Shown here: positions 1 through 64,000 of the stretch, piece by piece
How the letters are laid out: each line of letters begins with the position of its first letter
Position numbering within the stretch: position 1 is the first letter of the stretch
Assembly (NCBI RefSeq): GCF_009695545.1
Contig: NZ_VUNS01000003.1
Coordinates: 62,001 to 126,000, forward strand
From: Victivallis lenta
GTDB taxonomy: Bacteria; Verrucomicrobiota; Lentisphaeria; Victivallales; Victivallaceae
Length of the DNA stretch: 64,000 bases
Direction of reading: 5' to 3'
Notes under the pieces: model-generated
Told to the model about the DNA's origin: nothing
The model's input: the letters and a program-made list of their open reading frames with translations, nothing else
Database searches by the model: none
Made by a program: the position numbers and the translations under genes

Positions 1-3000
1 GCGTGAAGGTGTAGGCTCCGGCCCGGGTTACCTCCAGCTCCCGGTAATCGACCGCGTCGCCGTAGCCGACCCAGCCGTTATCGATCAGCCGGCCGCCGTT
101 TCCGTCAAGCGCGGTCCGGAACTCCCCGGGCAGCGCACCCGGGTCGTCGTCACGGTTGTCACCCTTCGTGAAGAACGTGCTCGCGCCGTCGAGGCTCACG
201 TCGTAGTCGGCGCTGCCGCCCTTCTTCGCGTTCGTCGACTCGACCGAAAGATAGTAAGTGCCCGCGTCCAGCAGCAGACCCGCGATTCCACCCGAAGTTC
301 CGGCTTTGACCGACACTTTCTTCAACGCCTTGAGCCGGCCGTTCGGCCGGAGCGTCCACACCGTCAGCTTCGCAGCGTCGGTCGCATTGATGCTGAAGGT
401 GTACTTCCCAGCGTTCCCGAACGTCACGGCGCGATAGTCGACCGCGTCGCCGTAACCGACCCATTCGCCGGAGATCAGCGAACCGGCGGTGTCGCCCACC
501 GTGATCCGGTGCGCGTCGGTCAGCCGGCTGATTTCATCATCGCTGTTGTCGCCCTTCGTGAAGAACGTGCTCACGCCGTCGAGGCTCACGTCGTAGTCGG
601 CGCTGCCGCCCTTCTTCGCGTTCGCCGACTCGACCGAAAGATAGTAAGTGCCCGCATCCAGCAGCAGACCCGCGATTCCACCCGAAGTTCCGGCTTTGAC
701 CGATACTTTCTTCAACGCCTTGAGCCGGCCGTTCGGCCGGAGCGTCCACACCGTCAGCTTCGCAGCGTCGGTCGCATTGATGCTGAAGGCGTACTTCCCC
801 GCGTTCCCGAACGTCACGGCGCGATAGTCGACCGCGTCGCCGTAACCGACCCATTCGCCGGAGATCAGCGAACCGGCGGTGTCGCCCACCGTGATCCGGT
901 GCGCGTCGGTCAGCCGGCTGATTTCATCATCGCTGTTGTCGCCCTTCGTGAAAACGGAACCGGAGAGCTCAAGCGAGAAGTCGCCGGAACTCTTCCCCTT
1001 GTCGGAGCTGTCGACCCGAATCGAACAGGCACCGTCGAGCAGCAGCGGTTTTTTGAAATTCAGCACACCGTTCTTCACGGAGGCTCTGCCGACCGTCTTG
1101 CCGCGCTCGTCCACCACGGAGATCTTCGCGTTGAGCCCGGAAAAATCCCCGGCGAGCGTGTACCATCCCGGCAGAAGCGGGAAGCTTCCGAACGAAACGG
1201 CGGGACTGGCGGCGGAGAGTTCTCCGGAGAGCTTCCGGAAATAGCGGTCCGGCGCGCCCTCCTCCAGCGTGAAGCTCCGGAGTTCGGTCGATGCGGCATT
1301 GCCCGCCGCGTCGCGGGCCGTGACCTGATAGCTGTAATCTCCGGCGGCCTGGCCGGACAGCGTGAACGAAGTCTCCAGCCCGGTTTGATAGGTGACGCCG
1401 TTGACGGTGACCTCGTATCCGGCGACGCCGACGTTGTCCTCGGCGGGTTTCCAGGAGATCGTGAAGCTTCTGCCGTAGATGGAGACGTTCGGAAGGTCCG
1501 CGAAAACCGGAGATTCGACGTCGGCGATCCGGAAACTCTGCGGCGTCGTCGGCTCGCTGAGATTGCCGCAGGCGTCGAACGCCCGGAGCGTATAGCTGTA
1601 CTCTCCGGCCCCGAGCGCCACGGTGAATGACGTGCCGTTCACCGAATACTCCCGGTCGCCGATTTTCAGCAGATATCCTTCGACTCCTATGTTGTCGGTG
1701 CCGGGCATCCAGCTGATCGTGACTTCGCTGCCGTTCACCGATGACGACGGGTCGAAACTCAGCACAGGAGCTTCGGTGTCGCCGACCATGAAGACTTTCT
1801 CCTCCGACCATTTGCTCCGCCTGCCTCCGTCCCGCTCGATCGCCTGCACCGAACAGGTGTAATTGCCGTATGCCAGGGCAACCGAATAATGCTCCGAAGA
1901 GGAGAAATACGTCTTCTCATTGACCCGGATCGAATAGCCGTAAACGGAGCCTTCTCCAGTCGCCGGCTCCCAGGAGATCGTCGCCACGCCGTTCCGCACC
2001 GAGACCGAAGGCCGGCCGGACATGACCAGCCCGGAACTGCCGGGGTCGTCGGGATCCTCCGGCTCGTTCCCCTTCTCGATGCTCAGCCGGAGCCGCGTGT
2101 CATCCTGAATCAGCGTATAAACCGTATTGCCGACGGCATGGGAGGCGCCGACCGAAAGTTCGACTTTGCCGAAGCTGCCGGCAAGCGTGACCGACTCTGC
2201 GGCATAAGCCGCCGAATCGACCAGCGTGTAGGAGCCGAAATCCGCGCCGTCTGCGTCAACCGTGATGGTTCCGAGCGTTGAAGAGACCTGCCCCGCTGTG
2301 AGGAAAACATGATTGCTCTGCGTATTTCTGAGCGAAATATTCATGCTGACGCTCCGGGCGGAGACCAGATCGCCGTAAACGCTCGCATTGGCAGAGAAGT
2401 TCAGACTGCCGGAATCGATGCTGATGCCGCCGAGCACCAGTGCGGTTCCGTCAAAGGCGAGCTGTGCGTCGCCGCCGGCCGAAATCGCGTACCGGTCACG
2501 GGTTGCCGCGAGCAGTTCATTCCGGTAGGTTCTGAAATTCCGCAGCTTGGCCGGCAGTTCGTCCGGCCGGTTCCAGGCGCCTGAGAAAAGTGTGCCGGTC
2601 ACAGTCGCCTGCAAGGAAGTTTCCGCACGGATCGCACAGGAGTCGTCCGAACCGTTGGCGATGACGGTTCCGCCGAAGTTTCCGATGATCTCCCTGCCGG
2701 AAACGGCATAGGCATTTCCGCCCACCTCTCCCCCTTCGGACCGGGCGATCACGTTCAGGCTGCCGGTGAACCGGTCGAGCCGCAAAGTGAACTCGGCGTC
2801 AATGCCGGAAGCGACGGCGCCGAAATTCACTCCGCTCCCGTCAGCCCGGACCTCCATCTTCGCATCCATGGCGAAAATATCGATCCACGAACCGCGCACC
2901 CCCGTGGCGGTCGCGGTTCCGCCGGAAGCGGCATTGTCGCTGCCGCCCGCCGCGCGGACGATCCAGGAGCCGCTCAAAGTGCCGGTGACTGAGACGGATT

Positions 3001-4927
3001 CCCGCGCGAAAATACCGGTCGCCCCCGCATCGGCGAGTATCTCCCCCGACGCCGCGGAGTTGGCCAAACTCCGGGCAGTGAGGGTGCCGCCGAACTTTCC
3101 GCCGATCTGGACGGAGCCGCCGTAAAGCACATAGCTCTGCGCCGAACGCATCGCGGAAAAGACCGTATGATCGCCGTCAACCTCGATCACACCTCCGAAA
3201 TCCCCGTTGACCTTCAATATGCCGCCGTCGGCCTGAATCCCGTAGTAGGAACGGCCCGCACCCGTGCCGGCACCGACTTTGATGCTGATTCCGGCCGCGC
3301 CGGCCGCGCTCTCGGAGAAACGGACGGTCAGGCCGTAACCGGCGATTCCGGCTGCGGAGCCGACGCCGGAAGCACGGCTCGACAGGGAAACCGTTCCGCC
3401 CGTGAAAAAAACGGACCCGGAGGCCGGCACAGTCGAATTGACGAAGCTGATCGCCGCATTGCCGGAACTCCCCGTGCCGGAGAGCGAACCGCCCTCAAGC
3501 GTAACAGTCAAATTGTCGGCGAGAAGCCGGAGCGCCGCCGGGCCGTCGGCGACGATGCTTCCGGTGGCCCGGACCACCACGTCGCGCTCGCTCTCGACCA
3601 TCTCGTTGTAGGCTTTGCTGATGACCAGCCTGCCGGCGGCGGAGCCGCCCGGCGTGCCGCCCTCGAGCGTGATGACGGTGATGTCGATCAGCTGCTGCAT
3701 GCTGCCGCCGTAGTTGTAGATTCCATTCCACGCCATGCGCTGATTGCTGAAGTAGGTGTCGTCGAAAATGATCTCGCGCGTATCCTTGTTGTAGCCGTAG
3801 CCGACCATGGAGTGGCTGGTCGTGCCGATCAGCACCGGCCGCCCGGCATCGATCTCGCGCATGTAGTCCTCGAAGGTGAAGCTGCCGCCGCAGCCGTCCA
3901 CGTAGAAGGTGCCGGTCCGGTCGCCGTCGAGCGAGTAACCGCGGGATTCGACATAGAGGTTGATGCCGTAGACGGAGGAGGTGAAGCGCAGGTCGAGCTC
4001 CCGGGTGTAGCCGTCCCCTTTGAAAGTCGCCGTCTCATACCAGGAAAGAATGTCGTTGAGCGTCACATCCAGATAGAAGGTCGAGCCGGTATTGGGATTG
4101 CCGCGCCAGTACTGGCCGGTGCCGAGGTAGTCCGCCAGGCAGTTCCAGAGCGAAATATCGACCTGGGAGACCCCGCCGTCCACGCCGCCGCCGACGAAGG
4201 TGTAAGGCAGTTCCTGCTCCGGCGTGGTTTCGCGGCCGTCGCGCTCGTAGAAGCGCTCGACATAGTCGCGCGAGGCGACCAGCCGGCCGAGCACAGAATC
4301 GAATTCATTCATATTGTAGATATTGCCGTCGCTGCCGCGCGAATGGACGTCGACGTCGCCTTCGACGATGTTCGAATAGTCGGCGTCATCGTATCCGTAC
4401 AGGTCGTAATAGCCGAGCAGCATGGCCAGCGCGGTCGGAGAACAGCCGTACATGTACTCGACCTCCGGCATGAGGCCGGGCAGCAGCACGTCGCCGGCCG
4501 CGGAGCGGGAGACGGAGTCGGCCGCAACGGTGAAAGACGCCTCCGCCCCGGCCGGCGTCAGAACGTCGTAACCGGGCGCGGCCGCAGCGGAAGAAACCAC
4601 CGGCTCGCCGACCGGAATCAGGTCCGCGCATTTCGCCGAATCGAAGTATTCCATTCGAACCGGCAGCCCCGCCGGCCGTACGCTGGAACGCCGGACATTC
4701 CCGTCTCCGGCGGAACCGGGAAAGAAGCCGTCTGCGGCGGAGACATCCGCAGCTAACCGCGCTGAACATGCGGGCGCATCGGGCAGGGAACCGGCCGGCA
4801 GTTGCGCCGGACCGGAAGCGGCGGAGCGCGTCGTGAAATTCCGAGAAGCGTTTTCATAACGGGTGACCGAAACGTCACCGGAAAGAAGATCGTCACTCAC
4901 TGCGAAAGAAAGCCCCTGTCTCTGCAT
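1..4927 (-). CDS. Giant surface protein with papain/C39-like protease domain, FN3-like and tandem PPC-like repeats (C-terminus outside window)
   Basis: Read from an ATG at 4927 the frame stays open to the window edge, giving about 1642 residues without a stop; the next in-frame stop upstream is at 4967-4969. Around residues 155-390 there is a cysteine-peptidase-like domain: GCSPTALAM puts the likely nucleophile at Cys162, TSHSMVGYGYN puts the likely catalytic His at 372, and FDDTYF (Asp389/390) could complete the triad. Residues about 415-950 are Ser/Gly/Thr-rich beta-strand-type sequence. Three fibronectin-III-like domains follow (about 2040-1270 in DNA), then pre-peptidase-C-terminal-like domains, of which two are near-identical 130-residue copies. 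No hydrophobic signal peptide is visible at the N-terminus. Inference: an exported or surface protease/adhesin. The exact peptidase family and the C-terminal end cannot be judged here. Confidence 0.85.
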   Translation of the reverse strand, partial: MQRQGLSFAVSDDLLSGDVSVTRYENASRNFTTRSAASGPAQLPAGSLPDAPACSARLAADVSAADGFFPGSAGDGNVRRSSVRPAGLPVRMEYFDSAKCADLIPVGEPVVSSAAAAPGYDVLTPAGAEASFTVAADSVSRSAAGDVLLPGLMPEVEYMYGCSPTALAMLLGYYDLYGYDDADYSNIVEGDVDVHSRGSDGNIYNMNEFDSVLGRLVASRDYVERFYERDGRETTPEQELPYTFVGGGVDGGVSQVDISLWNCLADYLGTGQYWRGNPNTGSTFYLDVTLNDILSWYETATFKGDGYTRELDLRFTSSVYGINLYVESRGYSLDGDRTGTFYVDGCGGSFTFEDYMREIDAGRPVLIGTTSHSMVGYGYNKDTREIIFDDTYFSNQRMAWNGIYNYGGSMQQLIDITVITLEGGTPGGSAAGRLVISKAYNEMVESERDVVVRATGSIVADGPAALRLLADNLTVTLEGGSLSGTGSSGNAAISFVNSTVPASGSVFFTGGTVSLSSRASGVGSAAGIAGYGLTVRFSESAAGAAGISIKVGAGTGAGRSYYGIQADGGILKVNGDFGGVIEVDGDHTVFSAMRSAQSYVLYGGSVQIGGKFGGTLTARSLANSAASGEILADAGATGIFARESVSVTGTLSGSWIVRAAGGSDNAASGGTATATGVRGSWIDIFAMDAKMEVRADGSGVNFGAVASGIDAEFTLRLDRFTGSLNVIARSEGGEVGGNAYAVSGREIIGNFGGTVIANGSDDSCAIRAETSLQATVTGTLFSGAWNRPDELPAKLRNFRTYRNELLAATRDRYAISAGGDAQLAFDGTALVLGGISIDSGSLNFSANASVYGDLVSARSVSMNISLRNTQSNHVFLTAGQVSSTLGTITVDADGADFGSYTLVDSAAYAAESVTLAGSFGKVELSVGASHAVGNTVYTLIQDDTRLRLSIEKGNEPEDPDDPGSSGLVMSGRPSVSVRNGVATISWEPATGEGSVYGYSIRVNEKTYFSSSEHYSVALAYGNYTCSVQAIERDGGRRSKWSEEKVFMVGDTEAPVLSFDPSSSVNGSEVTISWMPGTDNIGVEGYLLKIGDREYSVNGTSFTVALGAGEYSYTLRAFDACGNLSEPTTPQSFRIADVESPVFADLPNVSIYGRSFTISWKPAEDNVGVAGYEVTVNGVTYQTGLETSFTLSGQAAGDYSYQVTARDAAGNAASTELRSFTLEEGAPDRYFRKLSGELSAASPAVSFGSFPLLPGWYTLAGDFSGLNAKISVVDERGKTVGRASVKNGVLNFKKPLLLDGACSIRVDSSDKGKSSGDFSLELSGSVFTKGDNSDDEISRLTDAHRITVGDTAGSLISGEWVGYGDAVDYRAVTFGNAGKYAFSINATDAAKLTVWTLRPNGRLKALKKVSVKAGTSGGIAGLLLDAGTYYLSVESANAKKGGSADYDVSLDGVSTFFTKGDNSDDEISRLTDAHRITVGDTAGSLISGEWVGYGDAVDYRAVTFGNAGKYTFSINATDAAKLTVWTLRPNGRLKALKKVSVKAGTSGGIAGLLLDAGTYYLSVESTNAKKGGSADYDVSLDGASTFFTKGDNRDDDPGALPGEFRTALDGNGGRLIDNGWVGYGDAVDYRELEVTRAGAYTFT
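162..941 (-). repeat. Two near-identical 390-bp tandem repeats inside the giant surface gene
   Basis: The motif cccttcgtgaagaacgtgctc starts at 162 and again at 552, and cccttcgtgaaaac starts a diverged third unit at 942, so the period is exactly 390 bp (130 codons). Copies 162-551 and 552-941 differ by only a handful of bases, including silent changes. Each encodes one PPC-like domain with a TKGDNSDDE boundary. The identity suggests recent duplication or gene conversion, and copy number could vary by recombination. Confidence 0.9.
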
Positions 4928-4944
4928 GCCCACACCCCCTGTCC

Positions 4945-4961
4945 ATCCGGCGCAGCCGGAT
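4945..4961 (-). promoter_or_regulatory. Hairpin just upstream of the giant surface gene start
   Basis: On the minus strand ATCCGGC-TGC-GCCGGAT forms a perfect 7-bp stem with a 3-base loop, 18 nt before the ATG at 4927. The GGGGG stretch between hairpin and start is the only Shine-Dalgarno-like element. It could modulate translation, alone or with the larger upstream fold. Confidence 0.4.
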
Positions 4962-4998
4962 CTTGATTACCGATGCATCCCGCAAACACGTATGGAAG

Positions 4999-5124
4999 CT
5001 TCCGAAAAAGGGCGTTCCTCCGGGAACAGTCCGCACCGTCTGCAATGGGGAACCGCCGGCCCGGCGCATCCCGTCGCATGACTGTCCGAATCGATTCCCA
5101 TCTCAAAACGGCCTTTTTCCGAAG
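4999..5124 (-). ncRNA. Candidate structured 5' leader RNA (nested helices)
   Basis: The gene-free stretch 4928-5239 contains nested complementary segments on the minus strand. Outer arms 5109-5124 and 4999-5014 pair at 14 of 16 positions (CTTCGGAAAAAGGCCG with CGCCCTTTTTCGGAAG). Inside, 5080-5087 (GGACAGTC) pairs with 5023-5031 (GACTGTTCC). Innermost, 5048-5072 folds as GGGA-TG-CGCCG-GGC-CGGCG-GT-TCCC. The fold lies between a TATAAT box (5145-5150) and the surface-protein start, as a cis-regulatory leader would. It matches no riboswitch class I know. The helices were paired by eye without energy calculation or covariation. Confidence 0.4.
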
Positions 5125-5144
5125 ACACCACTCCCTTGCTATAT

Positions 5145-5150
5145 ATTATA
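5145..5150 (-). promoter_or_regulatory. -10 box (TATAAT) upstream of giant surface gene
   Basis: A perfect TATAAT lies on the minus strand in an AT-rich stretch, preceded by TTGCG. No good -35 hexamer sits 16-18 bp upstream (CTAAGA at 17 bp), so this would be a weak or activator-dependent promoter. Initiation here would give a leader of about 210 nt carrying the nested hairpins. Confidence 0.4.
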
Positions 5151-5216
5151 CGCAAGAAAGCGGAATTTCTTAGCCGAATTGAACTTTTTTCCGCTTTTTT
5201 TCGTGTGAATCGTGAA

Positions 5217-5240
5217 AAAACAGCCCGCTCAGACTGTTTT
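5217..5240 (-). terminator. Weak terminator-like hairpin after coaC
   Basis: On the minus strand AAAACAG and CTGTTTT pair across a 10-base loop, followed by more T residues. The upstream arm overlaps the coaC stop codon. The stem is only 7 bp and mostly A-T. Confidence 0.35.
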
Positions 5241-5782
5241 CACTCCTGCTTCAGCAGTTCGGAAGCGATTCGGAAGATGGTCTCCGGAGCCGCCATCCGG
5301 CCGGTGCCGGCCTCGCCGCAGGCCACCCGGCCGTTCTCCGGTCCGGCGAAGTGCACTCCGCGCCCGGCGAGGATTTCGACGTTGCTCCGGCAGGCGGGGT
5401 GCGCCCACATCTTCGGATTCATGGCCGGAGCGAGCAGCACCGGCCCGTCGAAGGTGGCGGCAAAGGTGGTCAGCGCATCGTCCGCGATGCCTCCCGCGAA
5501 TTTCGCCAGGAAGTTCGCCGTGGCGGGAGCCACCGCCAGCAGCGCGGCCTCGTCGGCCAGCGCCACATGTTCGGGGCGCCAGTCGGCCACATCCCAGAGC
5601 GAAGTCACCACCGGACGCCGCGAAAGAGTGCGAAAGGTCAGCGGCGTCACGAAGCGCGCCGCATTTTCGGTCATCAGCACCTGAACCTCAAACCCGCTGC
5701 GGAAAAACAGGCTGCAGAGCTCCGCCGCCTTGTAGGCGGCGATTCCTCCCGTCACCCCGAGCGCGATCAGTTTCGGATTCAT
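5240..5782 (-). CDS. coaC: Phosphopantothenoylcysteine decarboxylase (stand-alone CoaC, flavoprotein)
   Basis: The 180-residue product is a complete HFCD-family flavoprotein. It would decarboxylate 4'-phosphopantothenoylcysteine to phosphopantetheine in CoA synthesis. Visible hallmarks are the N-terminal GVTGGIAAYKA flavin motif, the VAPATANFLAKFAGGIADD segment, and PAMNPKMW (the PAMNxxMW substrate motif). The CG segment near the C-terminus (RVACGEAGTGRM) matches the substrate-recognition clamp. The protein stops where CoaB would begin in the usual CoaBC fusion, and no CoaB is visible in the window. It overlaps gmk by 4 nt (ATGA), so the two are probably translationally coupled. A GGAGG lies 10 nt before the ATG. 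Confidence 0.9.
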   Translation of the reverse strand: MNPKLIALGVTGGIAAYKAAELCSLFFRSGFEVQVLMTENAARFVTPLTFRTLSRRPVVTSLWDVADWRPEHVALADEAALLAVAPATANFLAKFAGGIADDALTTFAATFDGPVLLAPAMNPKMWAHPACRSNVEILAGRGVHFAGPENGRVACGEAGTGRMAAPETIFRIASELLKQE

Positions 5783-6396
5783 CGGAACAGATCCTCCGGC
5801 ATTCCGGCCGTGCGCAGCGCAAAGCTCCGGAACAGCCCGGTCATATCGGCAGCCGCCGCATCAAGATCGCCGTTGACGACCAGATAATCGTATTCCTTCC
5901 AGAACGAAAGTTCGCGGCGCGCGGTCTCCAGCCGCAGCCTGATCTGCTCCTCGGAGTCGGTCGCCCGGCCGCGCAACCGCTTTTCGAGCGTTTCGACCGA
6001 AGGCGGCCCGATAAAGACGAAAACCGTACTCCGTTTCAGCTCCGGGTCGGACTCGGCCGCTTTGCGGATCTGGAGCGCTCCCTGCACGTCGATATCAAGA
6101 ATCACGGAGCTTCCGCTCCGGACCCGGTCGAGCACCTCCTTCTTCAACGTGCCGTAGCGGTGGGCGAACACATCCGCATATTCGACGAATTCGCCGCGCT
6201 CGACCCGTTCGGCGAACTCCTCGGGGCTCAGGAAGTAGTAGTGGACGCCATGCTCCTCTCCGGTCCGGGGGGAACGCGTCGTGCAGGAGATCGAGAACTG
6301 CAGCTCCGGCATCTGTTCGCGGACCCGGCCGACCAGCGTGGACTTGCCGACCCCGGAAGGACCGGACAATACAATAATCGTTCCCAGTTTATTCAT
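5779..6396 (-). CDS. gmk: Guanylate kinase
   Basis: The 205-residue protein phosphorylates GMP to GDP with ATP in the cytoplasm. The Walker A motif SGPSGVGKSTL is near the N-terminus. SCTTRSPRTGEEHGVHYYFLS is the GMP-binding region, ILDIDVQGA is the Walker B/nucleotide segment, and RLRGRATDSEEQIRLRL is the lid. Several starts are possible; the ATG at 6396 is preferred because GAGGGAG lies 9 nt upstream. It overlaps the preceding CxxCxxCC gene by 8 nt and the following coaC by 4 nt, giving a tight three-gene operon. Confidence 0.95.
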   Translation of the reverse strand: MNKLGTIIVLSGPSGVGKSTLVGRVREQMPELQFSISCTTRSPRTGEEHGVHYYFLSPEEFAERVERGEFVEYADVFAHRYGTLKKEVLDRVRSGSSVILDIDVQGALQIRKAAESDPELKRSTVFVFIGPPSVETLEKRLRGRATDSEEQIRLRLETARRELSFWKEYDYLVVNGDLDAAAADMTGLFRSFALRTAGMPEDLFR

Positions 6397-6757
6397 CTGC
6401 ATCAACTCCCTCTTTACTTTCCCGCGCGCTTGTCCGCATCGCCTGCCCGGCGCCGCACTCCGCCTCCCATCCCGGGAAGCTCCAGCGCGACGGAAAACCG
6501 TCGCACTGCTTCGGCTTGACCGGGTTGATCCGGCAGCCGCACGGCTCGCCGTCCTCCAGGAAGATACAGCTGCCGTCCGGCTTCTCGATCAGGGTCAGCC
6601 CCCGCCGATCCGGCATCAGCGTCGTGTACTCTTCGATGAACCTGCCGGACGGCATTTCGAGCCAGGCCGCAATCGCGTCGATCTCGGAATCCGAAACCTT
6701 CACGCAACCGGTCCAGCGGCAGCAGTTTCCGCAGCGGATGCACTTGAACTCTTTCAT
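6389..6757 (-). CDS. YkgJ-like CxxCxxCC cysteine-cluster protein
   Basis: The 122-residue protein carries the cysteine pattern of the CxxCxxCC family (PF03692 type): CIRCGNCC at the N-terminus, a central CIFLEDGEPCGC, and KPKQCDGFPSRW, where Pro-x-x-Cys and FP are typical. Such proteins are thought to bind a metal or Fe-S cluster; their function is unproven. Translation start is odd: the ATG lies 10 nt after the stem of a strong terminator hairpin and no Shine-Dalgarno sequence fits between. It overlaps gmk, so it heads the CxxCxxCC-gmk-coaC operon. Confidence 0.8.
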   Translation of the reverse strand: MKEFKCIRCGNCCRWTGCVKVSDSEIDAIAAWLEMPSGRFIEEYTTLMPDRRGLTLIEKPDGSCIFLEDGEPCGCRINPVKPKQCDGFPSRWSFPGWEAECGAGQAMRTSARESKEGVDADE

Positions 6758-6761
6758 CGAT

Positions 6762-6795
6762 AAAAAAGCGGGACGAAACTTTTCCCGCGTCCCGC
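6762..6795 (-). terminator. Strong intrinsic terminator
   Basis: On the minus strand GCGGGACG (6788-6795) pairs perfectly with CGTCCCGC (6768-6775) across a 12-base loop and is followed by TTTTTT. It ends transcription from the exported-protein gene above it, but it also lies immediately before the next start codon (6757), so read-through or attenuation could control the downstream operon. Confidence 0.8.
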
Positions 6796-6824
6796 CCCGC
6801 TCCTTCCAGCTCCCGGCAGCCGGG

Positions 6825-7385
6825 TCACCACCTGAAATCGTCGAAAATCAGGTCGTCTCCCTTCAGGTCATAGAAGAAGATCCCGGTCACGAAATCCGCA
6901 ATGTCGATCGGGTGGATGTAGAGATCGCCGATGACGAGACCGCCGAGAGAGCCGCCGATCGCCCAGTAGTCGCGGTTGCCGTTGCGGTAAACCGGGTTGA
7001 ACGGCTCCGGAAACCCGGTGCGGATTTCGGTGTATTTGTTGACCAGCGACGTGCTCTCGAGCACGCCGAGGTTCTCTTCCCCGACCGACACGAACTCCCA
7101 GTACCAGCCGTCTTCGGTACCGAAACCGTACTGGCGGTTGTACGCCTTGTACATCTTCCAGGACATGCCGACGCGGCCGCCCCCCCAGATCGCCGCCGTG
7201 GCCTGCAGCCGCGCTTCGAGCACCGGCCCGAAACCGATATTCAGCGTGAAGGTGTCCAGCGCGTCGAGCACGAGGTTGGCCGGGTAAAGCACGATTTTCT
7301 CAAGAACCCGGTTCGTATCCGCCTTGGCGCTGCCGCCGGCGAACAGAACGCCGGCAATGCCGAGAATCAACAAGAACTTTTTCAT
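6825..7385 (-). CDS. Exported protein of unknown function
   Basis: The predicted product is 186 residues with a clear signal peptide (MKKFLLILGIAGVLFAGGSAKA). The mature part is rich in aromatic residues and Gly (WGGGRVGMSWKMYKAYNRQYGFG, then GGSLGGLVIGDLYIHPIDIADFVTG) and has no cysteine. The ATG at 7385 is preferred over an upstream in-frame GTG that lies inside the AGGAG Shine-Dalgarno sequence. It follows the single-TM protein gene by about 46 nt and ends before a strong terminator. I recognise no family with confidence; a periplasmic or outer-membrane role is inferred only from the signal peptide. Confidence 0.75.
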   Translation of the reverse strand: MKKFLLILGIAGVLFAGGSAKADTNRVLEKIVLYPANLVLDALDTFTLNIGFGPVLEARLQATAAIWGGGRVGMSWKMYKAYNRQYGFGTEDGWYWEFVSVGEENLGVLESTSLVNKYTEIRTGFPEPFNPVYRNGNRDYWAIGGSLGGLVIGDLYIHPIDIADFVTGIFFYDLKGDDLIFDDFRW

Positions 7386-7431
7386 AATCAGATCCACTCC
7401 TGAACTGTTAATGCGGCGCCGGAGCGGCCCG

Positions 7432-7821
7432 CTATTTCATCAACTCCGGAAACTTCGGTCCGCCCTGCTTCCTGGGAACCGAGATCGGCGGCGGTTCCGG
7501 CGTCGGAGCCGGTCCGACCGCGGCGCCCGGCGTCCCCGGCAGCGGCTCCTCGATGATTTCGAAATCGCCGGTCATCTCCGCCTTCTTCAGGTCGAGCCCC
7601 TCCACCGTAAGACGGGTCACCCGTTTCTGCTCGATCAGGATTTCCGCGATCGTCGTCTGCATTTTCTTCAGCTGGCCGGCCATTCCGATGATGTTCGCAT
7701 CGAGCTCCTGCCGCCCCTGCTCGAACTTCGCAAGAAACCGTGAGAGCTGCACGAGAACGAGAATCACAATCAGCCAGGTAAGGCCGGCGACGACCCCCAG
7801 AACCAACGTCCCAATATCCAT
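7432..7821 (-). CDS. Small single-TM membrane protein with coiled coil and Pro-rich tail
   Basis: This 129-residue protein has one N-terminal membrane helix (GTLVLGVVAGLTWLIVILVLVQL, about residues 4-26). A charged amphipathic region follows (about 28-75) that could form a coiled coil. The Pro-rich tail (PLPGTPGAAVGPAPTPEPPP) ends in a basic segment. No enzymatic motif is present. It is probably co-transcribed with the exported protein downstream. Function unknown; it could be a small scaffold or a regulator of envelope assembly, but nothing in the sequence decides. Confidence 0.65.
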   Translation of the reverse strand: MDIGTLVLGVVAGLTWLIVILVLVQLSRFLAKFEQGRQELDANIIGMAGQLKKMQTTIAEILIEQKRVTRLTVEGLDLKKAEMTGDFEIIEEPLPGTPGAAVGPAPTPEPPPISVPRKQGGPKFPELMK

Positions 7822-7870
7822 AAAAAACCGGTCCTCCGCTAACTAAAATCCAATTTTACCTGTATAACGT

Positions 7871-7898
7871 AATATATTGCAAAACTCTTCCGTGTCAA
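7871..7898 (-). promoter_or_regulatory. Sigma-70-like promoter for the small membrane protein gene
   Basis: On the minus strand a perfect -35 TTGACA (7893-7898) and -10 TATATT (7871-7876) are 16 bp apart. The site overlaps the 3' end of folK and precedes the gene starting at 7821 by about 45 nt. Confidence 0.55.
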
Positions 7899-8374
7899 AC
7901 CTCCGGCGGCAAAATTCCCAAACATTCCTCGATTTTTCGGCCGGAATCCGGAAAGCGGGCGGCCGGGAGCAGTTCCGACAGCGGTTCGAGCACAAAACGC
8001 CGAATCTGCGCCCTCGGATGCGGCACCTTCAGCTCCGGCGTGTCGATGACCGCGTCGCCGAACAGAATGATATCCAGATCGAGCGTGCGCGATTCGCGGC
8101 TCGAATGATCCGCCGGACGCCCCGCCTCCCGCTCGATCTCCTGGCAGAGCCGCAAAAGCGCAAACGGGGAGCCGTCCCACTCTCCGGTCGCGGCCGCATC
8201 GGAAAAATCCGGCGTCCCGGGAACGCAATCGACAGCGGCGCTGCGGTGAATCCGGCTCATTTTCAGCTCCCGGCAGCCGCCGGAGGCGAGTTTTTCCAAA
8301 GCCCGGACAAATATTTTTTCCGAATCTCCGAGGTTGCCGCCGAGCATAATCGCAAATTTTGTGGATTTTACCAT
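7895..8374 (-). CDS. folK: 2-amino-4-hydroxy-6-hydroxymethyldihydropteridine diphosphokinase
   Basis: The 159-residue enzyme transfers pyrophosphate from ATP to 6-hydroxymethyl-7,8-dihydropterin in folate synthesis. GGNLGDSEK near the N-terminus, RTLDLDIILFGD (the RxxDLDIL-type ATP/Mg motif) and the VPHPR motif are all present and correctly spaced. Length matches the family. It is read divergently from fmt across a 75-bp AT-rich gap (8375-8449). No other folate gene is adjacent. Confidence 0.93.
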   Translation of the reverse strand: MVKSTKFAIMLGGNLGDSEKIFVRALEKLASGGCRELKMSRIHRSAAVDCVPGTPDFSDAAATGEWDGSPFALLRLCQEIEREAGRPADHSSRESRTLDLDIILFGDAVIDTPELKVPHPRAQIRRFVLEPLSELLPAARFPDSGRKIEECLGILPPEV

Positions 8375-8449
8375 TTCGGGAGTAGCCTTTTCTCAATATC
8401 GCATTTATATTTATTATCGCATCGAAACAGGTTTTTTCAAAGAGATTTT

Positions 8450-9406
8450 ATGACAAACAGACCGAAAATATACTTTCTCGGCTCGGGAATGATCGCCGTG
8501 CCGGTCCTGAAGGCGCTGGCGACGGCGGGGGGGCTGGAGCTGATCGGCGTGGGGACGCAGCTCGACCGTCCGGCCGGACGCAACCGCCGGCCGACTCCGA
8601 CACCGGTCGGCGCGGCGGCGCTCGAGCTCGGCCTGGAGCCGGAACGGATCGCTTCGGTCAACGACCCGGCTTATCAGGAAAGCCTGAAGCTTCGCCGGCC
8701 CGACCTGATTCTGGTGGTCTCATTCGGTCAGATCCTGCGCGCACCTCTTCTCGCGCTGCCGCCGAAGGGGTGCGTCAACATCCACGCCTCGCTGCTGCCG
8801 CGCTATCGGGGCGCCTCGCCGATCACCCAGTGCATCCTGAACCGCGACGCCGAAACCGGCGTCTGTTTCATGGCCATGGAGCGCGGGCTCGATACCGGCG
8901 CGGTTTACGAGACGATCACCGTTCCGCTCGACCACAGCGAGTATGCGAGCGAACTCGAATTCAAGCTCGGCAGCATCGCGGCGGAGGCGGCGCCGGGCAT
9001 CCTCGGCAGCATCTGCAGCGGGGAGCTCGTCCCGGTTCCGCAGGACTCCGTCGAAGCGACGGTCTGCACGAAAATCCGAAAAGCGGACGGGCTCATCCGC
9101 TGGACCGGCTCCGCGCATGAGATTGAAGCGATGGTGCGCGCCTACTGTCCGTGGCCGGGCGCTTTCGCGTCGGTCCGGACCCCGAAAGGGGTCGAAAGCG
9201 TCACCCTGATCCGTGTCAACTGCCGCCGCGAACTCTCCGGACGGCCGGGCCAGGTTCTGCGGGCCGACAAGTACGGCCTCGTGGTCGCGTGCGGAAAAGG
9301 CGCGATCGAAATCCTTGAGCTGGCCCCTCCGGGCCGGCGCAGCATGTCCGCCGTAGCCTACCTCAACGGGCTGCGCGGCGAAATACCGGAATTCCTGCCG
9401 CAGTAG
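8450..9406 (+). CDS. fmt: Methionyl-tRNA formyltransferase
   Basis: The product is 318 residues and formylates initiator Met-tRNA using 10-formyl-THF. FLGSGMIAVPVL opens the formyl-transferase domain, and NIHASLLPRYRGASPI holds the family's conserved catalytic/substrate residues. The C-terminal half (IRWTGSAHEIEAMVRAYCPWPGAF) is the tRNA-binding domain with its typical R-A-PWPGA motif. The frame is open far upstream, but ATG 8450 follows an AGAG and matches the family's start. A folate gene (folK) is divergent next door, which fits the cofactor, though no link is required. Confidence 0.95.
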   Translation: MTNRPKIYFLGSGMIAVPVLKALATAGGLELIGVGTQLDRPAGRNRRPTPTPVGAAALELGLEPERIASVNDPAYQESLKLRRPDLILVVSFGQILRAPLLALPPKGCVNIHASLLPRYRGASPITQCILNRDAETGVCFMAMERGLDTGAVYETITVPLDHSEYASELEFKLGSIAAEAAPGILGSICSGELVPVPQDSVEATVCTKIRKADGLIRWTGSAHEIEAMVRAYCPWPGAFASVRTPKGVESVTLIRVNCRRELSGRPGQVLRADKYGLVVACGKGAIEILELAPPGRRSMSAVAYLNGLRGEIPEFLPQ

Positions 9407-9450
9407 GACACCGCGGCAAGCAACCTATTTTACAGTGATGGAAGAAAACA

Positions 9451-11091
9451 ATGGAAAAAACATGCAAGCAGATGATTCTGAACTGCGAAAAGCTCGAACG
9501 CCGTTTTGCGATGCTGAACGGCGGCAGGCTGGAAGAGTATCAGATCGAACGTGACGACTCCGGCCCCAAGGTCGGGAACATCTATCTCGGCAGAATCATC
9601 AACCTCGAACCCTCGCTCCAGGCCGCCTTCATCGATATCGGCGCGGAAAAGAACGCATTCCTCCACTACCACGAAATGCTCCCCGGCGGAGACGAGCTGC
9701 TCGAGAAGCAGATCAACGAGGAGGATGCCGCGGAAGAGGCCGCCAGAAACGGCTCCGGCGACGCCCCCATCGCCGCCAGGCGCAAGAAACGGCAGGAGGG
9801 CAAGCCCGGCAGCAAGGCGATCTCCGAAGCGCTGCGCCGCAAAAAAAAGCTGACCGTGGCCGACATCCCGGAATTTTTCAAGCCCGGCATGGAGCTGCTC
9901 GTGCAGGTCGTCAAATCCCCCATCGGCACCAAAGGGGCGCGGGTCACGACGAACATGTCGATCCCGGGCCGCTACCTCGTGCTCATGCCATACAGCGAGC
10001 ACATCGGGCTCTCGACCCGCATCGAAGGCGGGCAGGAACGCGACCGGCTCCGCAAAATCCTCGCTTCGCTTGAGCTGCCGGAAGGCATGGGGCTCATCTG
10101 CCGCACCGTCGGCGAAGGGCGCAAGGCGACCTTCTTCAAGCGCGATCTGGAACTCCTGCTCGACTACTGGCGCAAGATCGAAACGGCCATGGAGACGAAA
10201 AAAGCGCCGTTCGAAGTGTTCGCCGAACCGAACCTGGTCGAGCGCACGATCCGCGACTTCATGACCGAGGAGATCGGCGGCATCGTCGTCGACGACAAGG
10301 CCGCCTGCAAGCAGATCACCGACACGCTCAAGCGCATCGGCGGAGCGAAGATGGCCGAGAAGGTCACCTTCTACAACTCCCCGAAGCCGATCTTCGACCA
10401 TTACCGGATCAACGACCAGCTGCGCGAGGTCTATCAGCGCGAGGTGCGGCTGCCGGGCGGCGGCTGCATCTGCATCGACGAAACCGAAGCGCTGATCGCG
10501 ATCGACGTGAACTCCGGCCGCGGCCGGAAGGGAACCGACCAGCCTGAGTTCATTCTCAAGACGAACCTCGAAGCGGCGGCCGAGATCGCCCGGCAGCTCC
10601 GGCTGCGCAACATCGGCGGGCTCGTGGTGCTCGACTTCATCGACATGAAGGCCGCCAAGGACCGCGACGAGGTCCTGCGAACCATGAAGAAACTCGTGAA
10701 GGACGACCGGGCCAAAACCAAGGTGCTGCCGATCTCGAAGCTCGGACTCATGGAGATGACCCGGCAGCGCGAACACGAGAGCATCCTCGATCAGGTCTAC
10801 AATCCGTGTCCGTACTGCTCCGGAACCGGTCTGGTCAAGTCCCCGGTCACGATGAGCGTCGAGATCCAGCGGAGGCTGAATTCGGTCCTGCGCGACAGGC
10901 GGTACAAGGATGTCCCGGTGCGGGTCATCATGCATCCGGACGTGCTGGCCCGGCTGCGCAATGAAGACGCCAAACTGCTGACCGACATCGAACAGAAATA
11001 CAACCATACCTTGAGCTTCCGCGCCGATCCGCTGCTCCATTACGAGGAGTTCCGGCTGGTCGACCCCGACACCGGGGCGGAACTGCGCTGA
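9451..11091 (+). CDS. rng: Ribonuclease G/E family endoribonuclease
   Basis: The 546-residue protein carries an S1-like RNA-binding domain (GNIYLGRIINLEPSLQAAFIDIGAEKN) interrupted by a charged insert rich in Ala, Arg and Lys (about residues 90-135). The catalytic domain follows, with DVNSGRG and LVVLDFIDM providing Mg-binding aspartates, and CPYCSGTG is the zinc-link motif. It lacks the long disordered C-terminus of RNase E, so it is closest to RNase G. It cleaves single-stranded AU-rich RNA in rRNA maturation and mRNA decay. The gene ends 21 nt before the start of a response regulator. Confidence 0.9.
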   Translation: MEKTCKQMILNCEKLERRFAMLNGGRLEEYQIERDDSGPKVGNIYLGRIINLEPSLQAAFIDIGAEKNAFLHYHEMLPGGDELLEKQINEEDAAEEAARNGSGDAPIAARRKKRQEGKPGSKAISEALRRKKKLTVADIPEFFKPGMELLVQVVKSPIGTKGARVTTNMSIPGRYLVLMPYSEHIGLSTRIEGGQERDRLRKILASLELPEGMGLICRTVGEGRKATFFKRDLELLLDYWRKIETAMETKKAPFEVFAEPNLVERTIRDFMTEEIGGIVVDDKAACKQITDTLKRIGGAKMAEKVTFYNSPKPIFDHYRINDQLREVYQREVRLPGGGCICIDETEALIAIDVNSGRGRKGTDQPEFILKTNLEAAAEIARQLRLRNIGGLVVLDFIDMKAAKDRDEVLRTMKKLVKDDRAKTKVLPISKLGLMEMTRQREHESILDQVYNPCPYCSGTGLVKSPVTMSVEIQRRLNSVLRDRRYKDVPVRVIMHPDVLARLRNEDAKLLTDIEQKYNHTLSFRADPLLHYEEFRLVDPDTGAELR

Positions 11092-11112
11092 CGGATGGCG
11101 GAGGAGGTGCGC

Positions 11113-12504
11113 ATGGGAGGAGACACGCCGAAACTCCTGATCGTCGACGACGAACACAACACACGCGAGGCGATGGCGCGTTATCTCGGCAGACGGTTCC
11201 GGGTAACGACGGCCGCCGACGGCGGAGCCGCGCTCGAAGAGCTCGCAAAGGAGAAATTCGACCTGGTTCTGACCGACCTCCGGATGCCGCACTGCAGCGG
11301 CATGGACGTGCTTGAGGCCGTGCGGAAGCAGCAGAATCCTCCTTCCTGCATCCTGCTGACCGCCTACGGCTCGATTGAAGATGCGGTAACGGCGGTCAAG
11401 CAGGGGGCTTTCGACTTCGTGACCAAACCGGTCAAACTCGATAAACTGGAGGAGGTCATCAATGCCGCGCTCGAGGAGCGGAAAAAAAACACAGCTCCGG
11501 CCGATCCGGTTCCGGCAACCACGGCGCTGGCGCTGGCGAACCTCCGCCGGCCGACCGAACTGACCCGCGATCTCGTCCTTCCGAATCCCGCCGACGGCAG
11601 CGGACCGATGGCGAACGTCATGCATCTGGTGAACACGGTGGCGCCGACCCGTTCGACCGTCCTGCTCTCGGGCGAAAGCGGCACCGGCAAAGAGGTGATT
11701 GCGCGGCTCCTGCACGAAGAGAGCGGGCGGCGCGGCCATTTTGTCGCGGTCCACTGTGCGGCTCTGACTTCGACCTTGCTCGAGAGTGAGCTTTTCGGTT
11801 ATGAGAAAGGGGCGTTCACCGGCGCCCTTGAACGTCATATCGGCCGTTTCGAGGCGGCCGACGGCGGCACCGTATTCCTCGACGAGATCGGCGAAATCGA
11901 CGCGGCGACTCAGGTGAAGCTTCTGCGCGTGCTCGAAACACGTTCCTTCGAACGGGTCGGCGGGACCGAAACAATCAAGGTCGACGTGCGGATCATCTCG
12001 GCGACGAACCGGAACCTGCGGCAACTGGTTGCCGAGAACAAATTCCGCGAGGATCTGTTCTACCGGCTCAGCGTGGTCAATATCGTACTGCCGCCGCTAC
12101 GGGAGCGGCGGGCCGAAATTCCGCAGCTGGTCGCCCGGTTCGCAGCGGAATTCGCGCGCGAAAACAACCGCCCGGTGACCGGGATTTCGCCGGATGCGCT
12201 GCGGGCGCTGCTCGATTATCCGTGGCCCGGGAACATCCGCGAGCTGCGCAACTGCATCGAATATATGGTTGTGATGTCACAAGGGCCGTTGCTGGAGGTC
12301 CGGGACCTGCCGGAAAGCGTCCGCCATCCGCAGCCGATGGAGGCGGAACCCGAAACATCCACGCCCGAAATGCCGCTGAAGCTCGACGAAAATGAACGGA
12401 TTCTGATCGACGAAGCGCTGCGGAAATGCAACGGGAACCGGACTGCCGCCGCGAAGCTGCTCGGCATCAGCCGCCGCACCCTCCACCGCAAGCTGGCCCG
12501 CTGA
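11113..12504 (+). CDS. Sigma-54-dependent NtrC-type response regulator
   Basis: The 463-residue product has three domains. A receiver (KLLIVDDEHNTREAMARYL; phosphoacceptor Asp in LVLTDLRMP; conserved Lys in FVTKPVK) comes first. The AAA+ domain has Walker A GESGTGKE, GAFTGA for sigma-54 contact, and DEIGEI as Walker B. A Fis-like helix-turn-helix ends the protein (GNRTAAAKLLGISRRTLHRKL). ATG 11113 is preferred because GAGGAGG lies 5 nt upstream; an ATG at 11095 is also in frame. No histidine kinase is adjacent, so its partner and targets are unknown. Confidence 0.92.
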   Translation: MGGDTPKLLIVDDEHNTREAMARYLGRRFRVTTAADGGAALEELAKEKFDLVLTDLRMPHCSGMDVLEAVRKQQNPPSCILLTAYGSIEDAVTAVKQGAFDFVTKPVKLDKLEEVINAALEERKKNTAPADPVPATTALALANLRRPTELTRDLVLPNPADGSGPMANVMHLVNTVAPTRSTVLLSGESGTGKEVIARLLHEESGRRGHFVAVHCAALTSTLLESELFGYEKGAFTGALERHIGRFEAADGGTVFLDEIGEIDAATQVKLLRVLETRSFERVGGTETIKVDVRIISATNRNLRQLVAENKFREDLFYRLSVVNIVLPPLRERRAEIPQLVARFAAEFARENNRPVTGISPDALRALLDYPWPGNIRELRNCIEYMVVMSQGPLLEVRDLPESVRHPQPMEAEPETSTPEMPLKLDENERILIDEALRKCNGNRTAAAKLLGISRRTLHRKLAR

Positions 12505-12527
12505 CTCCCGCAACGCACCGCGGAAAT

Positions 12528-13628
12528 TCAGAGGGCGCGGTCCCAGTATTTGCGGACCACCTCCTGGCCGTTGCGGCGAATCGCGCTTTCAACCTCCGCG
12601 ACGCTGCGCGAATCGTTCAGCGTGAACTGGCCGACATCTTCGTCGGCGAGAAGCGCATAGCCGCCCGGCGTAACCCGCGAAGCGGCGCTCATGTTGTCGG
12701 CGCAGAGCTGTACCATGCGGTCGCGGAAATCGGGACATTCGCGCGTGGAAATGGTCATGCCGCACTCGGGAAACACGATCCGGAACGCAAGCATCATGAG
12801 CTCGAGGTCCTCGTCGCTCACCGGGTGCGCCGGCTGGAATCCGCCTTCCGTCGCGGTGATGCGCGGAAATGCGAACTGCACTTTGCTCTCGAAGCAGTGT
12901 TTCTGCAGGTAAATCGCATGGGCGCCCAGACTGGCCGCCTCCAGGCGCCACTCGTCAAGCCCGAGCAGGAAGGCCATGCCGAGGTTGCGCATCCCGGCAC
13001 GCCCGGCGCGGAGCTGACTCCAGACCCGGAAGTCGTAGACCCGTTTCGGGCCGACCGGGTGCAGTTCCCTGTAGAGCTCCTGATTGTAGGTCTCCTGAAA
13101 CAGCGTCAGCCCTTCGTAGCCGGCTTCAAAGAGGCGGCGATAGCCCTCCTCCTCCTGCGGCGCGATTTCGAGGCTCAGATATGAGAACTTCTCCTTCAGC
13201 ATCCGGCCGACTTCGCAGAGAAAATCGACGCTCATGCGGACCGGATCTTCACCGGCAACGATCAGCAGAGAATCGATGCCCATGGCGAGAATCGCGTCGG
13301 CCTCCTGCCGGATTTCGTCGAGTGTCAGGCTTTTGCGCTCATATTTATGGCGGATGTTGAAGTCACAGTACTTGCAGCCGTTCACGCAGCTGTTCGAAAT
13401 GTACAGCGGCGCGTAGATCGTGACCGTCTTTCCGTAGTAGCGGCGGCGGCACTTCTGCGACGCCTCGCGCATCTGCGGCAGGAACCGCATCGCCGCGGGG
13501 GAGATCAGATTCAGCAGGTCGAAGTAATTGCGCTTCTCTTTCGCGAGCGAATTCACGACCGCCTCCGGCGTGGCGGAATCGATCATCTTCCGGATTTCAG
13601 CTTCAGTGAATCTCAGTTCGGGAAACAT
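12528..13628 (-). CDS. thiH: 2-iminoacetate synthase (radical SAM, ThiH)
   Basis: The 366-residue radical SAM enzyme cleaves tyrosine to dehydroglycine (2-iminoacetate) and p-cresol for the thiazole ring of thiamin. The cluster motif CVNGCKYC supplies the CxxxCxxC cysteines. The first 70 residues and the region around GEDPVRMS match ThiH rather than other radical SAM proteins. As the oxygen-sensitive alternative to glycine oxidase, it points to an anaerobic lifestyle. It lies 15 nt after thiG and is the last gene of the operon; it converges with the response regulator with only 23 bp between. Confidence 0.93.
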   Translation of the reverse strand: MFPELRFTEAEIRKMIDSATPEAVVNSLAKEKRNYFDLLNLISPAAMRFLPQMREASQKCRRRYYGKTVTIYAPLYISNSCVNGCKYCDFNIRHKYERKSLTLDEIRQEADAILAMGIDSLLIVAGEDPVRMSVDFLCEVGRMLKEKFSYLSLEIAPQEEEGYRRLFEAGYEGLTLFQETYNQELYRELHPVGPKRVYDFRVWSQLRAGRAGMRNLGMAFLLGLDEWRLEAASLGAHAIYLQKHCFESKVQFAFPRITATEGGFQPAHPVSDEDLELMMLAFRIVFPECGMTISTRECPDFRDRMVQLCADNMSAASRVTPGGYALLADEDVGQFTLNDSRSVAEVESAIRRNGQEVVRKYWDRAL

Positions 13629-13643
13629 GGCCAGCCCCCTCCT

Positions 13644-14417
13644 TTACCGGAAAATATCGAATGTGTTCTGCGGACTCGTGGCCGACGCGCCGGAGATCGC
13701 CGCCGGCGGACCGGCCTTGACCCCGAGCTCGGCGGAACGGATCGCCAGACGGAACGCCTCGGCCATCAGCGCGGGATCGTCCGCGGCGGCGACCGCCGTG
13801 TTGATGAGCACAGCATCCGCACCGAGCTCGATCGCCGCCGCCGCGTGGGACGGCAGCCCGATTCCGGCATCCACCACCACCGGGATGTTCGACTGCTCGA
13901 TGATGATTTCGAGCATGGCCTGCGTGCGGAGTCCCTGATTCGAGCCGATCGGCGCGCCGAGCGGCATAACCGCCGCCGTGCCGCAATCCTCCAGACGGCG
14001 GGCGATGACCGGATCCGCATTGATATACGGCAGAACGACGAGGCCCATCTTCACCATCTCCTCGGCCGCCTTCAGCGTCTCGACCGGGTCCGGCAGCAGA
14101 TAATGGGCATCGGGATGGATTTCGAGCTTGATCCACTGATACCCGGCCGCCTTGCCGAGCTTCGCGATACGGACCGCCTCCTCCGCATTGCGCGCGCCGG
14201 AGGTGTTCAGCATGATTTCGATCTTCGACCGGTCGATCGCGCCGAGGATGTCGTCCTGTTCGGGAACGGCGAGGTCGACGCGGGTCAGCGCGGTCGTGAC
14301 CAGTTCGGTGCCGGAGGCCGCGAGCGCGGCGGCAAGCTGCTGCTTCGAAGCGAATTTGCCGGTTCCGAGAAAGAAACGGCTGTTGAATTTCTTTCCGGCG
14401 ATGACGAGATCTTTCAT
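13644..14417 (-). CDS. thiG: Thiazole synthase
   Basis: The 257-residue TIM-barrel enzyme joins 1-deoxyxylulose 5-phosphate, dehydroglycine and ThiS-thiocarboxylate sulfur to form the thiazole. The N-terminus [12 protein letters not shown] contains the family start motif, and [28 protein letters not shown] includes the phosphate-binding loop. [14 protein letters not shown] is also conserved. It sits 33 nt after thiF. Length is typical. Confidence 0.95.
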
Positions 14418-14450
14418 GATTACGACTCTTTCTCTATGTTGAGCGCTTCT

Positions 14451-15056
14451 TTACGGTTCTTCCCCGAGGAGGAGCGCAATTACAGTATTGGCTTCCATGG
14501 CGGCGGCGATGCCGACGCGCGGAGAGAACGGCCTGGCCGCCCCCGTCTCCACGCCGCTTTCAAAATCTCCGGCCAGATACAGCCGGCCGCCGGCCATCCG
14601 GCGCAGGCGCAGCCCGTTGCTTTTCCCCCAGCCGCCGAGGCCGCTGGCGGCGACCACCGTCTTCCCGCAGGCCAGCATGGTCCGGATCAGCATCTGCTTC
14701 GCGGCGCTCGAATCGAACGCCTCGACCACAATGTCGCACCGGCCGAACCGGCCGGCGGCGTTTTCGGCAGTCACGGCGGAATCGTGCAGTTCAAGTTCGA
14801 GCTCCGGAACGATGCGGCGGAGGTTTCTGCCGAGCGCCTCAACCTTCCTGCACCCGATCTGGTCCGCGAAGAAAAACTGGCGGTTCAAATTGCTCTCCGT
14901 CACCCGGTCGAAATCGGCGATGACCAGCCGGCGGACGCCGGAACGCACAAGGTGCATCGCACAGTTGGAGCCGAGACCGCCGGCGCCCGCAATGCCGACC
15001 ACCGCCCGGCCGAGAATCCCGCGCTCCGCAGCGGAGAGGTACGGATTAACCTCCAT
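14451..15056 (-). CDS. thiF: Short ThiS adenylyltransferase (ThiF)
   Basis: The 201-residue E1-like protein would activate the ThiS C-terminus by adenylation. GIAGAGGLGSNCA is the nucleotide-binding motif and DFDRVTESNLNRQ is the conserved Asp/Asn/Arg segment. It lacks the C-terminal zinc-binding CxxC pairs of the long E. coli-type ThiF, matching the short ThiF type found in anaerobes with ThiH. The gene begins 2 nt after thiS, so translation is probably coupled. Confidence 0.9.
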   Translation of the reverse strand: MEVNPYLSAAERGILGRAVVGIAGAGGLGSNCAMHLVRSGVRRLVIADFDRVTESNLNRQFFFADQIGCRKVEALGRNLRRIVPELELELHDSAVTAENAAGRFGRCDIVVEAFDSSAAKQMLIRTMLACGKTVVAASGLGGWGKSNGLRLRRMAGGRLYLAGDFESGVETGAARPFSPRVGIAAAMEANTVIALLLGEEP

Positions 15057-15058
15057 GC

Positions 15059-15256
15059 CTATCCTCCGGCGACGATCCGGAACGCATTCAGCCTGTCCTG
15101 CGGCCGCAGCAGACGGCCGAGGTCGTCCGGGCCGAGGATTTCATCGTTCACCTCGGCCACGACTTCAGCCGGTCTGAGGTTCCGTTCCGCCAGAAACGCC
15201 GAAATCGTCGTTCCGTCGGAAATTTCCTGCGGTGCTCCATTAAAGCAGATTTCCAT
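15059..15256 (-). CDS. thiS: Sulfur carrier protein ThiS
   Basis: This 65-residue ubiquitin-fold carrier ends in Gly-Gly (RIVAGG), the site that is adenylated and thiocarboxylated. The start MEICFNG and the central AVVEVND-like strand (EVVAEVNDEIL) are typical. It opens the thiSFGH operon, preceded by AAAGGGGCGGA as a ribosome-binding site. Confidence 0.92.
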   Translation of the reverse strand: MEICFNGAPQEISDGTTISAFLAERNLRPAEVVAEVNDEILGPDDLGRLLRPQDRLNAFRIVAGG

Positions 15257-15291
15257 TCCGCCCCTTTCCGGATTGGTTCAAAACTCCTTAT

Positions 15292-15320
15292 AAGATAGCA
15301 CGTTTTCCGTTTTTTTTCAA
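15292..15320 (-). promoter_or_regulatory. Promoter of the thiSFGH operon
   Basis: On the minus strand TTGAAA (15315-15320) and TATCTT (15292-15297) are 17 bp apart, 36 nt before the thiS start. No TPP-riboswitch core is recognisable in the short leader, so thiamin control would have to act another way. Confidence 0.55.
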
Positions 15321-15353
15321 TAAAAACGGGCCGGAATCCAAAGATTCCGGCCC
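15321..15353 (-). terminator. Intrinsic terminator after pckG
   Basis: Perfect 11-bp stem GGGCCGGAATC/GATTCCGGCCC (15328-15338 with 15343-15353), 4-base loop, followed on the minus strand by GTTTTTATTG. It separates pckG from the thi operon. Confidence 0.85.
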
Positions 15354-15416
15354 ATCTTGCTTCGAAGCGCGGCGCAGGACCGGTCATACCGGCCGGTTCC
15401 GCACCGCCGCTCCGCC

Positions 15417-17261
15417 TCAGCCGAGGCGGGCTTCGAGTTCTTCAAGCTGCTTGGAGAGCTCCGCGGGGAGGTGTCCCTCAAACTTCTTGTAGTGTTCCTT
15501 GATCATCGCCAGCTCGTTCTTCCAGCCTTCGACGTCGACTTTGAGGAGTTCCTCCATGTCGGCCTTCGAAACTTCGCCTTCGAGCCCCTTGAGGTCGATC
15601 GCATCGGCGGTCGGCATGGTGCCGATCTCGGTGCTCTTGCTCTCGCCCTTGCCGTCGCAGCGGTCGAAGACCCAGGCCAGCACACGGCTGTTGTCACCAA
15701 AGCCCGGCCACATGAACTTGCCTTCCGGGCTCTTGCGGAACCAGTTGACGCAGAAAATCTTCGGCAGGTTGCCCTGCGCGGCGCCCTTCTGGCCGATCTC
15801 GAGCCAGTGCTTGAAGTAGTCGCCCATGTTGTAGCCGCAGAACGGCAGCATCGCGAACGGGTCGCGGCGGACGGTGCCGGCCTTGACGTCGAGCGCGGCG
15901 GCGGTCACTTCGGAGCCGACCGTCGAACCGATGAAGACGCCGTGCTCCCAGCTCTTCGCCTCATAGACCAGCGGCAGCGTGGACGGACGGCGTCCGCCGA
16001 ACAGGAACGCCGCGATCGGAACGCCGGCGGGATCTTCCCACTCGTCGGCGATCACCGGGCAGTTGCAGGCGCGGGCGGTGAAACGGGCGTTCGGATGGGC
16101 GGCCTTGACCGGCTTGCCTTCCGCGTCGACCTGGCCCGGCTTCCAATCCTGGCCCTTCCAGTCGATCAGGTGATCCGGCGCATCGTAGCCGATGCCTTCC
16201 CACCAGACATCGCCGTCGTCGGTCAGCGCGACGTTCGTGAAGATCGTGTCCTTTTCGCAGGAGATCATCGCGTTCTTGTTGGACTGCATCGAGGTGCCCG
16301 GCGCAACGCCGAAGAAACCGGCTTCGGGGTTGATCGCGCGGAGGTTGCCGTCCTTGTCGAACTTCATCCAGGCGATATCGTCGCCGACGGTCTCGACCTT
16401 CCAGCCCGGAATGGTCGGGATCAGCATCGCAAGGTTGGTCTTGCCGCAGGCCGACGGGAACGCGCCGGTGACGTACTTGACTTCGCCTTTCGGGTTGGTC
16501 AGCTTCAGGATGAGCATGTGCTCGGCCATCCAGCCCTCGTCGCGCGCCTGGACGCTGGCGATACGCAGTGCGAGGCACTTCTTGCCGAGCAGCGCATTGC
16601 CGCCGTAACCGGAGCCGAACGACCAGATTTCACGGGTTTCCGGGAAATGGGCGATGTACTTCTTGTCCATCGGAGCGCACGGCCAGATGCCGTTGTCCGA
16701 CTCGCCTTCCGCGAGCGGCTTGCCGACCGAGTGGACGCACGGGACGAATTCGCCCTTGTCGCCGAGGACCTCGAGAACCTTCGTGCCGACGCGGGTCATC
16801 ACATGCATGTTGATCACAACGTACGCGGAATCGGTGAGCTCAACGCCGATCTTCGCGATGTTCGAGCCGACCGGACCCATCGAGAACGGGATCACGTACA
16901 TCGTGCGGCCCTTCATGCAGCCGTCGTACAGCCCGAGCATGGTCTTCTTGAGCTCCTTCGGGTCGATCCAGTTGTTGGTCGGGCCCGCGGCATCCTTGGT
17001 TTCGGAGGCGATATAGGTGCGCGCCTCGACACGCGCCACGTCGGACGGGTCGGAGCGGAACAGCAGGCTGTTCGGGCGCTTCTTCGGATTCAGGCGGATC
17101 GCCAGGCCGGAATCGACCAGCTCATTGCAGAGACGGTCGTACTCTTCCTTGGAGCCGTCGCACCAGTAAACCGCATCCGGCTTACAGATTTCAACCCACT
17201 CGTTCACCCACTTGACCAATTTTTCGTTCTTGGTCGGGATCGCATTCAGCAGTTTCGCCAT
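15417..17261 (-). CDS. pckG: Phosphoenolpyruvate carboxykinase (GTP)
   Basis: The enzyme interconverts oxaloacetate and PEP with [18 protein letters not shown] holds the hyper-reactive Cys and the kinase-1a (P-loop) motif. The GDDIAWM segment contains the metal-binding aspartates, and [18 protein letters not shown] is a conserved GTP-type stretch. ATP-type enzymes differ clearly in these motifs. From ATG 17261 the length is 614 residues; an ATG at 17273 directly abuts the GGAGG and is less likely, though either is possible. Single-gene transcription unit with its own promoter and terminator. In fermenting anaerobes this enzyme often runs in the carboxylating direction toward succinate/propionate. 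Confidence 0.97.
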
Positions 17262-17320
17262 AATGTTTTGCATCCTCCAGATATGTTAGTTTGGGGTTTC
17301 CTGATTTGGATAATCACTAA

Positions 17321-17349
17321 AATATACACCGGAAACAGTTGCGTTTCAA
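17321..17349 (-). promoter_or_regulatory. Promoter of pckG
   Basis: TTGAAA (17344-17349) and TATATT (17321-17326) are separated by 17 bp on the minus strand, leaving a leader of about 50 nt with CTGGAGG before the start codon. Confidence 0.65.
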
Positions 17350-17404
17350 GGCGCGGGATTGCGAAAAGAGCAAAATACCTCGGGGGGAGGCGCGGGGCGG
17401 AGCG

Positions 17405-19378
17405 TCAGTTCAGCTCCTGGTGAATCCGCTCGTTTTCCAGCCGGATCTCCTCAAGTTCCGAAGCGGCGGTCTCCCAGTCGGCCATCCCCTGCTCCAGCGA
17501 ACGCTGCACCTGGACAAGCTCGCGGTTCACGGAGGCGAAATCGACCTTGCCGTCGCCGGAAAGCTGTTCGACCAGCTCCGCCTGGCGCTTCTCGAGCGTT
17601 TCGAGCTTCTTCTCCAGATCGGCAACCTTCTGTTCGGCCGCCTTTTTCCGCGCGGCCAGCGCGTTGCGCGCCTGCGCCCGGGCACGGCGGCGGTTGCGGG
17701 CGAGATCGGGGGAACCGATCTGCATCTCCTGCTCCGGCGTATCGGTCAAACCCGCCGCACGCAATTCGGCCGACTTCTCGAGATAGTAGTCGTAATTGCC
17801 GAAATACTTGCGGATGCCCGGCGGCTCCATGGCGATGATCCCGGTCGCCACGTTGCGGACGAACTCGATGTCGTGGCTGACCACGCAGACCGTCCCCGGG
17901 TAGCTCTTCAGCGCCTCCTGCAACAGCTCCCGCGCCGCAATGTCGAGGTGGGTCGTCGGCTCGTCCAGCACAAGGAAGTTCGGCGGATTCACGAAGATCC
18001 GGGCGAACAGCAGCCGGATTTTCTCGCCGCCGGAAAGGACCTTGCACTGCTTCGACGCCGCATCGCCCGAGAAGCCGAACGAGCCGAGCACGTTCATAAG
18101 CCCCGAGGCCGGCGCGCCGGCAGGCAGGTTCCCGCGCACGACGTCATAGACGCTCTGCTCCGGCACGAGCAGATCGGCGAACTCCTGTGCCTGATATCCG
18201 ATGACGGAGTGGTGGCCGAGCACGATGCGTCCCGAGGTCGGCTTCAATCTGCCGATCAGGAGCTTCAGCAGCGTGGTCTTGCCCATGCCGTTGTAGCCGA
18301 TGAAGGCGAGCTTGTCGCCCGCATCGATCGCGAGGTTCACATCGCGGAACAGCAGTTTCTCCGGCGTGTAGCCGAACGAGAGATTTTCGATGCGGGCCGC
18401 CTCGATTCCGCCGGGCGGGGGAGCCGGAAAACGGATCGCGCCATGATAGCTCAGGTCGTCCGGCAGTTCGATCTCCTCCATTTTGTCCAGCGCCTTCTGC
18501 CAGCTTTTCGCCTGCGCCGCCTTCGAACTTTTGGCCCGGAACCGGTCGATCACGCGCTCGAGGTGCTCCTTCTTGCGGTCGCTGTTGCGCTTGGCGGCCT
18601 CGAGATTGCGGCGGCGCTCCTCGCGTTCGCGGCGGTAGTAGTCGTAGTCGCCCGGGTAGCGGGTCACCTGCCCGGCGTTGACCTCCAGCGTCAGGCCGGT
18701 CAGCTTACGCAGCAGAAAACGGTCGTGCGAGATCAGCAGCAGCGTGCCCGGGAAGGATTTCAGGAATTTGCAGAGCCACTCCACGGCCGGGATGTCGAGA
18801 TAGTTGGACGGCTCGTCGAGCAGCAGGATGTCCGGCTGCGAAATCAGGACGCGCGCCAGCGCCGCACGCATGCGCCAGCCGCCCGAAAATGACGAGAGCG
18901 GCCGTTCGAAATCCGCTTCGCGGAACCCGAGATTGCTGAGCGCCTGTTCCGCCTCAACCTCGAGCCGGTAGGCGCCGAGATGCTCGACGGTCGACTGCAG
19001 TTGACCGTGGCGGTCCAGCAGCGACTGGAGTTCGTCATCGTCATCAACACCGCGGTGCAGCTGTTCCTCAAGACGGTGAAGCTCTTCGTGCATTCCGCGC
19101 AGCTCCGGAATCGCGTCGGCGGTAAACTCAAGCAGCCGGCGCGACACCTCGTCGTCCGGCAGATGCTGCTTCAGCGTGCCGAGCCGCATCGCCTTCGGGA
19201 TGCTGACCGAACCGCGGTCCGGCACGACCTCTCCCGTTATGATACCGAATATCGTACTTTTACCGGCGCCGTTCGGGCCGACCATGCCGACCCGGTCCCC
19301 GGAGTTGACCCGGAAGGTCACGGAGTCGAGGATCACGTCCCCGGCGTAGGTTTTCGTCACATCCTTGAAATCAATCAC
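17405..19378 (-). CDS. ABC-F family ATPase (duplicated ATP-binding cassette)
   Basis: The 657-residue protein has two ABC cassettes and no membrane segment. The first has Walker A GPNGAGKST, signature SSFSGGWRMR and Walker B DILLLDEPSNYLD. The second has GYNGMGKTT, LSGGEKIRLL and FLVLDEPTTHLD. The linker is charged (about residues 235-315). The C-terminus is a long coiled coil (about 555-650), as in Uup- or EttA-like members. ABC-F proteins act on ribosomes rather than transport. It is 27 nt after the kinase-FGE gene and is probably co-transcribed, although a functional link is not evident. Confidence 0.9.
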   Translation of the reverse strand: MIDFKDVTKTYAGDVILDSVTFRVNSGDRVGMVGPNGAGKSTIFGIITGEVVPDRGSVSIPKAMRLGTLKQHLPDDEVSRRLLEFTADAIPELRGMHEELHRLEEQLHRGVDDDDELQSLLDRHGQLQSTVEHLGAYRLEVEAEQALSNLGFREADFERPLSSFSGGWRMRAALARVLISQPDILLLDEPSNYLDIPAVEWLCKFLKSFPGTLLLISHDRFLLRKLTGLTLEVNAGQVTRYPGDYDYYRREREERRRNLEAAKRNSDRKKEHLERVIDRFRAKSSKAAQAKSWQKALDKMEEIELPDDLSYHGAIRFPAPPPGGIEAARIENLSFGYTPEKLLFRDVNLAIDAGDKLAFIGYNGMGKTTLLKLLIGRLKPTSGRIVLGHHSVIGYQAQEFADLLVPEQSVYDVVRGNLPAGAPASGLMNVLGSFGFSGDAASKQCKVLSGGEKIRLLFARIFVNPPNFLVLDEPTTHLDIAARELLQEALKSYPGTVCVVSHDIEFVRNVATGIIAMEPPGIRKYFGNYDYYLEKSAELRAAGLTDTPEQEMQIGSPDLARNRRRARAQARNALAARKKAAEQKVADLEKKLETLEKRQAELVEQLSGDGKVDFASVNRELVQVQRSLEQGMADWETAASELEEIRLENERIHQELN

Positions 19379-19405
19379 AATATCACCAGAAAATTGAAAG
19401 TTGCA

Positions 19406-22045
19406 TCAGCGGAGCGGCGGCGTGGCCGTCTCCGTCCGCAGCTCCGGGAGCTCCAGCACATAGCGGAATCCGAGATCCCCGGCGCTGCCGTTCACATAAT
19501 ATACATTGGCCGTGTTCGCCTGCTGCGCATCGGTCGCATAGGAGCCGCCGATCACCATGAACAGCTTTTCGGATTCGCCGGGCGAACGGATGAATTCCCG
19601 GACATTGCCGGTCAGGTCGAACACGCCGTACACCGAAACATCCGCCGGGAACCGGCCCGGCGGCGCTCCGACCGGAAACTCTCCGCGCCGCGGATTGTCG
19701 CGCAGCAGCGCACGCCCCGGCTCGTAGGTGTTTCCCCAGACATATGCGCGCCCGTCGACGCCGCGCGCGGCCTTCTCCCACTCCAGGCGCGTCGGCAGCC
19801 GGCAGACCAGCCCGAGCCGCTTGCCGAGCCATGCGCAGTACGCTTCGGCAGCCTCCCCCGAAATGCCGACCACCGGAAGATCCGGCGTAAACGGCGGCGC
19901 AAGTTCGCCGTCGTCATTCCAGATCGGCTGCCGTTCCTCTGAATTCGGATCGAACGAGAACCAGCCGAGACACCGCCGTTTTTCCTCCGGCGTTTTGAGT
20001 CCCTTCCAGAACTCAAGATATTCCGCAAACGTCACTTCCGTCGCCCCGATCAGAAACGGCGGAAGCACGCTTTTGCCGACTCCGAACCGGCCGGTGCTGC
20101 TGCCGTGAAAAAAACCGCCGCCGGAAATATAACGGACATTTGACGGAAAAGTGTCGGGGATCGAAAGCTCAACCGAACTCTTTCCCGCCACCGGAACCGT
20201 GACCGGCGCCGCCACCTCCAGCCCGGAGGGCAACGTGATGTCGAGCAGATAGTTCCCGGCCTGAAGCTCGAACGACTGCAGCTGCTCGCCGATCGGCAGG
20301 TTCGCGGCCGGAGGCCCGGCGTTGTCGCCCGGCACGGTGCTGCCGAACCAGATGATCTTGCCCGCCGTATCCCGGATCGTCATCTTCCGGCCCGGATGCG
20401 GAACGCCTTTGATCTCGAGCGTGCCGACCCGGTTGTCGATCTTGTTGACCAGAGCCGCCAGCTCGGCATCCTGGCTGACCGCGCGGTCGAAAATCGCCCG
20501 CCAGCGAATGCGCGCCTGACGCAGAAAGCTCTGCAGCGAATCGTAGTTTTCAACCTTCAGGTAGAAATTCAAACTGGACTTGAAGATGTCGCGGCACATC
20601 CGGTTGACCACCGACTCGCGCAATCCGTATTCCGTGGCGCGGCTGATGAACTCCAGCGCCGAGTTGTAGCCGTTCTCCTGCTCGGCGATCAGCCGGAACA
20701 GTTCGTTTTCGAGCTCCCGCTCCCGCCCGTTGCTGCGGGCGTCCTCCGACCGCTCGCGCAGCAGATTGAACGTCCGCAGCGCGAGCGCGTTGTAGTTTTT
20801 CGCCTGCGTATAGTTGTACTCGGCGAGATTGATCAGCGAATTGCTCTGCGACAGGTTCGAAAAATGCGTGAAACCGAAATAGCCGGCCCAGGTCAGCAGC
20901 GCCGCCATCAGCGTCGACGGGATCAGAGGATGGCGGCGGATCAGTTTCGTCAACCGGTAAAGCGGAGTCGGCGAATAAACGCCGACCGGATAACCGTCGA
21001 GATAGTTGCGGATGTCGCGCAGCAGGTCCGCGACCGTCTGATAGCGTTTATGCCGGTCGCGCGCCATCGCCTTGAGACAGACCGCTTCGAGCTCGAGCGG
21101 CACGATTACGCCGCGAGGGGCGGCTTTGCGCGGCGGCACGATGCGCCCCGCGGCGGCGCGGCGCATCAGCTCCTCGGACGGGAGATTGGTATCGAACGGC
21201 GCATTCTTCCAGGTCAGCATCGTGTAAAGGATCGCTCCGAGGCCGTAGACGTCCGCCGCCTCGGTCGGTTCGGTCACTTCGCCGGTCAGCTGCTCGGGCG
21301 GCATAAAAGCCGGCGTACCGCCGAGAACGACCTTGCCGTCGCCCGGAGACGCCGACGGCGCGCTGTCGAGCTGGCATTCGAGATCGAGCTCCATCTTGTT
21401 GCCGGAACCGCCCTGATCGAGGTCGGCCCGGTAACGGGCCATCCCCCAGTCCATGACCATCACCTCGCCGTAATCTCCGACCATGAGATTGCCCGGCTTC
21501 AGGTCGCAGTGCAGAATGCCGTGGCTGTGGGCGAAAGCGACGCCGTTGCAGGCGCCGATGAAGATTTCGAGCAGCCGGTGCAGCGTATAGGTGCGGCGGT
21601 ACCCCTCCTTGTCCTCGTTCAGCTTGCGGAGGATCACACGGAGCGTCTCCCCTTCGACCCGTTTCATCGTGAAATAAACGCCGACATCATCGAAGACCCC
21701 CATGCGGTGAACCGGGGGAATATTCGGGTGGTCGATCTGCGCCGTGGCGCGCGCCTCGCGGATAAACCACTCGATGCGTTCGGCCTGGTTGCGGTACTGC
21801 GGGCGCAGAATTTTCAGCGCGACCTCCCGGTTCAACCCGGGTTCATGGGCGGAAAACACGGCGCCGACCCCGCCGATCCCGATGGCGGAAAGCCCGTCGT
21901 AGTCCTGAATCCGGTCTCCCGCCGGAATGCCGAGCGCACGGCGCAGCTCCTCCGGCGAAAGCATGGTTTCGCTGGCCGCGCCGTAAATCAGAGTCTTCTG
22001 GTCGTCATCCCATTCCGGCGCTTGATTTTCGTCGTCCTCGTTCAC
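19406..22045 (-). CDS. Transmembrane Ser/Thr protein kinase with C-terminal formylglycine-enzyme (FGE/sulfatase-modifying)-like domain
   Basis: The 879-residue protein starts with a Hanks-type kinase: Gly loop IGIGGVGAVF (about 55-64), Lys78 in EVALK, catalytic HCDLKPGN (His179-Cys180-Asp181, Cys replacing the usual Arg) and DWG (199-201) in place of DFG. A single membrane helix lies near 376-396. A predicted extracytoplasmic region of about 240 residues follows, then an FGE-like domain (about 645-870) with IGATEVTFAEYLEF, RLPTRLEWEKAARG, GNVREF, GGSY and LGFRYVLELP. FGE domains on such kinases are usually considered structural or ligand-binding. The HxD Cys is typical of non-RD kinases. It begins 11 nt after the MotB-like gene, pointing to a shared envelope-sensing function. 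Confidence 0.85.
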   Translation of the reverse strand: MNEDDENQAPEWDDDQKTLIYGAASETMLSPEELRRALGIPAGDRIQDYDGLSAIGIGGVGAVFSAHEPGLNREVALKILRPQYRNQAERIEWFIREARATAQIDHPNIPPVHRMGVFDDVGVYFTMKRVEGETLRVILRKLNEDKEGYRRTYTLHRLLEIFIGACNGVAFAHSHGILHCDLKPGNLMVGDYGEVMVMDWGMARYRADLDQGGSGNKMELDLECQLDSAPSASPGDGKVVLGGTPAFMPPEQLTGEVTEPTEAADVYGLGAILYTMLTWKNAPFDTNLPSEELMRRAAAGRIVPPRKAAPRGVIVPLELEAVCLKAMARDRHKRYQTVADLLRDIRNYLDGYPVGVYSPTPLYRLTKLIRRHPLIPSTLMAALLTWAGYFGFTHFSNLSQSNSLINLAEYNYTQAKNYNALALRTFNLLRERSEDARSNGRERELENELFRLIAEQENGYNSALEFISRATEYGLRESVVNRMCRDIFKSSLNFYLKVENYDSLQSFLRQARIRWRAIFDRAVSQDAELAALVNKIDNRVGTLEIKGVPHPGRKMTIRDTAGKIIWFGSTVPGDNAGPPAANLPIGEQLQSFELQAGNYLLDITLPSGLEVAAPVTVPVAGKSSVELSIPDTFPSNVRYISGGGFFHGSSTGRFGVGKSVLPPFLIGATEVTFAEYLEFWKGLKTPEEKRRCLGWFSFDPNSEERQPIWNDDGELAPPFTPDLPVVGISGEAAEAYCAWLGKRLGLVCRLPTRLEWEKAARGVDGRAYVWGNTYEPGRALLRDNPRRGEFPVGAPPGRFPADVSVYGVFDLTGNVREFIRSPGESEKLFMVIGGSYATDAQQANTANVYYVNGSAGDLGFRYVLELPELRTETATPPLR

Positions 22046-22056
22046 GTTTTCTGCCG

Positions 22057-23847
22057 TTATTCGTTCTGTCCGGCGCGGATTTCGCGTACGCCTTTCGAGA
22101 AATCCTCAAAGTATTCGGCGCCCGCCGCTTTTTCCAGCCGGATGGTTTTCGCCCCGTCCCACTTGAAGTCCGCCGGAAGCACGTAGCATTTCGCCTCCTG
22201 CCGGCGGCCCATGTCGAAATTCTCGATTCCGGTGACGATGCCGACGAAATCGCCCTGCTTCGTGATGATGAAATCCCCCGGCTCGGCGCGCAGTTCGCTG
22301 CCGGAACCGCGCCCGGTGTTGCGAATATAGAGCTGCGGACCGCCGGAACCGAGATCGAGCGAGCAGCGGTCGCTGATCGGCGCGGACTCCTTGCCGAACG
22401 TACCCGGCTTGAACAAAAAGAGATCGTCGAGCCCGCGCTGCTTCAGCGCATCGATCGTCAGCGCCGCCAGCGGCTTGCGGCCGCGCACGTTGAATTCGAT
22501 CGCCGCCAAACGCGGCTCGCCCGGGAAAAGCAGCAGCGGGCCGCGCAGCTGCGTTCCCGCCTCTTCGAGCGGAGCCGACGTGACGTTGACCCGGTATTCG
22601 AGCCGGTCGACCCGGTCGAAATTCAGCGCGTATTCGGCATCTCCGAACAGCTGTTTGTGGAATCCCGGCATGACCGTCTTCCCCGCGATATTCACAAGCG
22701 GCAGGTAAAAGACGCCGCCGCCCTTCTGGTCGAGCAGCAGCCGCTTCTCGTTCAGTGCAAACGTCAGCCGGATCACCGAAGCGTCATACCGTTCGAGCAC
22801 GTCGCTGCGCAGCTTTTCCTCGGCGGCCTGAAGCTCCTTTTTCGTGGCTTCGAGCCTGGCGAGCGCCGTATCGGCTTCCCCCTGCTTCGCGGCGAGATTG
22901 CGCTCGGCTTCGGCTCTGGCGTCGGCGGCAGCCGAAATCGCCTCCTTGCTCCTGTCGAGCTCGGACTTGACGCGGGAGTAGTCGTTGACGGCTTTCAGCA
23001 TCGCCTTTCTCGCATCGGCGAGCTGGCGTTGCGTGTCGCGCACCTCCATCTCGCGCCGGGCGGCGAGCTTGCGGTTCTGCTCGGCAGCGCTGCGCGCCTC
23101 GGCGAGCTCCCGCTCGGCGGCGCTCAGCCGGCCGCGCGTGAAAGAGAGGTTGCTCTCGAGAGCCTGGGCCCGGGTACGGACCTCGGCCAGCCGGGCCAGT
23201 TCCGATTCGAGCGTCGAACGCACATTGGCCAGTTCATTGCGCTGTGCGGCAAGCTCCTCCCGGGTCCTGGTGAGCTCTCCGCCGGTATTCTCGAGCTTCT
23301 GCTCCCGCTCCTCGATGGCCTTCCTCGCGTCGGCAAGCTGCTGCTGGCTGACCGCATAGTTCGTGTTCAGCGTCGCAAGATTGCCGGAGACCGACTGCAG
23401 GCTGTTGCGCATGCGTTCAAGTTCGGCCTCGGCCTCCTTGCGCTGTACGCCGGCAAGCGTCCGCTTGCGGATCTCCTCCTCAAGCTTCTGCTGCAACGCC
23501 TGCGGAGTCAGTGCGCCCGCGTTCTCGGGATGGAGCTTGAGCTTGTCTTCGAGCAGTTCGGACTTGGCCAGCGTCTCCGCCAGCTGTTCGGCAAGCGCTT
23601 TCAGCTGCGCCTCGCGCGCCTCGGAGAACCCCTCGCGTGCCTGCGCCTCCCGCAGTTGTTCGCGCATGTTTTCGAGCTCCGCACCGCGGCGGCGCAGCTC
23701 GTCGAGGATGATCGCCGTCGACCCGCGGTCGAGCAGCGCCCCCTTTCCCATATGGCCGGACTGGCCGTGCGGCGACATACCGATCAGCATCGACAACATG
23801 GCCGACACGAGGAAGTCGCACATGACGATGAGGATCGAACGATTCAC
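22057..23847 (-). CDS. MotB/ExbD-like anchored coiled-coil protein with unusual C-terminal domain
   Basis: The 596-residue protein opens with one short membrane helix, SILIVMCDFLVSAMLSMLIG (residues 4-23), carrying an Asp (residue 11) at the position expected of the proton-binding Asp in MotB (YADFMTAMMAFFL) and ExbD/TolR. Residues about 45-325 are an uninterrupted Glu/Arg/Ala-rich coiled coil. The last 260 residues are globular; a segment PGDFIITKQGDFVGIVTG resembles the substrate-pocket region of trypsin-like proteases but lacks GDSGG, so catalysis is unlikely. It overlaps the upstream MotA-like gene by 4 nt (ATGA). Similarity to MotB/ExbD is pattern-based and not tested by profile search. 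Confidence 0.6.
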   Translation of the reverse strand: MNRSILIVMCDFLVSAMLSMLIGMSPHGQSGHMGKGALLDRGSTAIILDELRRRGAELENMREQLREAQAREGFSEAREAQLKALAEQLAETLAKSELLEDKLKLHPENAGALTPQALQQKLEEEIRKRTLAGVQRKEAEAELERMRNSLQSVSGNLATLNTNYAVSQQQLADARKAIEEREQKLENTGGELTRTREELAAQRNELANVRSTLESELARLAEVRTRAQALESNLSFTRGRLSAAERELAEARSAAEQNRKLAARREMEVRDTQRQLADARKAMLKAVNDYSRVKSELDRSKEAISAAADARAEAERNLAAKQGEADTALARLEATKKELQAAEEKLRSDVLERYDASVIRLTFALNEKRLLLDQKGGGVFYLPLVNIAGKTVMPGFHKQLFGDAEYALNFDRVDRLEYRVNVTSAPLEEAGTQLRGPLLLFPGEPRLAAIEFNVRGRKPLAALTIDALKQRGLDDLFLFKPGTFGKESAPISDRCSLDLGSGGPQLYIRNTGRGSGSELRAEPGDFIITKQGDFVGIVTGIENFDMGRRQEAKCYVLPADFKWDGAKTIRLEKAAGAEYFEDFSKGVREIRAGQNE

Positions 23848-24383
23848 TTTTCATCGCCTCCGGAACAGAGCAGCTTCCTGCGCAGCGGATAGAGCAGCCC
23901 GAGGCGCAGGATCAGACTCAGGATGATGCCGATCAGCGTCGACGAATAGGCGATGACCAGACTGCTCTGGGTCGAAAACACCATGACGAGGAAGCCGGAA
24001 ATCGTTCCGAAAAGGCCGATGTAAAGCGGCACGTCGAAGAAGATGTCGGCATTTTCAAGCTGCTTGAGCCGAAGCTTCACGGCGTCTCCGCTGCGGCGGA
24101 TGCCGGCCACCACCGCGACGGCGACCGCAAACGCGACGAACTGCATGGCCACGATGGTCGAGAAGATGAACATCGCAATGCGGGCGAACGCACGGTCCTG
24201 CGCGGCGATGGTCGCCTCGGAGCCGGCCTCGACGCGGCCGAACACCTGCTCCCGTGCAGCGCCGGAGAAGATGCCGGGCACCACCTCGGTGTGGTCGAAC
24301 AGGTAATTCATCAGGTAGAGGAACCCCGCCACGGCGAGGATCAGCAATATCACCAGCAAAATCCGGCTCCCGGTCTTTTTCAT
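23844..24383 (-). CDS. Small MotA/TolQ/ExbB-like four-helix membrane protein
   Basis: The 179-residue protein has four predicted helices (about 8-31, 70-95, 113-136, 141-166). The last two, PLYIGLFGTISGFLVMV and SSTLIGIILSLILRLGLLYP, resemble the GLLGTVxG...ALxxTxxGLxxAIP pattern that lines the proton channel of TolQ/ExbB/MotA. The cytoplasmic loop between helices 2 and 3 is only about 18 residues, much shorter than in MotA. Paired with the Asp-containing MotB-like gene it could form a minimal ion-driven stator. AAGGAG lies 9 nt before the ATG. The family assignment is inferred. Confidence 0.55.
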   Translation of the reverse strand: MKKTGSRILLVILLILAVAGFLYLMNYLFDHTEVVPGIFSGAAREQVFGRVEAGSEATIAAQDRAFARIAMFIFSTIVAMQFVAFAVAVAVVAGIRRSGDAVKLRLKQLENADIFFDVPLYIGLFGTISGFLVMVFSTQSSLVIAYSSTLIGIILSLILRLGLLYPLRRKLLCSGGDEK

Positions 24384-24412
24384 CTCATTCAGCTCCTTGG
24401 CAAAATTACGGA

Positions 24413-24425
24413 TAACAGGCTGTTA
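24413..24425. promoter_or_regulatory. Palindromic operator candidate in front of the MotA-like/kinase operon
   Basis: TAACAG-G-CTGTTA is a perfect 13-bp palindrome just downstream of the likely transcription start of the minus-strand operon, where a repressor would block initiation. It is too small to be called a terminator and has no T-run. Confidence 0.35.
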
Positions 24426-24438
24426 ACCCACATTAGAT

Positions 24439-24467
24439 ACAATACGCCTGTTTTCCGGAATATTCAA
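24439..24467 (-). promoter_or_regulatory. Promoter of the MotA-like/MotB-like/kinase operon
   Basis: TTGAAT (24462-24467) and TATTGT (24439-24444) are 17 bp apart on the minus strand, 56 nt before the MotA-like start. Confidence 0.5.
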
Positions 24468-24498
24468 GGCTGATTTTCGGGATTTCAACGAAAGCGAT

Positions 24499-24527
24499 TT
24501 GCCAAATCCGCATTCCGCATGTATTTT
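24499..24527 (+). promoter_or_regulatory. Promoter of the lptF-to-lpxB operon
   Basis: TTGCCA (24499-24504) and TATTTT (24522-24527) are separated by 17 bp, 54 nt before the permease start, in the divergent intergenic region. Confidence 0.5.
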
Positions 24528-24580
24528 TATTCATAATTGTTTTCGATTTGTCAATCTATTCACGGAATGAAGCCGCTTTC

Positions 24581-25699
24581 ATGAAAATTCTGAACTGGTA
24601 TGTCACCCGCGGATTCCTGCTGGCCTTCAGCATGGCGATCGCGATTCTGACCTTCGGCATGACCGGAGCGAACCTGATCAAGGTATTCGACCTGGTCTCG
24701 CAGGGAATCTCTTTCTGGACCTTCCTCAAATTCACCGGCTACATCCTGCCGATCGTGCTGACCTTCACCGTGCCGTGGGCCGTGATGGTGGCGGTCATGC
24801 TCGTTTTCGGGCGCATGTCGGCGGATTCGGAGATCACGGCGATGCGGGCGTGCGGAATTTCGATCATGCAGATCGTCTCGCCGATCCTCATCTTCACCTT
24901 TCTGCTGACCGTCCTTTGCCTGTATCTGCAGGTCGAGGTCGGGCCGCCGTTTCTCGGCAAATCACGCGAACTCATGAAGACGGCCGCCATCGACCAGCCG
25001 CTCGCATTGTTCGAACCCGGCAAACAGATCCAGATCGAAAACACGATCATCTACATCGACGACAAGGAGGGTGAAAACGGGCTGAAGGGCGTGCAGATCT
25101 ACATGCTCGGCGACGACGGCAAGACCGTCGCCTGGGACATCTCCGCCGATCGCGGCAATCTGCTGGTGGACAAAGAAAAGCAGGTGCTTACCGTGCAGCT
25201 GTTCGACTGCCTGCTCGTCAACAAGCAGCCACAGAAAGCCACGCAGGAGGGAATCAGCGGCGACGGACCGCAGCGGCTCTTCTCGGAGATGCTGAAATTC
25301 GGCTTCAACTACGGCAGGGAAGCGAATGAAATGCGCGTCGGCGTGCGTCCGAAATATATGAAGCTGACCGACCTCATGGCCCGCATCCGGCTGACCAAGG
25401 AGCTGAACCGCGACACGACCGAACTCGAAGTCGAACTGAACCAGCGCATCGCCTTCGCGCTGTCGCCGATCGCGTTCCTGCTGCTCGGCCTGCCGCTGGC
25501 GATCCGCACGAGCCGGCGCGAAACTTCGGTCGGGCTGTTCCTCAGCGTGATCCTCGCCGGAGTGTTCTTCCTGTCGATCATTCTCTGCGAGTCGCTTTCA
25601 TCGTTCCCGAAACTGTATCCGCAATATCTGCTGTGGCTGCCGAACATCCTGTTCCAGATCGGCGGCGCGATCATGACGTACCGAATCAGCCAGCGATAG
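24581..25699 (+). CDS. LptF/LptG family lipopolysaccharide export permease
   Basis: The 372-residue protein has the YjgP/YjgQ layout: MKILNWYVTRGFLLAF with an amphipathic start, membrane helices in the first 110 residues, a beta-rich periplasmic domain (about 120-270) and three further helices to the C-terminus. The SADSEITAMRACGIS loop is a family landmark, contacting the LptB ATPase. Such permeases extract lipopolysaccharide from the inner membrane, usually as an F/G pair; only one is seen here, so F versus G is left open. The ATG at 24581 is preferred over one 33 nt earlier. lpxB further down the operon supports the role. Confidence 0.9.
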   Translation: MKILNWYVTRGFLLAFSMAIAILTFGMTGANLIKVFDLVSQGISFWTFLKFTGYILPIVLTFTVPWAVMVAVMLVFGRMSADSEITAMRACGISIMQIVSPILIFTFLLTVLCLYLQVEVGPPFLGKSRELMKTAAIDQPLALFEPGKQIQIENTIIYIDDKEGENGLKGVQIYMLGDDGKTVAWDISADRGNLLVDKEKQVLTVQLFDCLLVNKQPQKATQEGISGDGPQRLFSEMLKFGFNYGREANEMRVGVRPKYMKLTDLMARIRLTKELNRDTTELEVELNQRIAFALSPIAFLLLGLPLAIRTSRRETSVGLFLSVILAGVFFLSIILCESLSSFPKLYPQYLLWLPNILFQIGGAIMTYRISQR

Positions 25700-25715
25700 A
25701 ATAAGGAGTCCGGGC

Positions 25716-27557
25716 ATGGGCAACAACGGTTATCTCAAGTTCATTCTGACCGCCCTCGTTCTTGCGATCGTGTTTTTCGGCTACATGCTCGTGACGGCGG
25801 TCGACCGGGTGCGCGAAAGCAACCTGCGCCTTCTCGCCAAGCTCGACGAACTGCCGGGGCGGATTTCGGTCACCGCCCCGGCGGCGGTTCCGGCGCAGGC
25901 GGCCGCCATTCGCCGCGAACCGTTTGCGAACGCGGAGTTTTTCGACCCGTCGGCACAGACCGGCGGCCGCATGATCCAGGCGACGATAGCCGACACGGCC
26001 AACATGAATTACCTGATCAACACCGAAGCGACGGCGGGGGAGTTCTGGAATCTCTGCAACTCCTCGCTGGCCGGAATCAACTTCGAGAAGCCGGACGAGT
26101 ACGAGCCGCAGATGGCTGAGTCCTGGAGCATTTCCGACGACCACAAGGTCTACCGGATCAAGTTGCGCAAAGGGATCTACTGGCACGATTTCACGGACCC
26201 GGTGACCGGAAAAGAGCACCGCAACGTCGAGGTCACGGCGGAGGATTTCAAGTTCTTCGTCGATGTGGTCAAGAATCCCGAGGTGAACTGCGGCCCGATG
26301 CGGGTCTATTATCAGGATCTCGAGAGCGTGGAGATCCTCGGCAGGTACGAATTCGAAGTCCGCTGGAGCCGGGAATATTATGGTTCGAAGGCGAGTACGC
26401 TCGGGCTCTCGCCGCTGCCGCGCCATCTCTATCATGCGTATGACGGCCCGTTCGACGGAAAAAAATTCAATGAGGACCACATCCGCAACCGCATGATCGT
26501 CGGCTGCGGCCCGTACCAGTTTGTAAAGTGGGAGAAGGACCGCCGGGTCGTCTTCCGGCGCAATCCGCGTTATTTCGGGCTCAGGTACGGCGCGGGCCCC
26601 TCGCTCGACTATCTGGTGTATGAGATCATCAAGCACCCGAACACGCGGTTCCAGGCGCTGCTTTCCGGCGAGCTCGACCAGCTCGGGCTGTCGCCGGACC
26701 AGTGGATTCAGAGGGCGGACGAAAAGCCGTTCAAAGATGGAACGCTCAAGCGCTACAAATACCTGCTGCCGCAATACACCTATATCGGCTGGAACCTGCG
26801 CAATCCGCTCTTTTCCGACGCCAGGGTGCGGCGGGCTCTGACGATGCTGATCGACCGCGAAAGAATCCGGAAGGACGTTTATTTCGACCTTGCCGAAATC
26901 ATCGCCGGGCCGTTCTTCCCGAAAAGCCGTTACACGGATCAGACCGTCAAACCGTGGCCGTACGATCCGGCCGAGGCGAAAAAACTGCTGGCCGAAGCGG
27001 GCTGGAAGGATGAAGACGGCGACGGCATTCTCGAAAAGGCCGGCAGAAAATTCACGTTCACGATGCTCCAGATCGCAACAAGCTCGATCCAGCAGAAAAT
27101 GATGCCGATGATCAAGGAGACGCTGGCGGCGGCCGGAATCGATATGAAGATTCAGAACGTCGAATGGTCGGTCTACCTGCAGCGGCTCGAGGAACAGAAT
27201 TTCGAAGCGTGCTGCCTCGGCTGGCAGAGCCCGTTCGATCCGGACCCGTACCAGATCTGGCACTCGAGCCAGGCGGACCAGCGGGGCAGCAGCAACCACA
27301 TCGGCTTCAAGAATGCCGAAGCGGACCGCATCATCGAGGAACTGCGCAAAACGTTCGACGTCGAAAAACGGATCGAGCTCGCCCACCGGTTCTGCCGGAT
27401 TCTGCACGAGGAGCAGCCGTATACCTTCCTGTTCGCGCCGTACAGCCTGGTGGCGCTTTCGGGCCGCTACCGCAATGTGCGGGTATTTCCGGTCGGCATT
27501 CCGGATTCGATCATGTGGGTGCCGGGAGCCGAACAGAAAAAAGTTCCGGGCTTATGA
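25716..27557 (+). CDS. Membrane-anchored oligopeptide/dipeptide ABC-type substrate-binding protein (family 5)
   Basis: The 613-residue protein begins with an uncleaved-looking hydrophobic anchor (LKFILTALVLAIVFFGYMLV) and a short coiled linker. The rest is a DppA/OppA-type periplasmic binding protein: YEPQMAESWSISDDHKVYRIKLRKGIYWHDF is the conserved N-terminal domain, and LFSDARVRRALTMLIDRERI is the family signature. No lipobox Cys is visible. No permease or ATPase gene is adjacent, so its transport partner, if any, lies elsewhere; it might instead act as a sensor or cell-wall peptide binder. It is 16 nt after the permease gene. Confidence 0.85.
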   Translation: MGNNGYLKFILTALVLAIVFFGYMLVTAVDRVRESNLRLLAKLDELPGRISVTAPAAVPAQAAAIRREPFANAEFFDPSAQTGGRMIQATIADTANMNYLINTEATAGEFWNLCNSSLAGINFEKPDEYEPQMAESWSISDDHKVYRIKLRKGIYWHDFTDPVTGKEHRNVEVTAEDFKFFVDVVKNPEVNCGPMRVYYQDLESVEILGRYEFEVRWSREYYGSKASTLGLSPLPRHLYHAYDGPFDGKKFNEDHIRNRMIVGCGPYQFVKWEKDRRVVFRRNPRYFGLRYGAGPSLDYLVYEIIKHPNTRFQALLSGELDQLGLSPDQWIQRADEKPFKDGTLKRYKYLLPQYTYIGWNLRNPLFSDARVRRALTMLIDRERIRKDVYFDLAEIIAGPFFPKSRYTDQTVKPWPYDPAEAKKLLAEAGWKDEDGDGILEKAGRKFTFTMLQIATSSIQQKMMPMIKETLAAAGIDMKIQNVEWSVYLQRLEEQNFEACCLGWQSPFDPDPYQIWHSSQADQRGSSNHIGFKNAEADRIIEELRKTFDVEKRIELAHRFCRILHEEQPYTFLFAPYSLVALSGRYRNVRVFPVGIPDSIMWVPGAEQKKVPGL

Positions 27558-27588
27558 ATCTGAAATACAATCAAGAGGAAACGATATC

Positions 27589-28392
27589 ATGATCAGAACC
27601 GTCGTCATCGGAGCCGCGGGCCGCATGGGCCGCCGGCTGGTCGCCAATATCCAGGAAAGCGATACGCTCGAACTTGCGGGAGCGGTCGAATACGCCGAAT
27701 CCCCGTTCCTCGGGCAGGACGCCGGCGCGGTGGCCGGCTGCGGCAATGCGGGCGTGGCGATCACGGCCGACCTCGCAGGCGCGCTCAAGGGGGCCGATGC
27801 CGTCATCAATTTTGCGACGGCCGGCGTCGTCGAAAGCACACGGCTCGCGGCGGAAAACGGCTGCTCCGCGGTGGTCGGCACGACGGCACTGACGGCCGCC
27901 GACAAAGCCGAATTCGCAAAGCTGGCGGAGTCCGGCGCGCGGATCGTGGCGGCCTACAATATGAGCGTCGGCGTCAATCTGCTCTTCAAGCTGGTCAAAG
28001 AGGCCGCGACGATCCTCGGGCCGGATTACGATGTCGAAATCACCGAGATGCATCACAACCAGAAGAAGGATGCGCCGAGCGGAACGGCGGTCCGGCTCGC
28101 CGAGGTCGTCTGCGAGGCGTGGGACTGGGATTACGACAAGGATGTCCGCCACGGCCGCGAAGGCCTGGTCGGCGCGCGGACGAAACATGAAATCGGCATG
28201 CATTCTCTGCGCGGCGGCGATGTGGTCGGCGACCACACGGTGATATTTGCGATCAACGGCGAGCGGATCGAGCTGACCCACAAGGCGTCGAGCCGGGATA
28301 CGTTCGTCAAGGGTGCGCTGCGCGCCGTGGAGTTTCTGGCGAAGGCGAAACCGGGGCTCTACGACATGCAGGACGTGCTGGGCCTGAAATGA
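27589..28392 (+). CDS. dapB: 4-hydroxy-tetrahydrodipicolinate reductase
   Basis: The 267-residue enzyme reduces the DapA product with NAD(P)H toward diaminopimelate and lysine. GAAGRMGRRLV is the nucleotide-binding motif, VVGTTAL follows the second loop, and EITEMHHNQKKDAPSGTA is the family signature with catalytic His-His and Lys. ATG 27589 has AGAGGAA 8 nt upstream. It sits between the binding protein and an SGNH-type gene, linking peptidoglycan-precursor and LPS genes on one transcript. Confidence 0.96.
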   Translation: MIRTVVIGAAGRMGRRLVANIQESDTLELAGAVEYAESPFLGQDAGAVAGCGNAGVAITADLAGALKGADAVINFATAGVVESTRLAAENGCSAVVGTTALTAADKAEFAKLAESGARIVAAYNMSVGVNLLFKLVKEAATILGPDYDVEITEMHHNQKKDAPSGTAVRLAEVVCEAWDWDYDKDVRHGREGLVGARTKHEIGMHSLRGGDVVGDHTVIFAINGERIELTHKASSRDTFVKGALRAVEFLAKAKPGLYDMQDVLGLK

Positions 28393-28419
28393 TCAACGCG
28401 TGAAATCGGAGTTGCGGAA

Positions 28420-29280
28420 ATGAAAAGAGATTCCCTGCGGATACTGACGATCGGCAACAGCTTCACGGACAGCCTGGCGCAATATTTCCCGCAGGTTGCG
28501 GCCTCGGCGGGATGCGGCCTTGTTTTCGAACGCGCGAACTTCGGCGGCTGCGAACTCGAACGGCATTGGAGCTACATCGAAGCCGAGGAGAAAACGCCGA
28601 TCTGCCGGATCTACCGCGGCGGCGGCACGAAACTGCGCGACCTTCTCGCCAGAGGCTGGGATATTGTGACGATCCAGCAGGCGAGCCACATGAGCTGGCG
28701 GCCAGAGTCGTTCCAGCCGTTTGCGACGAATATCCGCGACTACATCCTGCGGTACGCGCCGCAGGCCGAAGTCGTGATTCAGCAGACCTGGGCCTACCGC
28801 GCCGATCACCCGTTCCTGCAGCCCGGCAGCGACTGGGGAATCGACCAGGCCGAAATGTACGGTCGGCTCACCGCGAATTACCGCGAGCTTGCGAAAAAGC
28901 TCAATCTGCGAATCATCCCGACCGGTTATGCCGTACAGCTGTCGCGCGCGGCGGAAGAGAAGCCGTTCGTGAATTACGATCCGGCGCTGCTCGAAACGCT
29001 GCGCTGGCCGGACCTGCCGCCGCAGGCCGGCGACGTGGTCGGCCAGTGCCATTACCGGAAGGATATGGAAAGCGGCGAACTCAGACTCTGGCGCGACCTG
29101 ATCCACCTGAACTGCCGCGGGCAGTATCTGCAGGCGTGCGTCTGGACCGCGTTCCTGTTCGGCTGTCCGGTCTCCGAGATCACCTTCGTTCCGGAGGAGC
29201 TCGACGACCGCGACGCGGCCGGGCTGCGCCGGACCGCCCAGCAGGCGGTCGATGAATTCAAACAGGAAAAACAGGGGTGA
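28420..29280 (+). CDS. SGNH/GDSL hydrolase-like protein (DUF4886-type)
   Basis: The 286-residue protein opens with RILTIGNSFTDS, where the Ser in NSFTDS matches block I of the SGNH hydrolases. GRLTANYRELAKKLN and DLIHLNCRGQYLQACVWTAFLFG (Asp-x-x-His, block V) complete the catalytic dyad. No signal peptide is visible, so it is probably cytoplasmic. Proteins of this type (DUF4886) often accompany polysaccharide utilisation in Bacteroidota and Lentisphaerota, but the substrate is unknown. Its stop codon overlaps the region of the lpxB ribosome-binding site. Confidence 0.8.
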   Translation: MKRDSLRILTIGNSFTDSLAQYFPQVAASAGCGLVFERANFGGCELERHWSYIEAEEKTPICRIYRGGGTKLRDLLARGWDIVTIQQASHMSWRPESFQPFATNIRDYILRYAPQAEVVIQQTWAYRADHPFLQPGSDWGIDQAEMYGRLTANYRELAKKLNLRIIPTGYAVQLSRAAEEKPFVNYDPALLETLRWPDLPPQAGDVVGQCHYRKDMESGELRLWRDLIHLNCRGQYLQACVWTAFLFGCPVSEITFVPEELDDRDAAGLRRTAQQAVDEFKQEKQG

Positions 29281-29282
29281 AT

Positions 29283-30452
29283 GTGAAGCGTTCGATCTGG
29301 ATCATCTCCGGAGAAGCGTCCGGCGACGTATACGGCGCCAAGCTCGCGGCCGAATTGCGCAGGCTTGCCGCCGAACGCGGCGACGAGCTGACCGTCTCCG
29401 GCATGGGCGGCCCGAAAATGATCGCGGCCGGCATCGATATCCGGGTCGATTCGACTGAACTCGGCGTCGTCGGAGTCATTGAGGTGCTGAAGCATATCTT
29501 CACCTTCATCGGCATCTTTTTCCGTCTGGCCGGGCAGGCGAAGAAGGAACGCCCCGGAGCGGTGGTGCTCATCGACTATCCGGGATTCAACCTTCTGTTC
29601 GCGCTGATGATGTACTGGAATAAGATTCCGGTCGTCTGGTACGTCTGCCCGCATCTCTGGGTGTGGGGGAAGTGGCGGCTGCCGGTGCTCGCGAAAATCT
29701 GCACGAAGATGCTCGTGATTTTTCCGTTCGAGACCGAAGTGTTCGCCCCGACCCGGCTTGAGACCGAATTCGTCGGCCACCCGCTCGTCGATATCGTGGA
29801 AGAGCGGCGCAATCCGGAGATCGTGCGGGACCCGGCCTCCTTCCTGCTCCTGCCGGGCAGCCGGACAATGGAGATCAATTTCCTGCTCGACCCGATGCTC
29901 GGCACCGTCGCCGAACTCGCGAAGAAGCATCCCGCGCTGAAGTTCCATATCGCCGCACCGCGCGAGAAAATCGCCCGGCTCTGCCGGGAAAAATATGCGC
30001 GCTACCGCGAAAAGCACCCCGACACGCCGGAGGTCGGCATCAGCTGCGGCGACACGAGCGACTGGCAGCAGCGCGCCGGAACCGGTCTCGCCGCCAGCGG
30101 CACCGTCACGGTGGAATCGGCCATCGCCGGGCTGCCGCTGGTGGTCGGTTACAAGCTGAACTGGGTCACGATCCTGCTGGCGTCGCTGGTGGTCCGGCTC
30201 TACCGCGGCTTCTTCACCATGGTCAATATCATCGCGAACCGCGAAGTGTATCAGGAGTTCCTGCAGCATCATTTCACGCCGAAGGAGCTCGTTCCGGCGG
30301 TTGAGGCGATCCTGCCCGGGGGAGCCCGCCGCGCCGAGGTCGAAACCGGCATGGCAGAGGTGAAGCAGCTGCTGACCCCGAACAGCAGCAGCGCCGGCCG
30401 CCAGGCCGCCGAAGCCTGTTACGGGGTCCTTGAGGAGCAGCCTCCCCGCTGA
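29283..30452 (+). CDS. lpxB: Lipid-A-disaccharide synthase
   Basis: The 389-residue glycosyltransferase joins UDP-2,3-diacylglucosamine to lipid X in lipid A synthesis. SGEASGDVYGA is the N-terminal family signature, and GVVGVIEVLKHI and LIDYPGFN are conserved. GTG 29283 is chosen because AGGGG lies 5 nt upstream; an in-frame GTG at 29277 would overlap the ribosome site. The gene ends at 30452, and the next gene on the opposite strand ends at 30453, so the stop codons form a shared TGATCA. Confidence 0.95.
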   Translation: MKRSIWIISGEASGDVYGAKLAAELRRLAAERGDELTVSGMGGPKMIAAGIDIRVDSTELGVVGVIEVLKHIFTFIGIFFRLAGQAKKERPGAVVLIDYPGFNLLFALMMYWNKIPVVWYVCPHLWVWGKWRLPVLAKICTKMLVIFPFETEVFAPTRLETEFVGHPLVDIVEERRNPEIVRDPASFLLLPGSRTMEINFLLDPMLGTVAELAKKHPALKFHIAAPREKIARLCREKYARYREKHPDTPEVGISCGDTSDWQQRAGTGLAASGTVTVESAIAGLPLVVGYKLNWVTILLASLVVRLYRGFFTMVNIIANREVYQEFLQHHFTPKELVPAVEAILPGGARRAEVETGMAEVKQLLTPNSSSAGRQAAEACYGVLEEQPPR

Positions 30453-31034
30453 TCACCTCGCCGACGCGTTGAACAGGATCATCCACGGAACCGGGCTGTT
30501 GGCGTTGTAGTTCAGCAGACCGATCTGGACGCCGCTGGTCGCATTGTTGAACAATCCGAGCTGGAGTCCGCCCCCCGGTGGGATGCTGTCTCCCTGATAG
30601 GTCACCAGCGCCGTATTGCCCGAAAAGTTCGCCACGCCGACCTGCAGCCCGCGGTTTTCCCACGCGCCGGTCACCAGGGAGAAGCTGACCCCCTGAAAAT
30701 GCGTGGCGAACGCAACCAGTCCGAACTGCAGCCCGGCAAACCGCGTCGTTTCGCCAAAGCCCTGCACCGATATGCCGTTGATTTCATCGGAAAACCCGAA
30801 CAGCGGCTGAAGGTTCAATCCGTCAACCCGCTTTTGAGCCCCCCAGAACGGCTCGAGATTCACGCCGATCACCGGCGTATCCGCCGACACGACCGCCAGC
30901 TGATCCGGCACCAGAGAGACCTGCAGCAGCGTCCAGGCGACGTTCGGATAATTCGAAGTGCCGGCGGCATGCACGTTTCCGGCTAAGCACACAGCCGCCA
31001 GCGACGGCAGCAGCCATTGTTGATACCATTTCAT
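30453..31034 (-). CDS. Exported protein, paralogue A of a tandem pair
   Basis: The 193-residue protein has a signal peptide (WLLPSLAAVCLAGNVHA). The mature part consists of short hydrophobic strand repeats around the motifs LNLQPLFG, LQFGLVAFA, GLQVGVANFSG, LQLGLFN and VQIGLLNYNA, ending in PVPWMILFN. Its neighbour at 31307-31885 has the same architecture and ending. The ATG at 31034 follows GGAGGAGG. The repeating Gly-Leu pattern suggests an outer-membrane or cell-surface beta structure. Function unknown; similar LGLFN repeat proteins are known as caspase-like or DUF-type envelope proteins in PVC bacteria, which I cannot confirm. Confidence 0.75.
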   Translation of the reverse strand: MKWYQQWLLPSLAAVCLAGNVHAAGTSNYPNVAWTLLQVSLVPDQLAVVSADTPVIGVNLEPFWGAQKRVDGLNLQPLFGFSDEINGISVQGFGETTRFAGLQFGLVAFATHFQGVSFSLVTGAWENRGLQVGVANFSGNTALVTYQGDSIPPGGGLQLGLFNNATSGVQIGLLNYNANSPVPWMILFNASAR

Positions 31035-31061
31035 CTTTTCCTCCTCCATGTTCCTGCTATA

Positions 31062-31090
31062 AGTATACACCCGGAAAACCGGAAATGCAA
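31062..31090 (-). promoter_or_regulatory. Promoter of exported paralogue A
   Basis: TTGCAT (31085-31090), 17-bp spacer, TATACT (31062-31067) on the minus strand. The same TTGCAT -35 precedes paralogue B, which suggests the promoters were duplicated with the genes. Confidence 0.65.
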
Positions 31091-31255
31091 GGCAATCAAA
31101 ACCACCGGCGCTGCCGGCGGCATGCGCCGCCATGTCTCCCGGACGATATTACCGCCAGACACGGGCCCGGAGAACTGTTCCGTCATTACAAATGGGCAGA
31201 ACCTGTAAACGTCGTGCAACAGCATTCGCAAGTTTCCGGAACTGTCAATCCGAAA

Positions 31256-31290
31256 TAAAAAAAGCCGGCCTCCCGCTTCGGGAAACCGGC
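31256..31290 (-). terminator. Intrinsic terminator after paralogue B
   Basis: On the minus strand GCCGG...CCGGC arms (31264-31268 with 31286-31290) continue into a TCCC/GGGA stem across a small loop, followed by CTTTTTTT. It separates the two paralogues transcriptionally. Confidence 0.75.
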
Positions 31291-31306
31291 CGGAACTGCA
31301 AAACGG

Positions 31307-31885
31307 TTACCGGGCGGAGTAGTTGAAGAGAATCATCCACGGAACCACGCTTTCAGCATTGTAGTTCAGGAGGCCGAACTGGAAGCCGTTGGTGGTGCTG
31401 TTGAACAGGCCGAACTGCACCCCGCGCGCGGCCGGCGGATTCACATCCTGACCGCCGCAGGCCGGAGCCGAAGCGCCGGAGAGGTTGACCAGACCGATCT
31501 GAAGACCGTGATTTTCCCAGGCGCCGGTCACCAGCGCAACGTTCACGCCGCAGAAATAGCGCTGGAACGTGCCGAGACCGACATGCAGACCGATCGATTC
31601 GCCGTTGAAGCCGAGGCCCTGGTAAATGATGCCGCGCACCACATCGGTCGTGCCGACGATCGGCTGGAAGTCGATGATGCCGACCTTCTGCTGGGTTCCG
31701 TAGAACAGTTCGGCATTGATCCCGAGAACCGGCGTATCGGACGGCACAAGCGCCACCGCATCCGGCACAATCCCGATCTGGAGCAGGCTCCACGGCTTGT
31801 TCTCCTGAATAATGGGAGCTCCCGCGGCCCAGAACGAAGCGGCGGCAAGTGTGGTCAGCAGCAGAAACAGTTTGATCGTTTTCAT
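31307..31885 (-). CDS. Exported protein, paralogue B of a tandem pair
   Basis: The 192-residue protein has a signal peptide (KLFLLLTTLAAASFWAAGA). The mature sequence repeats IGLHVGLGTF, LQIGLVNLSG, VQFGLFN and FQFGLLNYNAES, ending PWMILFN, parallel to paralogue A. Between them are matching WSLLQIGIVPDAVALVPSDTP / WTLLQVSLVPDQLAVVSADTP segments, so they are homologues. AGGAGGT lies just before ATG 31885. It has its own promoter and terminator, which points to separate control of the two copies. Confidence 0.75.
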   Translation of the reverse strand: MKTIKLFLLLTTLAAASFWAAGAPIIQENKPWSLLQIGIVPDAVALVPSDTPVLGINAELFYGTQQKVGIIDFQPIVGTTDVVRGIIYQGLGFNGESIGLHVGLGTFQRYFCGVNVALVTGAWENHGLQIGLVNLSGASAPACGGQDVNPPAARGVQFGLFNSTTNGFQFGLLNYNAESVVPWMILFNYSAR

Positions 31886-31914
31886 TTTACCTCCTGTTAT
31901 GGTAGTCTTCTGGT

Positions 31915-31942
31915 AATATACATCGGTTGGGAAAGAATGCAA
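31915..31942 (-). promoter_or_regulatory. Promoter of exported paralogue B
   Basis: TTGCAT (31937-31942) and TATATT (31915-31920), 16 bp apart on the minus strand, about 30 nt before the start codon. The rest of the gene-free stretch 31886-32212 shows nothing beyond this and the uvrC promoter. Confidence 0.65.
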
Positions 31943-32154
31943 ATTCAGGCCGTATGCAAGTTTTTACATTAACGAACGGCTCACCGTCCGCAATCTTCAG
32001 AACCATCCGGCCGCAAAACAACCCGTCCGACAGTGAAATTGAAAATGCGCCCTGGCGAACGCGAAGTTTTCCCGGCAAACCTCGTTCAAGAAACCCGCAT
32101 CCGGCGCAAACCCCGTTTATTTCATGATCGGAGCGGAGAATTCCGCAATTTATT

Positions 32155-32182
32155 TTGACTTTCCCGAAAAACAATATATGTT
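32155..32182 (+). promoter_or_regulatory. Promoter of uvrC
   Basis: TTGACT (32155-32160), 16-bp spacer, TATGTT (32177-32182), 31 nt before the start codon. No LexA-type operator is recognised. Confidence 0.5.
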
Positions 32183-32212
32183 GAAAAAACAATCGTATCA
32201 TTTGGAACAACC

Positions 32213-33718
32213 ATGCGGAAAAGTGACTTTCATCCATCGGAAATACCGGCCAAGCCCGGCGTATACGTCTATCGGGACTGGTCCGGCAAAGTGATCTATG
32301 TCGGCAAGGCGGCCAATCTGCGCCGCCGCATGAGTTCTTATTTCCAGCCCTCCCGGGTCATGCGGGCCGACGCCAAGCTGCGCTCGCTCATCAATTCGAT
32401 CGAAGACTGGAGCTATGAGACCGTCCGGACTGAAAATGAAGCCCTGATTCTCGAATCGCGCCTGATCAAAGACTACGCCCCCTATTACAATATCCTGATG
32501 CGCGACGACAAGCGATATCTGCTGCTCAAACTCGACTGGACCGAAAAGTTCCCGACCCTGAAGCTGGCGCGGCTGAAGAAAAACGACGGCGCCCAGTATT
32601 TCGGTCCGTTCCCGAACGGCGGCGCGCTGCGGATGACCCTGGAATTCCTGCTCGCCTATTTCGGACTTCGCGCCTGCCGCGATTCGGAGCCCGACGCCGA
32701 AACCCGCAAACGCTGTCTGAAGCGCATCGTCAACGACTGCTGCGCCCCCTGCATCGGCGCCGTCACTCCCGAGGAGTACCGGCAGCGGGTCAAACGCGCC
32801 GTCGCCGTCCTCGAAGGCAATATCGGCGAAGTGACGGCCGCAGTGAAGAAACAGATGGCGGAGGCCGCCGCGGAGGAGCGCTATGAAAAAGCCGCCCATC
32901 TGCGCGACGTCATGAGTAATCTCGAGGAGGTGTTCGGCCGTCGGAACCGGATTTTCGTCCGGCCGGAACTGCCGGGCTCCAGCCCGGGGCGGGAGGCGGT
33001 CGCGTCTCTCGGAAAGGCGCTCGGCCTTGCGGCTCCTCCCTCCCGCATCATCGGCTTCGATATCTCGAACATCCTCGGCAAGCTCGCCGTCGCCAGCCTG
33101 GTCGCCTTCAGAGACGGCAGGCCGGACCGGGACAACTACCGCCGTTTCCGAATCCGGACCGTCCATCAGAGCGACGATTTCGCCATGATGCACGAAGTGC
33201 TGGTCCGCCACTTCGGGCGACTGCTCGAAGAGAAACGCCCGCTGCCCGATCTGGTCATGGTGGACGGCGGCAAAGGACAGCTTTCGGCCGCCATCGACGC
33301 GCTGATCGAAATCAACTGCCCGCCCCTGCCGGTAATCGGCCTGGCCAAACGCAACGAGGAGATCTATCTGCCCGGGCGGAGCGAACCGGTCGTGCTCGAC
33401 CGTCACGATCCTGCCCTGCGCATGCTGCAGGCCCTGCGCGACGAAGCGCACCGCTTCGCCATCACCTACCACCGCGAGTTGCGCAACAAGCTCATCGAGC
33501 AGTCGAAACTCGACGAAATTCCCGGCATCGGCGCAAACCGCAAACGCGAACTCCTGCGGACATTCGGTTCGCTCCGGGCCCTGAAGAAAGCCGCGCCGGA
33601 AACCATCGCGGAGAAGGTTCCGGGAATCGGCGCCGAACTGGCCGGAAAAATCGCCGAGGTACTGAACAGACAATCCCGGCCGGACAACGAAAGAGCCCAA
33701 CATGAATCAATCGAATGA
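32213..33718 (+). CDS. uvrC: UvrABC system protein C
   Basis: The 501-residue protein makes both incisions of nucleotide excision repair. The N-terminal GIY-YIG domain (GVYVYRD...VIYVGKAANLRRR) is followed by a UVR motif (EERYEKAAHLRDVMSNLEEV) that binds UvrB. The C-terminal endonuclease domain has the RNase H-like Asp in GFDISNILG. Two helix-hairpin-helix elements (IPGIGANRKRELL and VPGIGAELAGKI) end the protein. It is shorter than E. coli UvrC (610) but holds all domains. It overlaps the next gene by 17 nt. Confidence 0.96.
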   Translation: MRKSDFHPSEIPAKPGVYVYRDWSGKVIYVGKAANLRRRMSSYFQPSRVMRADAKLRSLINSIEDWSYETVRTENEALILESRLIKDYAPYYNILMRDDKRYLLLKLDWTEKFPTLKLARLKKNDGAQYFGPFPNGGALRMTLEFLLAYFGLRACRDSEPDAETRKRCLKRIVNDCCAPCIGAVTPEEYRQRVKRAVAVLEGNIGEVTAAVKKQMAEAAAEERYEKAAHLRDVMSNLEEVFGRRNRIFVRPELPGSSPGREAVASLGKALGLAAPPSRIIGFDISNILGKLAVASLVAFRDGRPDRDNYRRFRIRTVHQSDDFAMMHEVLVRHFGRLLEEKRPLPDLVMVDGGKGQLSAAIDALIEINCPPLPVIGLAKRNEEIYLPGRSEPVVLDRHDPALRMLQALRDEAHRFAITYHRELRNKLIEQSKLDEIPGIGANRKRELLRTFGSLRALKKAAPETIAEKVPGIGAELAGKIAEVLNRQSRPDNERAQHESIE

Positions 33719-34451
33719 ATCGGATGAATACCGGGAACGGCAGCAGAGAACCCGCCTGCTGGTCGGAGACGGCGGACTGGAGCGGCTGCGGAATGCGCAC
33801 GTCCTCGTCCTCGGCGTCGGCGGCGTCGGCGCCTATGCGGCGGAACAGCTGGCGCGGGCCGGGATCGGCCGCCTGACGCTGATCGACGGCGATTGCGTGG
33901 AGCCGTCCAACTGCAACCGGCAGCTTCCGGCCCTCAGCTCCACACTCGGGCAGCCGAAAGCCCTTGTCATGGCCGAACGCCTGCGGCAGGTCAATCCAGG
34001 TCTGGACGTGCAATCCCGCATCGAATTCATCCGCGAATCCGACGTTCCGGAACTGCTGGCCGGCGATTTCGACTATGCGGTCGACGCCATCGACTCGCTG
34101 GGTCCCAAAATCGCCTTTCTGCTGGAGTGCCGCCGCCGGAAGCTTCCGCTCATCAGCTCCATGGGAGCCGGCGGCAAGACCGATCCGGCACAGATCCGGC
34201 TCGACGATATCTCCAGGACATACGGCTGCGCGCTGGCGCGGGCCGTCCGTTCCCGTCTGCGCGAACACCGGGTCAGCCGCGGCATCAAAGTCGTATTCTC
34301 TCCGGAAGCCGTACCGAAATCAGCCGTGGAGTCCGGCCTGAGTCCGGAAGGGAAACAGCGCTCCACCGTCGGAACCATCTCCTATATGCCGGCCTGCTTC
34401 GGCTGCTTCTGCGCCGGCGCCGTCCTTCGCGGACTTCTGCAGCATCAATAA
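33702..34451 (+). CDS. tcdA: tRNA threonylcarbamoyladenosine dehydratase-like (TcdA)
   Basis: The 249-residue protein is an E1-like enzyme. VLGVGGVGAYAAEQLARAGIG binds the nucleotide and IDGDCVEPSNCNRQ is the activating Asp/Asn/Arg motif. SSMGAGGKTDPAQIRLDDISRTYGCALAR and the C-terminal PACFGCFCAG match the TcdA/CsdL family, which cyclises t6A37 of tRNA to ct6A. It overlaps the end of uvrC and is probably co-translated with it. A role as a ThiF- or MoeB-like activator is less likely given these sequences. Confidence 0.88.
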   Translation: MNQSNESDEYRERQQRTRLLVGDGGLERLRNAHVLVLGVGGVGAYAAEQLARAGIGRLTLIDGDCVEPSNCNRQLPALSSTLGQPKALVMAERLRQVNPGLDVQSRIEFIRESDVPELLAGDFDYAVDAIDSLGPKIAFLLECRRRKLPLISSMGAGGKTDPAQIRLDDISRTYGCALARAVRSRLREHRVSRGIKVVFSPEAVPKSAVESGLSPEGKQRSTVGTISYMPACFGCFCAGAVLRGLLQHQ

Positions 34452-34574
34452 ATCCGGAAGTCGAGGCAGCCCGGAATTCAAACCTGTATTCCGCAACCGA
34501 ATCCGGGGGATTTGCATGGCGCCCCGGAAAGCAAGACGCTTACCCCCTCCTGAAAAAACTTCTTCGGAAGACAC

Positions 34575-34605
34575 AAAAAAGCCGGAACGGAAGTCCCGTT
34601 CCGGC
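34575..34605 (-). terminator. Intrinsic terminator of the pilus-like operon
   Basis: A perfect 10-bp stem GCCGGAACGG/CCGTTCCGGC (34581-34590 with 34596-34605) with a 5-base loop is followed by TTTTTT on the minus strand. On the plus strand it is followed by TTTCT and may also end tcdA transcripts. Confidence 0.85.
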
Positions 34606-34623
34606 TTTCTCCGCTGCTCCGGC

Positions 34624-37110
34624 TCAGAAGTAATTCTGTCCGAACTGCGCCACGCCGCGGTTGCGCTCTTCCTTCGGGAAGAAGGGCGTGCCGTCCGGCT
34701 TGACCAGCTTGCAGGTCAGGAAGACGAGCAGATTGCGTTTTTCGGCATTCTCGTAACGCGACTGGAACAGGCGCCCGATGAACGGAAGATCGCCGAGCAC
34801 CGGGATCTTGTCGAACAGAACCTCGGTCGTATCGGACGCGACACCGCCGAGCACCACCGTATCACCATCATAGACCGTAATCATGGTGTTGATCTCGCGG
34901 CGGTCGAAGATCGGCATCTTGAAGTATTCGTCGTCATCACTGTCGCTGTCGCTGTCGCTGTTCGAAACACGCGCGTCGAAGACCATCCAGTCCGAGAAGG
35001 TCTGGATCGGGAAAACGATCGGAGCGGTGATCGTACGACGCTCGCGGTCGACCTCCGGCGTAATGTCGAATACGATGCCGAGCTTCCTCGGTTCGGACTC
35101 GAACTGCGGCTGCGGGTCGGCACGGAGCGTACGCCAGCTCGAACTCGTCGTGTTCGTTTCGCCGCTGGTGTTGTTGTCGCTGGTCTTCAGATCGATGGTC
35201 TCCCAGTCTTCCGGGAAGAAACGCTCCGTCACCATCTCGATGTGCGCCGTCTGCCCGGGCAGGGTGGTCACACGCGGAGAAGCCAGGATGTCACCGCTGT
35301 CCGCCCAGTTCAGGGCAAACATGGAACCCGTGATACGCGTGCCGTCGGAGTTTTCCCAGACATACGAGAAGGTGCTCTCGTTCACCGGATTGCGGCTCGC
35401 AACCGTCGCATTGCCGCCGGTGTCGCGGTAATAGCGCATCAGCTCGTTGGAGCTCTCGCCCATCACCACGGTATGCCCGTTGGTATTCACCCCGTCGCGG
35501 TTGTTGATGGAGACCTGATAGTTGAAAGCCAGTTCCTTCAGGTCGGTCTGCGAAATTTCGATGAACTTGACCATGATCTGAACCATCGGCTCCTGCTGGT
35601 CGAGCACCTCATTGATGACATTCGCGATCGCACGGAGGTTCTCCACCGTGTTGGTGACGATCAGGCGGCTGATGCGCGTGTCGTACACAATCTTCGAACC
35701 GATCGGGAAATCGACCCCGTTCTGGATGAAGAAGTCGCGCAGCCCCGCACGATCCTCGCCGCCGCCCGGAATCGAAGCAAGCGCCGACTGCTCCACCGGA
35801 TAAATCCGGGTCTCCATGTCGTCGATCGCCACATTCTGGGGAGCGAGAATCACGGCATACTTCTCGACGCGATAACGCATCTTCGCCGTTTTGCACAAGT
35901 TGATGATGACCTCCATAAGAGGACGGTTCGTACTGTACAGCGTGATCCGCTGCTCATCGAGCGGCAGCGCATTCGGATCGTTCGGATCGAACTGCGGCTG
36001 CGGCTGCGGCTGCATCGGCTGGGCCGCGCCGGGATACGGCTGGAGCGGCATGCCGTCCGGACCCATCGCCCCCGGATATCCCTCGGCATTGGCCGCAGTC
36101 GGCCGGAGGCCGTTCGAACTGAGCAGGACGATATTCACGCCCAGGCGCTCGGGGTCCTGCTGACGGCTCTGATCGCGCAGGTTCTTCACCGCCGTCGCCA
36201 CCGACACATCTTCAAAGTCGATACGCGGAATGATGATGCTGTCGAGCTTCTTCTGAAGCGCACTCTCTTCCTTCTCCACCTGTTCCACCGGCCCGTCGAT
36301 CAACAGGTCGGAACCGGTGACGCCGTCGGAATCCGGCGTGATCGGAATCGAATACTTCCATTCGACTTCAGCCACCATTTTGCGCAGAGTCGGGGCAAAA
36401 CGCTGTTTGCCGATGAACTCGATCTTGCTGTTGCACGCGAGAACATTCTGCAACGCATCCGCGTTGTAGGGATCGATCAGCAGCACTTCCTGAAATTTGC
36501 GCAGCGCTTTCAGATACTCGGCGGCGTTGTACAGCTCCCGGCCCTGCTGAAGCAGGACCTGAATGTCATACGCCTCGCGCGCCAGGTTCGGCATGAGCTT
36601 CTCCTTGGAAACCGCTTCGCGGTCGGCCGCCGCACGCTGCCGCGTACGATAGAACTCAATCTTCTCGAGCAAGGCCGCACGCTCTTCCGGGCAATACTTG
36701 ATCGCCTCTTCGCAGAGCTTGATCGCTTCCTCGAAATCACGCGCCTGAACGCGCTCATCCGCCTTCTGCATCGCATCTTTGGCCTTGTCGATGTAGCACT
36801 GCTTGATTCTTCTCTGGCAGGCGGCGACCCGATCGCGGAACTCGCTCGAGCTGAAACGCTCAAACAGCTTCTGGGCCGCGATGTAGCAGTCGCGCGCCTG
36901 GTCGAACTTCTTGTCGATCAGAAGCTGATTGCCTTTTTTGACCAGCGCGTCACCTTCCGTCTCCACGGCTTCCCTGCCGACCTTATACTGGTTGACGGTG
37001 GTCTGCATCTCGGGCGTGACAACCGGCACATCCGCCGCCTGCACGTTCGACAAACAACCGATGCCGAGCGCCATTGCCAGCCCAAGGATTTTTGACTCTC
37101 TATTCAACAT
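34624..37110 (-). CDS. Amuc_1098-type secretin (PilQ/GspD-like), copy 1
   Basis: The 828-residue protein has a signal peptide (LGLAMALGIGCLSNVQA). An alpha-helical TPR-like region follows (about 30-240, containing LLQQGRELYNAAEYLKALRKFQEVLLIDPYNADAL). Then come an N-domain resembling secretin N0/N1 (about 290-560), and a C-terminal secretin core with VTTLPGQTAHIE, IVFDITPEVD and the ending VLGDLPFIGRLFQSR...LLVFLTCKLV. The secretin fold assembles a gated outer-membrane ring. The Pro/Gln-rich linker (PQPQPQPQFDPNDPN) and the SDSDSDSDDDE stretch are unusual. It is 25 nt after the second secretin and is the last gene of the locus. Confidence 0.85.
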   Translation of the reverse strand: MLNRESKILGLAMALGIGCLSNVQAADVPVVTPEMQTTVNQYKVGREAVETEGDALVKKGNQLLIDKKFDQARDCYIAAQKLFERFSSSEFRDRVAACQRRIKQCYIDKAKDAMQKADERVQARDFEEAIKLCEEAIKYCPEERAALLEKIEFYRTRQRAAADREAVSKEKLMPNLAREAYDIQVLLQQGRELYNAAEYLKALRKFQEVLLIDPYNADALQNVLACNSKIEFIGKQRFAPTLRKMVAEVEWKYSIPITPDSDGVTGSDLLIDGPVEQVEKEESALQKKLDSIIIPRIDFEDVSVATAVKNLRDQSRQQDPERLGVNIVLLSSNGLRPTAANAEGYPGAMGPDGMPLQPYPGAAQPMQPQPQPQFDPNDPNALPLDEQRITLYSTNRPLMEVIINLCKTAKMRYRVEKYAVILAPQNVAIDDMETRIYPVEQSALASIPGGGEDRAGLRDFFIQNGVDFPIGSKIVYDTRISRLIVTNTVENLRAIANVINEVLDQQEPMVQIMVKFIEISQTDLKELAFNYQVSINNRDGVNTNGHTVVMGESSNELMRYYRDTGGNATVASRNPVNESTFSYVWENSDGTRITGSMFALNWADSGDILASPRVTTLPGQTAHIEMVTERFFPEDWETIDLKTSDNNTSGETNTTSSSWRTLRADPQPQFESEPRKLGIVFDITPEVDRERRTITAPIVFPIQTFSDWMVFDARVSNSDSDSDSDDDEYFKMPIFDRREINTMITVYDGDTVVLGGVASDTTEVLFDKIPVLGDLPFIGRLFQSRYENAEKRNLLVFLTCKLVKPDGTPFFPKEERNRGVAQFGQNYF
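34940..34964 (+). repeat. Hexanucleotide repeat inside secretin copy 1
   Basis: Three CTGTCG units plus CTGTTCG encode a Ser-Asp run on the minus strand. Six-base slippage would lengthen or shorten the run in frame without a frameshift. Confidence 0.7.
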
Positions 37111-37135
37111 ATCTTTATGCCTCCGGCGTTAATTT

Positions 37136-39739
37136 TTACCGTTGGAAGTCCGGCGCGCCATTCCGCTGATTCCGACGGATCGGAATACCGTCGTTGTTCA
37201 CCAGCCGGGTGGTGACGAACAACAACAGGTTGTTGCGGACAGCATCTTCTGCCTGGGTGGAGAAGAAACGGCCGATGAACGGCAGATCCCCGAGGATCGG
37301 CCATTTATCCGTACGCTTGTTGGTCGAGCTGTCGATCATGCCGCCGAGCACAATGGTTTCACCGTCGTACACCGTGACATTGACCCGCAGCTGACGGGAC
37401 GAAATGATCGGCATCCAGACGTTGAACATCATCTCGTAGTTGTAGATCTCAAGCTCACGGCCGGTGATCACGCCCTGCGGATTCTGCACCGGCACATAGC
37501 GGGTGATCTGACCGACCACATACAGCGGATACTCGTCCTTGCCGAGGAAGTTCTTGATCACCGGGTTCACGTCGAGCGTGATGGTGTAGTTGTCCGGGTT
37601 CACCACCGGAGTCACGTCGAAGTTGATGCCGATATCGTCATACTCTTCAAACGTCGGAGTCGGAATCTTGATCGTCACGCCGTTGTCGTCGTCATCGATC
37701 TCATAGGTTTCCCATTCCGTCGGGAACCAGTAGCTCTTCCCCATCTGCACGGAAGCCTTGTTGCCGCTCGTGGTCATGACCTTCGGGGCGGCCAGCGTCT
37801 CCGTGCGCATGTTCTGGCTCAACGCATTGACCGTCAGGTAAAGGTTGAACGGGACGTCGGAACCGAAGATGCTCTGCTTGCCGAAAATGGCCGGGAAAAT
37901 ATTCAGATTGTTGACCACCTTCGTATTCACGTTCCAGAGTGAATCCTCGCTGGTGCCGCCGCGCGTGTTCGGCAGACGGCTGCTGCCCTGACCGAACGCC
38001 CACCCTTTGTTGGCGCCGCTGGCCAGTTCGAGATTGCCGGTCAGGCTGTTGTATTCCATGTTTCTCGAAACGACGTCCATGGTCCAGTCGAATCCGAGCT
38101 CCTGCATGTCGGTCTCGGCAATTTCGATCGCCTTGATTTCCACCATGACAAGCGGAGTCTGGATGCCGTCGAGCTGGCGGAGCAGCTCATCAAGCCGGCG
38201 GAGATTTTCAATGGTGTTGCGTACGATCAGCTTGCTCGCGCGCTTGTCGTACGAAATCGAGCTGCCTTCGCCGAACGGCACGCCGCGGTCTTCGAAGTAA
38301 CGCATCAGCGCCATCGCGGTCACCGAGGTTTTGCGCGTGGAACTCCGGTCCAGAAAAGTCTTGCTCGCCTCACCGCCTTCACCGCCGCGGGCGCCGCCGC
38401 CGCCCAGACCGGCCGGCTGCTGTTCCGGCATCGGGGGCATGCCGCCGCCGTACGCCGCGACGCCGGCCGCGGACTCCGCGCTGTCGTCGCCGGTGATGCT
38501 CGAAATGAGATCGCCGCGGACCTGGAAATACTGAATCTGCATTTCGTCGACGTTCGGCCCGACGATCACGCCGCTCGGATCCACGCGGTATTTCAGGCCG
38601 GTGTCCTGACAGACGTAACGAATCACCTCGCTCATCGGAATCCGGGAGAGGCTCATCGTCACCCGGCCGAGCCTTTCCGCAGTGGCGGTATCAAATCCCG
38701 CCGTGATGCTGACGCCCTCCTTATCCGGATCGTAAAGCTTGCTGCGGTCGTTCAGATAGCTCAGGACCGATTTGACGTTCATATCATCGAACTCGATACG
38801 CGGGAACACGATGCGTTCCATCTTGGCGAGCGTTCCGTGTCCGGCCGGATTTTTCCGGTCGGCGGTCGGAACATTGGACTGAATGCTGACCGGGAACACC
38901 GGCTCCACCCACTGCCACATGCTCGATGCGAGAATGCCTTCGACATCGGCCTTGCGGCGCTTCAGCCCGGCCGTGTAAACCTGCTTGTAAATGTCGTTCA
39001 GCAGCTGAATCGCATCCCGCTGGAACGGGTCGATCAGATACACCTCTTCGACCTTGCCGATCGCATCCTCGTAACGCCCCGCCTTGTAGAAGACGCGGGC
39101 TTCCTGGAGCAGCCGCTTGATCTTGGCCATATTGTTTTCATACTGCGGATACGTCGTGTTGACATCGGTCTCGGTACGGATATCCGCAGCCTGCTGCCTG
39201 GTCCGGCAGTAGTCGATGAACTCCTCGACTTCAATCACCAGCGGGGAATCGGCCTGCGAACCATCCGCCGCCTTCTCCGGCTTGGAAACCTCATTCGCCT
39301 CCGACGCCAGCTGAATCGCATTCGGATAACGCTCTTCCGCCGCGGCAACCTTCGCCTTTTTGAGCAGCTCCTGGCCCTGCTCGAGCTTGCGGCTTTCGAG
39401 TTCCCGCAGGAAAAGCCGGTGCCGCTCTTTCCCGAGCGTTCCGTAATTGTGAGCAGGATCTGCCAGTTCGGCGATCACGGCCTGAAATTCCTTCTTGCCG
39501 TTTTCAAAATCCATTTTCCGGGCGGCTTCGATCCGGGCATCCTGTTCCGCGAATTTCTGGCGACGCAGTGCTTTTTCCCGCTCGCTCAGTTCGTTGTCCT
39601 CCTTTTGGGCCGTGGCGACCACCGCCGCTGTCTCCGGCTGATCCGCGGCGAATGCGTCGCCGGGAATTCCGGAAACCGCAACCGCGAAACCAATCGCGAC
39701 CATTCCCCGCGAAAACAGCTTTCGGTTTGAGATTTCCAT
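37136..39739 (-). CDS. Amuc_1098-type secretin (PilQ/GspD-like), copy 2
   Basis: The 867-residue protein has a signal peptide (GMVAIGFAVAVSGIPGDAFA), a helical repeat region (about 40-280, with EARVFYKAGRYEDAIGKVEEVYLIDPFQRDAI), N-type domains (VFPRIEFDDMNVKSVLSYLND; LSRIPMSEVIRYVCQ) and a secretin core ending in ILGDLPFIGRFFSTQAEDAVRNNLLLFVTTRLV. A Gly-rich insert (YGGGMPPMPEQQPAGLGGGGARGG) interrupts the N-domains. It shares its domain order with copy 1, so the pair probably arose by duplication and may form a mixed ring. It is read together with the upstream Amuc_1099-like gene. Confidence 0.85.
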   Translation of the reverse strand: MEISNRKLFSRGMVAIGFAVAVSGIPGDAFAADQPETAAVVATAQKEDNELSEREKALRRQKFAEQDARIEAARKMDFENGKKEFQAVIAELADPAHNYGTLGKERHRLFLRELESRKLEQGQELLKKAKVAAAEERYPNAIQLASEANEVSKPEKAADGSQADSPLVIEVEEFIDYCRTRQQAADIRTETDVNTTYPQYENNMAKIKRLLQEARVFYKAGRYEDAIGKVEEVYLIDPFQRDAIQLLNDIYKQVYTAGLKRRKADVEGILASSMWQWVEPVFPVSIQSNVPTADRKNPAGHGTLAKMERIVFPRIEFDDMNVKSVLSYLNDRSKLYDPDKEGVSITAGFDTATAERLGRVTMSLSRIPMSEVIRYVCQDTGLKYRVDPSGVIVGPNVDEMQIQYFQVRGDLISSITGDDSAESAAGVAAYGGGMPPMPEQQPAGLGGGGARGGEGGEASKTFLDRSSTRKTSVTAMALMRYFEDRGVPFGEGSSISYDKRASKLIVRNTIENLRRLDELLRQLDGIQTPLVMVEIKAIEIAETDMQELGFDWTMDVVSRNMEYNSLTGNLELASGANKGWAFGQGSSRLPNTRGGTSEDSLWNVNTKVVNNLNIFPAIFGKQSIFGSDVPFNLYLTVNALSQNMRTETLAAPKVMTTSGNKASVQMGKSYWFPTEWETYEIDDDDNGVTIKIPTPTFEEYDDIGINFDVTPVVNPDNYTITLDVNPVIKNFLGKDEYPLYVVGQITRYVPVQNPQGVITGRELEIYNYEMMFNVWMPIISSRQLRVNVTVYDGETIVLGGMIDSSTNKRTDKWPILGDLPFIGRFFSTQAEDAVRNNLLLFVTTRLVNNDGIPIRRNQRNGAPDFQR

Positions 39740-39802
39740 GCTCGTTGTCTACCTTAGTTTGTTGATCGATCTATCTCTTTAAGAATACTTATGCTGAAAA
39801 CA

Positions 39803-41044
39803 TTACCGCCTGCCCGGAGCCTGATACCGACGCTGTCCGGGCGCATAGGGACCACCGGGGCCGTAAGGCATGTCGGGGCCGTATTCCCCCATCCGGTTCT
39901 GCTGTCTCTCTCTGACCTTCATGCGCGGCGAAACCTGACCGAAGCCGGAGACCAGCATGACCGTACCGTTCTTGTCCTTCGTCGCGTTGGGGTCGCCTTC
40001 CGCGGCGGAGGGGTTCTCCAGAAGAACCGAACCGGCTTTGGTGTCGAATGACTTGACCCGGTAGCTCTCGGAACCGGTCAGCCGATTGCCGAGCGAAAAC
40101 TGTTCGCCGACGGTGACCGTGATGCGCTTGCCGGGATTGGCGGAGTCTTCGAGCTGCGCCTTGTCCACAAACGACCTGACCGTTTCCCCGGCCTTCATCT
40201 GCACTTCCAGATTGCCGCCGACCTCTTTCAGGAAAAGGATGGAAGCATCTTTCTTTTCACCGTTTACATTTTCGACCTTCCGTTCGGCCTTCTCAATCTT
40301 GAAATATTTTCTGTCCAGCTCGATTTCACCGCCGATCGTGTTGATGTCGCCGTTATTGAACTTCAACACCCACAGCTGCGGATCGTCTTCGCCGTCCGTC
40401 GTGTCGATCCCCGTGAACTTCACCGGCAGCGAAACCTTGCCGACTTCGATGACGCGAAGCCGGTGCCAGAGCGGCGGATGATTGCGCGGATCGCCCATAT
40501 CCGTCTTCATCACATATTCGTAAATGTTTGAGAAACCATCGCCGTCGATATCGTAAAAGCGCACGTCGGGATCGTTCGGGTCGAGCTGATACTGCCGGAG
40601 AATATCCTCCGGAATCATCACATCGAGCACGCCCTCATCCGGCGGCTCCGCAAACGCTTCGCCGTTATTCGCCGCATTCTTGCAGAACGGGCAGACGCTC
40701 TGCTTCTCCATATAGGAGCGCGGAATCAGCTTCTTGCAGAACGGGCAGCGCACGATCCGGAACACAAAGGACAGATCCGAATAATGGTCCTCATTCCCCT
40801 TTGCGCGGGGACCCGGATTCACCCAGCTCAGACTCGTGCTTTTCAGGATCTCCGGGACGTTGAACGACGGATCGTTCGGATCCTGAATCTTATAATCGGC
40901 CTCCCGCGTCGGAATCTGCAGGTGGTGCTCCTGAATTTCGCCGGTCTGCTTGATGATGTTCAGCACATGGAACATTGAGGCGATGAAGATCACCAGGAGC
41001 AAAAGCAGGATCAGCTTTTCGTAATGTTTTTTTATGAAATCCAA
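39803..41044 (-). CDS. Amuc_1099-type pilus-like system protein
   Basis: The 413-residue protein starts with one membrane helix (EKLILLLLLVIFIASMFHVL). The periplasmic part carries two CxxC pairs (CPFCKKLIPRSYMEKQSVCPFC) that look like a zinc ribbon. DIDGDGFSNIYEYVMKTDMGDP is an EF-hand-like calcium loop. The rest is beta-rich and ends in a Gly/Tyr/Pro-rich tail. Family and order match Amuc_1099 of the Akkermansia pilus-like locus, where its counterpart is thought to be PilP/GspC-like; biochemical function is unknown. It follows the PilO-like gene by 18 nt. Confidence 0.7.
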   Translation of the reverse strand: MDFIKKHYEKLILLLLLVIFIASMFHVLNIIKQTGEIQEHHLQIPTREADYKIQDPNDPSFNVPEILKSTSLSWVNPGPRAKGNEDHYSDLSFVFRIVRCPFCKKLIPRSYMEKQSVCPFCKNAANNGEAFAEPPDEGVLDVMIPEDILRQYQLDPNDPDVRFYDIDGDGFSNIYEYVMKTDMGDPRNHPPLWHRLRVIEVGKVSLPVKFTGIDTTDGEDDPQLWVLKFNNGDINTIGGEIELDRKYFKIEKAERKVENVNGEKKDASILFLKEVGGNLEVQMKAGETVRSFVDKAQLEDSANPGKRITVTVGEQFSLGNRLTGSESYRVKSFDTKAGSVLLENPSAAEGDPNATKDKNGTVMLVSGFGQVSPRMKVRERQQNRMGEYGPDMPYGPGGPYAPGQRRYQAPGRR

Positions 41045-41062
41045 AATGAACCTCCGCCTTCA

Positions 41063-42370
41063 CTAAATTCCGTTACCGGATTCCATGATATATTCCACAT
41101 CGATGATCGCCCGGCACAAACCGCTCTTGCCGATCAGCGTTTCGCCATAACCGGAACGCAGATTGTACGGAAGATTCTTCTCTTCCTCCTCCTGCTGCTT
41201 GCGCAGAGCCGCCGCCTGCGCTGCCTGTTCGGCCGCGCTCATCTGCCCCTCCGGCATATAGTTCTGCGGCATTCCGCGGCGGCGGCGGCCCGGCGTCATG
41301 GGGGAATTCCCCATCTGCGGCGCCGTCATCCCCGGCAGAACGATCGGAACGATCTCATCCGGCGTCAGCAACGTCCTGGCGCCGTCATCATCCTGGTACA
41401 GGAAAATGCTGCGCACGACATAGACCCGGTTCTCGTGAAAGGCCTGATCCAGAATGGCGACCAGCTTGCGGATGCTTTCCATCGTGCCGGTCACCTCAAT
41501 CGAATAGTGGAACACATCAAAACTGCCGACTTTCTCCGGCTGGATGGCGCGCTTGCGGAAGGAGACAAAGCTGTGGATGCCGGACTCGCTCGCCCGCTTC
41601 ACGAAATCGCTCAGAATCTCCCAATGCTGCGCGATCATCGGATAGTCGTCCGGCAGATAGCCCGAACGCATATCAAAATTTCCGGAACCGGACGTCGCAG
41701 GCAGCACAAAGGAGAAATTTGCGGCTTCCGGAGTCTCGAACAGAATCTTGTCCTTGGTCATCTCAAGCATGCGCCGACGGTTTTCCGCCATGAAACGCTG
41801 GAGATTTTCCGGCTTGTTGTCAAACCGGCGCATCACGCCGAGCGAACTCAGGAAAACTTCGTCGATGTTGTTGTCCGTAATCGGCTCGGCGGTCAACTTC
41901 TCCGCCAGCCCGCGGAAAGCCTGCATCGCCTCGGGCCAGTTCCGGAAACGGCGCTGGAACAGTTTGTAATCAATCCCTTTCTGGGCCGTGGACTCGCTCT
42001 TGGTCCACTCCGCAGTAAACTCCTCCTTGAATTTCTTCAGGGAGATTTTCTTGCCGTCATTCAGCCGCAGAACGGAAATGAACTGATCGAGGGCCGGCTG
42101 CAGCGGATGCCCGAACTTGCCGCGCAGCTGATCCGCAGCACGGGAATAGAGCTTGATATCGGTTTCGATCAGCGGAACGTTCCCGTCCACCGGCGCCGGC
42201 GTCTTTTTGATCAGGTTCGCAATGTCGGAACGCAACTGCTCCGTCTGAGCGATATACCGCGACATCTGGATATACTCCATTGCCGTCCACACCAGGAGCC
42301 CGATCGTCGCAATCAGGGATAACCCGAGGACGACAATCAATACCAAATTGTTTTTTATGATTCGTTTCAC
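41063..42370 (-). CDS. Amuc_1100-type PilO-like pilus protein
   Basis: The 435-residue protein has an N-terminal helix (LVLIVVLGLSLIATIGLLVWTAM), a coiled region (about 30-60) and a ferredoxin-fold-like segment in the C-terminal third (FDVFHYSIEVTGTMESIRKLVAILDQAFHENRVYVVRSI). Layout and position match Amuc_1100, the PilO/GspM-like component that links the cytoplasmic PilM-PilN module to the secretin and that is known as an immunomodulatory surface protein in Akkermansia. Sequence identity is low, so the immune effect is not implied here. It is 15 nt after the PilM-PilN gene. Confidence 0.75.
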   Translation of the reverse strand: MKRIIKNNLVLIVVLGLSLIATIGLLVWTAMEYIQMSRYIAQTEQLRSDIANLIKKTPAPVDGNVPLIETDIKLYSRAADQLRGKFGHPLQPALDQFISVLRLNDGKKISLKKFKEEFTAEWTKSESTAQKGIDYKLFQRRFRNWPEAMQAFRGLAEKLTAEPITDNNIDEVFLSSLGVMRRFDNKPENLQRFMAENRRRMLEMTKDKILFETPEAANFSFVLPATSGSGNFDMRSGYLPDDYPMIAQHWEILSDFVKRASESGIHSFVSFRKRAIQPEKVGSFDVFHYSIEVTGTMESIRKLVAILDQAFHENRVYVVRSIFLYQDDDGARTLLTPDEIVPIVLPGMTAPQMGNSPMTPGRRRRGMPQNYMPEGQMSAAEQAAQAAALRKQQEEEEKNLPYNLRSGYGETLIGKSGLCRAIIDVEYIMESGNGI

Positions 42371-42385
42371 TGTGCGTTCTCCGTG

Positions 42386-44239
42386 CTATTTCTTGATCGG
42401 TTCCTTGAGCTTGACCAACATCTCGAAAGAACTCAAGTTGAGCGTATCGGTCTCCGGTGCGTATTTGACCAAAACGGAACCGTCGTCAGCATCCGAGAAA
42501 AACGTCGAATCCTTCAGCCGTTTCTGAAATTCCTGCTCCAGGAGGTTCGCCCCCATGATCAGCGTGTAACCGACGAGACGGATCTGCTTGACTTCGGTGA
42601 TGTCGGCCGGCGAAGGCGGCAGATTCGACTCCGGGCCGCTCATCATGCCACCCTCTCCGCCCGGGCCGAACGGCGAACCGCCGAAGGCCGGCCCCCCGAA
42701 CGGCGAACCGCCGAACGGAGAATCCGGCGAACCGGCCGCGCCGTCGGAATTCGGGACCTCGTCGCCGACGCCTTCCAGCGTCGTCACCCACATCATGTCC
42801 GGCATGCGCTGTTCGAGCTCGGTCAGCATGTTGGTCCACTTGGCGCGGTCCTTCAGAAACTGCATCGGCTCTTCGTAAGAGCCCTTGGCTGAATTCAGCC
42901 GGCTGACCAGCCCGTCCACCTGGGAAACCTTCTTGTTCGTCTTATCCACCTCGACCTGCACGCGGTCGACGCGCTGCTTGTCGAAATTCAGACGCTTGTT
43001 GACGCCGAACGAGAAGATCAGCAGACATACGATCAGAGAAAATGCCGAAATATAGAAATAAGGCTTCTTGCGGTTCAACTCGACCTGGTTCCTGATCGAA
43101 GCCGGAATCAGCGAAATATCGATCGGGCACTGCGTCACGCTGCGGAGACTCATGCCGATCATCTCCTGGAACATCGGGGCGATCGCCTGCAGCGCCTCCT
43201 TGTCGACCGAATCATCAATGGTGATCGCGCCGAACGTGTTCAGGTATTCGACCGGCAGACGCAGCTTCTCATTGAAGAAGTCCGTAATGTACAGCATGGT
43301 CGAACCGCCGCCGGACAGCAGGATGCGGCTCGGCTGGTGGCCGCCGTGCTGCGAGCGCCAGACGTTGATCGAACGGCTCACTTCGCCGTGCAGACGAGTC
43401 ATGACGTTACGGGCGATTTTCGAAATCGTCGCCGCCACCTCCGACTCCGGCTCCTCGTAAGCGCCGCCGAGCGCCACAAAGCCGTGGCGGTGCTTCAGAT
43501 CCTCCGCTTCCGAGAAGCCGATGCCGAACTCCTTGGCGACCTGCTGGGTGATCGTATCCCCGCCGATCGGAATCGGCCGGATGAACACCCGGTTCTGGTC
43601 GGCGATCATCAGGTTCGACCCGCGGCCGCCGATGTTGAGGATGAGCGCGCATTCGTCGTCGCGCAACTGGGTGCCCTTCGCCGCATTAAACAGGGCGACC
43701 GGCGCAATTTCGACCGACAGGATCTTCCTGCCGGAGTCTTCGATCACATCGGTATAGCGGACAATCTGATCCGTTTTGACGGCAACGAACAACGCTTCGT
43801 ACTCTTCGTGATCTTCGGAAATCTCGATCGTGCTGCCGTCTTCCTGCATTTCGCTGCGGCGATCTTCCCAGGCATGGCGGATCAACTGGTAATCCCACAC
43901 GACTTCGCTCATCGCGTACGGCACCGTCTGGCGCGCCTCGTATTCGACCACGCGGGCGATTGCACTCTTGTTGCCGAGAAGCGACGGAAGTTTGCTCAGG
44001 CGGGAGAACGACGACTGCCCGGACAACGAAAGCCGGACCTGCCTGGCCGTAAAATTGTGTTCCGCGATCATTTCGTTGTAAGCCTGGGCAAAAGCGGAGT
44101 TGTCCCCCTCCTGCTCCTCAAGCTTGCGAAATGCGAACTTCCGGAGCATGACTGCTCCGCCGGGCGGAAAGACGAATTCGGCCATCTTCAAGCTGTCGCC
44201 GCCGACGTCAATCGTTAAAACCGTGTTCTCTTTTGGCAT
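42386..44239 (-). CDS. PilM-PilN fusion pilus assembly protein (Amuc_1101-type)
   Basis: The 617-residue protein begins with an actin-like PilM/FtsA domain (TIDVGGDSLKMAEF; INIGGRGSNLMIAD; ILLSGGGSTMLY, phosphate 1, adenosine and phosphate 2 segments). A membrane helix follows near residues 394-412 and a coiled periplasmic region resembling PilN. PilM and PilN are usually separate, so this is a fusion. A Gly/Pro/Phe-rich linker lies around 510-550. The protein joins the cytoplasmic assembly platform to the periplasmic PilN-PilO-PilP chain. It is the cytoplasmic member of the locus; no PilB or PilC gene is visible. Confidence 0.8.
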   Translation of the reverse strand: MPKENTVLTIDVGGDSLKMAEFVFPPGGAVMLRKFAFRKLEEQEGDNSAFAQAYNEMIAEHNFTARQVRLSLSGQSSFSRLSKLPSLLGNKSAIARVVEYEARQTVPYAMSEVVWDYQLIRHAWEDRRSEMQEDGSTIEISEDHEEYEALFVAVKTDQIVRYTDVIEDSGRKILSVEIAPVALFNAAKGTQLRDDECALILNIGGRGSNLMIADQNRVFIRPIPIGGDTITQQVAKEFGIGFSEAEDLKHRHGFVALGGAYEEPESEVAATISKIARNVMTRLHGEVSRSINVWRSQHGGHQPSRILLSGGGSTMLYITDFFNEKLRLPVEYLNTFGAITIDDSVDKEALQAIAPMFQEMIGMSLRSVTQCPIDISLIPASIRNQVELNRKKPYFYISAFSLIVCLLIFSFGVNKRLNFDKQRVDRVQVEVDKTNKKVSQVDGLVSRLNSAKGSYEEPMQFLKDRAKWTNMLTELEQRMPDMMWVTTLEGVGDEVPNSDGAAGSPDSPFGGSPFGGPAFGGSPFGPGGEGGMMSGPESNLPPSPADITEVKQIRLVGYTLIMGANLLEQEFQKRLKDSTFFSDADDGSVLVKYAPETDTLNLSSFEMLVKLKEPIKK

Positions 44240-44325
44240 TTTAATGATTGTTCCACATGTTCTGCACCGGATGGCATCCCCGGCGCCATTGTTATAGAAT
44301 GGTAATCAATTCACAAATCACTGTC

Positions 44326-45018
44326 TTACTTTTCCGCCGCGCGGCCGCCGGCCGGTTTGAGAAAATCGAAATCATCTATATCAAGGTAAGCCCAGGGAGT
44401 CAGATTGCGCGGAAGAATGGCGCCGGGAATCGTCAGAGCAGCTCCCGCATTCAGCTTGGAGAAATATTCGGCATAATCCTTGTCGGACATGCCGCGTTGA
44501 CCATAGAACCCCGTGCCGATCACCGTGCCGGCGCGGTCCTTGAACAGAACCTCCATGACGAAGGTTCCGCTCGTGCTGACCACACTGGCCGAACCGGTGG
44601 ACGGCAGATAGCGGTCCAGAATCTGGGGAGGGACAAACATCGTGGCGATATGTTTGCGGTTGTCGAGCGGAATGGTCCAGAACTCGCTCGTACCGGTAAA
44701 GAGGATCGGCTGCGCCCGGCCGTCCGACTGGCCGTTGAAGACGGCCCGGATGTTCATCGTTACGTCATCAATCCAGAAATGGCGCTGCCTCTGGGGCATG
44801 ACGGGCGTGAATTCGACGGAAATCACCAGCCATTTGTTCCGCCAGGAACTGCTGGTCGACGGGGTGGAGTTCGAAGTATTTCGAAAACTGGGTGGATTGC
44901 TGGTGTTGAGAGTCACTTTTACCTTGGTGAACAACTCCTCGACCGCCGCAGCACGCGCATCTTGCGCGCCGTGCAGAAGCAGCGCGGTCAAGCCGACCAG
45001 AAACAGCCATTTTTTCAT
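44326..45018 (-). CDS. Amuc_1102-type exported protein of the pilus-like locus
   Basis: The 230-residue protein has a signal peptide (WLFLVGLTALLLHGAQDARA). The mature part is beta-rich with WTIPLDNRKHIATMFVPPQILDRYLP and ends in a Pro-Trp-containing tail (LTPWAYLDIDDFDFLKPAGG). By order and export signal it matches the Amuc_1102 member of the Akkermansia locus, but I cannot verify the family directly. The ATG at 45018 is chosen over one 27 nt upstream because the signal peptide starts there. It lies 30 nt after secG and 86 nt before the PilM-PilN gene. Confidence 0.65.
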   Translation of the reverse strand: MKKWLFLVGLTALLLHGAQDARAAAVEELFTKVKVTLNTSNPPSFRNTSNSTPSTSSSWRNKWLVISVEFTPVMPQRQRHFWIDDVTMNIRAVFNGQSDGRAQPILFTGTSEFWTIPLDNRKHIATMFVPPQILDRYLPSTGSASVVSTSGTFVMEVLFKDRAGTVIGTGFYGQRGMSDKDYAEYFSKLNAGAALTIPGAILPRNLTPWAYLDIDDFDFLKPAGGRAAEK

Positions 45019-45048
45019 ACGAAAATTTCCCCGCTGGATTTCCACTCT

Positions 45049-45426
45049 TTATTGTTTGTTATCGGCCCCGGCTTCGGCCGCGGCTTTCGAAGATTCGTCA
45101 ACCGCCGCCGGAACCGCATCCGTCTTCGGCGTTTCGACGGGAGCCTCCATGCCGCTTTCGAGCTGACGGGTCACGGCGGAGGCGGAGTTGTCGTCCCGGT
45201 AGCCGTGGCCGATCAGCGAGGCAAGGATCAGCGCCAGAAGGAAAAAAACACCGGTCATGATCACCGTCGCCTTCGTCAGATGGCTGCCGGCCTGCGCCCC
45301 GAACACCGATTCGCCGATTCCGCCGAAAGCCGCGCCCATCCCGCCGGACTTCGACGGCTGGATCAGGATGATCCCGATCACCAGCAGCGAAAGAATCGCC
45401 ACAAGTACGTACAGAAAAACGATCAT
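45049..45426 (-). CDS. secG: Preprotein translocase subunit SecG
   Basis: The 125-residue protein has two membrane helices (about 3-20 and 57-76) joined by IQPSKSGGMGAAFGGIGESVFGAQAGSHLTKAT, the conserved SecG loop with its SGGM, G-S-x-FGA and Lys-Ala-Thr features. The C-terminal tail of about 45 residues is long, acidic and Ala-rich. SecG aids SecYEG-mediated export. It heads the pilus-like gene set, so exported components share a transcript with it. Confidence 0.9.
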   Translation of the reverse strand: MIVFLYVLVAILSLLVIGIILIQPSKSGGMGAAFGGIGESVFGAQAGSHLTKATVIMTGVFFLLALILASLIGHGYRDDNSASAVTRQLESGMEAPVETPKTDAVPAAVDESSKAAAEAGADNKQ

Positions 45427-45508
45427 ATCAAATCGCGCCTTATCTTTTCGTTATGTTTCGGGATACGCGAGCACAAATACCCTATGCTCTGTATCCCGGC
45501 CCCGGTTA

Positions 45509-45537
45509 ATATTAGCCCCCATCGAATAAAAAGTCAA
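45509..45537 (-). promoter_or_regulatory. Promoter of secG and probably the pilus-like locus
   Basis: TTGACT (45532-45537) and TAATAT (45509-45514) are 17 bp apart on the minus strand, 83 nt before secG. No other promoter was recognised between here and the terminator at 34575, so one long transcript is possible. Confidence 0.6.
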
Positions 45538-45596
45538 CCCCTTTTTACCGCCAGCCGGCTAATAATCTCAATTATTTTCCAAAATTGATGCCGTTT

Positions 45597-46367
45597 TTAC
45601 TCGGCAATCGCATTGTGAACCAGCGCGGCAAAGCTGTCCGCCTTCAACGCCGCGCCGCCGATCAGGCCGCCGTCGATGTTGCGCTGAGCAACGAGCTCCT
45701 TCGCGTTTTCGGCCTTCATGCTGCCGCCGTACTGGATGCGGACGCCTTCGCCGACTTCCTTGCCGAACATGTCATTCAGAGTCATCCGGATGAAGTTGTG
45801 AGTCTCTTCGGCGAGCTCCGGCGTCGCGGTCTTGCCGGTTCCGATGGCCCAGACCGGCTCGTAGGCGATCACCACGTTGGCCATATCCTCCTTCGTGAGC
45901 CCGGCCAGGCCGCCCTCGAGCTGGGTGAACAGGACCTTCTCGGTCTTGCCGCTCTCGCGCTCTTCGAGCATTTCGCCGATGCAGACAATCGGCTTGAAGC
46001 CGGCGGCCAGCGCGGCCTTGACGCGCTTGTTGACCGTCTCATCCGTCTCGCCGAAATACTGCCGGCGTTCGCTGTGGCCGATGATCACATATTCGACACC
46101 GAGCTCTTTCAGCATGTCGGCGGCGATTTCTCCGGTGAACGCGCCGCTGGCGGCCCAGTGGATATTCTGCGCACCGAGCTTGATGTTGCTGCCCTTGATC
46201 GCCTCGGCGACCGCGGCGATGGTCGTGAACGGCGGGCAGACGACGATATCGGCCTTCGACGGGCAGACGTCGGCAACCAGTCCCTTCAGGGCTTCGACCA
46301 AGGCCTTGCCCTCGGCGGCGGTCTTGTTCATCTTCCAGTTTCCGGCGATAATGACTTTGCGATCCAT
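45597..46367 (-). CDS. tpiA: Triose-phosphate isomerase
   Basis: The 256-residue TIM-barrel enzyme converts dihydroxyacetone phosphate to glyceraldehyde 3-phosphate. GNWKMNKT holds the active-site Asn and Lys, GHSERRQYFGE the catalytic His, and AYEPVWAIGTGKTATPE the catalytic Glu and flexible loop 6. The C-terminal IQYGGSMKAEN and GLIGGAALK are the phosphate-binding ends. It has its own promoter and is 170 bp upstream of secG. Confidence 0.98.
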   Translation of the reverse strand: MDRKVIIAGNWKMNKTAAEGKALVEALKGLVADVCPSKADIVVCPPFTTIAAVAEAIKGSNIKLGAQNIHWAASGAFTGEIAADMLKELGVEYVIIGHSERRQYFGETDETVNKRVKAALAAGFKPIVCIGEMLEERESGKTEKVLFTQLEGGLAGLTKEDMANVVIAYEPVWAIGTGKTATPELAEETHNFIRMTLNDMFGKEVGEGVRIQYGGSMKAENAKELVAQRNIDGGLIGGAALKADSFAALVHNAIAE

Positions 46368-46423
46368 ACAAATACCTCTCTATTTTCTTCATTCATGCGT
46401 TGTGACATAAAGTGCCAAGGGGA

Positions 46424-46452
46424 AAAATAACACACCGCAACACATTTTGCAA
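46424..46452 (-). promoter_or_regulatory. Promoter of tpiA
   Basis: TTGCAA (46447-46452), 17-bp spacer and TATTTT (46424-46429) on the minus strand, 56 nt before the start codon. Confidence 0.55.
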
Positions 46453-46511
46453 CCCCTAAGATGTTGATCGTCCGGGATTCATTCCGTTTTTTGCTTGGGA
46501 ATTCCGAACAG

Positions 46512-46916
46512 TCATTTCTTTTTCACGGCGACCGCCGTCGCATGCTGGCTCCTCCGCCAGAGAATCCAGAGCGAAAAAAAGCCGGTGGACGACTCCGTGA
46601 TCTCCACGTCCTCCACTTCGGCCTTCAGCTGCTTCGCCCAGCCTTTCAGCATCATATCCGTATACTTGTTTTCGATCCGGTTCCGGCAGGTGACATAGTC
46701 GCGCCGGTTCGGCCGGTTCGGATTGCCGCTCCACAGCGGAATATAGTAGAACAGGAAAATCCCCCAGTTGCTCCCTTCGAGATTTGCAACCACCCGCTCC
46801 CCGCTCGAACTGGTCTGCCCCTCCGCGGGCGGCAGCATGGTGACCACCGAGGTGTTGCACCCCGCCGTCATCAGGATCGCCGCGGCCAGCGCGACCGTCA
46901 TCACTGCTTTTCCCAT
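46512..46916 (-). CDS. Small lipoprotein, possibly a pilotin
   Basis: The 134-residue product starts with a type II signal peptide whose lipobox reads LMTAGC, so Cys20 would be lipid-modified. The mature part (GSNWGIFLFYYIPLWSGNPNRP; RIENKYTDMMLKGWAKQLKAEVEDVEITES) shows one amphipathic helix near the middle and a basic end, with no known enzymatic motif. It is divergent from two secretin-like genes, with 225 bp between starts. Secretin pilotins are small lipoproteins of this size, so that role is a reasonable but untested guess. Function otherwise unknown. Confidence 0.7.
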   Translation of the reverse strand: MGKAVMTVALAAAILMTAGCNTSVVTMLPPAEGQTSSSGERVVANLEGSNWGIFLFYYIPLWSGNPNRPNRRDYVTCRNRIENKYTDMMLKGWAKQLKAEVEDVEITESSTGFFSLWILWRRSQHATAVAVKKK

Positions 46917-46947
46917 TCCATAGGTTCCTTCTTTTTTGATTTTACTA

Positions 46948-46975
46948 ATTTAAACGGTCAAAACCGATTTTGCAA
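46948..46975 (-). promoter_or_regulatory. Promoter of the lipoprotein gene
   Basis: TTGCAA (46970-46975) and TTAAAT (46948-46953) 16 bp apart on the minus strand; a second TTGACC lies inside the spacer. Confidence 0.4.
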
Positions 46976-47141
46976 GTAATCTGCCGGAATCCTTGCCGCG
47001 AATCCCCCGGCTCCGCGTTTTGACCGGATACAGCCGTAACTGAAAAACCATCAACGGCTCATCGGATCCTAACATCCCGGCAATACATTACGAAACAGAA
47101 AACAATTTCCGAACCTTATCCCTTAACGAAAGGACAGCAGC

Positions 47142-48644
47142 ATGAATCAGCCGATTGCGGCCCTTGCCGTTTCCGCGGGGCTTCTCCTGCCCGGCGCTCT
47201 CGCCGCCGCGCCCCCCGAAACCGGGGAGACCCGGACCATCCGCCTGATCCAGGACGATGCCCAGGAATACATGATTTCCAAGGTTTACGAACTCAAATAC
47301 CTGAAAGCGAACGACGTCGCCCCCTTCGTCCTCGGCGTGGTCAAACGCAACAACACGCAGTCGACCGTGAACCGCATCAACTACAGGGCCGGCGACGAGC
47401 AACTGCTGACCGTAAGCTGTCCGGTCCGCATGATGCCGTATGTCGACGACCTCATCGCCAAACTCGACCGCCCGGCGCGGGTGGCCGGCGGCGGCGAAGA
47501 CCCGATCCGCGGAACCGGCATCACCCGGAACCTCTATCCGGCGCGGTTCCGTTCGGCCCGGGTCATGGTCGACGTCATGACCGGAACCGGCATCAACGGC
47601 GGCGCCGACTCCTTCGTCGGCTACGACGCGGAAACCAACCTCATCTACTGGAAGGACGACGCCAACAAAAGCAATGACCTCCTCAAATATCTGGCCTGGC
47701 TCGACCGGCCGGTTCCGATGGTCAACCTCGCCTTCACGGTCTATGAGGTGCGGGAGAGCACGCTGCGCGATCTCGGCATCGACTACCTGGCCTGGCGCAA
47801 CGGCCCCGGCCTCAACCTGCTTCAGGCCGGTTTCAATGCCATGAGCCTCGATTCGGCCGGTTCGGCCGCCCTTTCGGCGGCTTCGGGCGGTTTCGGCGCG
47901 TTCTTCATCGCGCCGCAGTTCGACGCGAGCTTCATCCGGGTGCTCCAGCAGAACGGAAAGGCCACGATCGCCAACACGGCCAGCCTCACGGTGCCGAACA
48001 GTGAAAGCGCGAGTTACTCGGTCGGCTTTTCCCCGCAGTCTCAGGCGATTTTCAAGCGAAACAACGACCAGCTTCAGGTCGGCATCTCCGGTGTCGGCAT
48101 GAAGGGCGGAATCGAACAGCCGGAGTCGGGCCCGGGTGCGGAGAACCCGCTGCTGAACAGCCCGGAACCTCCGCCGCCGCTCGCGCTTACCGTCACGGCG
48201 CCGCGCATCAACTTCCGCAGTTCGGCCGACGCCAAAACCGGACTGATTCCCGATCAGGCGGCGAATTACAACCATTCGGTTCAGGCCCTGGTCACCTTCC
48301 GCTACCTGATCCGGACCGCCGATGTGGTCGAACGCAACAGTTACGGCGCGGAGCTGGCGGAGGTCAGCACGGTCACCGGCGACTGCAATCTGCTCTCCGG
48401 CGGGGAGAAGCTGCTCTCGGCCTGGAGCAAAGAGAGCGATGTCGAACAACGGATCGGCATTCCTTTCCTCTCCGACATTCCGGTGCTCGGCAGCCTGTTC
48501 AGCACCACGACCGTCAACCGCGAGAAGAGCTACTTCTTCATCACGGCGAAAACCATGCTCGTCCACCCGGAGAGCGCGCCGGCGGAGTACAGCGGCCAGC
48601 TCAAAGCCTTCAGCGAACTCATTCCGCAGACAGCAGAACGTTAA
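47142..48644 (+). CDS. Secretin-like exported protein I
   Basis: The 500-residue protein has a signal peptide (ALAVSAGLLLPGALAAA). VYELKYLKANDVAPFVLGVVKRN resembles a NolW/N1 secretin domain, and the end IPFLSDIPVLGSLFSTTTVNREKSYFFITAKTML matches the secretin C-terminal motif. Between them are a second N-type repeat (RNLYPARFRSARVMVDVM) and an insert of Ala/Ser-rich sequence. It lacks the TPR region of the Amuc_1098-type secretins, so it may be a single-domain variant. The next gene is related. The divergent lipoprotein could assist its membrane insertion. Confidence 0.7.
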   Translation: MNQPIAALAVSAGLLLPGALAAAPPETGETRTIRLIQDDAQEYMISKVYELKYLKANDVAPFVLGVVKRNNTQSTVNRINYRAGDEQLLTVSCPVRMMPYVDDLIAKLDRPARVAGGGEDPIRGTGITRNLYPARFRSARVMVDVMTGTGINGGADSFVGYDAETNLIYWKDDANKSNDLLKYLAWLDRPVPMVNLAFTVYEVRESTLRDLGIDYLAWRNGPGLNLLQAGFNAMSLDSAGSAALSAASGGFGAFFIAPQFDASFIRVLQQNGKATIANTASLTVPNSESASYSVGFSPQSQAIFKRNNDQLQVGISGVGMKGGIEQPESGPGAENPLLNSPEPPPPLALTVTAPRINFRSSADAKTGLIPDQAANYNHSVQALVTFRYLIRTADVVERNSYGAELAEVSTVTGDCNLLSGGEKLLSAWSKESDVEQRIGIPFLSDIPVLGSLFSTTTVNREKSYFFITAKTMLVHPESAPAEYSGQLKAFSELIPQTAER

Positions 48645-48664
48645 TTACGATGGAGAATACGCCA

Positions 48665-50359
48665 ATGATCCGAACCTGTCCCCTGTTCCTGCTTGCCGCT
48701 CTCGCCGCCCTGCCGCTCGCCGCGGCGCCGGGAGACTCCGCCTTGACCCCGTTTTACACGGACAGCACCTTCAACGGAAAGCTGGAAACCACTGCACGGC
48801 GCCTCCCTTCGCCCGGAACCCCGCGCGACAGCAACAACAACGACACGGCCGGCTACATGGATACGCAGGTGCAGACGCAGCTGCGGCTCGACCTCGGCGA
48901 CAAAGTCGACAGCGTTCACTTCATCCGCGACAACAACGATCCGCTCGTCGTGACCAAAACCTACGTGCTCAAGCATGCCGAACCGTATGCGCTGCGCACC
49001 TATCTGCGCGAGATGGTGCAGACCAGGCGGGTCTCCGGCAGCAATACCGCGGTCGAATGCCTGAAATTCGAGGACGGCGTCGGGCTTCTGTTCGTCTCCG
49101 CCGAGGAATACCGTTTCAAGGACAGCGAAAACGGCATGGGCATCGACGCGATCGTCGAGCGGCTCGACAGGCCGGGGCTGCTGAACAGTTCCGGCCAGCC
49201 GAAGTACGTCTATTTTCCGGCCAACGTTCCGGCCGCCGTCCTTGAAAACATGGTGAAGAAGGTCGGCATGAACGTTTCCGACGACCCGGCCGAGCTGATC
49301 GGCGGCAAAGACAAAGTCAAGCTCGATCCGGAACTGAACTGTCTCTTTTTCAACACTGCGAGCTACTCGCGCAAAAACATCGAGGAGATGCTGCGCCGCT
49401 ATGACGTTCCGCTCCCGGAAATCCGCATCAGATTCAGTGTCTATGAACTTTACGCCGAAAACGATGAAAAGCTCGGGTTCGACTTCCAGGCCTGGAAGAA
49501 CAACGACGGCATGGACTTCTTCAGCACCGGCGGCCGCTACCGCGACAACTGGGCCGCGGCCTATGGCGGAACCATGGCGGAGGCGCAGGGATCGGAACGC
49601 ACGAGCTTCTACAATTTCAACCCGAAGTGGAACTCGCGCTACCTCGACTTTCTCGCCAGCCGGGGAAAAGCGAAGATCGCGCACTCCGGCGAGGTGACGG
49701 TGCGCCAGAACACGACGAGCACGCTCGAGCGGCTGACCCAGCTCTTCTATATGGATACGACGGTTCCCGCGCCGGAAACCGAAAAACAGTCCGACGACTG
49801 GTATGCGAAGCTGTTCGACTCCATCCTCGCCGCCTTCAGCAAGAAGGAGCAGAAAACCGAAATCGCAACCGGCAGGGACAATCAGGAGAGCGTGACCCGC
49901 GATCCGAACGCCTTCGGATTCAGCCTGACGGTGAAGGCGCTCTCCATTGCGCCGGAGGCGGCGATGCTGAAACTTACGCTCAAAAATTCCTCGCTGATCG
50001 GTTACCAGTCGACCGGAGCGCCGCGCATCCAGGAGGGGAATACGGTCACAACCGACGTCATGGTCTCGACCGCCCGGAACCGGTTCGTGATCGGCGGCCT
50101 GGAGAAGCGCGAGATCGTCCGCGGTTCGACGGGGGTTCCGTTTCTGAAGGACATCCCCGGAATCGGCTACCTGTTCCAGGTCGAATCGGAGTCGACCCGC
50201 AAATCCCGGATGGTGCTGGTCGCCGAATGCGAATACACCGAGCCGGAGAGCGTCACGCCGGAAGAAACGCAGCAGCAGTTGAACGACATCCGGAACGACG
50301 TCGCCGGCGCCGGCGGCCGGAACCAGTACTTCTACGGCCAGTACGGACTCGACCGGTAA
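48665..50359 (+). CDS. Secretin-like exported protein II
   Basis: The 564-residue protein has a signal peptide (FLLAALAALPLAAAPG). TYVLKHAEPYALRTYLREMVQTRR and VYFPANVPAAVLENMVKKVG are N-type repeats, and RIRFSVYELYAENDEKLGFDFQAW plus VPFLKDIPGIGYLFQVESESTRKSRMVLVAE form a secretin-like core. It shares its layout with protein I directly upstream (20 nt apart) and is probably co-transcribed with it. ATG 48665 is favoured because GGAGA precedes it by 8 nt; an ATG at 48650 is in frame. With the two pilus secretins, four such proteins are encoded within 16 kb. Confidence 0.7.
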   Translation: MIRTCPLFLLAALAALPLAAAPGDSALTPFYTDSTFNGKLETTARRLPSPGTPRDSNNNDTAGYMDTQVQTQLRLDLGDKVDSVHFIRDNNDPLVVTKTYVLKHAEPYALRTYLREMVQTRRVSGSNTAVECLKFEDGVGLLFVSAEEYRFKDSENGMGIDAIVERLDRPGLLNSSGQPKYVYFPANVPAAVLENMVKKVGMNVSDDPAELIGGKDKVKLDPELNCLFFNTASYSRKNIEEMLRRYDVPLPEIRIRFSVYELYAENDEKLGFDFQAWKNNDGMDFFSTGGRYRDNWAAAYGGTMAEAQGSERTSFYNFNPKWNSRYLDFLASRGKAKIAHSGEVTVRQNTTSTLERLTQLFYMDTTVPAPETEKQSDDWYAKLFDSILAAFSKKEQKTEIATGRDNQESVTRDPNAFGFSLTVKALSIAPEAAMLKLTLKNSSLIGYQSTGAPRIQEGNTVTTDVMVSTARNRFVIGGLEKREIVRGSTGVPFLKDIPGIGYLFQVESESTRKSRMVLVAECEYTEPESVTPEETQQQLNDIRNDVAGAGGRNQYFYGQYGLDR

Positions 50360-50478
50360 AAGAAAAACGCGAGACACCGCACCTGCGTCAAGACGGCCAA
50401 GCCGTCAACGGTCATAGAAATTTGTCTGCCGCAGATTTTTGTGCGGGAACTCCGCCCGGGCCGGTTTGAGGCGCTGCC

Positions 50479-51615
50479 TCAACCTCCGCACGCGCTCCCC
50501 TGCGGCAACAGCGTAAACCCGAGCGTCTTCAGCACGGCAGCCGTCTCCGGCCTCCCGCCCCTCACCCGGAACGCCGGATATTCACGGCGAATCCGGTAAT
50601 GTCCGCGCTGCGGCTCAAAACCCGCCGGGTCACTCCGCAGCTTCCCGTCGTCCAGGCCGATATCGTATGTGTGCAGCAGTGCCTGCGCAACCTGCTCCCG
50701 CACGGAAGCGCCCATTTCAAGCTCGATTTCCGGAGTTTCCGGCTCCGGCAGCCGTTCCGGCCGCCATTCAGCAAGCCCGGGAATGCCGAAGAATGCCGCG
50801 ACCGCCTGCACCGCCATCGCCGTCCCGTTCGCCTTCCCATCGGTCGAATACCCGGCGATATGAGGCGTCCCGATCCGCACCAGGTCCAGCAGCTCACGGT
50901 CGATTCCGGGTTCGTTTTCCCAGACATCAAGCACGGCGGCGGAGATTCGGCCGCTCTTCAGCGCCGCCTTCAAGGCGGCCGTGTCGACCACTTCCCCGCG
51001 CCCGCTGTTGAACAGCTGCGCCCCCGACCGCATCAGTTCCGGAAACCCCGCATCGCAGAGATGAAAGGTCGGGTGAGCGCCGTCGCGGGTCAGCGGCGTG
51101 TGAATCGTCACGAAATCGGCTTCCGCCAGCAGCTCCGGCAGCTCCGTGAATCCCGTGCTCCCCTCCCGCTCAGCCCGCGGGGGATCGTTCCGCAGCACCC
51201 GCATGCCGAGCGCTTCCCCAAGCGCCGCGACTTTCGAGCCGACATTGCCGACTCCGATCACGCCGAGCGTTTTTCCGCATAATTCCACTCCGGACGAAAC
51301 CAGGGCGCTGCCGATATACTGAGCGACGCTCGCGGCATTGCAGCCCGGCGCATTGCGCCAGGCGATTCCGGCCCGGCGCAGATACGCCGTGTCGATATGG
51401 TCGTAACCGATCGTGGCGGTCGCAATAAAACGGACGCGCGACCCGGCCAGCAGCGCTTCGCCGCAGCGGGTCCGGGTCCGGGTAATCAACGCATCCGCAT
51501 TCTTCACATCCGCCGGGGCGATCGCACCGCCCGGCAGGTAGGTCACTTCCGCAAACGGTTCAAGCGCTCCGCGCAGAAACGGGATTTTATCATCGGCAAC
51601 AATTCTGAGTTTCAT
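50479..51615 (-). CDS. pdxB: Erythronate-4-phosphate dehydrogenase
   Basis: The 378-residue D-isomer 2-hydroxyacid dehydrogenase oxidises 4-phosphoerythronate in the DXP-independent route to pyridoxal phosphate. LRIVADDKIPFLRGAL is a typical PdxB start, GVIGVGNVGSKVA binds NAD, and WENEPGIDRELLDLV and GTPHIAGYSTDGKANGTAM (catalytic His) match PdxB rather than SerA. GGAGG precedes the ATG at 51615 closely. A generic 2-hydroxyacid dehydrogenase is less likely given the His-Ile-Ala-Gly-Tyr-Ser motif. The gene follows the secretin-like gene in opposite orientation with 119 bp between. Confidence 0.9.
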   Translation of the reverse strand: MKLRIVADDKIPFLRGALEPFAEVTYLPGGAIAPADVKNADALITRTRTRCGEALLAGSRVRFIATATIGYDHIDTAYLRRAGIAWRNAPGCNAASVAQYIGSALVSSGVELCGKTLGVIGVGNVGSKVAALGEALGMRVLRNDPPRAEREGSTGFTELPELLAEADFVTIHTPLTRDGAHPTFHLCDAGFPELMRSGAQLFNSGRGEVVDTAALKAALKSGRISAAVLDVWENEPGIDRELLDLVRIGTPHIAGYSTDGKANGTAMAVQAVAAFFGIPGLAEWRPERLPEPETPEIELEMGASVREQVAQALLHTYDIGLDDGKLRSDPAGFEPQRGHYRIRREYPAFRVRGGRPETAAVLKTLGFTLLPQGSACGG

Positions 51616-51736
51616 CATCCTCCGTCCGGCAGTCGGGTTGGTTCGACCGGCCGCATTGTTTACCATAATACCGCCTTCCGGCAAAATCAACCCCCGGCCG
51701 ACGGCCAAAGCAGAGGAATCCGGGGAGTAAGGCGCT

Positions 51737-52486
51737 TCAGAAGTTATTCCGGTGAAATCCGCCCCAGCGGTATTCCGGAGTCAGTTCCGTATGCTCCGTC
51801 GTGCTGACGTGCCCATCCATGAAGCAGACGTTCGCCAGGGTGCAGCCGCCGTGGCGGAAGGCCACGATATCGGTATTGCCGTCTCCCGTAATCTCTTCTC
51901 CGCTCTGAATATAGCGCTGACGCTTGCTTTCGTTGGAGCTGTATACGTGCCAGTCCGTCGAATCGGTGAAGGCGACCCGCTCGGCGGGACGGACGATCCG
52001 GCTCAGTTTATATGCGACGATCCGGTCGCCCAGCCCGCCGTTCACTCCGGCCCAGGAGATGACGATGTCTCCGCTCGCCACCGCGTAGCTGCGGTAAATC
52101 GGCGAAAGTCCGTCAATTTTATGGCTCCCCAGCGCGGAAGTCGCTTCGGGGCAGATCAGACCCGCGTCGGTGCTGTTTTCCACATAGTTGCCGCTGGCGG
52201 CAATGTTTCGCAGCGTTCCGCCCAGGAACTGCCGGAACGCCAGATTGTTGACCCAGATCCGGTCCGTGGACGCGTCGGAATGATAGCTGACCGGAACCCA
52301 GTATCCGCCGAAGCTGTCGGCGTAAAACACACCCGCCATACCGTACTGCTTCTGAATGCCGGCGCATTTGATCCGCTTCGCCCGGCCGCGCGCCTGATTC
52401 AGGGCCGGAAGCAGCATGGCGGCCAGAATGGCGATGATTGCAATTACCACCAGCAATTCGATCAGTGTAAATTTTCGTATTCTCAT
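51737..52486 (-). CDS. Pseudopilin-like protein (prepilin N-terminal domain, Lentisphaerota type)
   Basis: The 249-residue protein begins with a class III prepilin leader: MRIRK precedes [25 protein letters not shown], so cleavage before Phe6 would leave Glu at mature position 5. The following 50 residues ([33 protein letters not shown]) and the C-terminal [11 protein letters not shown] are characteristic of the large pseudopilin families of PVC bacteria. No partner pseudopilins are near. The start overlaps the upstream PqqD-like gene by 4 nt (ATGA) with GGAGGA upstream, so it is translated from the RiPP cluster mRNA. That coupling is the odd feature. Confidence 0.85.
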
Positions 52487-52764
52487 ATTCCTCCATTGTT
52501 TTCGGGTACGTTCTGTAAAAATCCTTTGTTCAACAGCATATTGATCAACTCGTCGATATCGTTCCGGGCGGATTCCGGGACTCCGGCGAACCGCTGCCGC
52601 AGCATCTCGAAGATACCTTCCCGCCCGACCCCGGCCGAAGCGCCTTCCCAGATGGCTTTCGCCACGGGATTCAACCCGTAGGATTCGCCGGTTTCGGCGT
52701 TGAACAAAATTGCGCCGATCTCCTTTTCATCGCGGTAAATTGCCGAAAAACCGGCCCGTGTCAT
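52483..52764 (-). CDS. PqqD-like RiPP recognition element protein
   Basis: The 93-residue protein has the PqqD fold pattern ([25 protein letters not shown]), where the Asn-Ala-x-x-Gly strand and the Ala-x-x-x-Trp helix are the leader-binding surface. It would present the precursor leader to the maturation enzymes. The ATG at 52764 overlaps the upstream HprK-like gene by 4 nt (ATGA). The context agrees: radical SAM/SPASM, HprK-like and a Cys-containing peptide are all in one operon. A match to the ScmD family of the SynChlorMet cassette is suspected, from memory. Confidence 0.75.
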
Positions 52765-53621
52765 GACAGCACCTCCAATTCCTTCCAGAATTCCCCGGTC
52801 AGAGAACACTCCAATTCGCCGACCGGCACTTTGCGGACCGCCCCGAACGCGAAGTCCACCGCGGCTTCATTCAGGGAACGCCAGAAACTGTTTCTTCTCC
52901 CGGCCCGCCACATATGGTTCAAATCGTAAAACTGCCGGTAGAGGATCTGCACCTGCTCGGCGGGCGGCAGGCCGTTCACCCGCTCCCGGTCCGAATGGCA
53001 CAGCCGGTAAATCCCCGACAGCCGGACCGTCTCGCCGATGCGGACCGGATGCAGCTCCCCGGAAACGAACTGGCTCCAGGTCGGCAGCGGCTGCGCAAAA
53101 TACGCTCCGCCGACGTTCGAAATCAGCACTGCATCGTCGCAAAGCGCCCGCCACGGCGGCGGAATCCGCCGGGCGCAGGTGCTTTTCCCCGCTCCGGAAG
53201 GGCCGCAGACCACAATGCCGCTGCCGTCCCTGGCCAGCAGCGCACCGTGCGCCACAACCGCCTCGCGCTTCAGCAGCTGCGGCAGAAAACCGTACCAGAC
53301 GATGCGCGGCAACAGCGGCAGCAGCTCGTCGGAACCGGTGCGGTGCAGCAGAAACTCAACCACGCCGTCCGGCCTCCGCCGCACCGAAGCTTCCGGACTC
53401 AGGTGGATCAGCTCCTCCCGCCGCCATCCGGCCGGAAAGTCCGGAGTCCGCGGAGCGCATCCGACCGACACCTGCGCCGCGACCGGCAGCATACCGGGGA
53501 GCATTTCGGGAATAACCACTTTTTCAATCAGCTCCAGACAGCAGCAGGCGGCCTCCCCGCTGAAGCGCCAGACTGCTTTCGTTCCGCCGGCCAGCCGTAC
53601 TTCGAGAATCCTCACTTCCAT
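52761..53621 (-). CDS. HPr-kinase-like P-loop protein of a RiPP cluster
   Basis: The 286-residue protein has one clear P-loop, GIVVCGPSGAGKSTCARRI, and the downstream LCDDAVLISNV strand with the Asp-Asp that in HprK coordinates Mg. Order and motif match the HprK-type kinases that sit in RiPP clusters, where they are thought to phosphorylate the peptide, and the ScmC family of the SynChlorMet cassette. The N-terminal 110 residues are unassigned. It overlaps the radical SAM gene by 10 nt, and the downstream PqqD-like gene by 4 nt. Confidence 0.75.
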   Translation of the reverse strand: MEVRILEVRLAGGTKAVWRFSGEAACCCLELIEKVVIPEMLPGMLPVAAQVSVGCAPRTPDFPAGWRREELIHLSPEASVRRRPDGVVEFLLHRTGSDELLPLLPRIVWYGFLPQLLKREAVVAHGALLARDGSGIVVCGPSGAGKSTCARRIPPPWRALCDDAVLISNVGGAYFAQPLPTWSQFVSGELHPVRIGETVRLSGIYRLCHSDRERVNGLPPAEQVQILYRQFYDLNHMWRAGRRNSFWRSLNEAAVDFAFGAVRKVPVGELECSLTGEFWKELEVLS

Positions 53622-54691
53622 TCAAGCCTTTCAAAATCAAAATCGGGAGCTGCCTCCTGATATTTTTTCAAACAGTAGGGCGTGGCTCGCCCGCAATGGT
53701 CGAAGCAGGCGCCCGCCGGACGGCAATACCGGTTGTATCCGCACTCCGCGCAGACCGGGAAAGTCTCCGCCGGGTCGCAGTCGTGTTCACGCATTTCAAG
53801 CAGAACGGGCGAATTGCGCCAGACGTCGATGATCCGGTCTTTTCCAGCCCACCCCAATACCATATGGGAAATATGGTTGCACGGCGTAATGGCGCCGTCC
53901 GCCCGGATCGAAATCCGCTCCAGCTGCGCCGGACAACGCAGGAGGGAAGCTCCGGTCAGCTCCCGCCGGTCGAGAATGTCCTTCCAACGATTCGCGACAT
54001 TCGTGAAGGCAGCCTTCTTCACGAGGAACCGCTCCGGAAAGGCCGCGTGAACCCGCTTGACCTCGACCATCGACTGCAGCTGTTCCCGCATGGAGAGCAG
54101 ATGCCCGCTGTCGTCGTCACTCTCCTTGCTGCTGAAGTGCTGCGCCCAGTTGGCGGAGACCGCAGGGATGCCGGTCTCTTCGAGCAGGCAGCGGACGGTC
54201 TCCATCAGGGTTCCGAGATTGTGCTTCCCGATGGTGATCCGCACCTGTGCCCGAAGCCCGTGCTCCCGGAGGATGCCGATCGCCCGGACGGCCCGGGCGA
54301 ACGAACCTCTGCCGCGAATCGCGTCATGCACCTCCTCCACCCCGTCCACCGAAATCTGGACGCTGTTGCAGCGGCCGGACTCCTTCAACATGACGGCATG
54401 TCTGTCCTCGAAAAAGTAGCCGTTGCTGAGCAGCGAAAACCGCATATTGTTGCGGCACACTCCCTCGATCAACTGCGGCAGATCTTCCCGGAGCAGCACC
54501 TCGCCGCCGGAAAGAATCACCTTGAGCATCTTCATCTGCCCGAATTCGGCAAAGACATCGAGCCACTCGCCGGTGGTCAACTCCTCCGGAGTCTCACAGG
54601 CGCTGTTCCGAAAATAGCAGTAACCGCAATGCAGATTGCATCTCGCAGTCAACGCCGCCTCGGCATAATATGGAGCGGAAAGAGGCTGCAT
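53612..54691 (-). CDS. Radical SAM/SPASM peptide-modifying enzyme
   Basis: The 359-residue enzyme has the SAM cluster motif CNLHCGYC near residue 18 and a C-terminal SPASM region with Cys-rich segments (LLRCPAQ; ITPCNH; CDPAETFPVCAECGYNRYCRPAGACFDHC). SPASM radical enzymes usually install thioether or other crosslinks in RiPP precursors, which fits the Cys-containing peptide encoded 11 nt upstream. It may also be a homologue of the ScmE or ScmF family. A GGAAGG near the precursor stop is the likely ribosome site. Confidence 0.88.
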   Translation of the reverse strand: MQPLSAPYYAEAALTARCNLHCGYCYFRNSACETPEELTTGEWLDVFAEFGQMKMLKVILSGGEVLLREDLPQLIEGVCRNNMRFSLLSNGYFFEDRHAVMLKESGRCNSVQISVDGVEEVHDAIRGRGSFARAVRAIGILREHGLRAQVRITIGKHNLGTLMETVRCLLEETGIPAVSANWAQHFSSKESDDDSGHLLSMREQLQSMVEVKRVHAAFPERFLVKKAAFTNVANRWKDILDRRELTGASLLRCPAQLERISIRADGAITPCNHISHMVLGWAGKDRIIDVWRNSPVLLEMREHDCDPAETFPVCAECGYNRYCRPAGACFDHCGRATPYCLKKYQEAAPDFDFERLEWK

Positions 54692-54702
54692 ATCAATAAT
54701 TA

Positions 54703-54867
54703 TTATCCTTCCGGTGGAGTATCATCCGTTGCGGCTCCACATGGTTCAACAGGGTTGCCATCGACTCCTCCAATACAACTGTCCCCTTTGATAATCTGCG
54801 CCATCCAGTGTTCAAAGTCGATCAGTTCCGGTTTTTCGTAAACTTGCTTTCCATCCGCTTCCTGCAT
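54703..54867 (-). CDS. RiPP precursor peptide (54 residues, two Cys)
   Basis: A 54-residue frame from ATG 54867 to TAA 54703 lies directly before the radical SAM gene. The leader portion VYEKPELIDFEHWMAQIIKG carries a KPEL-type motif followed by an acidic/aromatic stretch, as in precursors recognised by PqqD-like elements. The core SCIGGVDGNPVEPCG contains two Cys (31 and 43) and many small residues, suitable for radical crosslinking; the end is TPPEG. No other ATG in this frame precedes it, because a TGA lies 3 codons upstream. A weak GGGGAG is 12 nt upstream. The product is unknown; the resemblance to the ScmA family is from memory and unverified. Confidence 0.75.
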   Translation of the reverse strand: MQEADGKQVYEKPELIDFEHWMAQIIKGDSCIGGVDGNPVEPCGAATDDTPPEG

Positions 54868-54973
54868 TTCCGTTCATCGCTCCCCTGTTTGTTCTTCACC
54901 GAAAATACGCTTGATTCAGTTTTCGCATCCCTGCGCATTATCTTTCGATGCAAAATATTCACCGTTGATGTTC

Positions 54974-54987
54974 ATATTGTACAATAT
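54974..54987. promoter_or_regulatory. Palindromic operator over the RiPP promoter -10
   Basis: ATATTGT-ACAATAT is a perfect 14-bp palindrome that covers the -10 hexamer and probable start of the RiPP operon promoter, a position typical for repressor binding. Confidence 0.45.
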
Positions 54988-55008
54988 CATGATTGAACTT
55001 TCCGGCAA
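54981..55008 (-). promoter_or_regulatory. Promoter of the RiPP operon
   Basis: TTGCCG (55003-55008), 16-bp spacer and TATTGT (54981-54986) on the minus strand, giving a leader of about 107 nt before the precursor. The same TATTGT -10 is used by the kinase operon promoter at 24439. Confidence 0.4.
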
Positions 55009-55065
55009 CGGCTGACAGCATGACGGTTGCTTTCATTGAAACACCTGCTTTTTGAATTGATTTGC

Positions 55066-55147
55066 AAAAGTCAGAATATCATCAGATATCCATTCCATAT
55101 TATTATAACACTTTTTCATTCTTTTTACAGATGATATCCTGACTTTT
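55066..55147. repeat. 18-bp inverted repeat flanking a TATAAT
   Basis: Arms AAAAGTCAGAATATCATC (55066-55083) and its near-exact complement (55130-55147) match at 17 of 18 bases. The 46-bp loop contains TATAAT on the minus strand (55102-55107). It may be the terminator of the upstream giant gene, a phase-variable promoter switch, or a binding site. Confidence 0.7.
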
Positions 55148-55179
55148 TTACTGATGATTACCGAAAAAGCATACTATTG

Positions 55180-58100
55180 TCATACTTTGCTGACGGAGAG
55201 CGTATTGTTCTCGGCGAGGCCGAATTTCCACTGCCGGTTCGCATCCACCCAGGCGTTGAGCCCCAGGTCCCACTCCCCGGCGACCCCGTTGAAGTAAACG
55301 GTGTTTCCGCTGTTGTTCCATCCGCCGATGACCGAGGCGCTGCCGCCCGCGATCACCGTCGCGGCATTGAAGCCGGCCGTATCGAAATCGAGGTTGAAGG
55401 TATCACCGGAGAAACCGCCGTTTCCGGCATCCCACGTCAACGCCGTTTCGCCTTCCGCCAGTTTGAAGTTCCACGTGTTCACCCCGACCATGTAACTGCC
55501 CTGACCGGTGCTCCAATGCACCCGGCTGCCGGAAATCGTCACCACATCAAAGTAGGCGAAGTTGGCTGTAATGGTCCCGGTGAAATCGGTCAGGTTCAGG
55601 AACCGGGTTCCGCCGATGCCGCCGCCCTGTCCGGTTGGCGCACCGCCACCAATAAATGAGCCGGCAGCGAAAGTCAGATTATCGCCCAACCCTTTGATTG
55701 TAATGCAGGTATCACCGGTAACAGTGGCGAGACCATGGCCGCCGCCGAAGATAGATTTGCAGCGGACTGCGCCGGCGGAACAATCCACCGTGATATTGGT
55801 ATTACCGTAAATAACTGCATGAGCGCCTGTCGCAGAATCAGCATTACCGGCACCGAAAACGGACCCGACCGTTCCGCCATCAATGATGATTTCCGTATCT
55901 CCGTAGATAAGCGCTCCGGCTCCGGAGGAAGCGGAATAGCCTCCGCCATAGATAAAACCCGTGCTTCCTCCATTGACAATGATTCGCGTTCCGCCGTAAA
56001 CAACATTGCTTCCGCTGCCAACGCTGTGCCCGCCACCCAAAACCGTACCGACAGAACTTTCACGATCAATCGTAATCGTTACACCTTTTCCCGTCATACC
56101 GGAAGTCCCAACAACAGCCGTACCGTTTGACGTACTGCGGCCGCCACCGAAAATTCCAACGCTGCTGCGATTAAAACCGTCCAACTGAATTTCAGTTCCT
56201 CCGGTTAACCTGGAATATCCGTTCGCGCCGGCATAACCGCCGCCATAAATAAAGTTTGTATCGGCACTGCCGGTTACTGTAATTAAACCCTTTCCATAAT
56301 TGATCGCAATACCGCCAAGAGCATATCCCCCGCCGTAAACCAGACCGGTTCTGGCGGTGGAGGCAATGGTGATGACGGAATTTCCATATACCGCGGATTC
56401 GCCCCCGTTGACGCCATATCCGCCGCCGGTGATGGTGCCGAGCCGGCTCGCTCCCGAAACCGTCAGCGCGACACCGGCGAGATTTTCCGCCGTTCCGATC
56501 ATGGAACGCGCTCCGCTGCCGGTCGCCCAACCGCCGAGCATCGTGAAACCGGTGTTGACCGTTCCGGCCAGGATCAATTCAGAACCGCCTTCAACAACAA
56601 CGGCAGCTCCGGTCCCGGATGCATATCCGCCGGCGAAAAGGATATCAGACATTCTGACACTGCCGATCGTGAGGGTCGCCTTGCCGGTAACCGTGGTGGT
56701 TCCCGCCGCCGTGCGGTAACCGCCGACGTAGATCCGGCCCGACGAAGCTCCCGCCCCGGCGCCGTTGTTCTGCAGATTCAGCACCACGTCGCCGTAAACC
56801 GTCGCGTTTCCGGCGCTGGAGGCGTCGTTGCAGGTGCCGAGCACGATGTTATATGCCTGGTTGCAGACCGCGGAATTGATGTTGACCGTGATCGCGTCCC
56901 CGGTTTTCGTCGCCGTGTTGACATCCCCGGTGCCGCCGGCGTAGATGAATGCACCCGCCGCATCGCAGCCGGCCGCGATCGTGATGACGATTCGGCCGAA
57001 CACCGCACCGCTGCAGCCGCCTCCGTAGATATCGCCCCTGAAGTTCGCGTTGACCTCGACAGCGGCGTTGCCGGCCACATTGCCGTTTTTTCCGCCGCCG
57101 TAGATGTCGCCGTCGACCGACGTATTGAGCACCAGCCGGGTGTTGCCCGTCACCAGGCCGCCGCTGCCGCCGGCGAATGCTTCTCCGGTGATGTTTCCGC
57201 CGGCGATCAGGAGCACGGCGTCGCCGTTGACCTGCCCGCCCCTGCCGCCGCCGTAGACGTTCGTCACGGTTCCGCCGGAGATCCGGACTGTCGTGCCGCC
57301 GTCGACCGCCGCATTCCGGCCGCCGCCGTAAACATCGCCGTTGACCACAGCATTTTTGTTGTTCAGATCGACCACGGCGCCGTTCGACACGACTGCGCCG
57401 TTGTCACCGCCGCCGTAGATGTGTCCCGAAATCCGGACCGTCCCATCCGAGGTGAAATGAAACAGCGTTCCGCTGCCGACCGTTCCTCCGGCCCCGGTGC
57501 CGCCGCCGAAGATATTGCCGAGGTAATCGCCGTGTCCGAGCGTAATTTCCGTCCTGCCGGCCACTGCTCCGCCGTTGCCGCCGCCGTAAACGTCACCCGT
57601 GACTCCGCCCCAGTTGCCGGAGTCGCCGGCCAGAATCCACACTTCCGCGTTGCCGGTCACATCGCCGTTGCGCCCGCCGCCGTAGACGCTGCCGGCAAGC
57701 TGCGTCCAGTTGGCCGAAACGACCGTGTCCCCCCGTACGTCCGCCGCATTGCCGCCGCCGTAAATATCCGCGGTCGGCGTACCGCCTGCAATGGTCACCT
57801 TCGCACCGCCCTCGACCACCGCACCCGCCGCGCCGCCGCCGAATACGGCGCTCGCGCGCAGGTTGCCGCCGACCTTCACCTCGGCGCCGTTCATGACGGA
57901 GGCCGCCGAACCGGAACCGCCGCCGTGAATGCCGCCGGCGGTTCCGCCTGCGGCATTCACCATCGTGCCGCCGCTCACGACCGAATTCCGGCCGCCGCCG
58001 TAAACATCGCCGGCAATCACCGCGTTGCCGTTGCTCAACCCGACCGCGGCGCTCCCGGTCACGGCCGCTCCGCCGTTGCCGCCGCCGTAAATATCGCCGG

Positions 58101-60951
58101 TCACCTTCGGCGTCCCCCCCGACAACTGAACCAGCGTCCCGCCGCCGACCGTCCCGCCGGCGCCGTTGCCGCCACCGTAGATATTGCCGAGATAATCACC
58201 GTGTCCGAGCGTAACCGCCGTATCGCCGGTTACGCCGCCGTTGTTGCCGCCGCCGTAGATTTCGCCTTCGAAGCCGCCCCAGTTGCCGGAAACGCCCGCA
58301 GTGATTTCGACTGACGCATTCCCGGTAACTGTTCCGTTGTTGCCGCCGCCGTAAAACGCGCCGGACATGATCGCCCAATAAGCCGACACGAACGTATTGC
58401 CCTGCACATCCGCCGCGTTGCCGCCGCCGTAAAAGCTGCCGGAGAGCGTTCCGCTCTGCAGCAGAATCTGCGTACCGCCGTTCACAGCCGCACCGTCCCG
58501 CCCGCCGCCGTAGACATTCCCCCGGATATCGGCGGCCGAAACGGCAATCTGCGTGCCGCCGTTCACCGTCGCGCCGTTGCGCCCGCCGCCGTAAATATCG
58601 CCGGACACCGCGGTTCCGGCGACGGAAAGTTCCGTGCCGCTGCCGACCAGCGCTCCTGCCCCGTTGCCGCCGCCGTAGACATCCGCCTTTAATTGCGCAA
58701 TATTCCCGAGGGAGACAACGGCTTTGCCGTCGACCTCGCCATTGCGCCCGCCGCCGTGGAATGAAACCGTATCCGGCATCACGATGGCTCCGCCGAGGTC
58801 GAGCAGGGTGCTGCCCGTCACCTTCGCATGATTGCCGCCGCCGTAGATGTCGCCGCCGATGTTCCCGGCCCTGACGCGGACAACCGTGCCGCCGTTCACA
58901 GCCGCACCGTCCCGCCCGCCGCCGTAAACGGTTCCGGCCACGCTGGCGAGGGAAGCAGAAACGAGAGTTCCGCCGTTCACAGCCGCACCGTCGGCGCCTC
59001 CGCCGTAGACATCGCCGTTCATTGTTCCGCCATTCAGAAAGACGTTCGTCCCTTTGCCGACATTCGCGGCGGAGCCGTTGCCGCCGCCATAGACGGTTCC
59101 GGTCACGGCGCCTTTCAGCGAAAGGGCCGTTCCCCCGTGTACAGCACCGTTATAACCGCCGCCGTACACGGCAGTCCCGGAGAGATGGGTTCCGACTTCC
59201 TGATCGAACCGGGTGCCGCCTTTCACCGTCGCGGCATCACCGCCCAGATAAAGCTCACCGATGATATTCGAATTCCGGTACGTGTAGACATACGTGTCGC
59301 CGCCGACTGTCGCGCCATTGCGCCCGCCGCCGAAAACTTTGCCGACGATCGTGGTGCTGCCGTCGGCCGAAGCGCCTATGATAAGGCTCGTGCCGCCTTT
59401 GACCAGGTCGGCCGTTCCCTCGCCGCCGCCGTAAACGATGGTTTCGAAGGTTCCGGTATTGTAGAGCCCGATCTTCGCATTGCCGTCGACCGTGGCATTG
59501 CTGCCGCCGCCGTAGATGCTGCCGACACCGGCGTAGGAACCGGATACTCCGGAAACGATGACATAGGTGTCTCCTCCGATTATCGCGCCGTTGCGCCCGC
59601 CGCCGTAGACACTGCCGACGGCTTTGGCATAAGAGAACCGGACCAGCGTGTTCTTTTCAACAACCGCACCGTCGTCACCGCCGCCGAAAACATTCCCGTA
59701 GGTTCCGGTCGAAATGTTGATCGATGTTCCGGCCATGTAACTGTCGGCTTCGCTGACGTCATAGGCGGCTTCGTTCCAGACCGTGCTGCCGGCGCCCCGG
59801 CCGCCGCCGAACAGGCAGCCGGAGAGCGTTACCGCCTGGCCGCTTACCCAATAGCAGACCGCCTGCGTAACGCCGACACGGGCGTTGCCGGAGGAGCCGT
59901 CGCCGCCGAGATAAACCGTACCGTGCGTGCCGCCGGTTACATGCAGATTGACGGTCCCGATATCGGAAGCACCGCTGCCGCCGCCGAACGCAGTCGCCAC
60001 TTCCCCGCCCGCCAGGATGAAACCGGCCTCATCGCCGATGCCCTGACCGCCGTACAGCGTCTTGATTTTCGCATAATTCGTAACCGTCAGCGACGGATGG
60101 ACTGAGCCGTTGACCTCCACATAAACGGTGTTCAGGATCGAACTGCCGATGGTGATCTGCCTGGTCTGGCTGGAGAAACGGATTCCCGCGACTGCGGATG
60201 CATCGACGTCGCCGCCGCCGGCGTTTCCGCCGATCCGGATCTGCTGGATATCCGGAAATACGTAAACCGTGCCGCCGACGGGAGCCGCCAGAACCGCCTT
60301 CTGGATCGTGAGGGCATTGTCGCCGTAACCGCTCGCGGCGGAAAACACCAACCGCGTTTCGCCGACGGGCCGGTCAACGGTGATCATCCACGCCGCCCCC
60401 GGAGAAACGACAAATTCGTAAGGCGCGGCATAATCGTGGATATCACCGGCCGGATTCGCATGGCTTTCACCGAGCAGGTGACCGGCCTCGTGGGCGATCA
60501 CCGAGATGACCTGCTCGATGCCGCCGGTGATATTGTCGGTCAGGACATAGGCGTTGTCGTTTGCGATCCGATTGCCATTGCCAATCGTCTCCGCGATACC
60601 GGGAAAGGTCCCGTACCCATCGAATGCATCGGTCGAACCGACGTAGATGATCGACCTGTTACCCATGTCTTCCGGGAGGGAAATTGCGAAAACCACATTG
60701 TCATCCGCGCAGAGTTCGTTCAGTGAAGCGATGATATATGCCTGTTCTTCTTCGGAGAAACCGGCGCTGTCCATGCGGATATCGCTTAGCGAGAGAAATT
60801 CATTGCGGAATTCCAGCCCGCTGCCGCCATCGAAATCGACGAGAAAATACCGGCGCCGTTCCGCAGAATCAGAAATAAAAATATCTTCATTCCTGTTTTC
60901 AATGATTCCGATCTGGTCGCCGAAAAGATGTTTTTTTGTGATGTTCAGCAT
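55180..60951 (-). CDS. Giant Gly-rich repeat protein with metzincin motif
   Basis: The 1923-residue protein has no cleavable signal peptide. HEAGHLLGESH at residues 154-164 is a full HExxHxxGxxH zinc site of metzincin peptidases; no clear Met-turn is seen after it. From about residue 290 to 1790 the protein is built from dozens of units of roughly 26-30 residues, with the core GGG-R/N-N-G-A-x-V-x-G and VYGGG or IYGGG at each end. This regular pattern suggests a beta-solenoid. The tail (WDLGLNAWVDANRQWKFGLAENN) is beta-rich and could carry an export signal. AGGTGG precedes the ATG. The long open frames on the opposite strand are by-products of the repeat composition. Confidence 0.8.
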   Translation of the reverse strand: MLNITKKHLFGDQIGIIENRNEDIFISDSAERRRYFLVDFDGGSGLEFRNEFLSLSDIRMDSAGFSEEEQAYIIASLNELCADDNVVFAISLPEDMGNRSIIYVGSTDAFDGYGTFPGIAETIGNGNRIANDNAYVLTDNITGGIEQVISVIAHEAGHLLGESHANPAGDIHDYAAPYEFVVSPGAAWMITVDRPVGETRLVFSAASGYGDNALTIQKAVLAAPVGGTVYVFPDIQQIRIGGNAGGGDVDASAVAGIRFSSQTRQITIGSSILNTVYVEVNGSVHPSLTVTNYAKIKTLYGGQGIGDEAGFILAGGEVATAFGGGSGASDIGTVNLHVTGGTHGTVYLGGDGSSGNARVGVTQAVCYWVSGQAVTLSGCLFGGGRGAGSTVWNEAAYDVSEADSYMAGTSINISTGTYGNVFGGGDDGAVVEKNTLVRFSYAKAVGSVYGGGRNGAIIGGDTYVIVSGVSGSYAGVGSIYGGGSNATVDGNAKIGLYNTGTFETIVYGGGEGTADLVKGGTSLIIGASADGSTTIVGKVFGGGRNGATVGGDTYVYTYRNSNIIGELYLGGDAATVKGGTRFDQEVGTHLSGTAVYGGGYNGAVHGGTALSLKGAVTGTVYGGGNGSAANVGKGTNVFLNGGTMNGDVYGGGADGAAVNGGTLVSASLASVAGTVYGGGRDGAAVNGGTVVRVRAGNIGGDIYGGGNHAKVTGSTLLDLGGAIVMPDTVSFHGGGRNGEVDGKAVVSLGNIAQLKADVYGGGNGAGALVGSGTELSVAGTAVSGDIYGGGRNGATVNGGTQIAVSAADIRGNVYGGGRDGAAVNGGTQILLQSGTLSGSFYGGGNAADVQGNTFVSAYWAIMSGAFYGGGNNGTVTGNASVEITAGVSGNWGGFEGEIYGGGNNGGVTGDTAVTLGHGDYLGNIYGGGNGAGGTVGGGTLVQLSGGTPKVTGDIYGGGNGGAAVTGSAAVGLSNGNAVIAGDVYGGGRNSVVSGGTMVNAAGGTAGGIHGGGSGSAASVMNGAEVKVGGNLRASAVFGGGAAGAVVEGGAKVTIAGGTPTADIYGGGNAADVRGDTVVSANWTQLAGSVYGGGRNGDVTGNAEVWILAGDSGNWGGVTGDVYGGGNGGAVAGRTEITLGHGDYLGNIFGGGTGAGGTVGSGTLFHFTSDGTVRISGHIYGGGDNGAVVSNGAVVDLNNKNAVVNGDVYGGGRNAAVDGGTTVRISGGTVTNVYGGGRGGQVNGDAVLLIAGGNITGEAFAGGSGGLVTGNTRLVLNTSVDGDIYGGGKNGNVAGNAAVEVNANFRGDIYGGGCSGAVFGRIVITIAAGCDAAGAFIYAGGTGDVNTATKTGDAITVNINSAVCNQAYNIVLGTCNDASSAGNATVYGDVVLNLQNNGAGAGASSGRIYVGGYRTAAGTTTVTGKATLTIGSVRMSDILFAGGYASGTGAAVVVEGGSELILAGTVNTGFTMLGGWATGSGARSMIGTAENLAGVALTVSGASRLGTITGGGYGVNGGESAVYGNSVITIASTARTGLVYGGGYALGGIAINYGKGLITVTGSADTNFIYGGGYAGANGYSRLTGGTEIQLDGFNRSSVGIFGGGRSTSNGTAVVGTSGMTGKGVTITIDRESSVGTVLGGGHSVGSGSNVVYGGTRIIVNGGSTGFIYGGGYSASSGAGALIYGDTEIIIDGGTVGSVFGAGNADSATGAHAVIYGNTNITVDCSAGAVRCKSIFGGGHGLATVTGDTCITIKGLGDNLTFAAGSFIGGGAPTGQGGGIGGTRFLNLTDFTGTITANFAYFDVVTISGSRVHWSTGQGSYMVGVNTWNFKLAEGETALTWDAGNGGFSGDTFNLDFDTAGFNAATVIAGGSASVIGGWNNSGNTVYFNGVAGEWDLGLNAWVDANRQWKFGLAENNTLSVSKV

Positions 60952-61603
60952 ATTCCACCTGCTTATGTAATTGAGACTCCGCCAAAAGAAATTCGATGAT
61001 CGGATGATAGAAACAATATATACATATTAAATATAATATCAAGAGTGAATCAATGATAATATTGATATTTTTTACTGTTTTAAAACAAAAAAATATGCAG
61101 GTAATACGCTCAAACAAGCCTGATTATTTAAATATAAAAATAAGGAATTCACAATTGTTAATTTTTATTATTTACAGGATTAACACGTATAAACAACTGA
61201 GTTGTCAGGTGATATCAAAATCCATACCAGCCGGCCGCCATGAAAAATTCAATCGTTTGCACGTGAAATGAACAATATATGTTTCTAAGAAAAAAATCGA
61301 TCAAAAAATAATGTATGAAATAAATCGCCATTCCGATAATCATAAACCATATTGCCACAAAATCATATCTTGAAATAAAAACGAAGAAATATGCCGCCGG
61401 CCGCTTCGGATGCAGCGCAGACGCGAATATTCGGAAGTTCAGGGGTCGCCTGAAAGACCGGAACAGGGCGAACAATGTGAATGCCGCCCGGCATCGGGAA
61501 GCTCAACAGGAGGACGAAAGGAGGACCGCACTGCCGCAGAGGGAGAGAGCCGGCCAAAAAACGGCCATGAGGAAAATCCGGACGGCTGCCGCCCGGCATT
61601 GCA
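60952..61603. other. AT-rich intergenic region upstream of the giant repeat gene
   Basis: This 652-bp gap is strongly AT-rich in its first 450 bases compared with the surrounding GC-rich genes. It holds the promoter at 61015-61042 and a symmetric TGTTTTAAAACA (61076-61087) within longer A/T tracts. Short frames (for example 60899-61117 and 61215-61475 on the minus strand) have no ribosome site or recognisable family. The composition suggests insertion from elsewhere or a regulatory hub. Confidence 0.6.
61015..61042 (-). promoter_or_regulatory. Promoter of the giant repeat gene
   Basis: TTGATA (61037-61042) and TATATT (61015-61020) are 16 bp apart on the minus strand, about 64 nt before the start codon, in an AT-rich block. 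Confidence 0.55.
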
Positions 61604-62878
61604 TCAATTGTTGCTGAGAATGACCAGCGCTTCGGGATCGCCGGAAGCGGCGGCGGCTTCGATCAGTCGGCTTCCCTCGGCTTCGTCCTTCTCCACGCCG
61701 GTTCCGGTCAGGTAGCAGATACCGAGCTCGCGGACGGCGTCGAGCTGTCCGACCGCCGTCGCCGTCTTGAACCAGAACACCGCACCGGCGGCATCCGGCT
61801 CCATGCCGATTCCCTTCAGGTGGCAGCGGCCGAACGCATACTGGCCGTCGGCATCCCCGGCCCGCGCCGCAATGCCGTAGAGCTCCGCGGCCCGCACCGG
61901 CTCCGGGTCGCTTCCGATGCCGAGCTCGGCGCAGCGGCCGAGCTTCACGGCCGCCGACAGATAACCGGCGTCGAACGCCTTGCGGTAAAGCGCCAGCGCT
62001 TCGGAAATCGACTGCGCCACCTGATCGCCGTTCAGGTAGTAATCGCCCAGCCGCACCTGCGCCCGCGCGCTGCCGGCCTCCGCCGCCTCCCGGACAAGCC
62101 GGAAGGCGCGGACCGGATCGGGAGCGACTCCGAGCCCGTACTCGTAAGCCGCGGCCAGCGGAACCTTCGCATCGGCGCTGCCGAGCTTCACGGCACGCTC
62201 ATAACATGCCACCGCCTCCTTTGCGTCGCCGGCTCCTCCGACGCCATCCTCATAACAGGCAGCCAGCATCAGCAGCGACTCGACGTCGCCTGAATCCGCC
62301 GCCCGGGTCAGCGACTGCCGCGCCTCCGTGCCGCAGCTCTGCCGCAACGCGGCATCCCGCAAAATCATCCGCCCGAGCTCCCGGTCCGCCGGAAGATAGC
62401 CGGTTCCGGCCAGGTCGCGCAGAAGCCGCAACGCGCCGGCGGGGTCGGCGGGCGTTCCCGGCAGCGTCTCCTTCTCCTCCGCTTCGTCGGGAATTCCGGA
62501 AATCATCAGCAGCGCCTTCCGGAGCCGCGCCTCCGGCAGCCCGCCTTTCGCGGCCTCATCAAAACAGCGGCCCGCCCGCACCAGACTCGGGTGCTCGACC
62601 CCCCACCCCTTTTCATAACATACGCCGAGATTGTAGGCGCCTTCGGCACTGCCCAGTTCCGCCGCCCTGCGATACCAGTAGACCGCCAGCACCGGATTGC
62701 GCGGACGGGCGTCCGTGCCGAAGAAGAACTCCGACGCGAGCTTCAGCTGCGCCGCCGTATCGCCCGACAACGCCGCATTGCGGAGCGGGTCGTCCTTCTC
62801 CTGTTCCGCCGCAGCCGGAAAAACGACAAGAAAAAACAGCGGAACGAGCGCATACAGCCAGTGTGACCGCATCTTCAT
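61604..62878 (-). CDS. Exported Sel1-repeat (SLR) protein
   Basis: The 424-residue protein has a signal peptide (WLYALVPLFFLVVFPAAA). The rest consists of Sel1-like repeats of about 36 residues with A-x-x-W/Y-Y-R-x-A-A-E-x-G-x-x-x-A (AVYWYRRAAELGSAEGAYNLG; ALYRKAFDAGYLSAAVKLG; AVFWFKTATAVGQLDAVRELG). Such repeats form alpha-solenoid scaffolds for protein contacts, in the periplasm or outer membrane. No catalytic domain is present. The gene follows lpxD by 42 nt and may be co-transcribed with it. Confidence 0.88.
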   Translation of the reverse strand: MKMRSHWLYALVPLFFLVVFPAAAEQEKDDPLRNAALSGDTAAQLKLASEFFFGTDARPRNPVLAVYWYRRAAELGSAEGAYNLGVCYEKGWGVEHPSLVRAGRCFDEAAKGGLPEARLRKALLMISGIPDEAEEKETLPGTPADPAGALRLLRDLAGTGYLPADRELGRMILRDAALRQSCGTEARQSLTRAADSGDVESLLMLAACYEDGVGGAGDAKEAVACYERAVKLGSADAKVPLAAAYEYGLGVAPDPVRAFRLVREAAEAGSARAQVRLGDYYLNGDQVAQSISEALALYRKAFDAGYLSAAVKLGRCAELGIGSDPEPVRAAELYGIAARAGDADGQYAFGRCHLKGIGMEPDAAGAVFWFKTATAVGQLDAVRELGICYLTGTGVEKDEAEGSRLIEAAAASGDPEALVILSNN

Positions 62879-62920
62879 CGTTCCGCCGTTTCTCCGTCGT
62901 TTTTCCGTTATTTCTCCGGA

Positions 62921-63970
62921 TTATCTGGCGCTGCCCTTCAACGCTTCGACTTCCGCCTTCAGCGCTTCGAACTTTTTCTGGAGCTTTTCGAAACGGCTCG
63001 GCAGCGTGTGCCGCGCCATGAATTCCCGCTGCGACTCCGCCGGAGTCCCGAGCGCGATGGCGCCGGCCGGAAGGCTCTTCACGACGCCGCTCGTGCCGGC
63101 GACCTGAACGCCGTCGCCGATCGTAATGTGGCCGTTGATGCCGGCCTTCGCGCCGAGCACCACGCCGCGGCCGAGCTCTGCGCTGCCTGCGATGCCGGTC
63201 TGCGCGACCAGGATCGAACTCTCGCCGATCACGACGTTGTGCGCGATCATGACCTGATCGTCAACTTTCACGTTGCTCTTGATCCAGGTCCGTCCGAAAC
63301 GGGCACGGTCGACCGTCGTATTCGCGCCGAGCTCGACGTCGTCGTCGATCTGGACGATACCGGTCTGCGGCACTTTAACCAGCCCCTGCGGACCCGGCAC
63401 AAAGCCGAAGCCGTCCGCGCCGATCACAACGCCGGGGTGAAGGATGCACTTGCGCCCGATCGTGCAGCGGTACATGACCGTCACATTCGGGTAGAGGATC
63501 GTCCCCGCGCCGATCTTGACCTGATGGCCGAGATAGCAGCCTGCGCCGATCACGGCGCCGTCGCCGATTTCAACGCCCGGCTCGATCACCGCGTTCGCGC
63601 CGACCGTCACCCCCTCGCCGAGCTTCACGTCGGAAGCGACGACCGCCGACGGATGCACGCCCGGCTCAAAAACCGGCGGCTTCTCGGCAAACACCGCCAC
63701 GACGGTCGCAAACGCGTAATCGACGTGATCGGTCACGATCAGCGTATGCTTGTCGCTCGCCGCGGACTCGAGATCGGAGCAAACCAGAATCACGCCCGCC
63801 TCCGTCGTCTCGAACTGGTGCTCATAGCGCTTGTTGCCGATGAACGACAGCTGGTCGCCCTTCGCCTCCTTGATGCCGGCGACGCTGTGGACGACGCGCC
63901 CGGGCTCCCCGACGACCTTGCCCTTGATCATCTCGGCAATTTCCGCGGCGGTGAGTGTAAGCTGTTTCAT
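62921..63970 (-). CDS. lpxD: UDP-3-O-acylglucosamine N-acyltransferase
   Basis: The 349-residue enzyme adds the second acyl chain in lipid A synthesis. The first 100 residues are the uridine-binding domain, and the rest is a left-handed beta-helix of hexapeptide repeats (VVIGADGFGFV, with the catalytic His in MIAHNVVIGESSILVAQTGIAGS). The C-terminal coiled coil (FEKLQKKFEALKAEVEAL) is usual. ATG 63970 has GGGAG 7 nt upstream. A second lipid A gene, lpxB, lies at 29283. Confidence 0.96.
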   Translation of the reverse strand: MKQLTLTAAEIAEMIKGKVVGEPGRVVHSVAGIKEAKGDQLSFIGNKRYEHQFETTEAGVILVCSDLESAASDKHTLIVTDHVDYAFATVVAVFAEKPPVFEPGVHPSAVVASDVKLGEGVTVGANAVIEPGVEIGDGAVIGAGCYLGHQVKIGAGTILYPNVTVMYRCTIGRKCILHPGVVIGADGFGFVPGPQGLVKVPQTGIVQIDDDVELGANTTVDRARFGRTWIKSNVKVDDQVMIAHNVVIGESSILVAQTGIAGSAELGRGVVLGAKAGINGHITIGDGVQVAGTSGVVKSLPAGAIALGTPAESQREFMARHTLPSRFEKLQKKFEALKAEVEALKGSAR

Positions 63971-64000
63971 GATGTTCTCCCTTTCCAAAACTCTCTCTGG

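Follow-up and report, generated by a model that had tools for sequence, protein, structure and literature searches.

The window, a 64,000-nucleotide stretch of a Victivallis lenta contig (NZ_VUNS01000003.1), carries a short open reading frame within a row of minus-strand genes:

61013–61084, minus strand: cluster of sigma-70-like promoter matches 5' of the giant gene (consensus only)
55180–60951, minus strand: giant Gly-rich repeat protein of 1,923 aa, directly upstream of the peptide; C-terminal family A3
54703–54867, minus strand: precursor peptide gene of 54 aa, based on the open reading frame, a paralogue, the family profile and selection
54823–54840, minus strand: leader motif Y-E-K-P-E-L (Y..P.L), in which Y10 and P13 are nearly invariant across the peptide family
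54706–54786, minus strand: presumed core from G28, GDSCIGGVDGNPVEPCGAATDDTPPEG, with two Cys, based on family comparison
53612–54691, minus strand: ScmE-like radical SAM/SPASM peptide maturase, 267.8 bits (cut-off 400), with CxxxCxxC at residues 18–25
52761–53621, minus strand: ScmC-like HprK-type kinase, 104.1 bits (cut-off 125), with a P-loop GPSGAGKS and a DD dyad
52483–52809, minus strand: ScmD-like PqqD-family peptide-binding protein (RRE), 49.5 bits (cut-off 100)
51737–52486, minus strand: protein with a prepilin-type N-terminus, whose gene shares 4 nt with the PqqD gene

The short frame starts with ATG at 54867, stops with TAA at 54703–54705 and encodes MQEADGKQVYEKPELIDFEHWMAQIIKGDSCIGGVDGNPVEPCGAATDDTPPEG, in which KPEL lies in the leader (N-terminal half) and both Cys residues lie past residue 27, in the C-terminal half. 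The radical SAM gene starts with ATG at 54691, leaving 11 nt between the two frames, and the radical SAM, kinase and PqqD genes overlap or nearly overlap, with the PqqD gene probably starting at the inner ATG at 52764. The prepilin-type gene beside it is probably incidental, since none was seen beside the other cassettes. Type IV pilus/type II secretion-like genes (PilM/N/O-like, secretin-like) were recognised by eye near the cassette, at 37136–50359. No terminator-like site was found on the minus strand between the giant and peptide genes, and the operon very probably starts further upstream, with the giant gene at 55180–60951.

An earlier note, made from the sequence alone, had proposed a 54-residue precursor with a KPEL leader and two Cys residues, 11 nt in front of the radical SAM gene, and all of these features were confirmed. 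A paralogue occurs in the same genome (contig C1, locus L050, 8566–8739; MFAKMREAEAKLVYEKPEIIDFEHWKAFAVKGNSCIGGPDDDPGPDPCISGSDGGPE) and retains YEKPE[LI]IDFEHW, KG[DN]SCIGG and the second Cys. Across 51 codons the two genes gave a pS of 0.91 (saturated) and a pN of 0.25, hence a pN/pS of 0.28, which indicates strong purifying selection (Fisher p = 1.6e-11). Other pairs of the peptide family gave pN/pS values of 0.30 and 0.04, and a third gave 0.53; the G109/G112 pair was left out because its sequences were too alike. Conservation in relatives and selection, which the earlier note had named as the test of its proposal, were thus both found. The frame can be regarded as a true gene, because the paralogue keeps the leader and both Cys residues under purifying selection. 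The rival view of a chance open reading frame, for which nothing speaks except its shortness, is ruled out by the paralogues and selection and is further contradicted by the family profile; the probability of this view is negligible.

The peptide itself had no match in the family libraries scanned. The downstream genes, described earlier as radical SAM, HprK-like and PqqD genes, had ScmE, ScmC and ScmD as their best NCBIfam matches. As the peptide gene is followed by an ScmE-like radical SAM/SPASM enzyme, an ScmC-like HprK-type kinase and an ScmD-like PqqD protein, its reading as a RiPP-type precursor is sound. The nearest solved structures to the radical SAM protein were the sactisynthase SkfB (1e-19) and PqqE, and its closest relative was a 48% paralogue; no whole-cassette orthologue was found in another species.

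The 50 members of the peptide family share the architecture Y..P.[LIVM], followed by 7–14 residues, a Gly and a variable core, and thus combine the short length, conserved leader and variable core that generally characterise RiPP precursors. The cores are rich in Gly, Asp, Pro, Glu and Ser and contain nearly no Lys or Arg; from the conserved Gly, the leader/core boundary of the window peptide would lie at G28. The leader motif YxxPxL is that of lasso precursors (PMC10368454), which are recognised by PqqD-like B1 proteins (PMC5067487) and which HPr kinase homologues phosphorylate on the Ser at their C-terminus (PMC8498205). Core Cys residues occurred in 12/12 peptides encoded beside a radical SAM gene vs. 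0/9 beside a kinase gene only (Fisher 3.4e-6, with an effective sample smaller than these counts because a few of the peptides are orthologues). This correlation suggests that the peptide is probably Cys-crosslinked, as the earlier note had supposed, and homology of the kinase points to probable phosphorylation. The invariant G-x-S/T was rejected as a general kinase site because not all kinase-only peptides have it and radical-SAM-only peptides do.

What the earlier note overlooked is that the constant neighbour of the peptide is the giant repeat protein encoded upstream, the radical SAM, kinase and PqqD genes being optional. Searching the same genome with the C-terminal 439 aa of the window giant as query revealed six giants (C3, the window; C1, C15, C4, C33 and C6). 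A separate search with the peptide profile found six places, each directly behind one of these giants, and all six peptides (6/6) were of the Y-x-x-P-x-[LI]...G type. The gap between giant and peptide was 8–28 nt in five pairs and 312 nt in the window. The C3 and C4 loci encode radical SAM, kinase and PqqD proteins, C15 encodes a radical SAM protein and a kinase with no adjacent PqqD, and C33 encodes a kinase, a PqqD and a signal-peptidase-like protein next to a Cys-free peptide; C1 and C6 consist of giant and peptide only. A fusion or frameshift extension of the giant was unsupported as an explanation of the peptides, which have their own starts and are separated by gaps.

The pair recurs in other Lentisphaeria, for example in G109 and G112 (a different family of the class), in G034, G007, G166, G010 and G130, and in G012, where one locus contains two such pairs, another contig one and L223 a further one. 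For a survey of the class, a profile was built from 11 giant C-termini, which detected giants in 29/198 genomes, and 40 new giant places were taken for the peptide test, in which the peptide profile was run against the 420 nt behind each stop codon (E ≤ 1, search size 1,000). A peptide was found behind 24/40 giants; since eight of these positives were already in the profile, the independent count is 16/32. The control genes gave 4/269 positives, namely two giant fragments and two radical-SAM-linked family members, leaving 0/265 for unrelated genes; a looser peptide pattern had a background of about 5%. Across 388 genomes of the phylum the peptide matched in 21, of which 20 were Lentisphaeria and the other was borderline. 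The peptide family is hence often paired with very large, exported-looking repeat proteins in Lentisphaeria, and no published account of this pairing was found in the open-access literature.

Several loci showed further arrangements. At L091 (G034, contig C5) one giant is followed by two tandem three-Cys peptides, and related cores of the form G-x-SC(Y/F)(I/V)DC...ICP recur in genus g15. The peptide family has seven members in the small genome G184 and eleven in the small genome G193, which suggests an expanded peptide repertoire. At L240 (G024, contig C44) kinase, PqqD and S26 genes come directly after the giant, and no peptide could be recognised between giant and enzymes.

These distributions bear on whether the peptide could be a free-standing RiPP of the SynChlorMet kind, a bacteriocin or signal, next to a surface protein through a shared niche only. 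Its enzymes are ScmE/C/D-like, the leaders of canonical Scm loci, which lack a giant, are similar, and some members of the class consist of peptide and radical SAM gene only. However, a peptide lies behind 6/6 giants of the genome itself and 24/40 of the class vs. none of the unrelated controls, and orphan giant–peptide pairs occur without any enzymes, so that we regard a free-standing product as improbable.

The window giant contains approximately 44 GGG-containing repeats, spaced mostly 25–32 aa apart, and ends in ..LSVSKV. No N-terminal Sec signal was obvious by eye; the conserved C-terminal tail of the giants often ends in -KLA, and the genome holds genes for a type I secretion system (T1SS). 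A metzincin-like HEAGHLLGESH lies at residues of about 154–164, and zinc-binding motifs of this type were also seen in the C1 and C6 giants and were absent from the other giants checked. The idea that the peptide generally inhibits the metzincin domain as a 'cysteine switch' was discarded, since HExxH is missing from most partner giants and Cys from many cores. Single-sequence AlphaFold models of the giant's ends had low confidence, with a mean pLDDT of 55.5 and 35.9, and a fold search listed beta-helix passengers and tailspikes, none significant.

The pairing could also mean that the peptide acts as a leader in trans, bringing the radical SAM enzyme and the kinase to the giant as the true substrate, in which case orphan giant–peptide pairs could borrow enzymes from other loci. 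Against this, core Cys residues occur exactly where a radical SAM gene is present, which points to the peptide as the substrate, and the giants are Cys-poor in all cassettes. We therefore consider a recruiting role highly improbable.

Gene neighbourhood connects the recognition protein with type I secretion. In the same genome, where two HlyD proteins scored above the cut-off, an ScmD-like PqqD gene (66.6 bits; C21, locus L264) directly precedes genes for HlyB (658 bits, cut-off 725.55) and HlyD (306 bits). At L057 (G141) HlyB and HlyD genes are followed by radical SAM and ScmC-like kinase genes. Several of the 30 ScmD-like PqqD loci adjoin HlyD or HlyB and others an ABC exporter, and ScmD-like PqqD proteins were present in 20/22 peptide-bearing genomes vs. 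26/176 other genomes (p 7e-13). The giant or the peptide may be a T1SS substrate. A separate RiPP-like cluster at L054 (G000, contig C6, 8171–18160) contains repeated Nif11/NHLP-like leader frames and a radical SAM gene, together with HlyD-like and peptidase-type ABC exporter genes.

This link would also fit a peptide that serves the export of the giant as its dedicated chaperone or targeting factor, bound by a T1SS-located PqqD, with modifications that tune binding and no separate active product. Such a factor could be expected where the peptide lies directly behind the giant, often without enzymes (C1, C6), and where an ScmD-like PqqD gene directly precedes HlyB/HlyD genes, and the acidic, Gly-rich cores with nearly no Lys or Arg would suit it. 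Core sequences and lengths nevertheless vary widely, Cys tracks the radical SAM gene, and several peptides have a radical SAM enzyme but no giant. An export factor appears unlikely on this evidence.

The explanation that we consider reasonably probable is that of an RRE-guided peptide, Cys-crosslinked and phosphorylated, which is the partner of a giant type-I-exported protein. The PqqD protein would bind the Y-x-x-P-x-L leader (residues 10–15), upon which the radical SAM/SPASM enzyme would modify the Cys-containing core past G28, most likely by introducing Cys crosslinks of the thioether or another type, while the HprK-like kinase would phosphorylate a Ser/Thr of the core. After removal of the leader, the peptide would leave the cell through a T1SS, together with the giant metzincin/beta-solenoid protein or on its behalf, and may act at the cell surface as the modified partner (ligand, cap or cargo) of the giant.

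Several observations count against this explanation. The 312-nt gap sets the window apart from the other pairs of the genome, no T1SS genes adjoin the window cassette, C15 has no adjacent PqqD gene, and no other species yielded an orthologue of the whole cassette. In the class, 16/40 giants had no recognisable peptide, and some radical-SAM-linked peptides lack an adjacent giant (L025, L026, L027, L029 and L107). The family peptides lack a C-terminal Ser, the window core ending in ..PPEG, so that no kinase target is evident, and the low confidence of the models of the giant's ends adds to these objections.

More tentatively, and with somewhat more doubt than belief, Lentisphaeria may possess two-part surface systems in which each giant type-I-exported repeat protein has its own PqqD-recognised, radical-SAM- and/or kinase-modified peptide, either riding on it or co-released with it. 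If the modified-partner explanation is true, companionship to an exported protein would be a role of RiPPs besides that of free antibiotic or cofactor, and the recurrent pairing would tie PqqD-type recognition to type I secretion. The natural sets of loci (radical SAM only, kinase only, both or neither) would moreover allow ScmE-like and ScmC-like chemistry to be separated; no experimental test of the chemistry of either enzyme was found in the open-access literature.

Among the closest known systems is SynChlorMet, which the earlier note had named for its gene set and whose families (NCBIfam TIGR04248–TIGR04251) comprise the kinase-like ScmC, the PqqD-like ScmD and the radical SAM/SPASM proteins ScmE and ScmF. 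All three window enzymes had their best family matches here, Y..P.L-type leaders occur in two canonical-type loci (YQIPEL at L113, YERPII at L009), and both kinds of locus repeatedly contain genes for an S26 peptidase and an ABC exporter. However, canonical loci lack a giant and encode PqqD, ScmE, ScmF, a signal-peptidase-like protein, a kinase and an ABC transporter, with the order PqqD–radical SAM–radical SAM, whereas the order in the window is peptide–radical SAM–kinase–PqqD and a giant repeat protein forms a pair with the peptide. Among the open reading frames at 48000–64000 there was no second radical SAM gene (ScmF). A maximum-likelihood tree placed 14 canonical ScmE proteins in one clade (100/100) and the 16 Lentisphaeria variants, including that of the window, outside it, and grouped the window and C15 proteins together (100/99). 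Plain membership was rejected because none of the ScmE-, ScmC- and ScmD-like proteins reached its curated cut-off, the cassette has no ScmF, and the tree separates the radical SAM protein from the ScmE clade. What stands of the resemblance is the set of best matches, and the cassette would work like an Scm-type RiPP system, yet is no member of it by these comparisons. At L009 (608–1012, reversed orientation), a canonical-type Scm locus, the precursor carries approximately ten CTAG-like repeats behind its leader. The matched stretch of an ScmE-like gene at L014 (G031, contig C326) is interrupted by a single in-frame TAA, which may reflect a pseudogene or an assembly error.

Phosphorylated lasso peptides of the paeninodin type share the YxxPxL leader, a PqqD-family (split B1) protein and an HprK-type kinase (PMC8498205; PMC5067487), but the window core lacks the terminal Ser used by the lasso kinases, the window has a radical SAM enzyme, and neither a lasso cyclase (C) nor a B2 protease was found among the family-scanned neighbour genes of the peptide. 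Sactipeptide and ranthipeptide systems (SkfB, PapB) likewise combine a radical SAM/SPASM enzyme with a Cys-bearing core, as found in the window, but the window core has no recognised signature of these classes and a kinase is present. Finally, the giants resemble type I secreted repeat adhesins (AIDA-type) in their Gly-rich beta repeats, the lack of an obvious Sec signal and the presence of a T1SS in the genome, and some partner giants match AIDA (PF16168, L028). The window giant differs from these adhesins in having no RTX or adhesin family match and in possessing a metzincin-like motif and, directly behind it, a dedicated gene for a putatively modified peptide.
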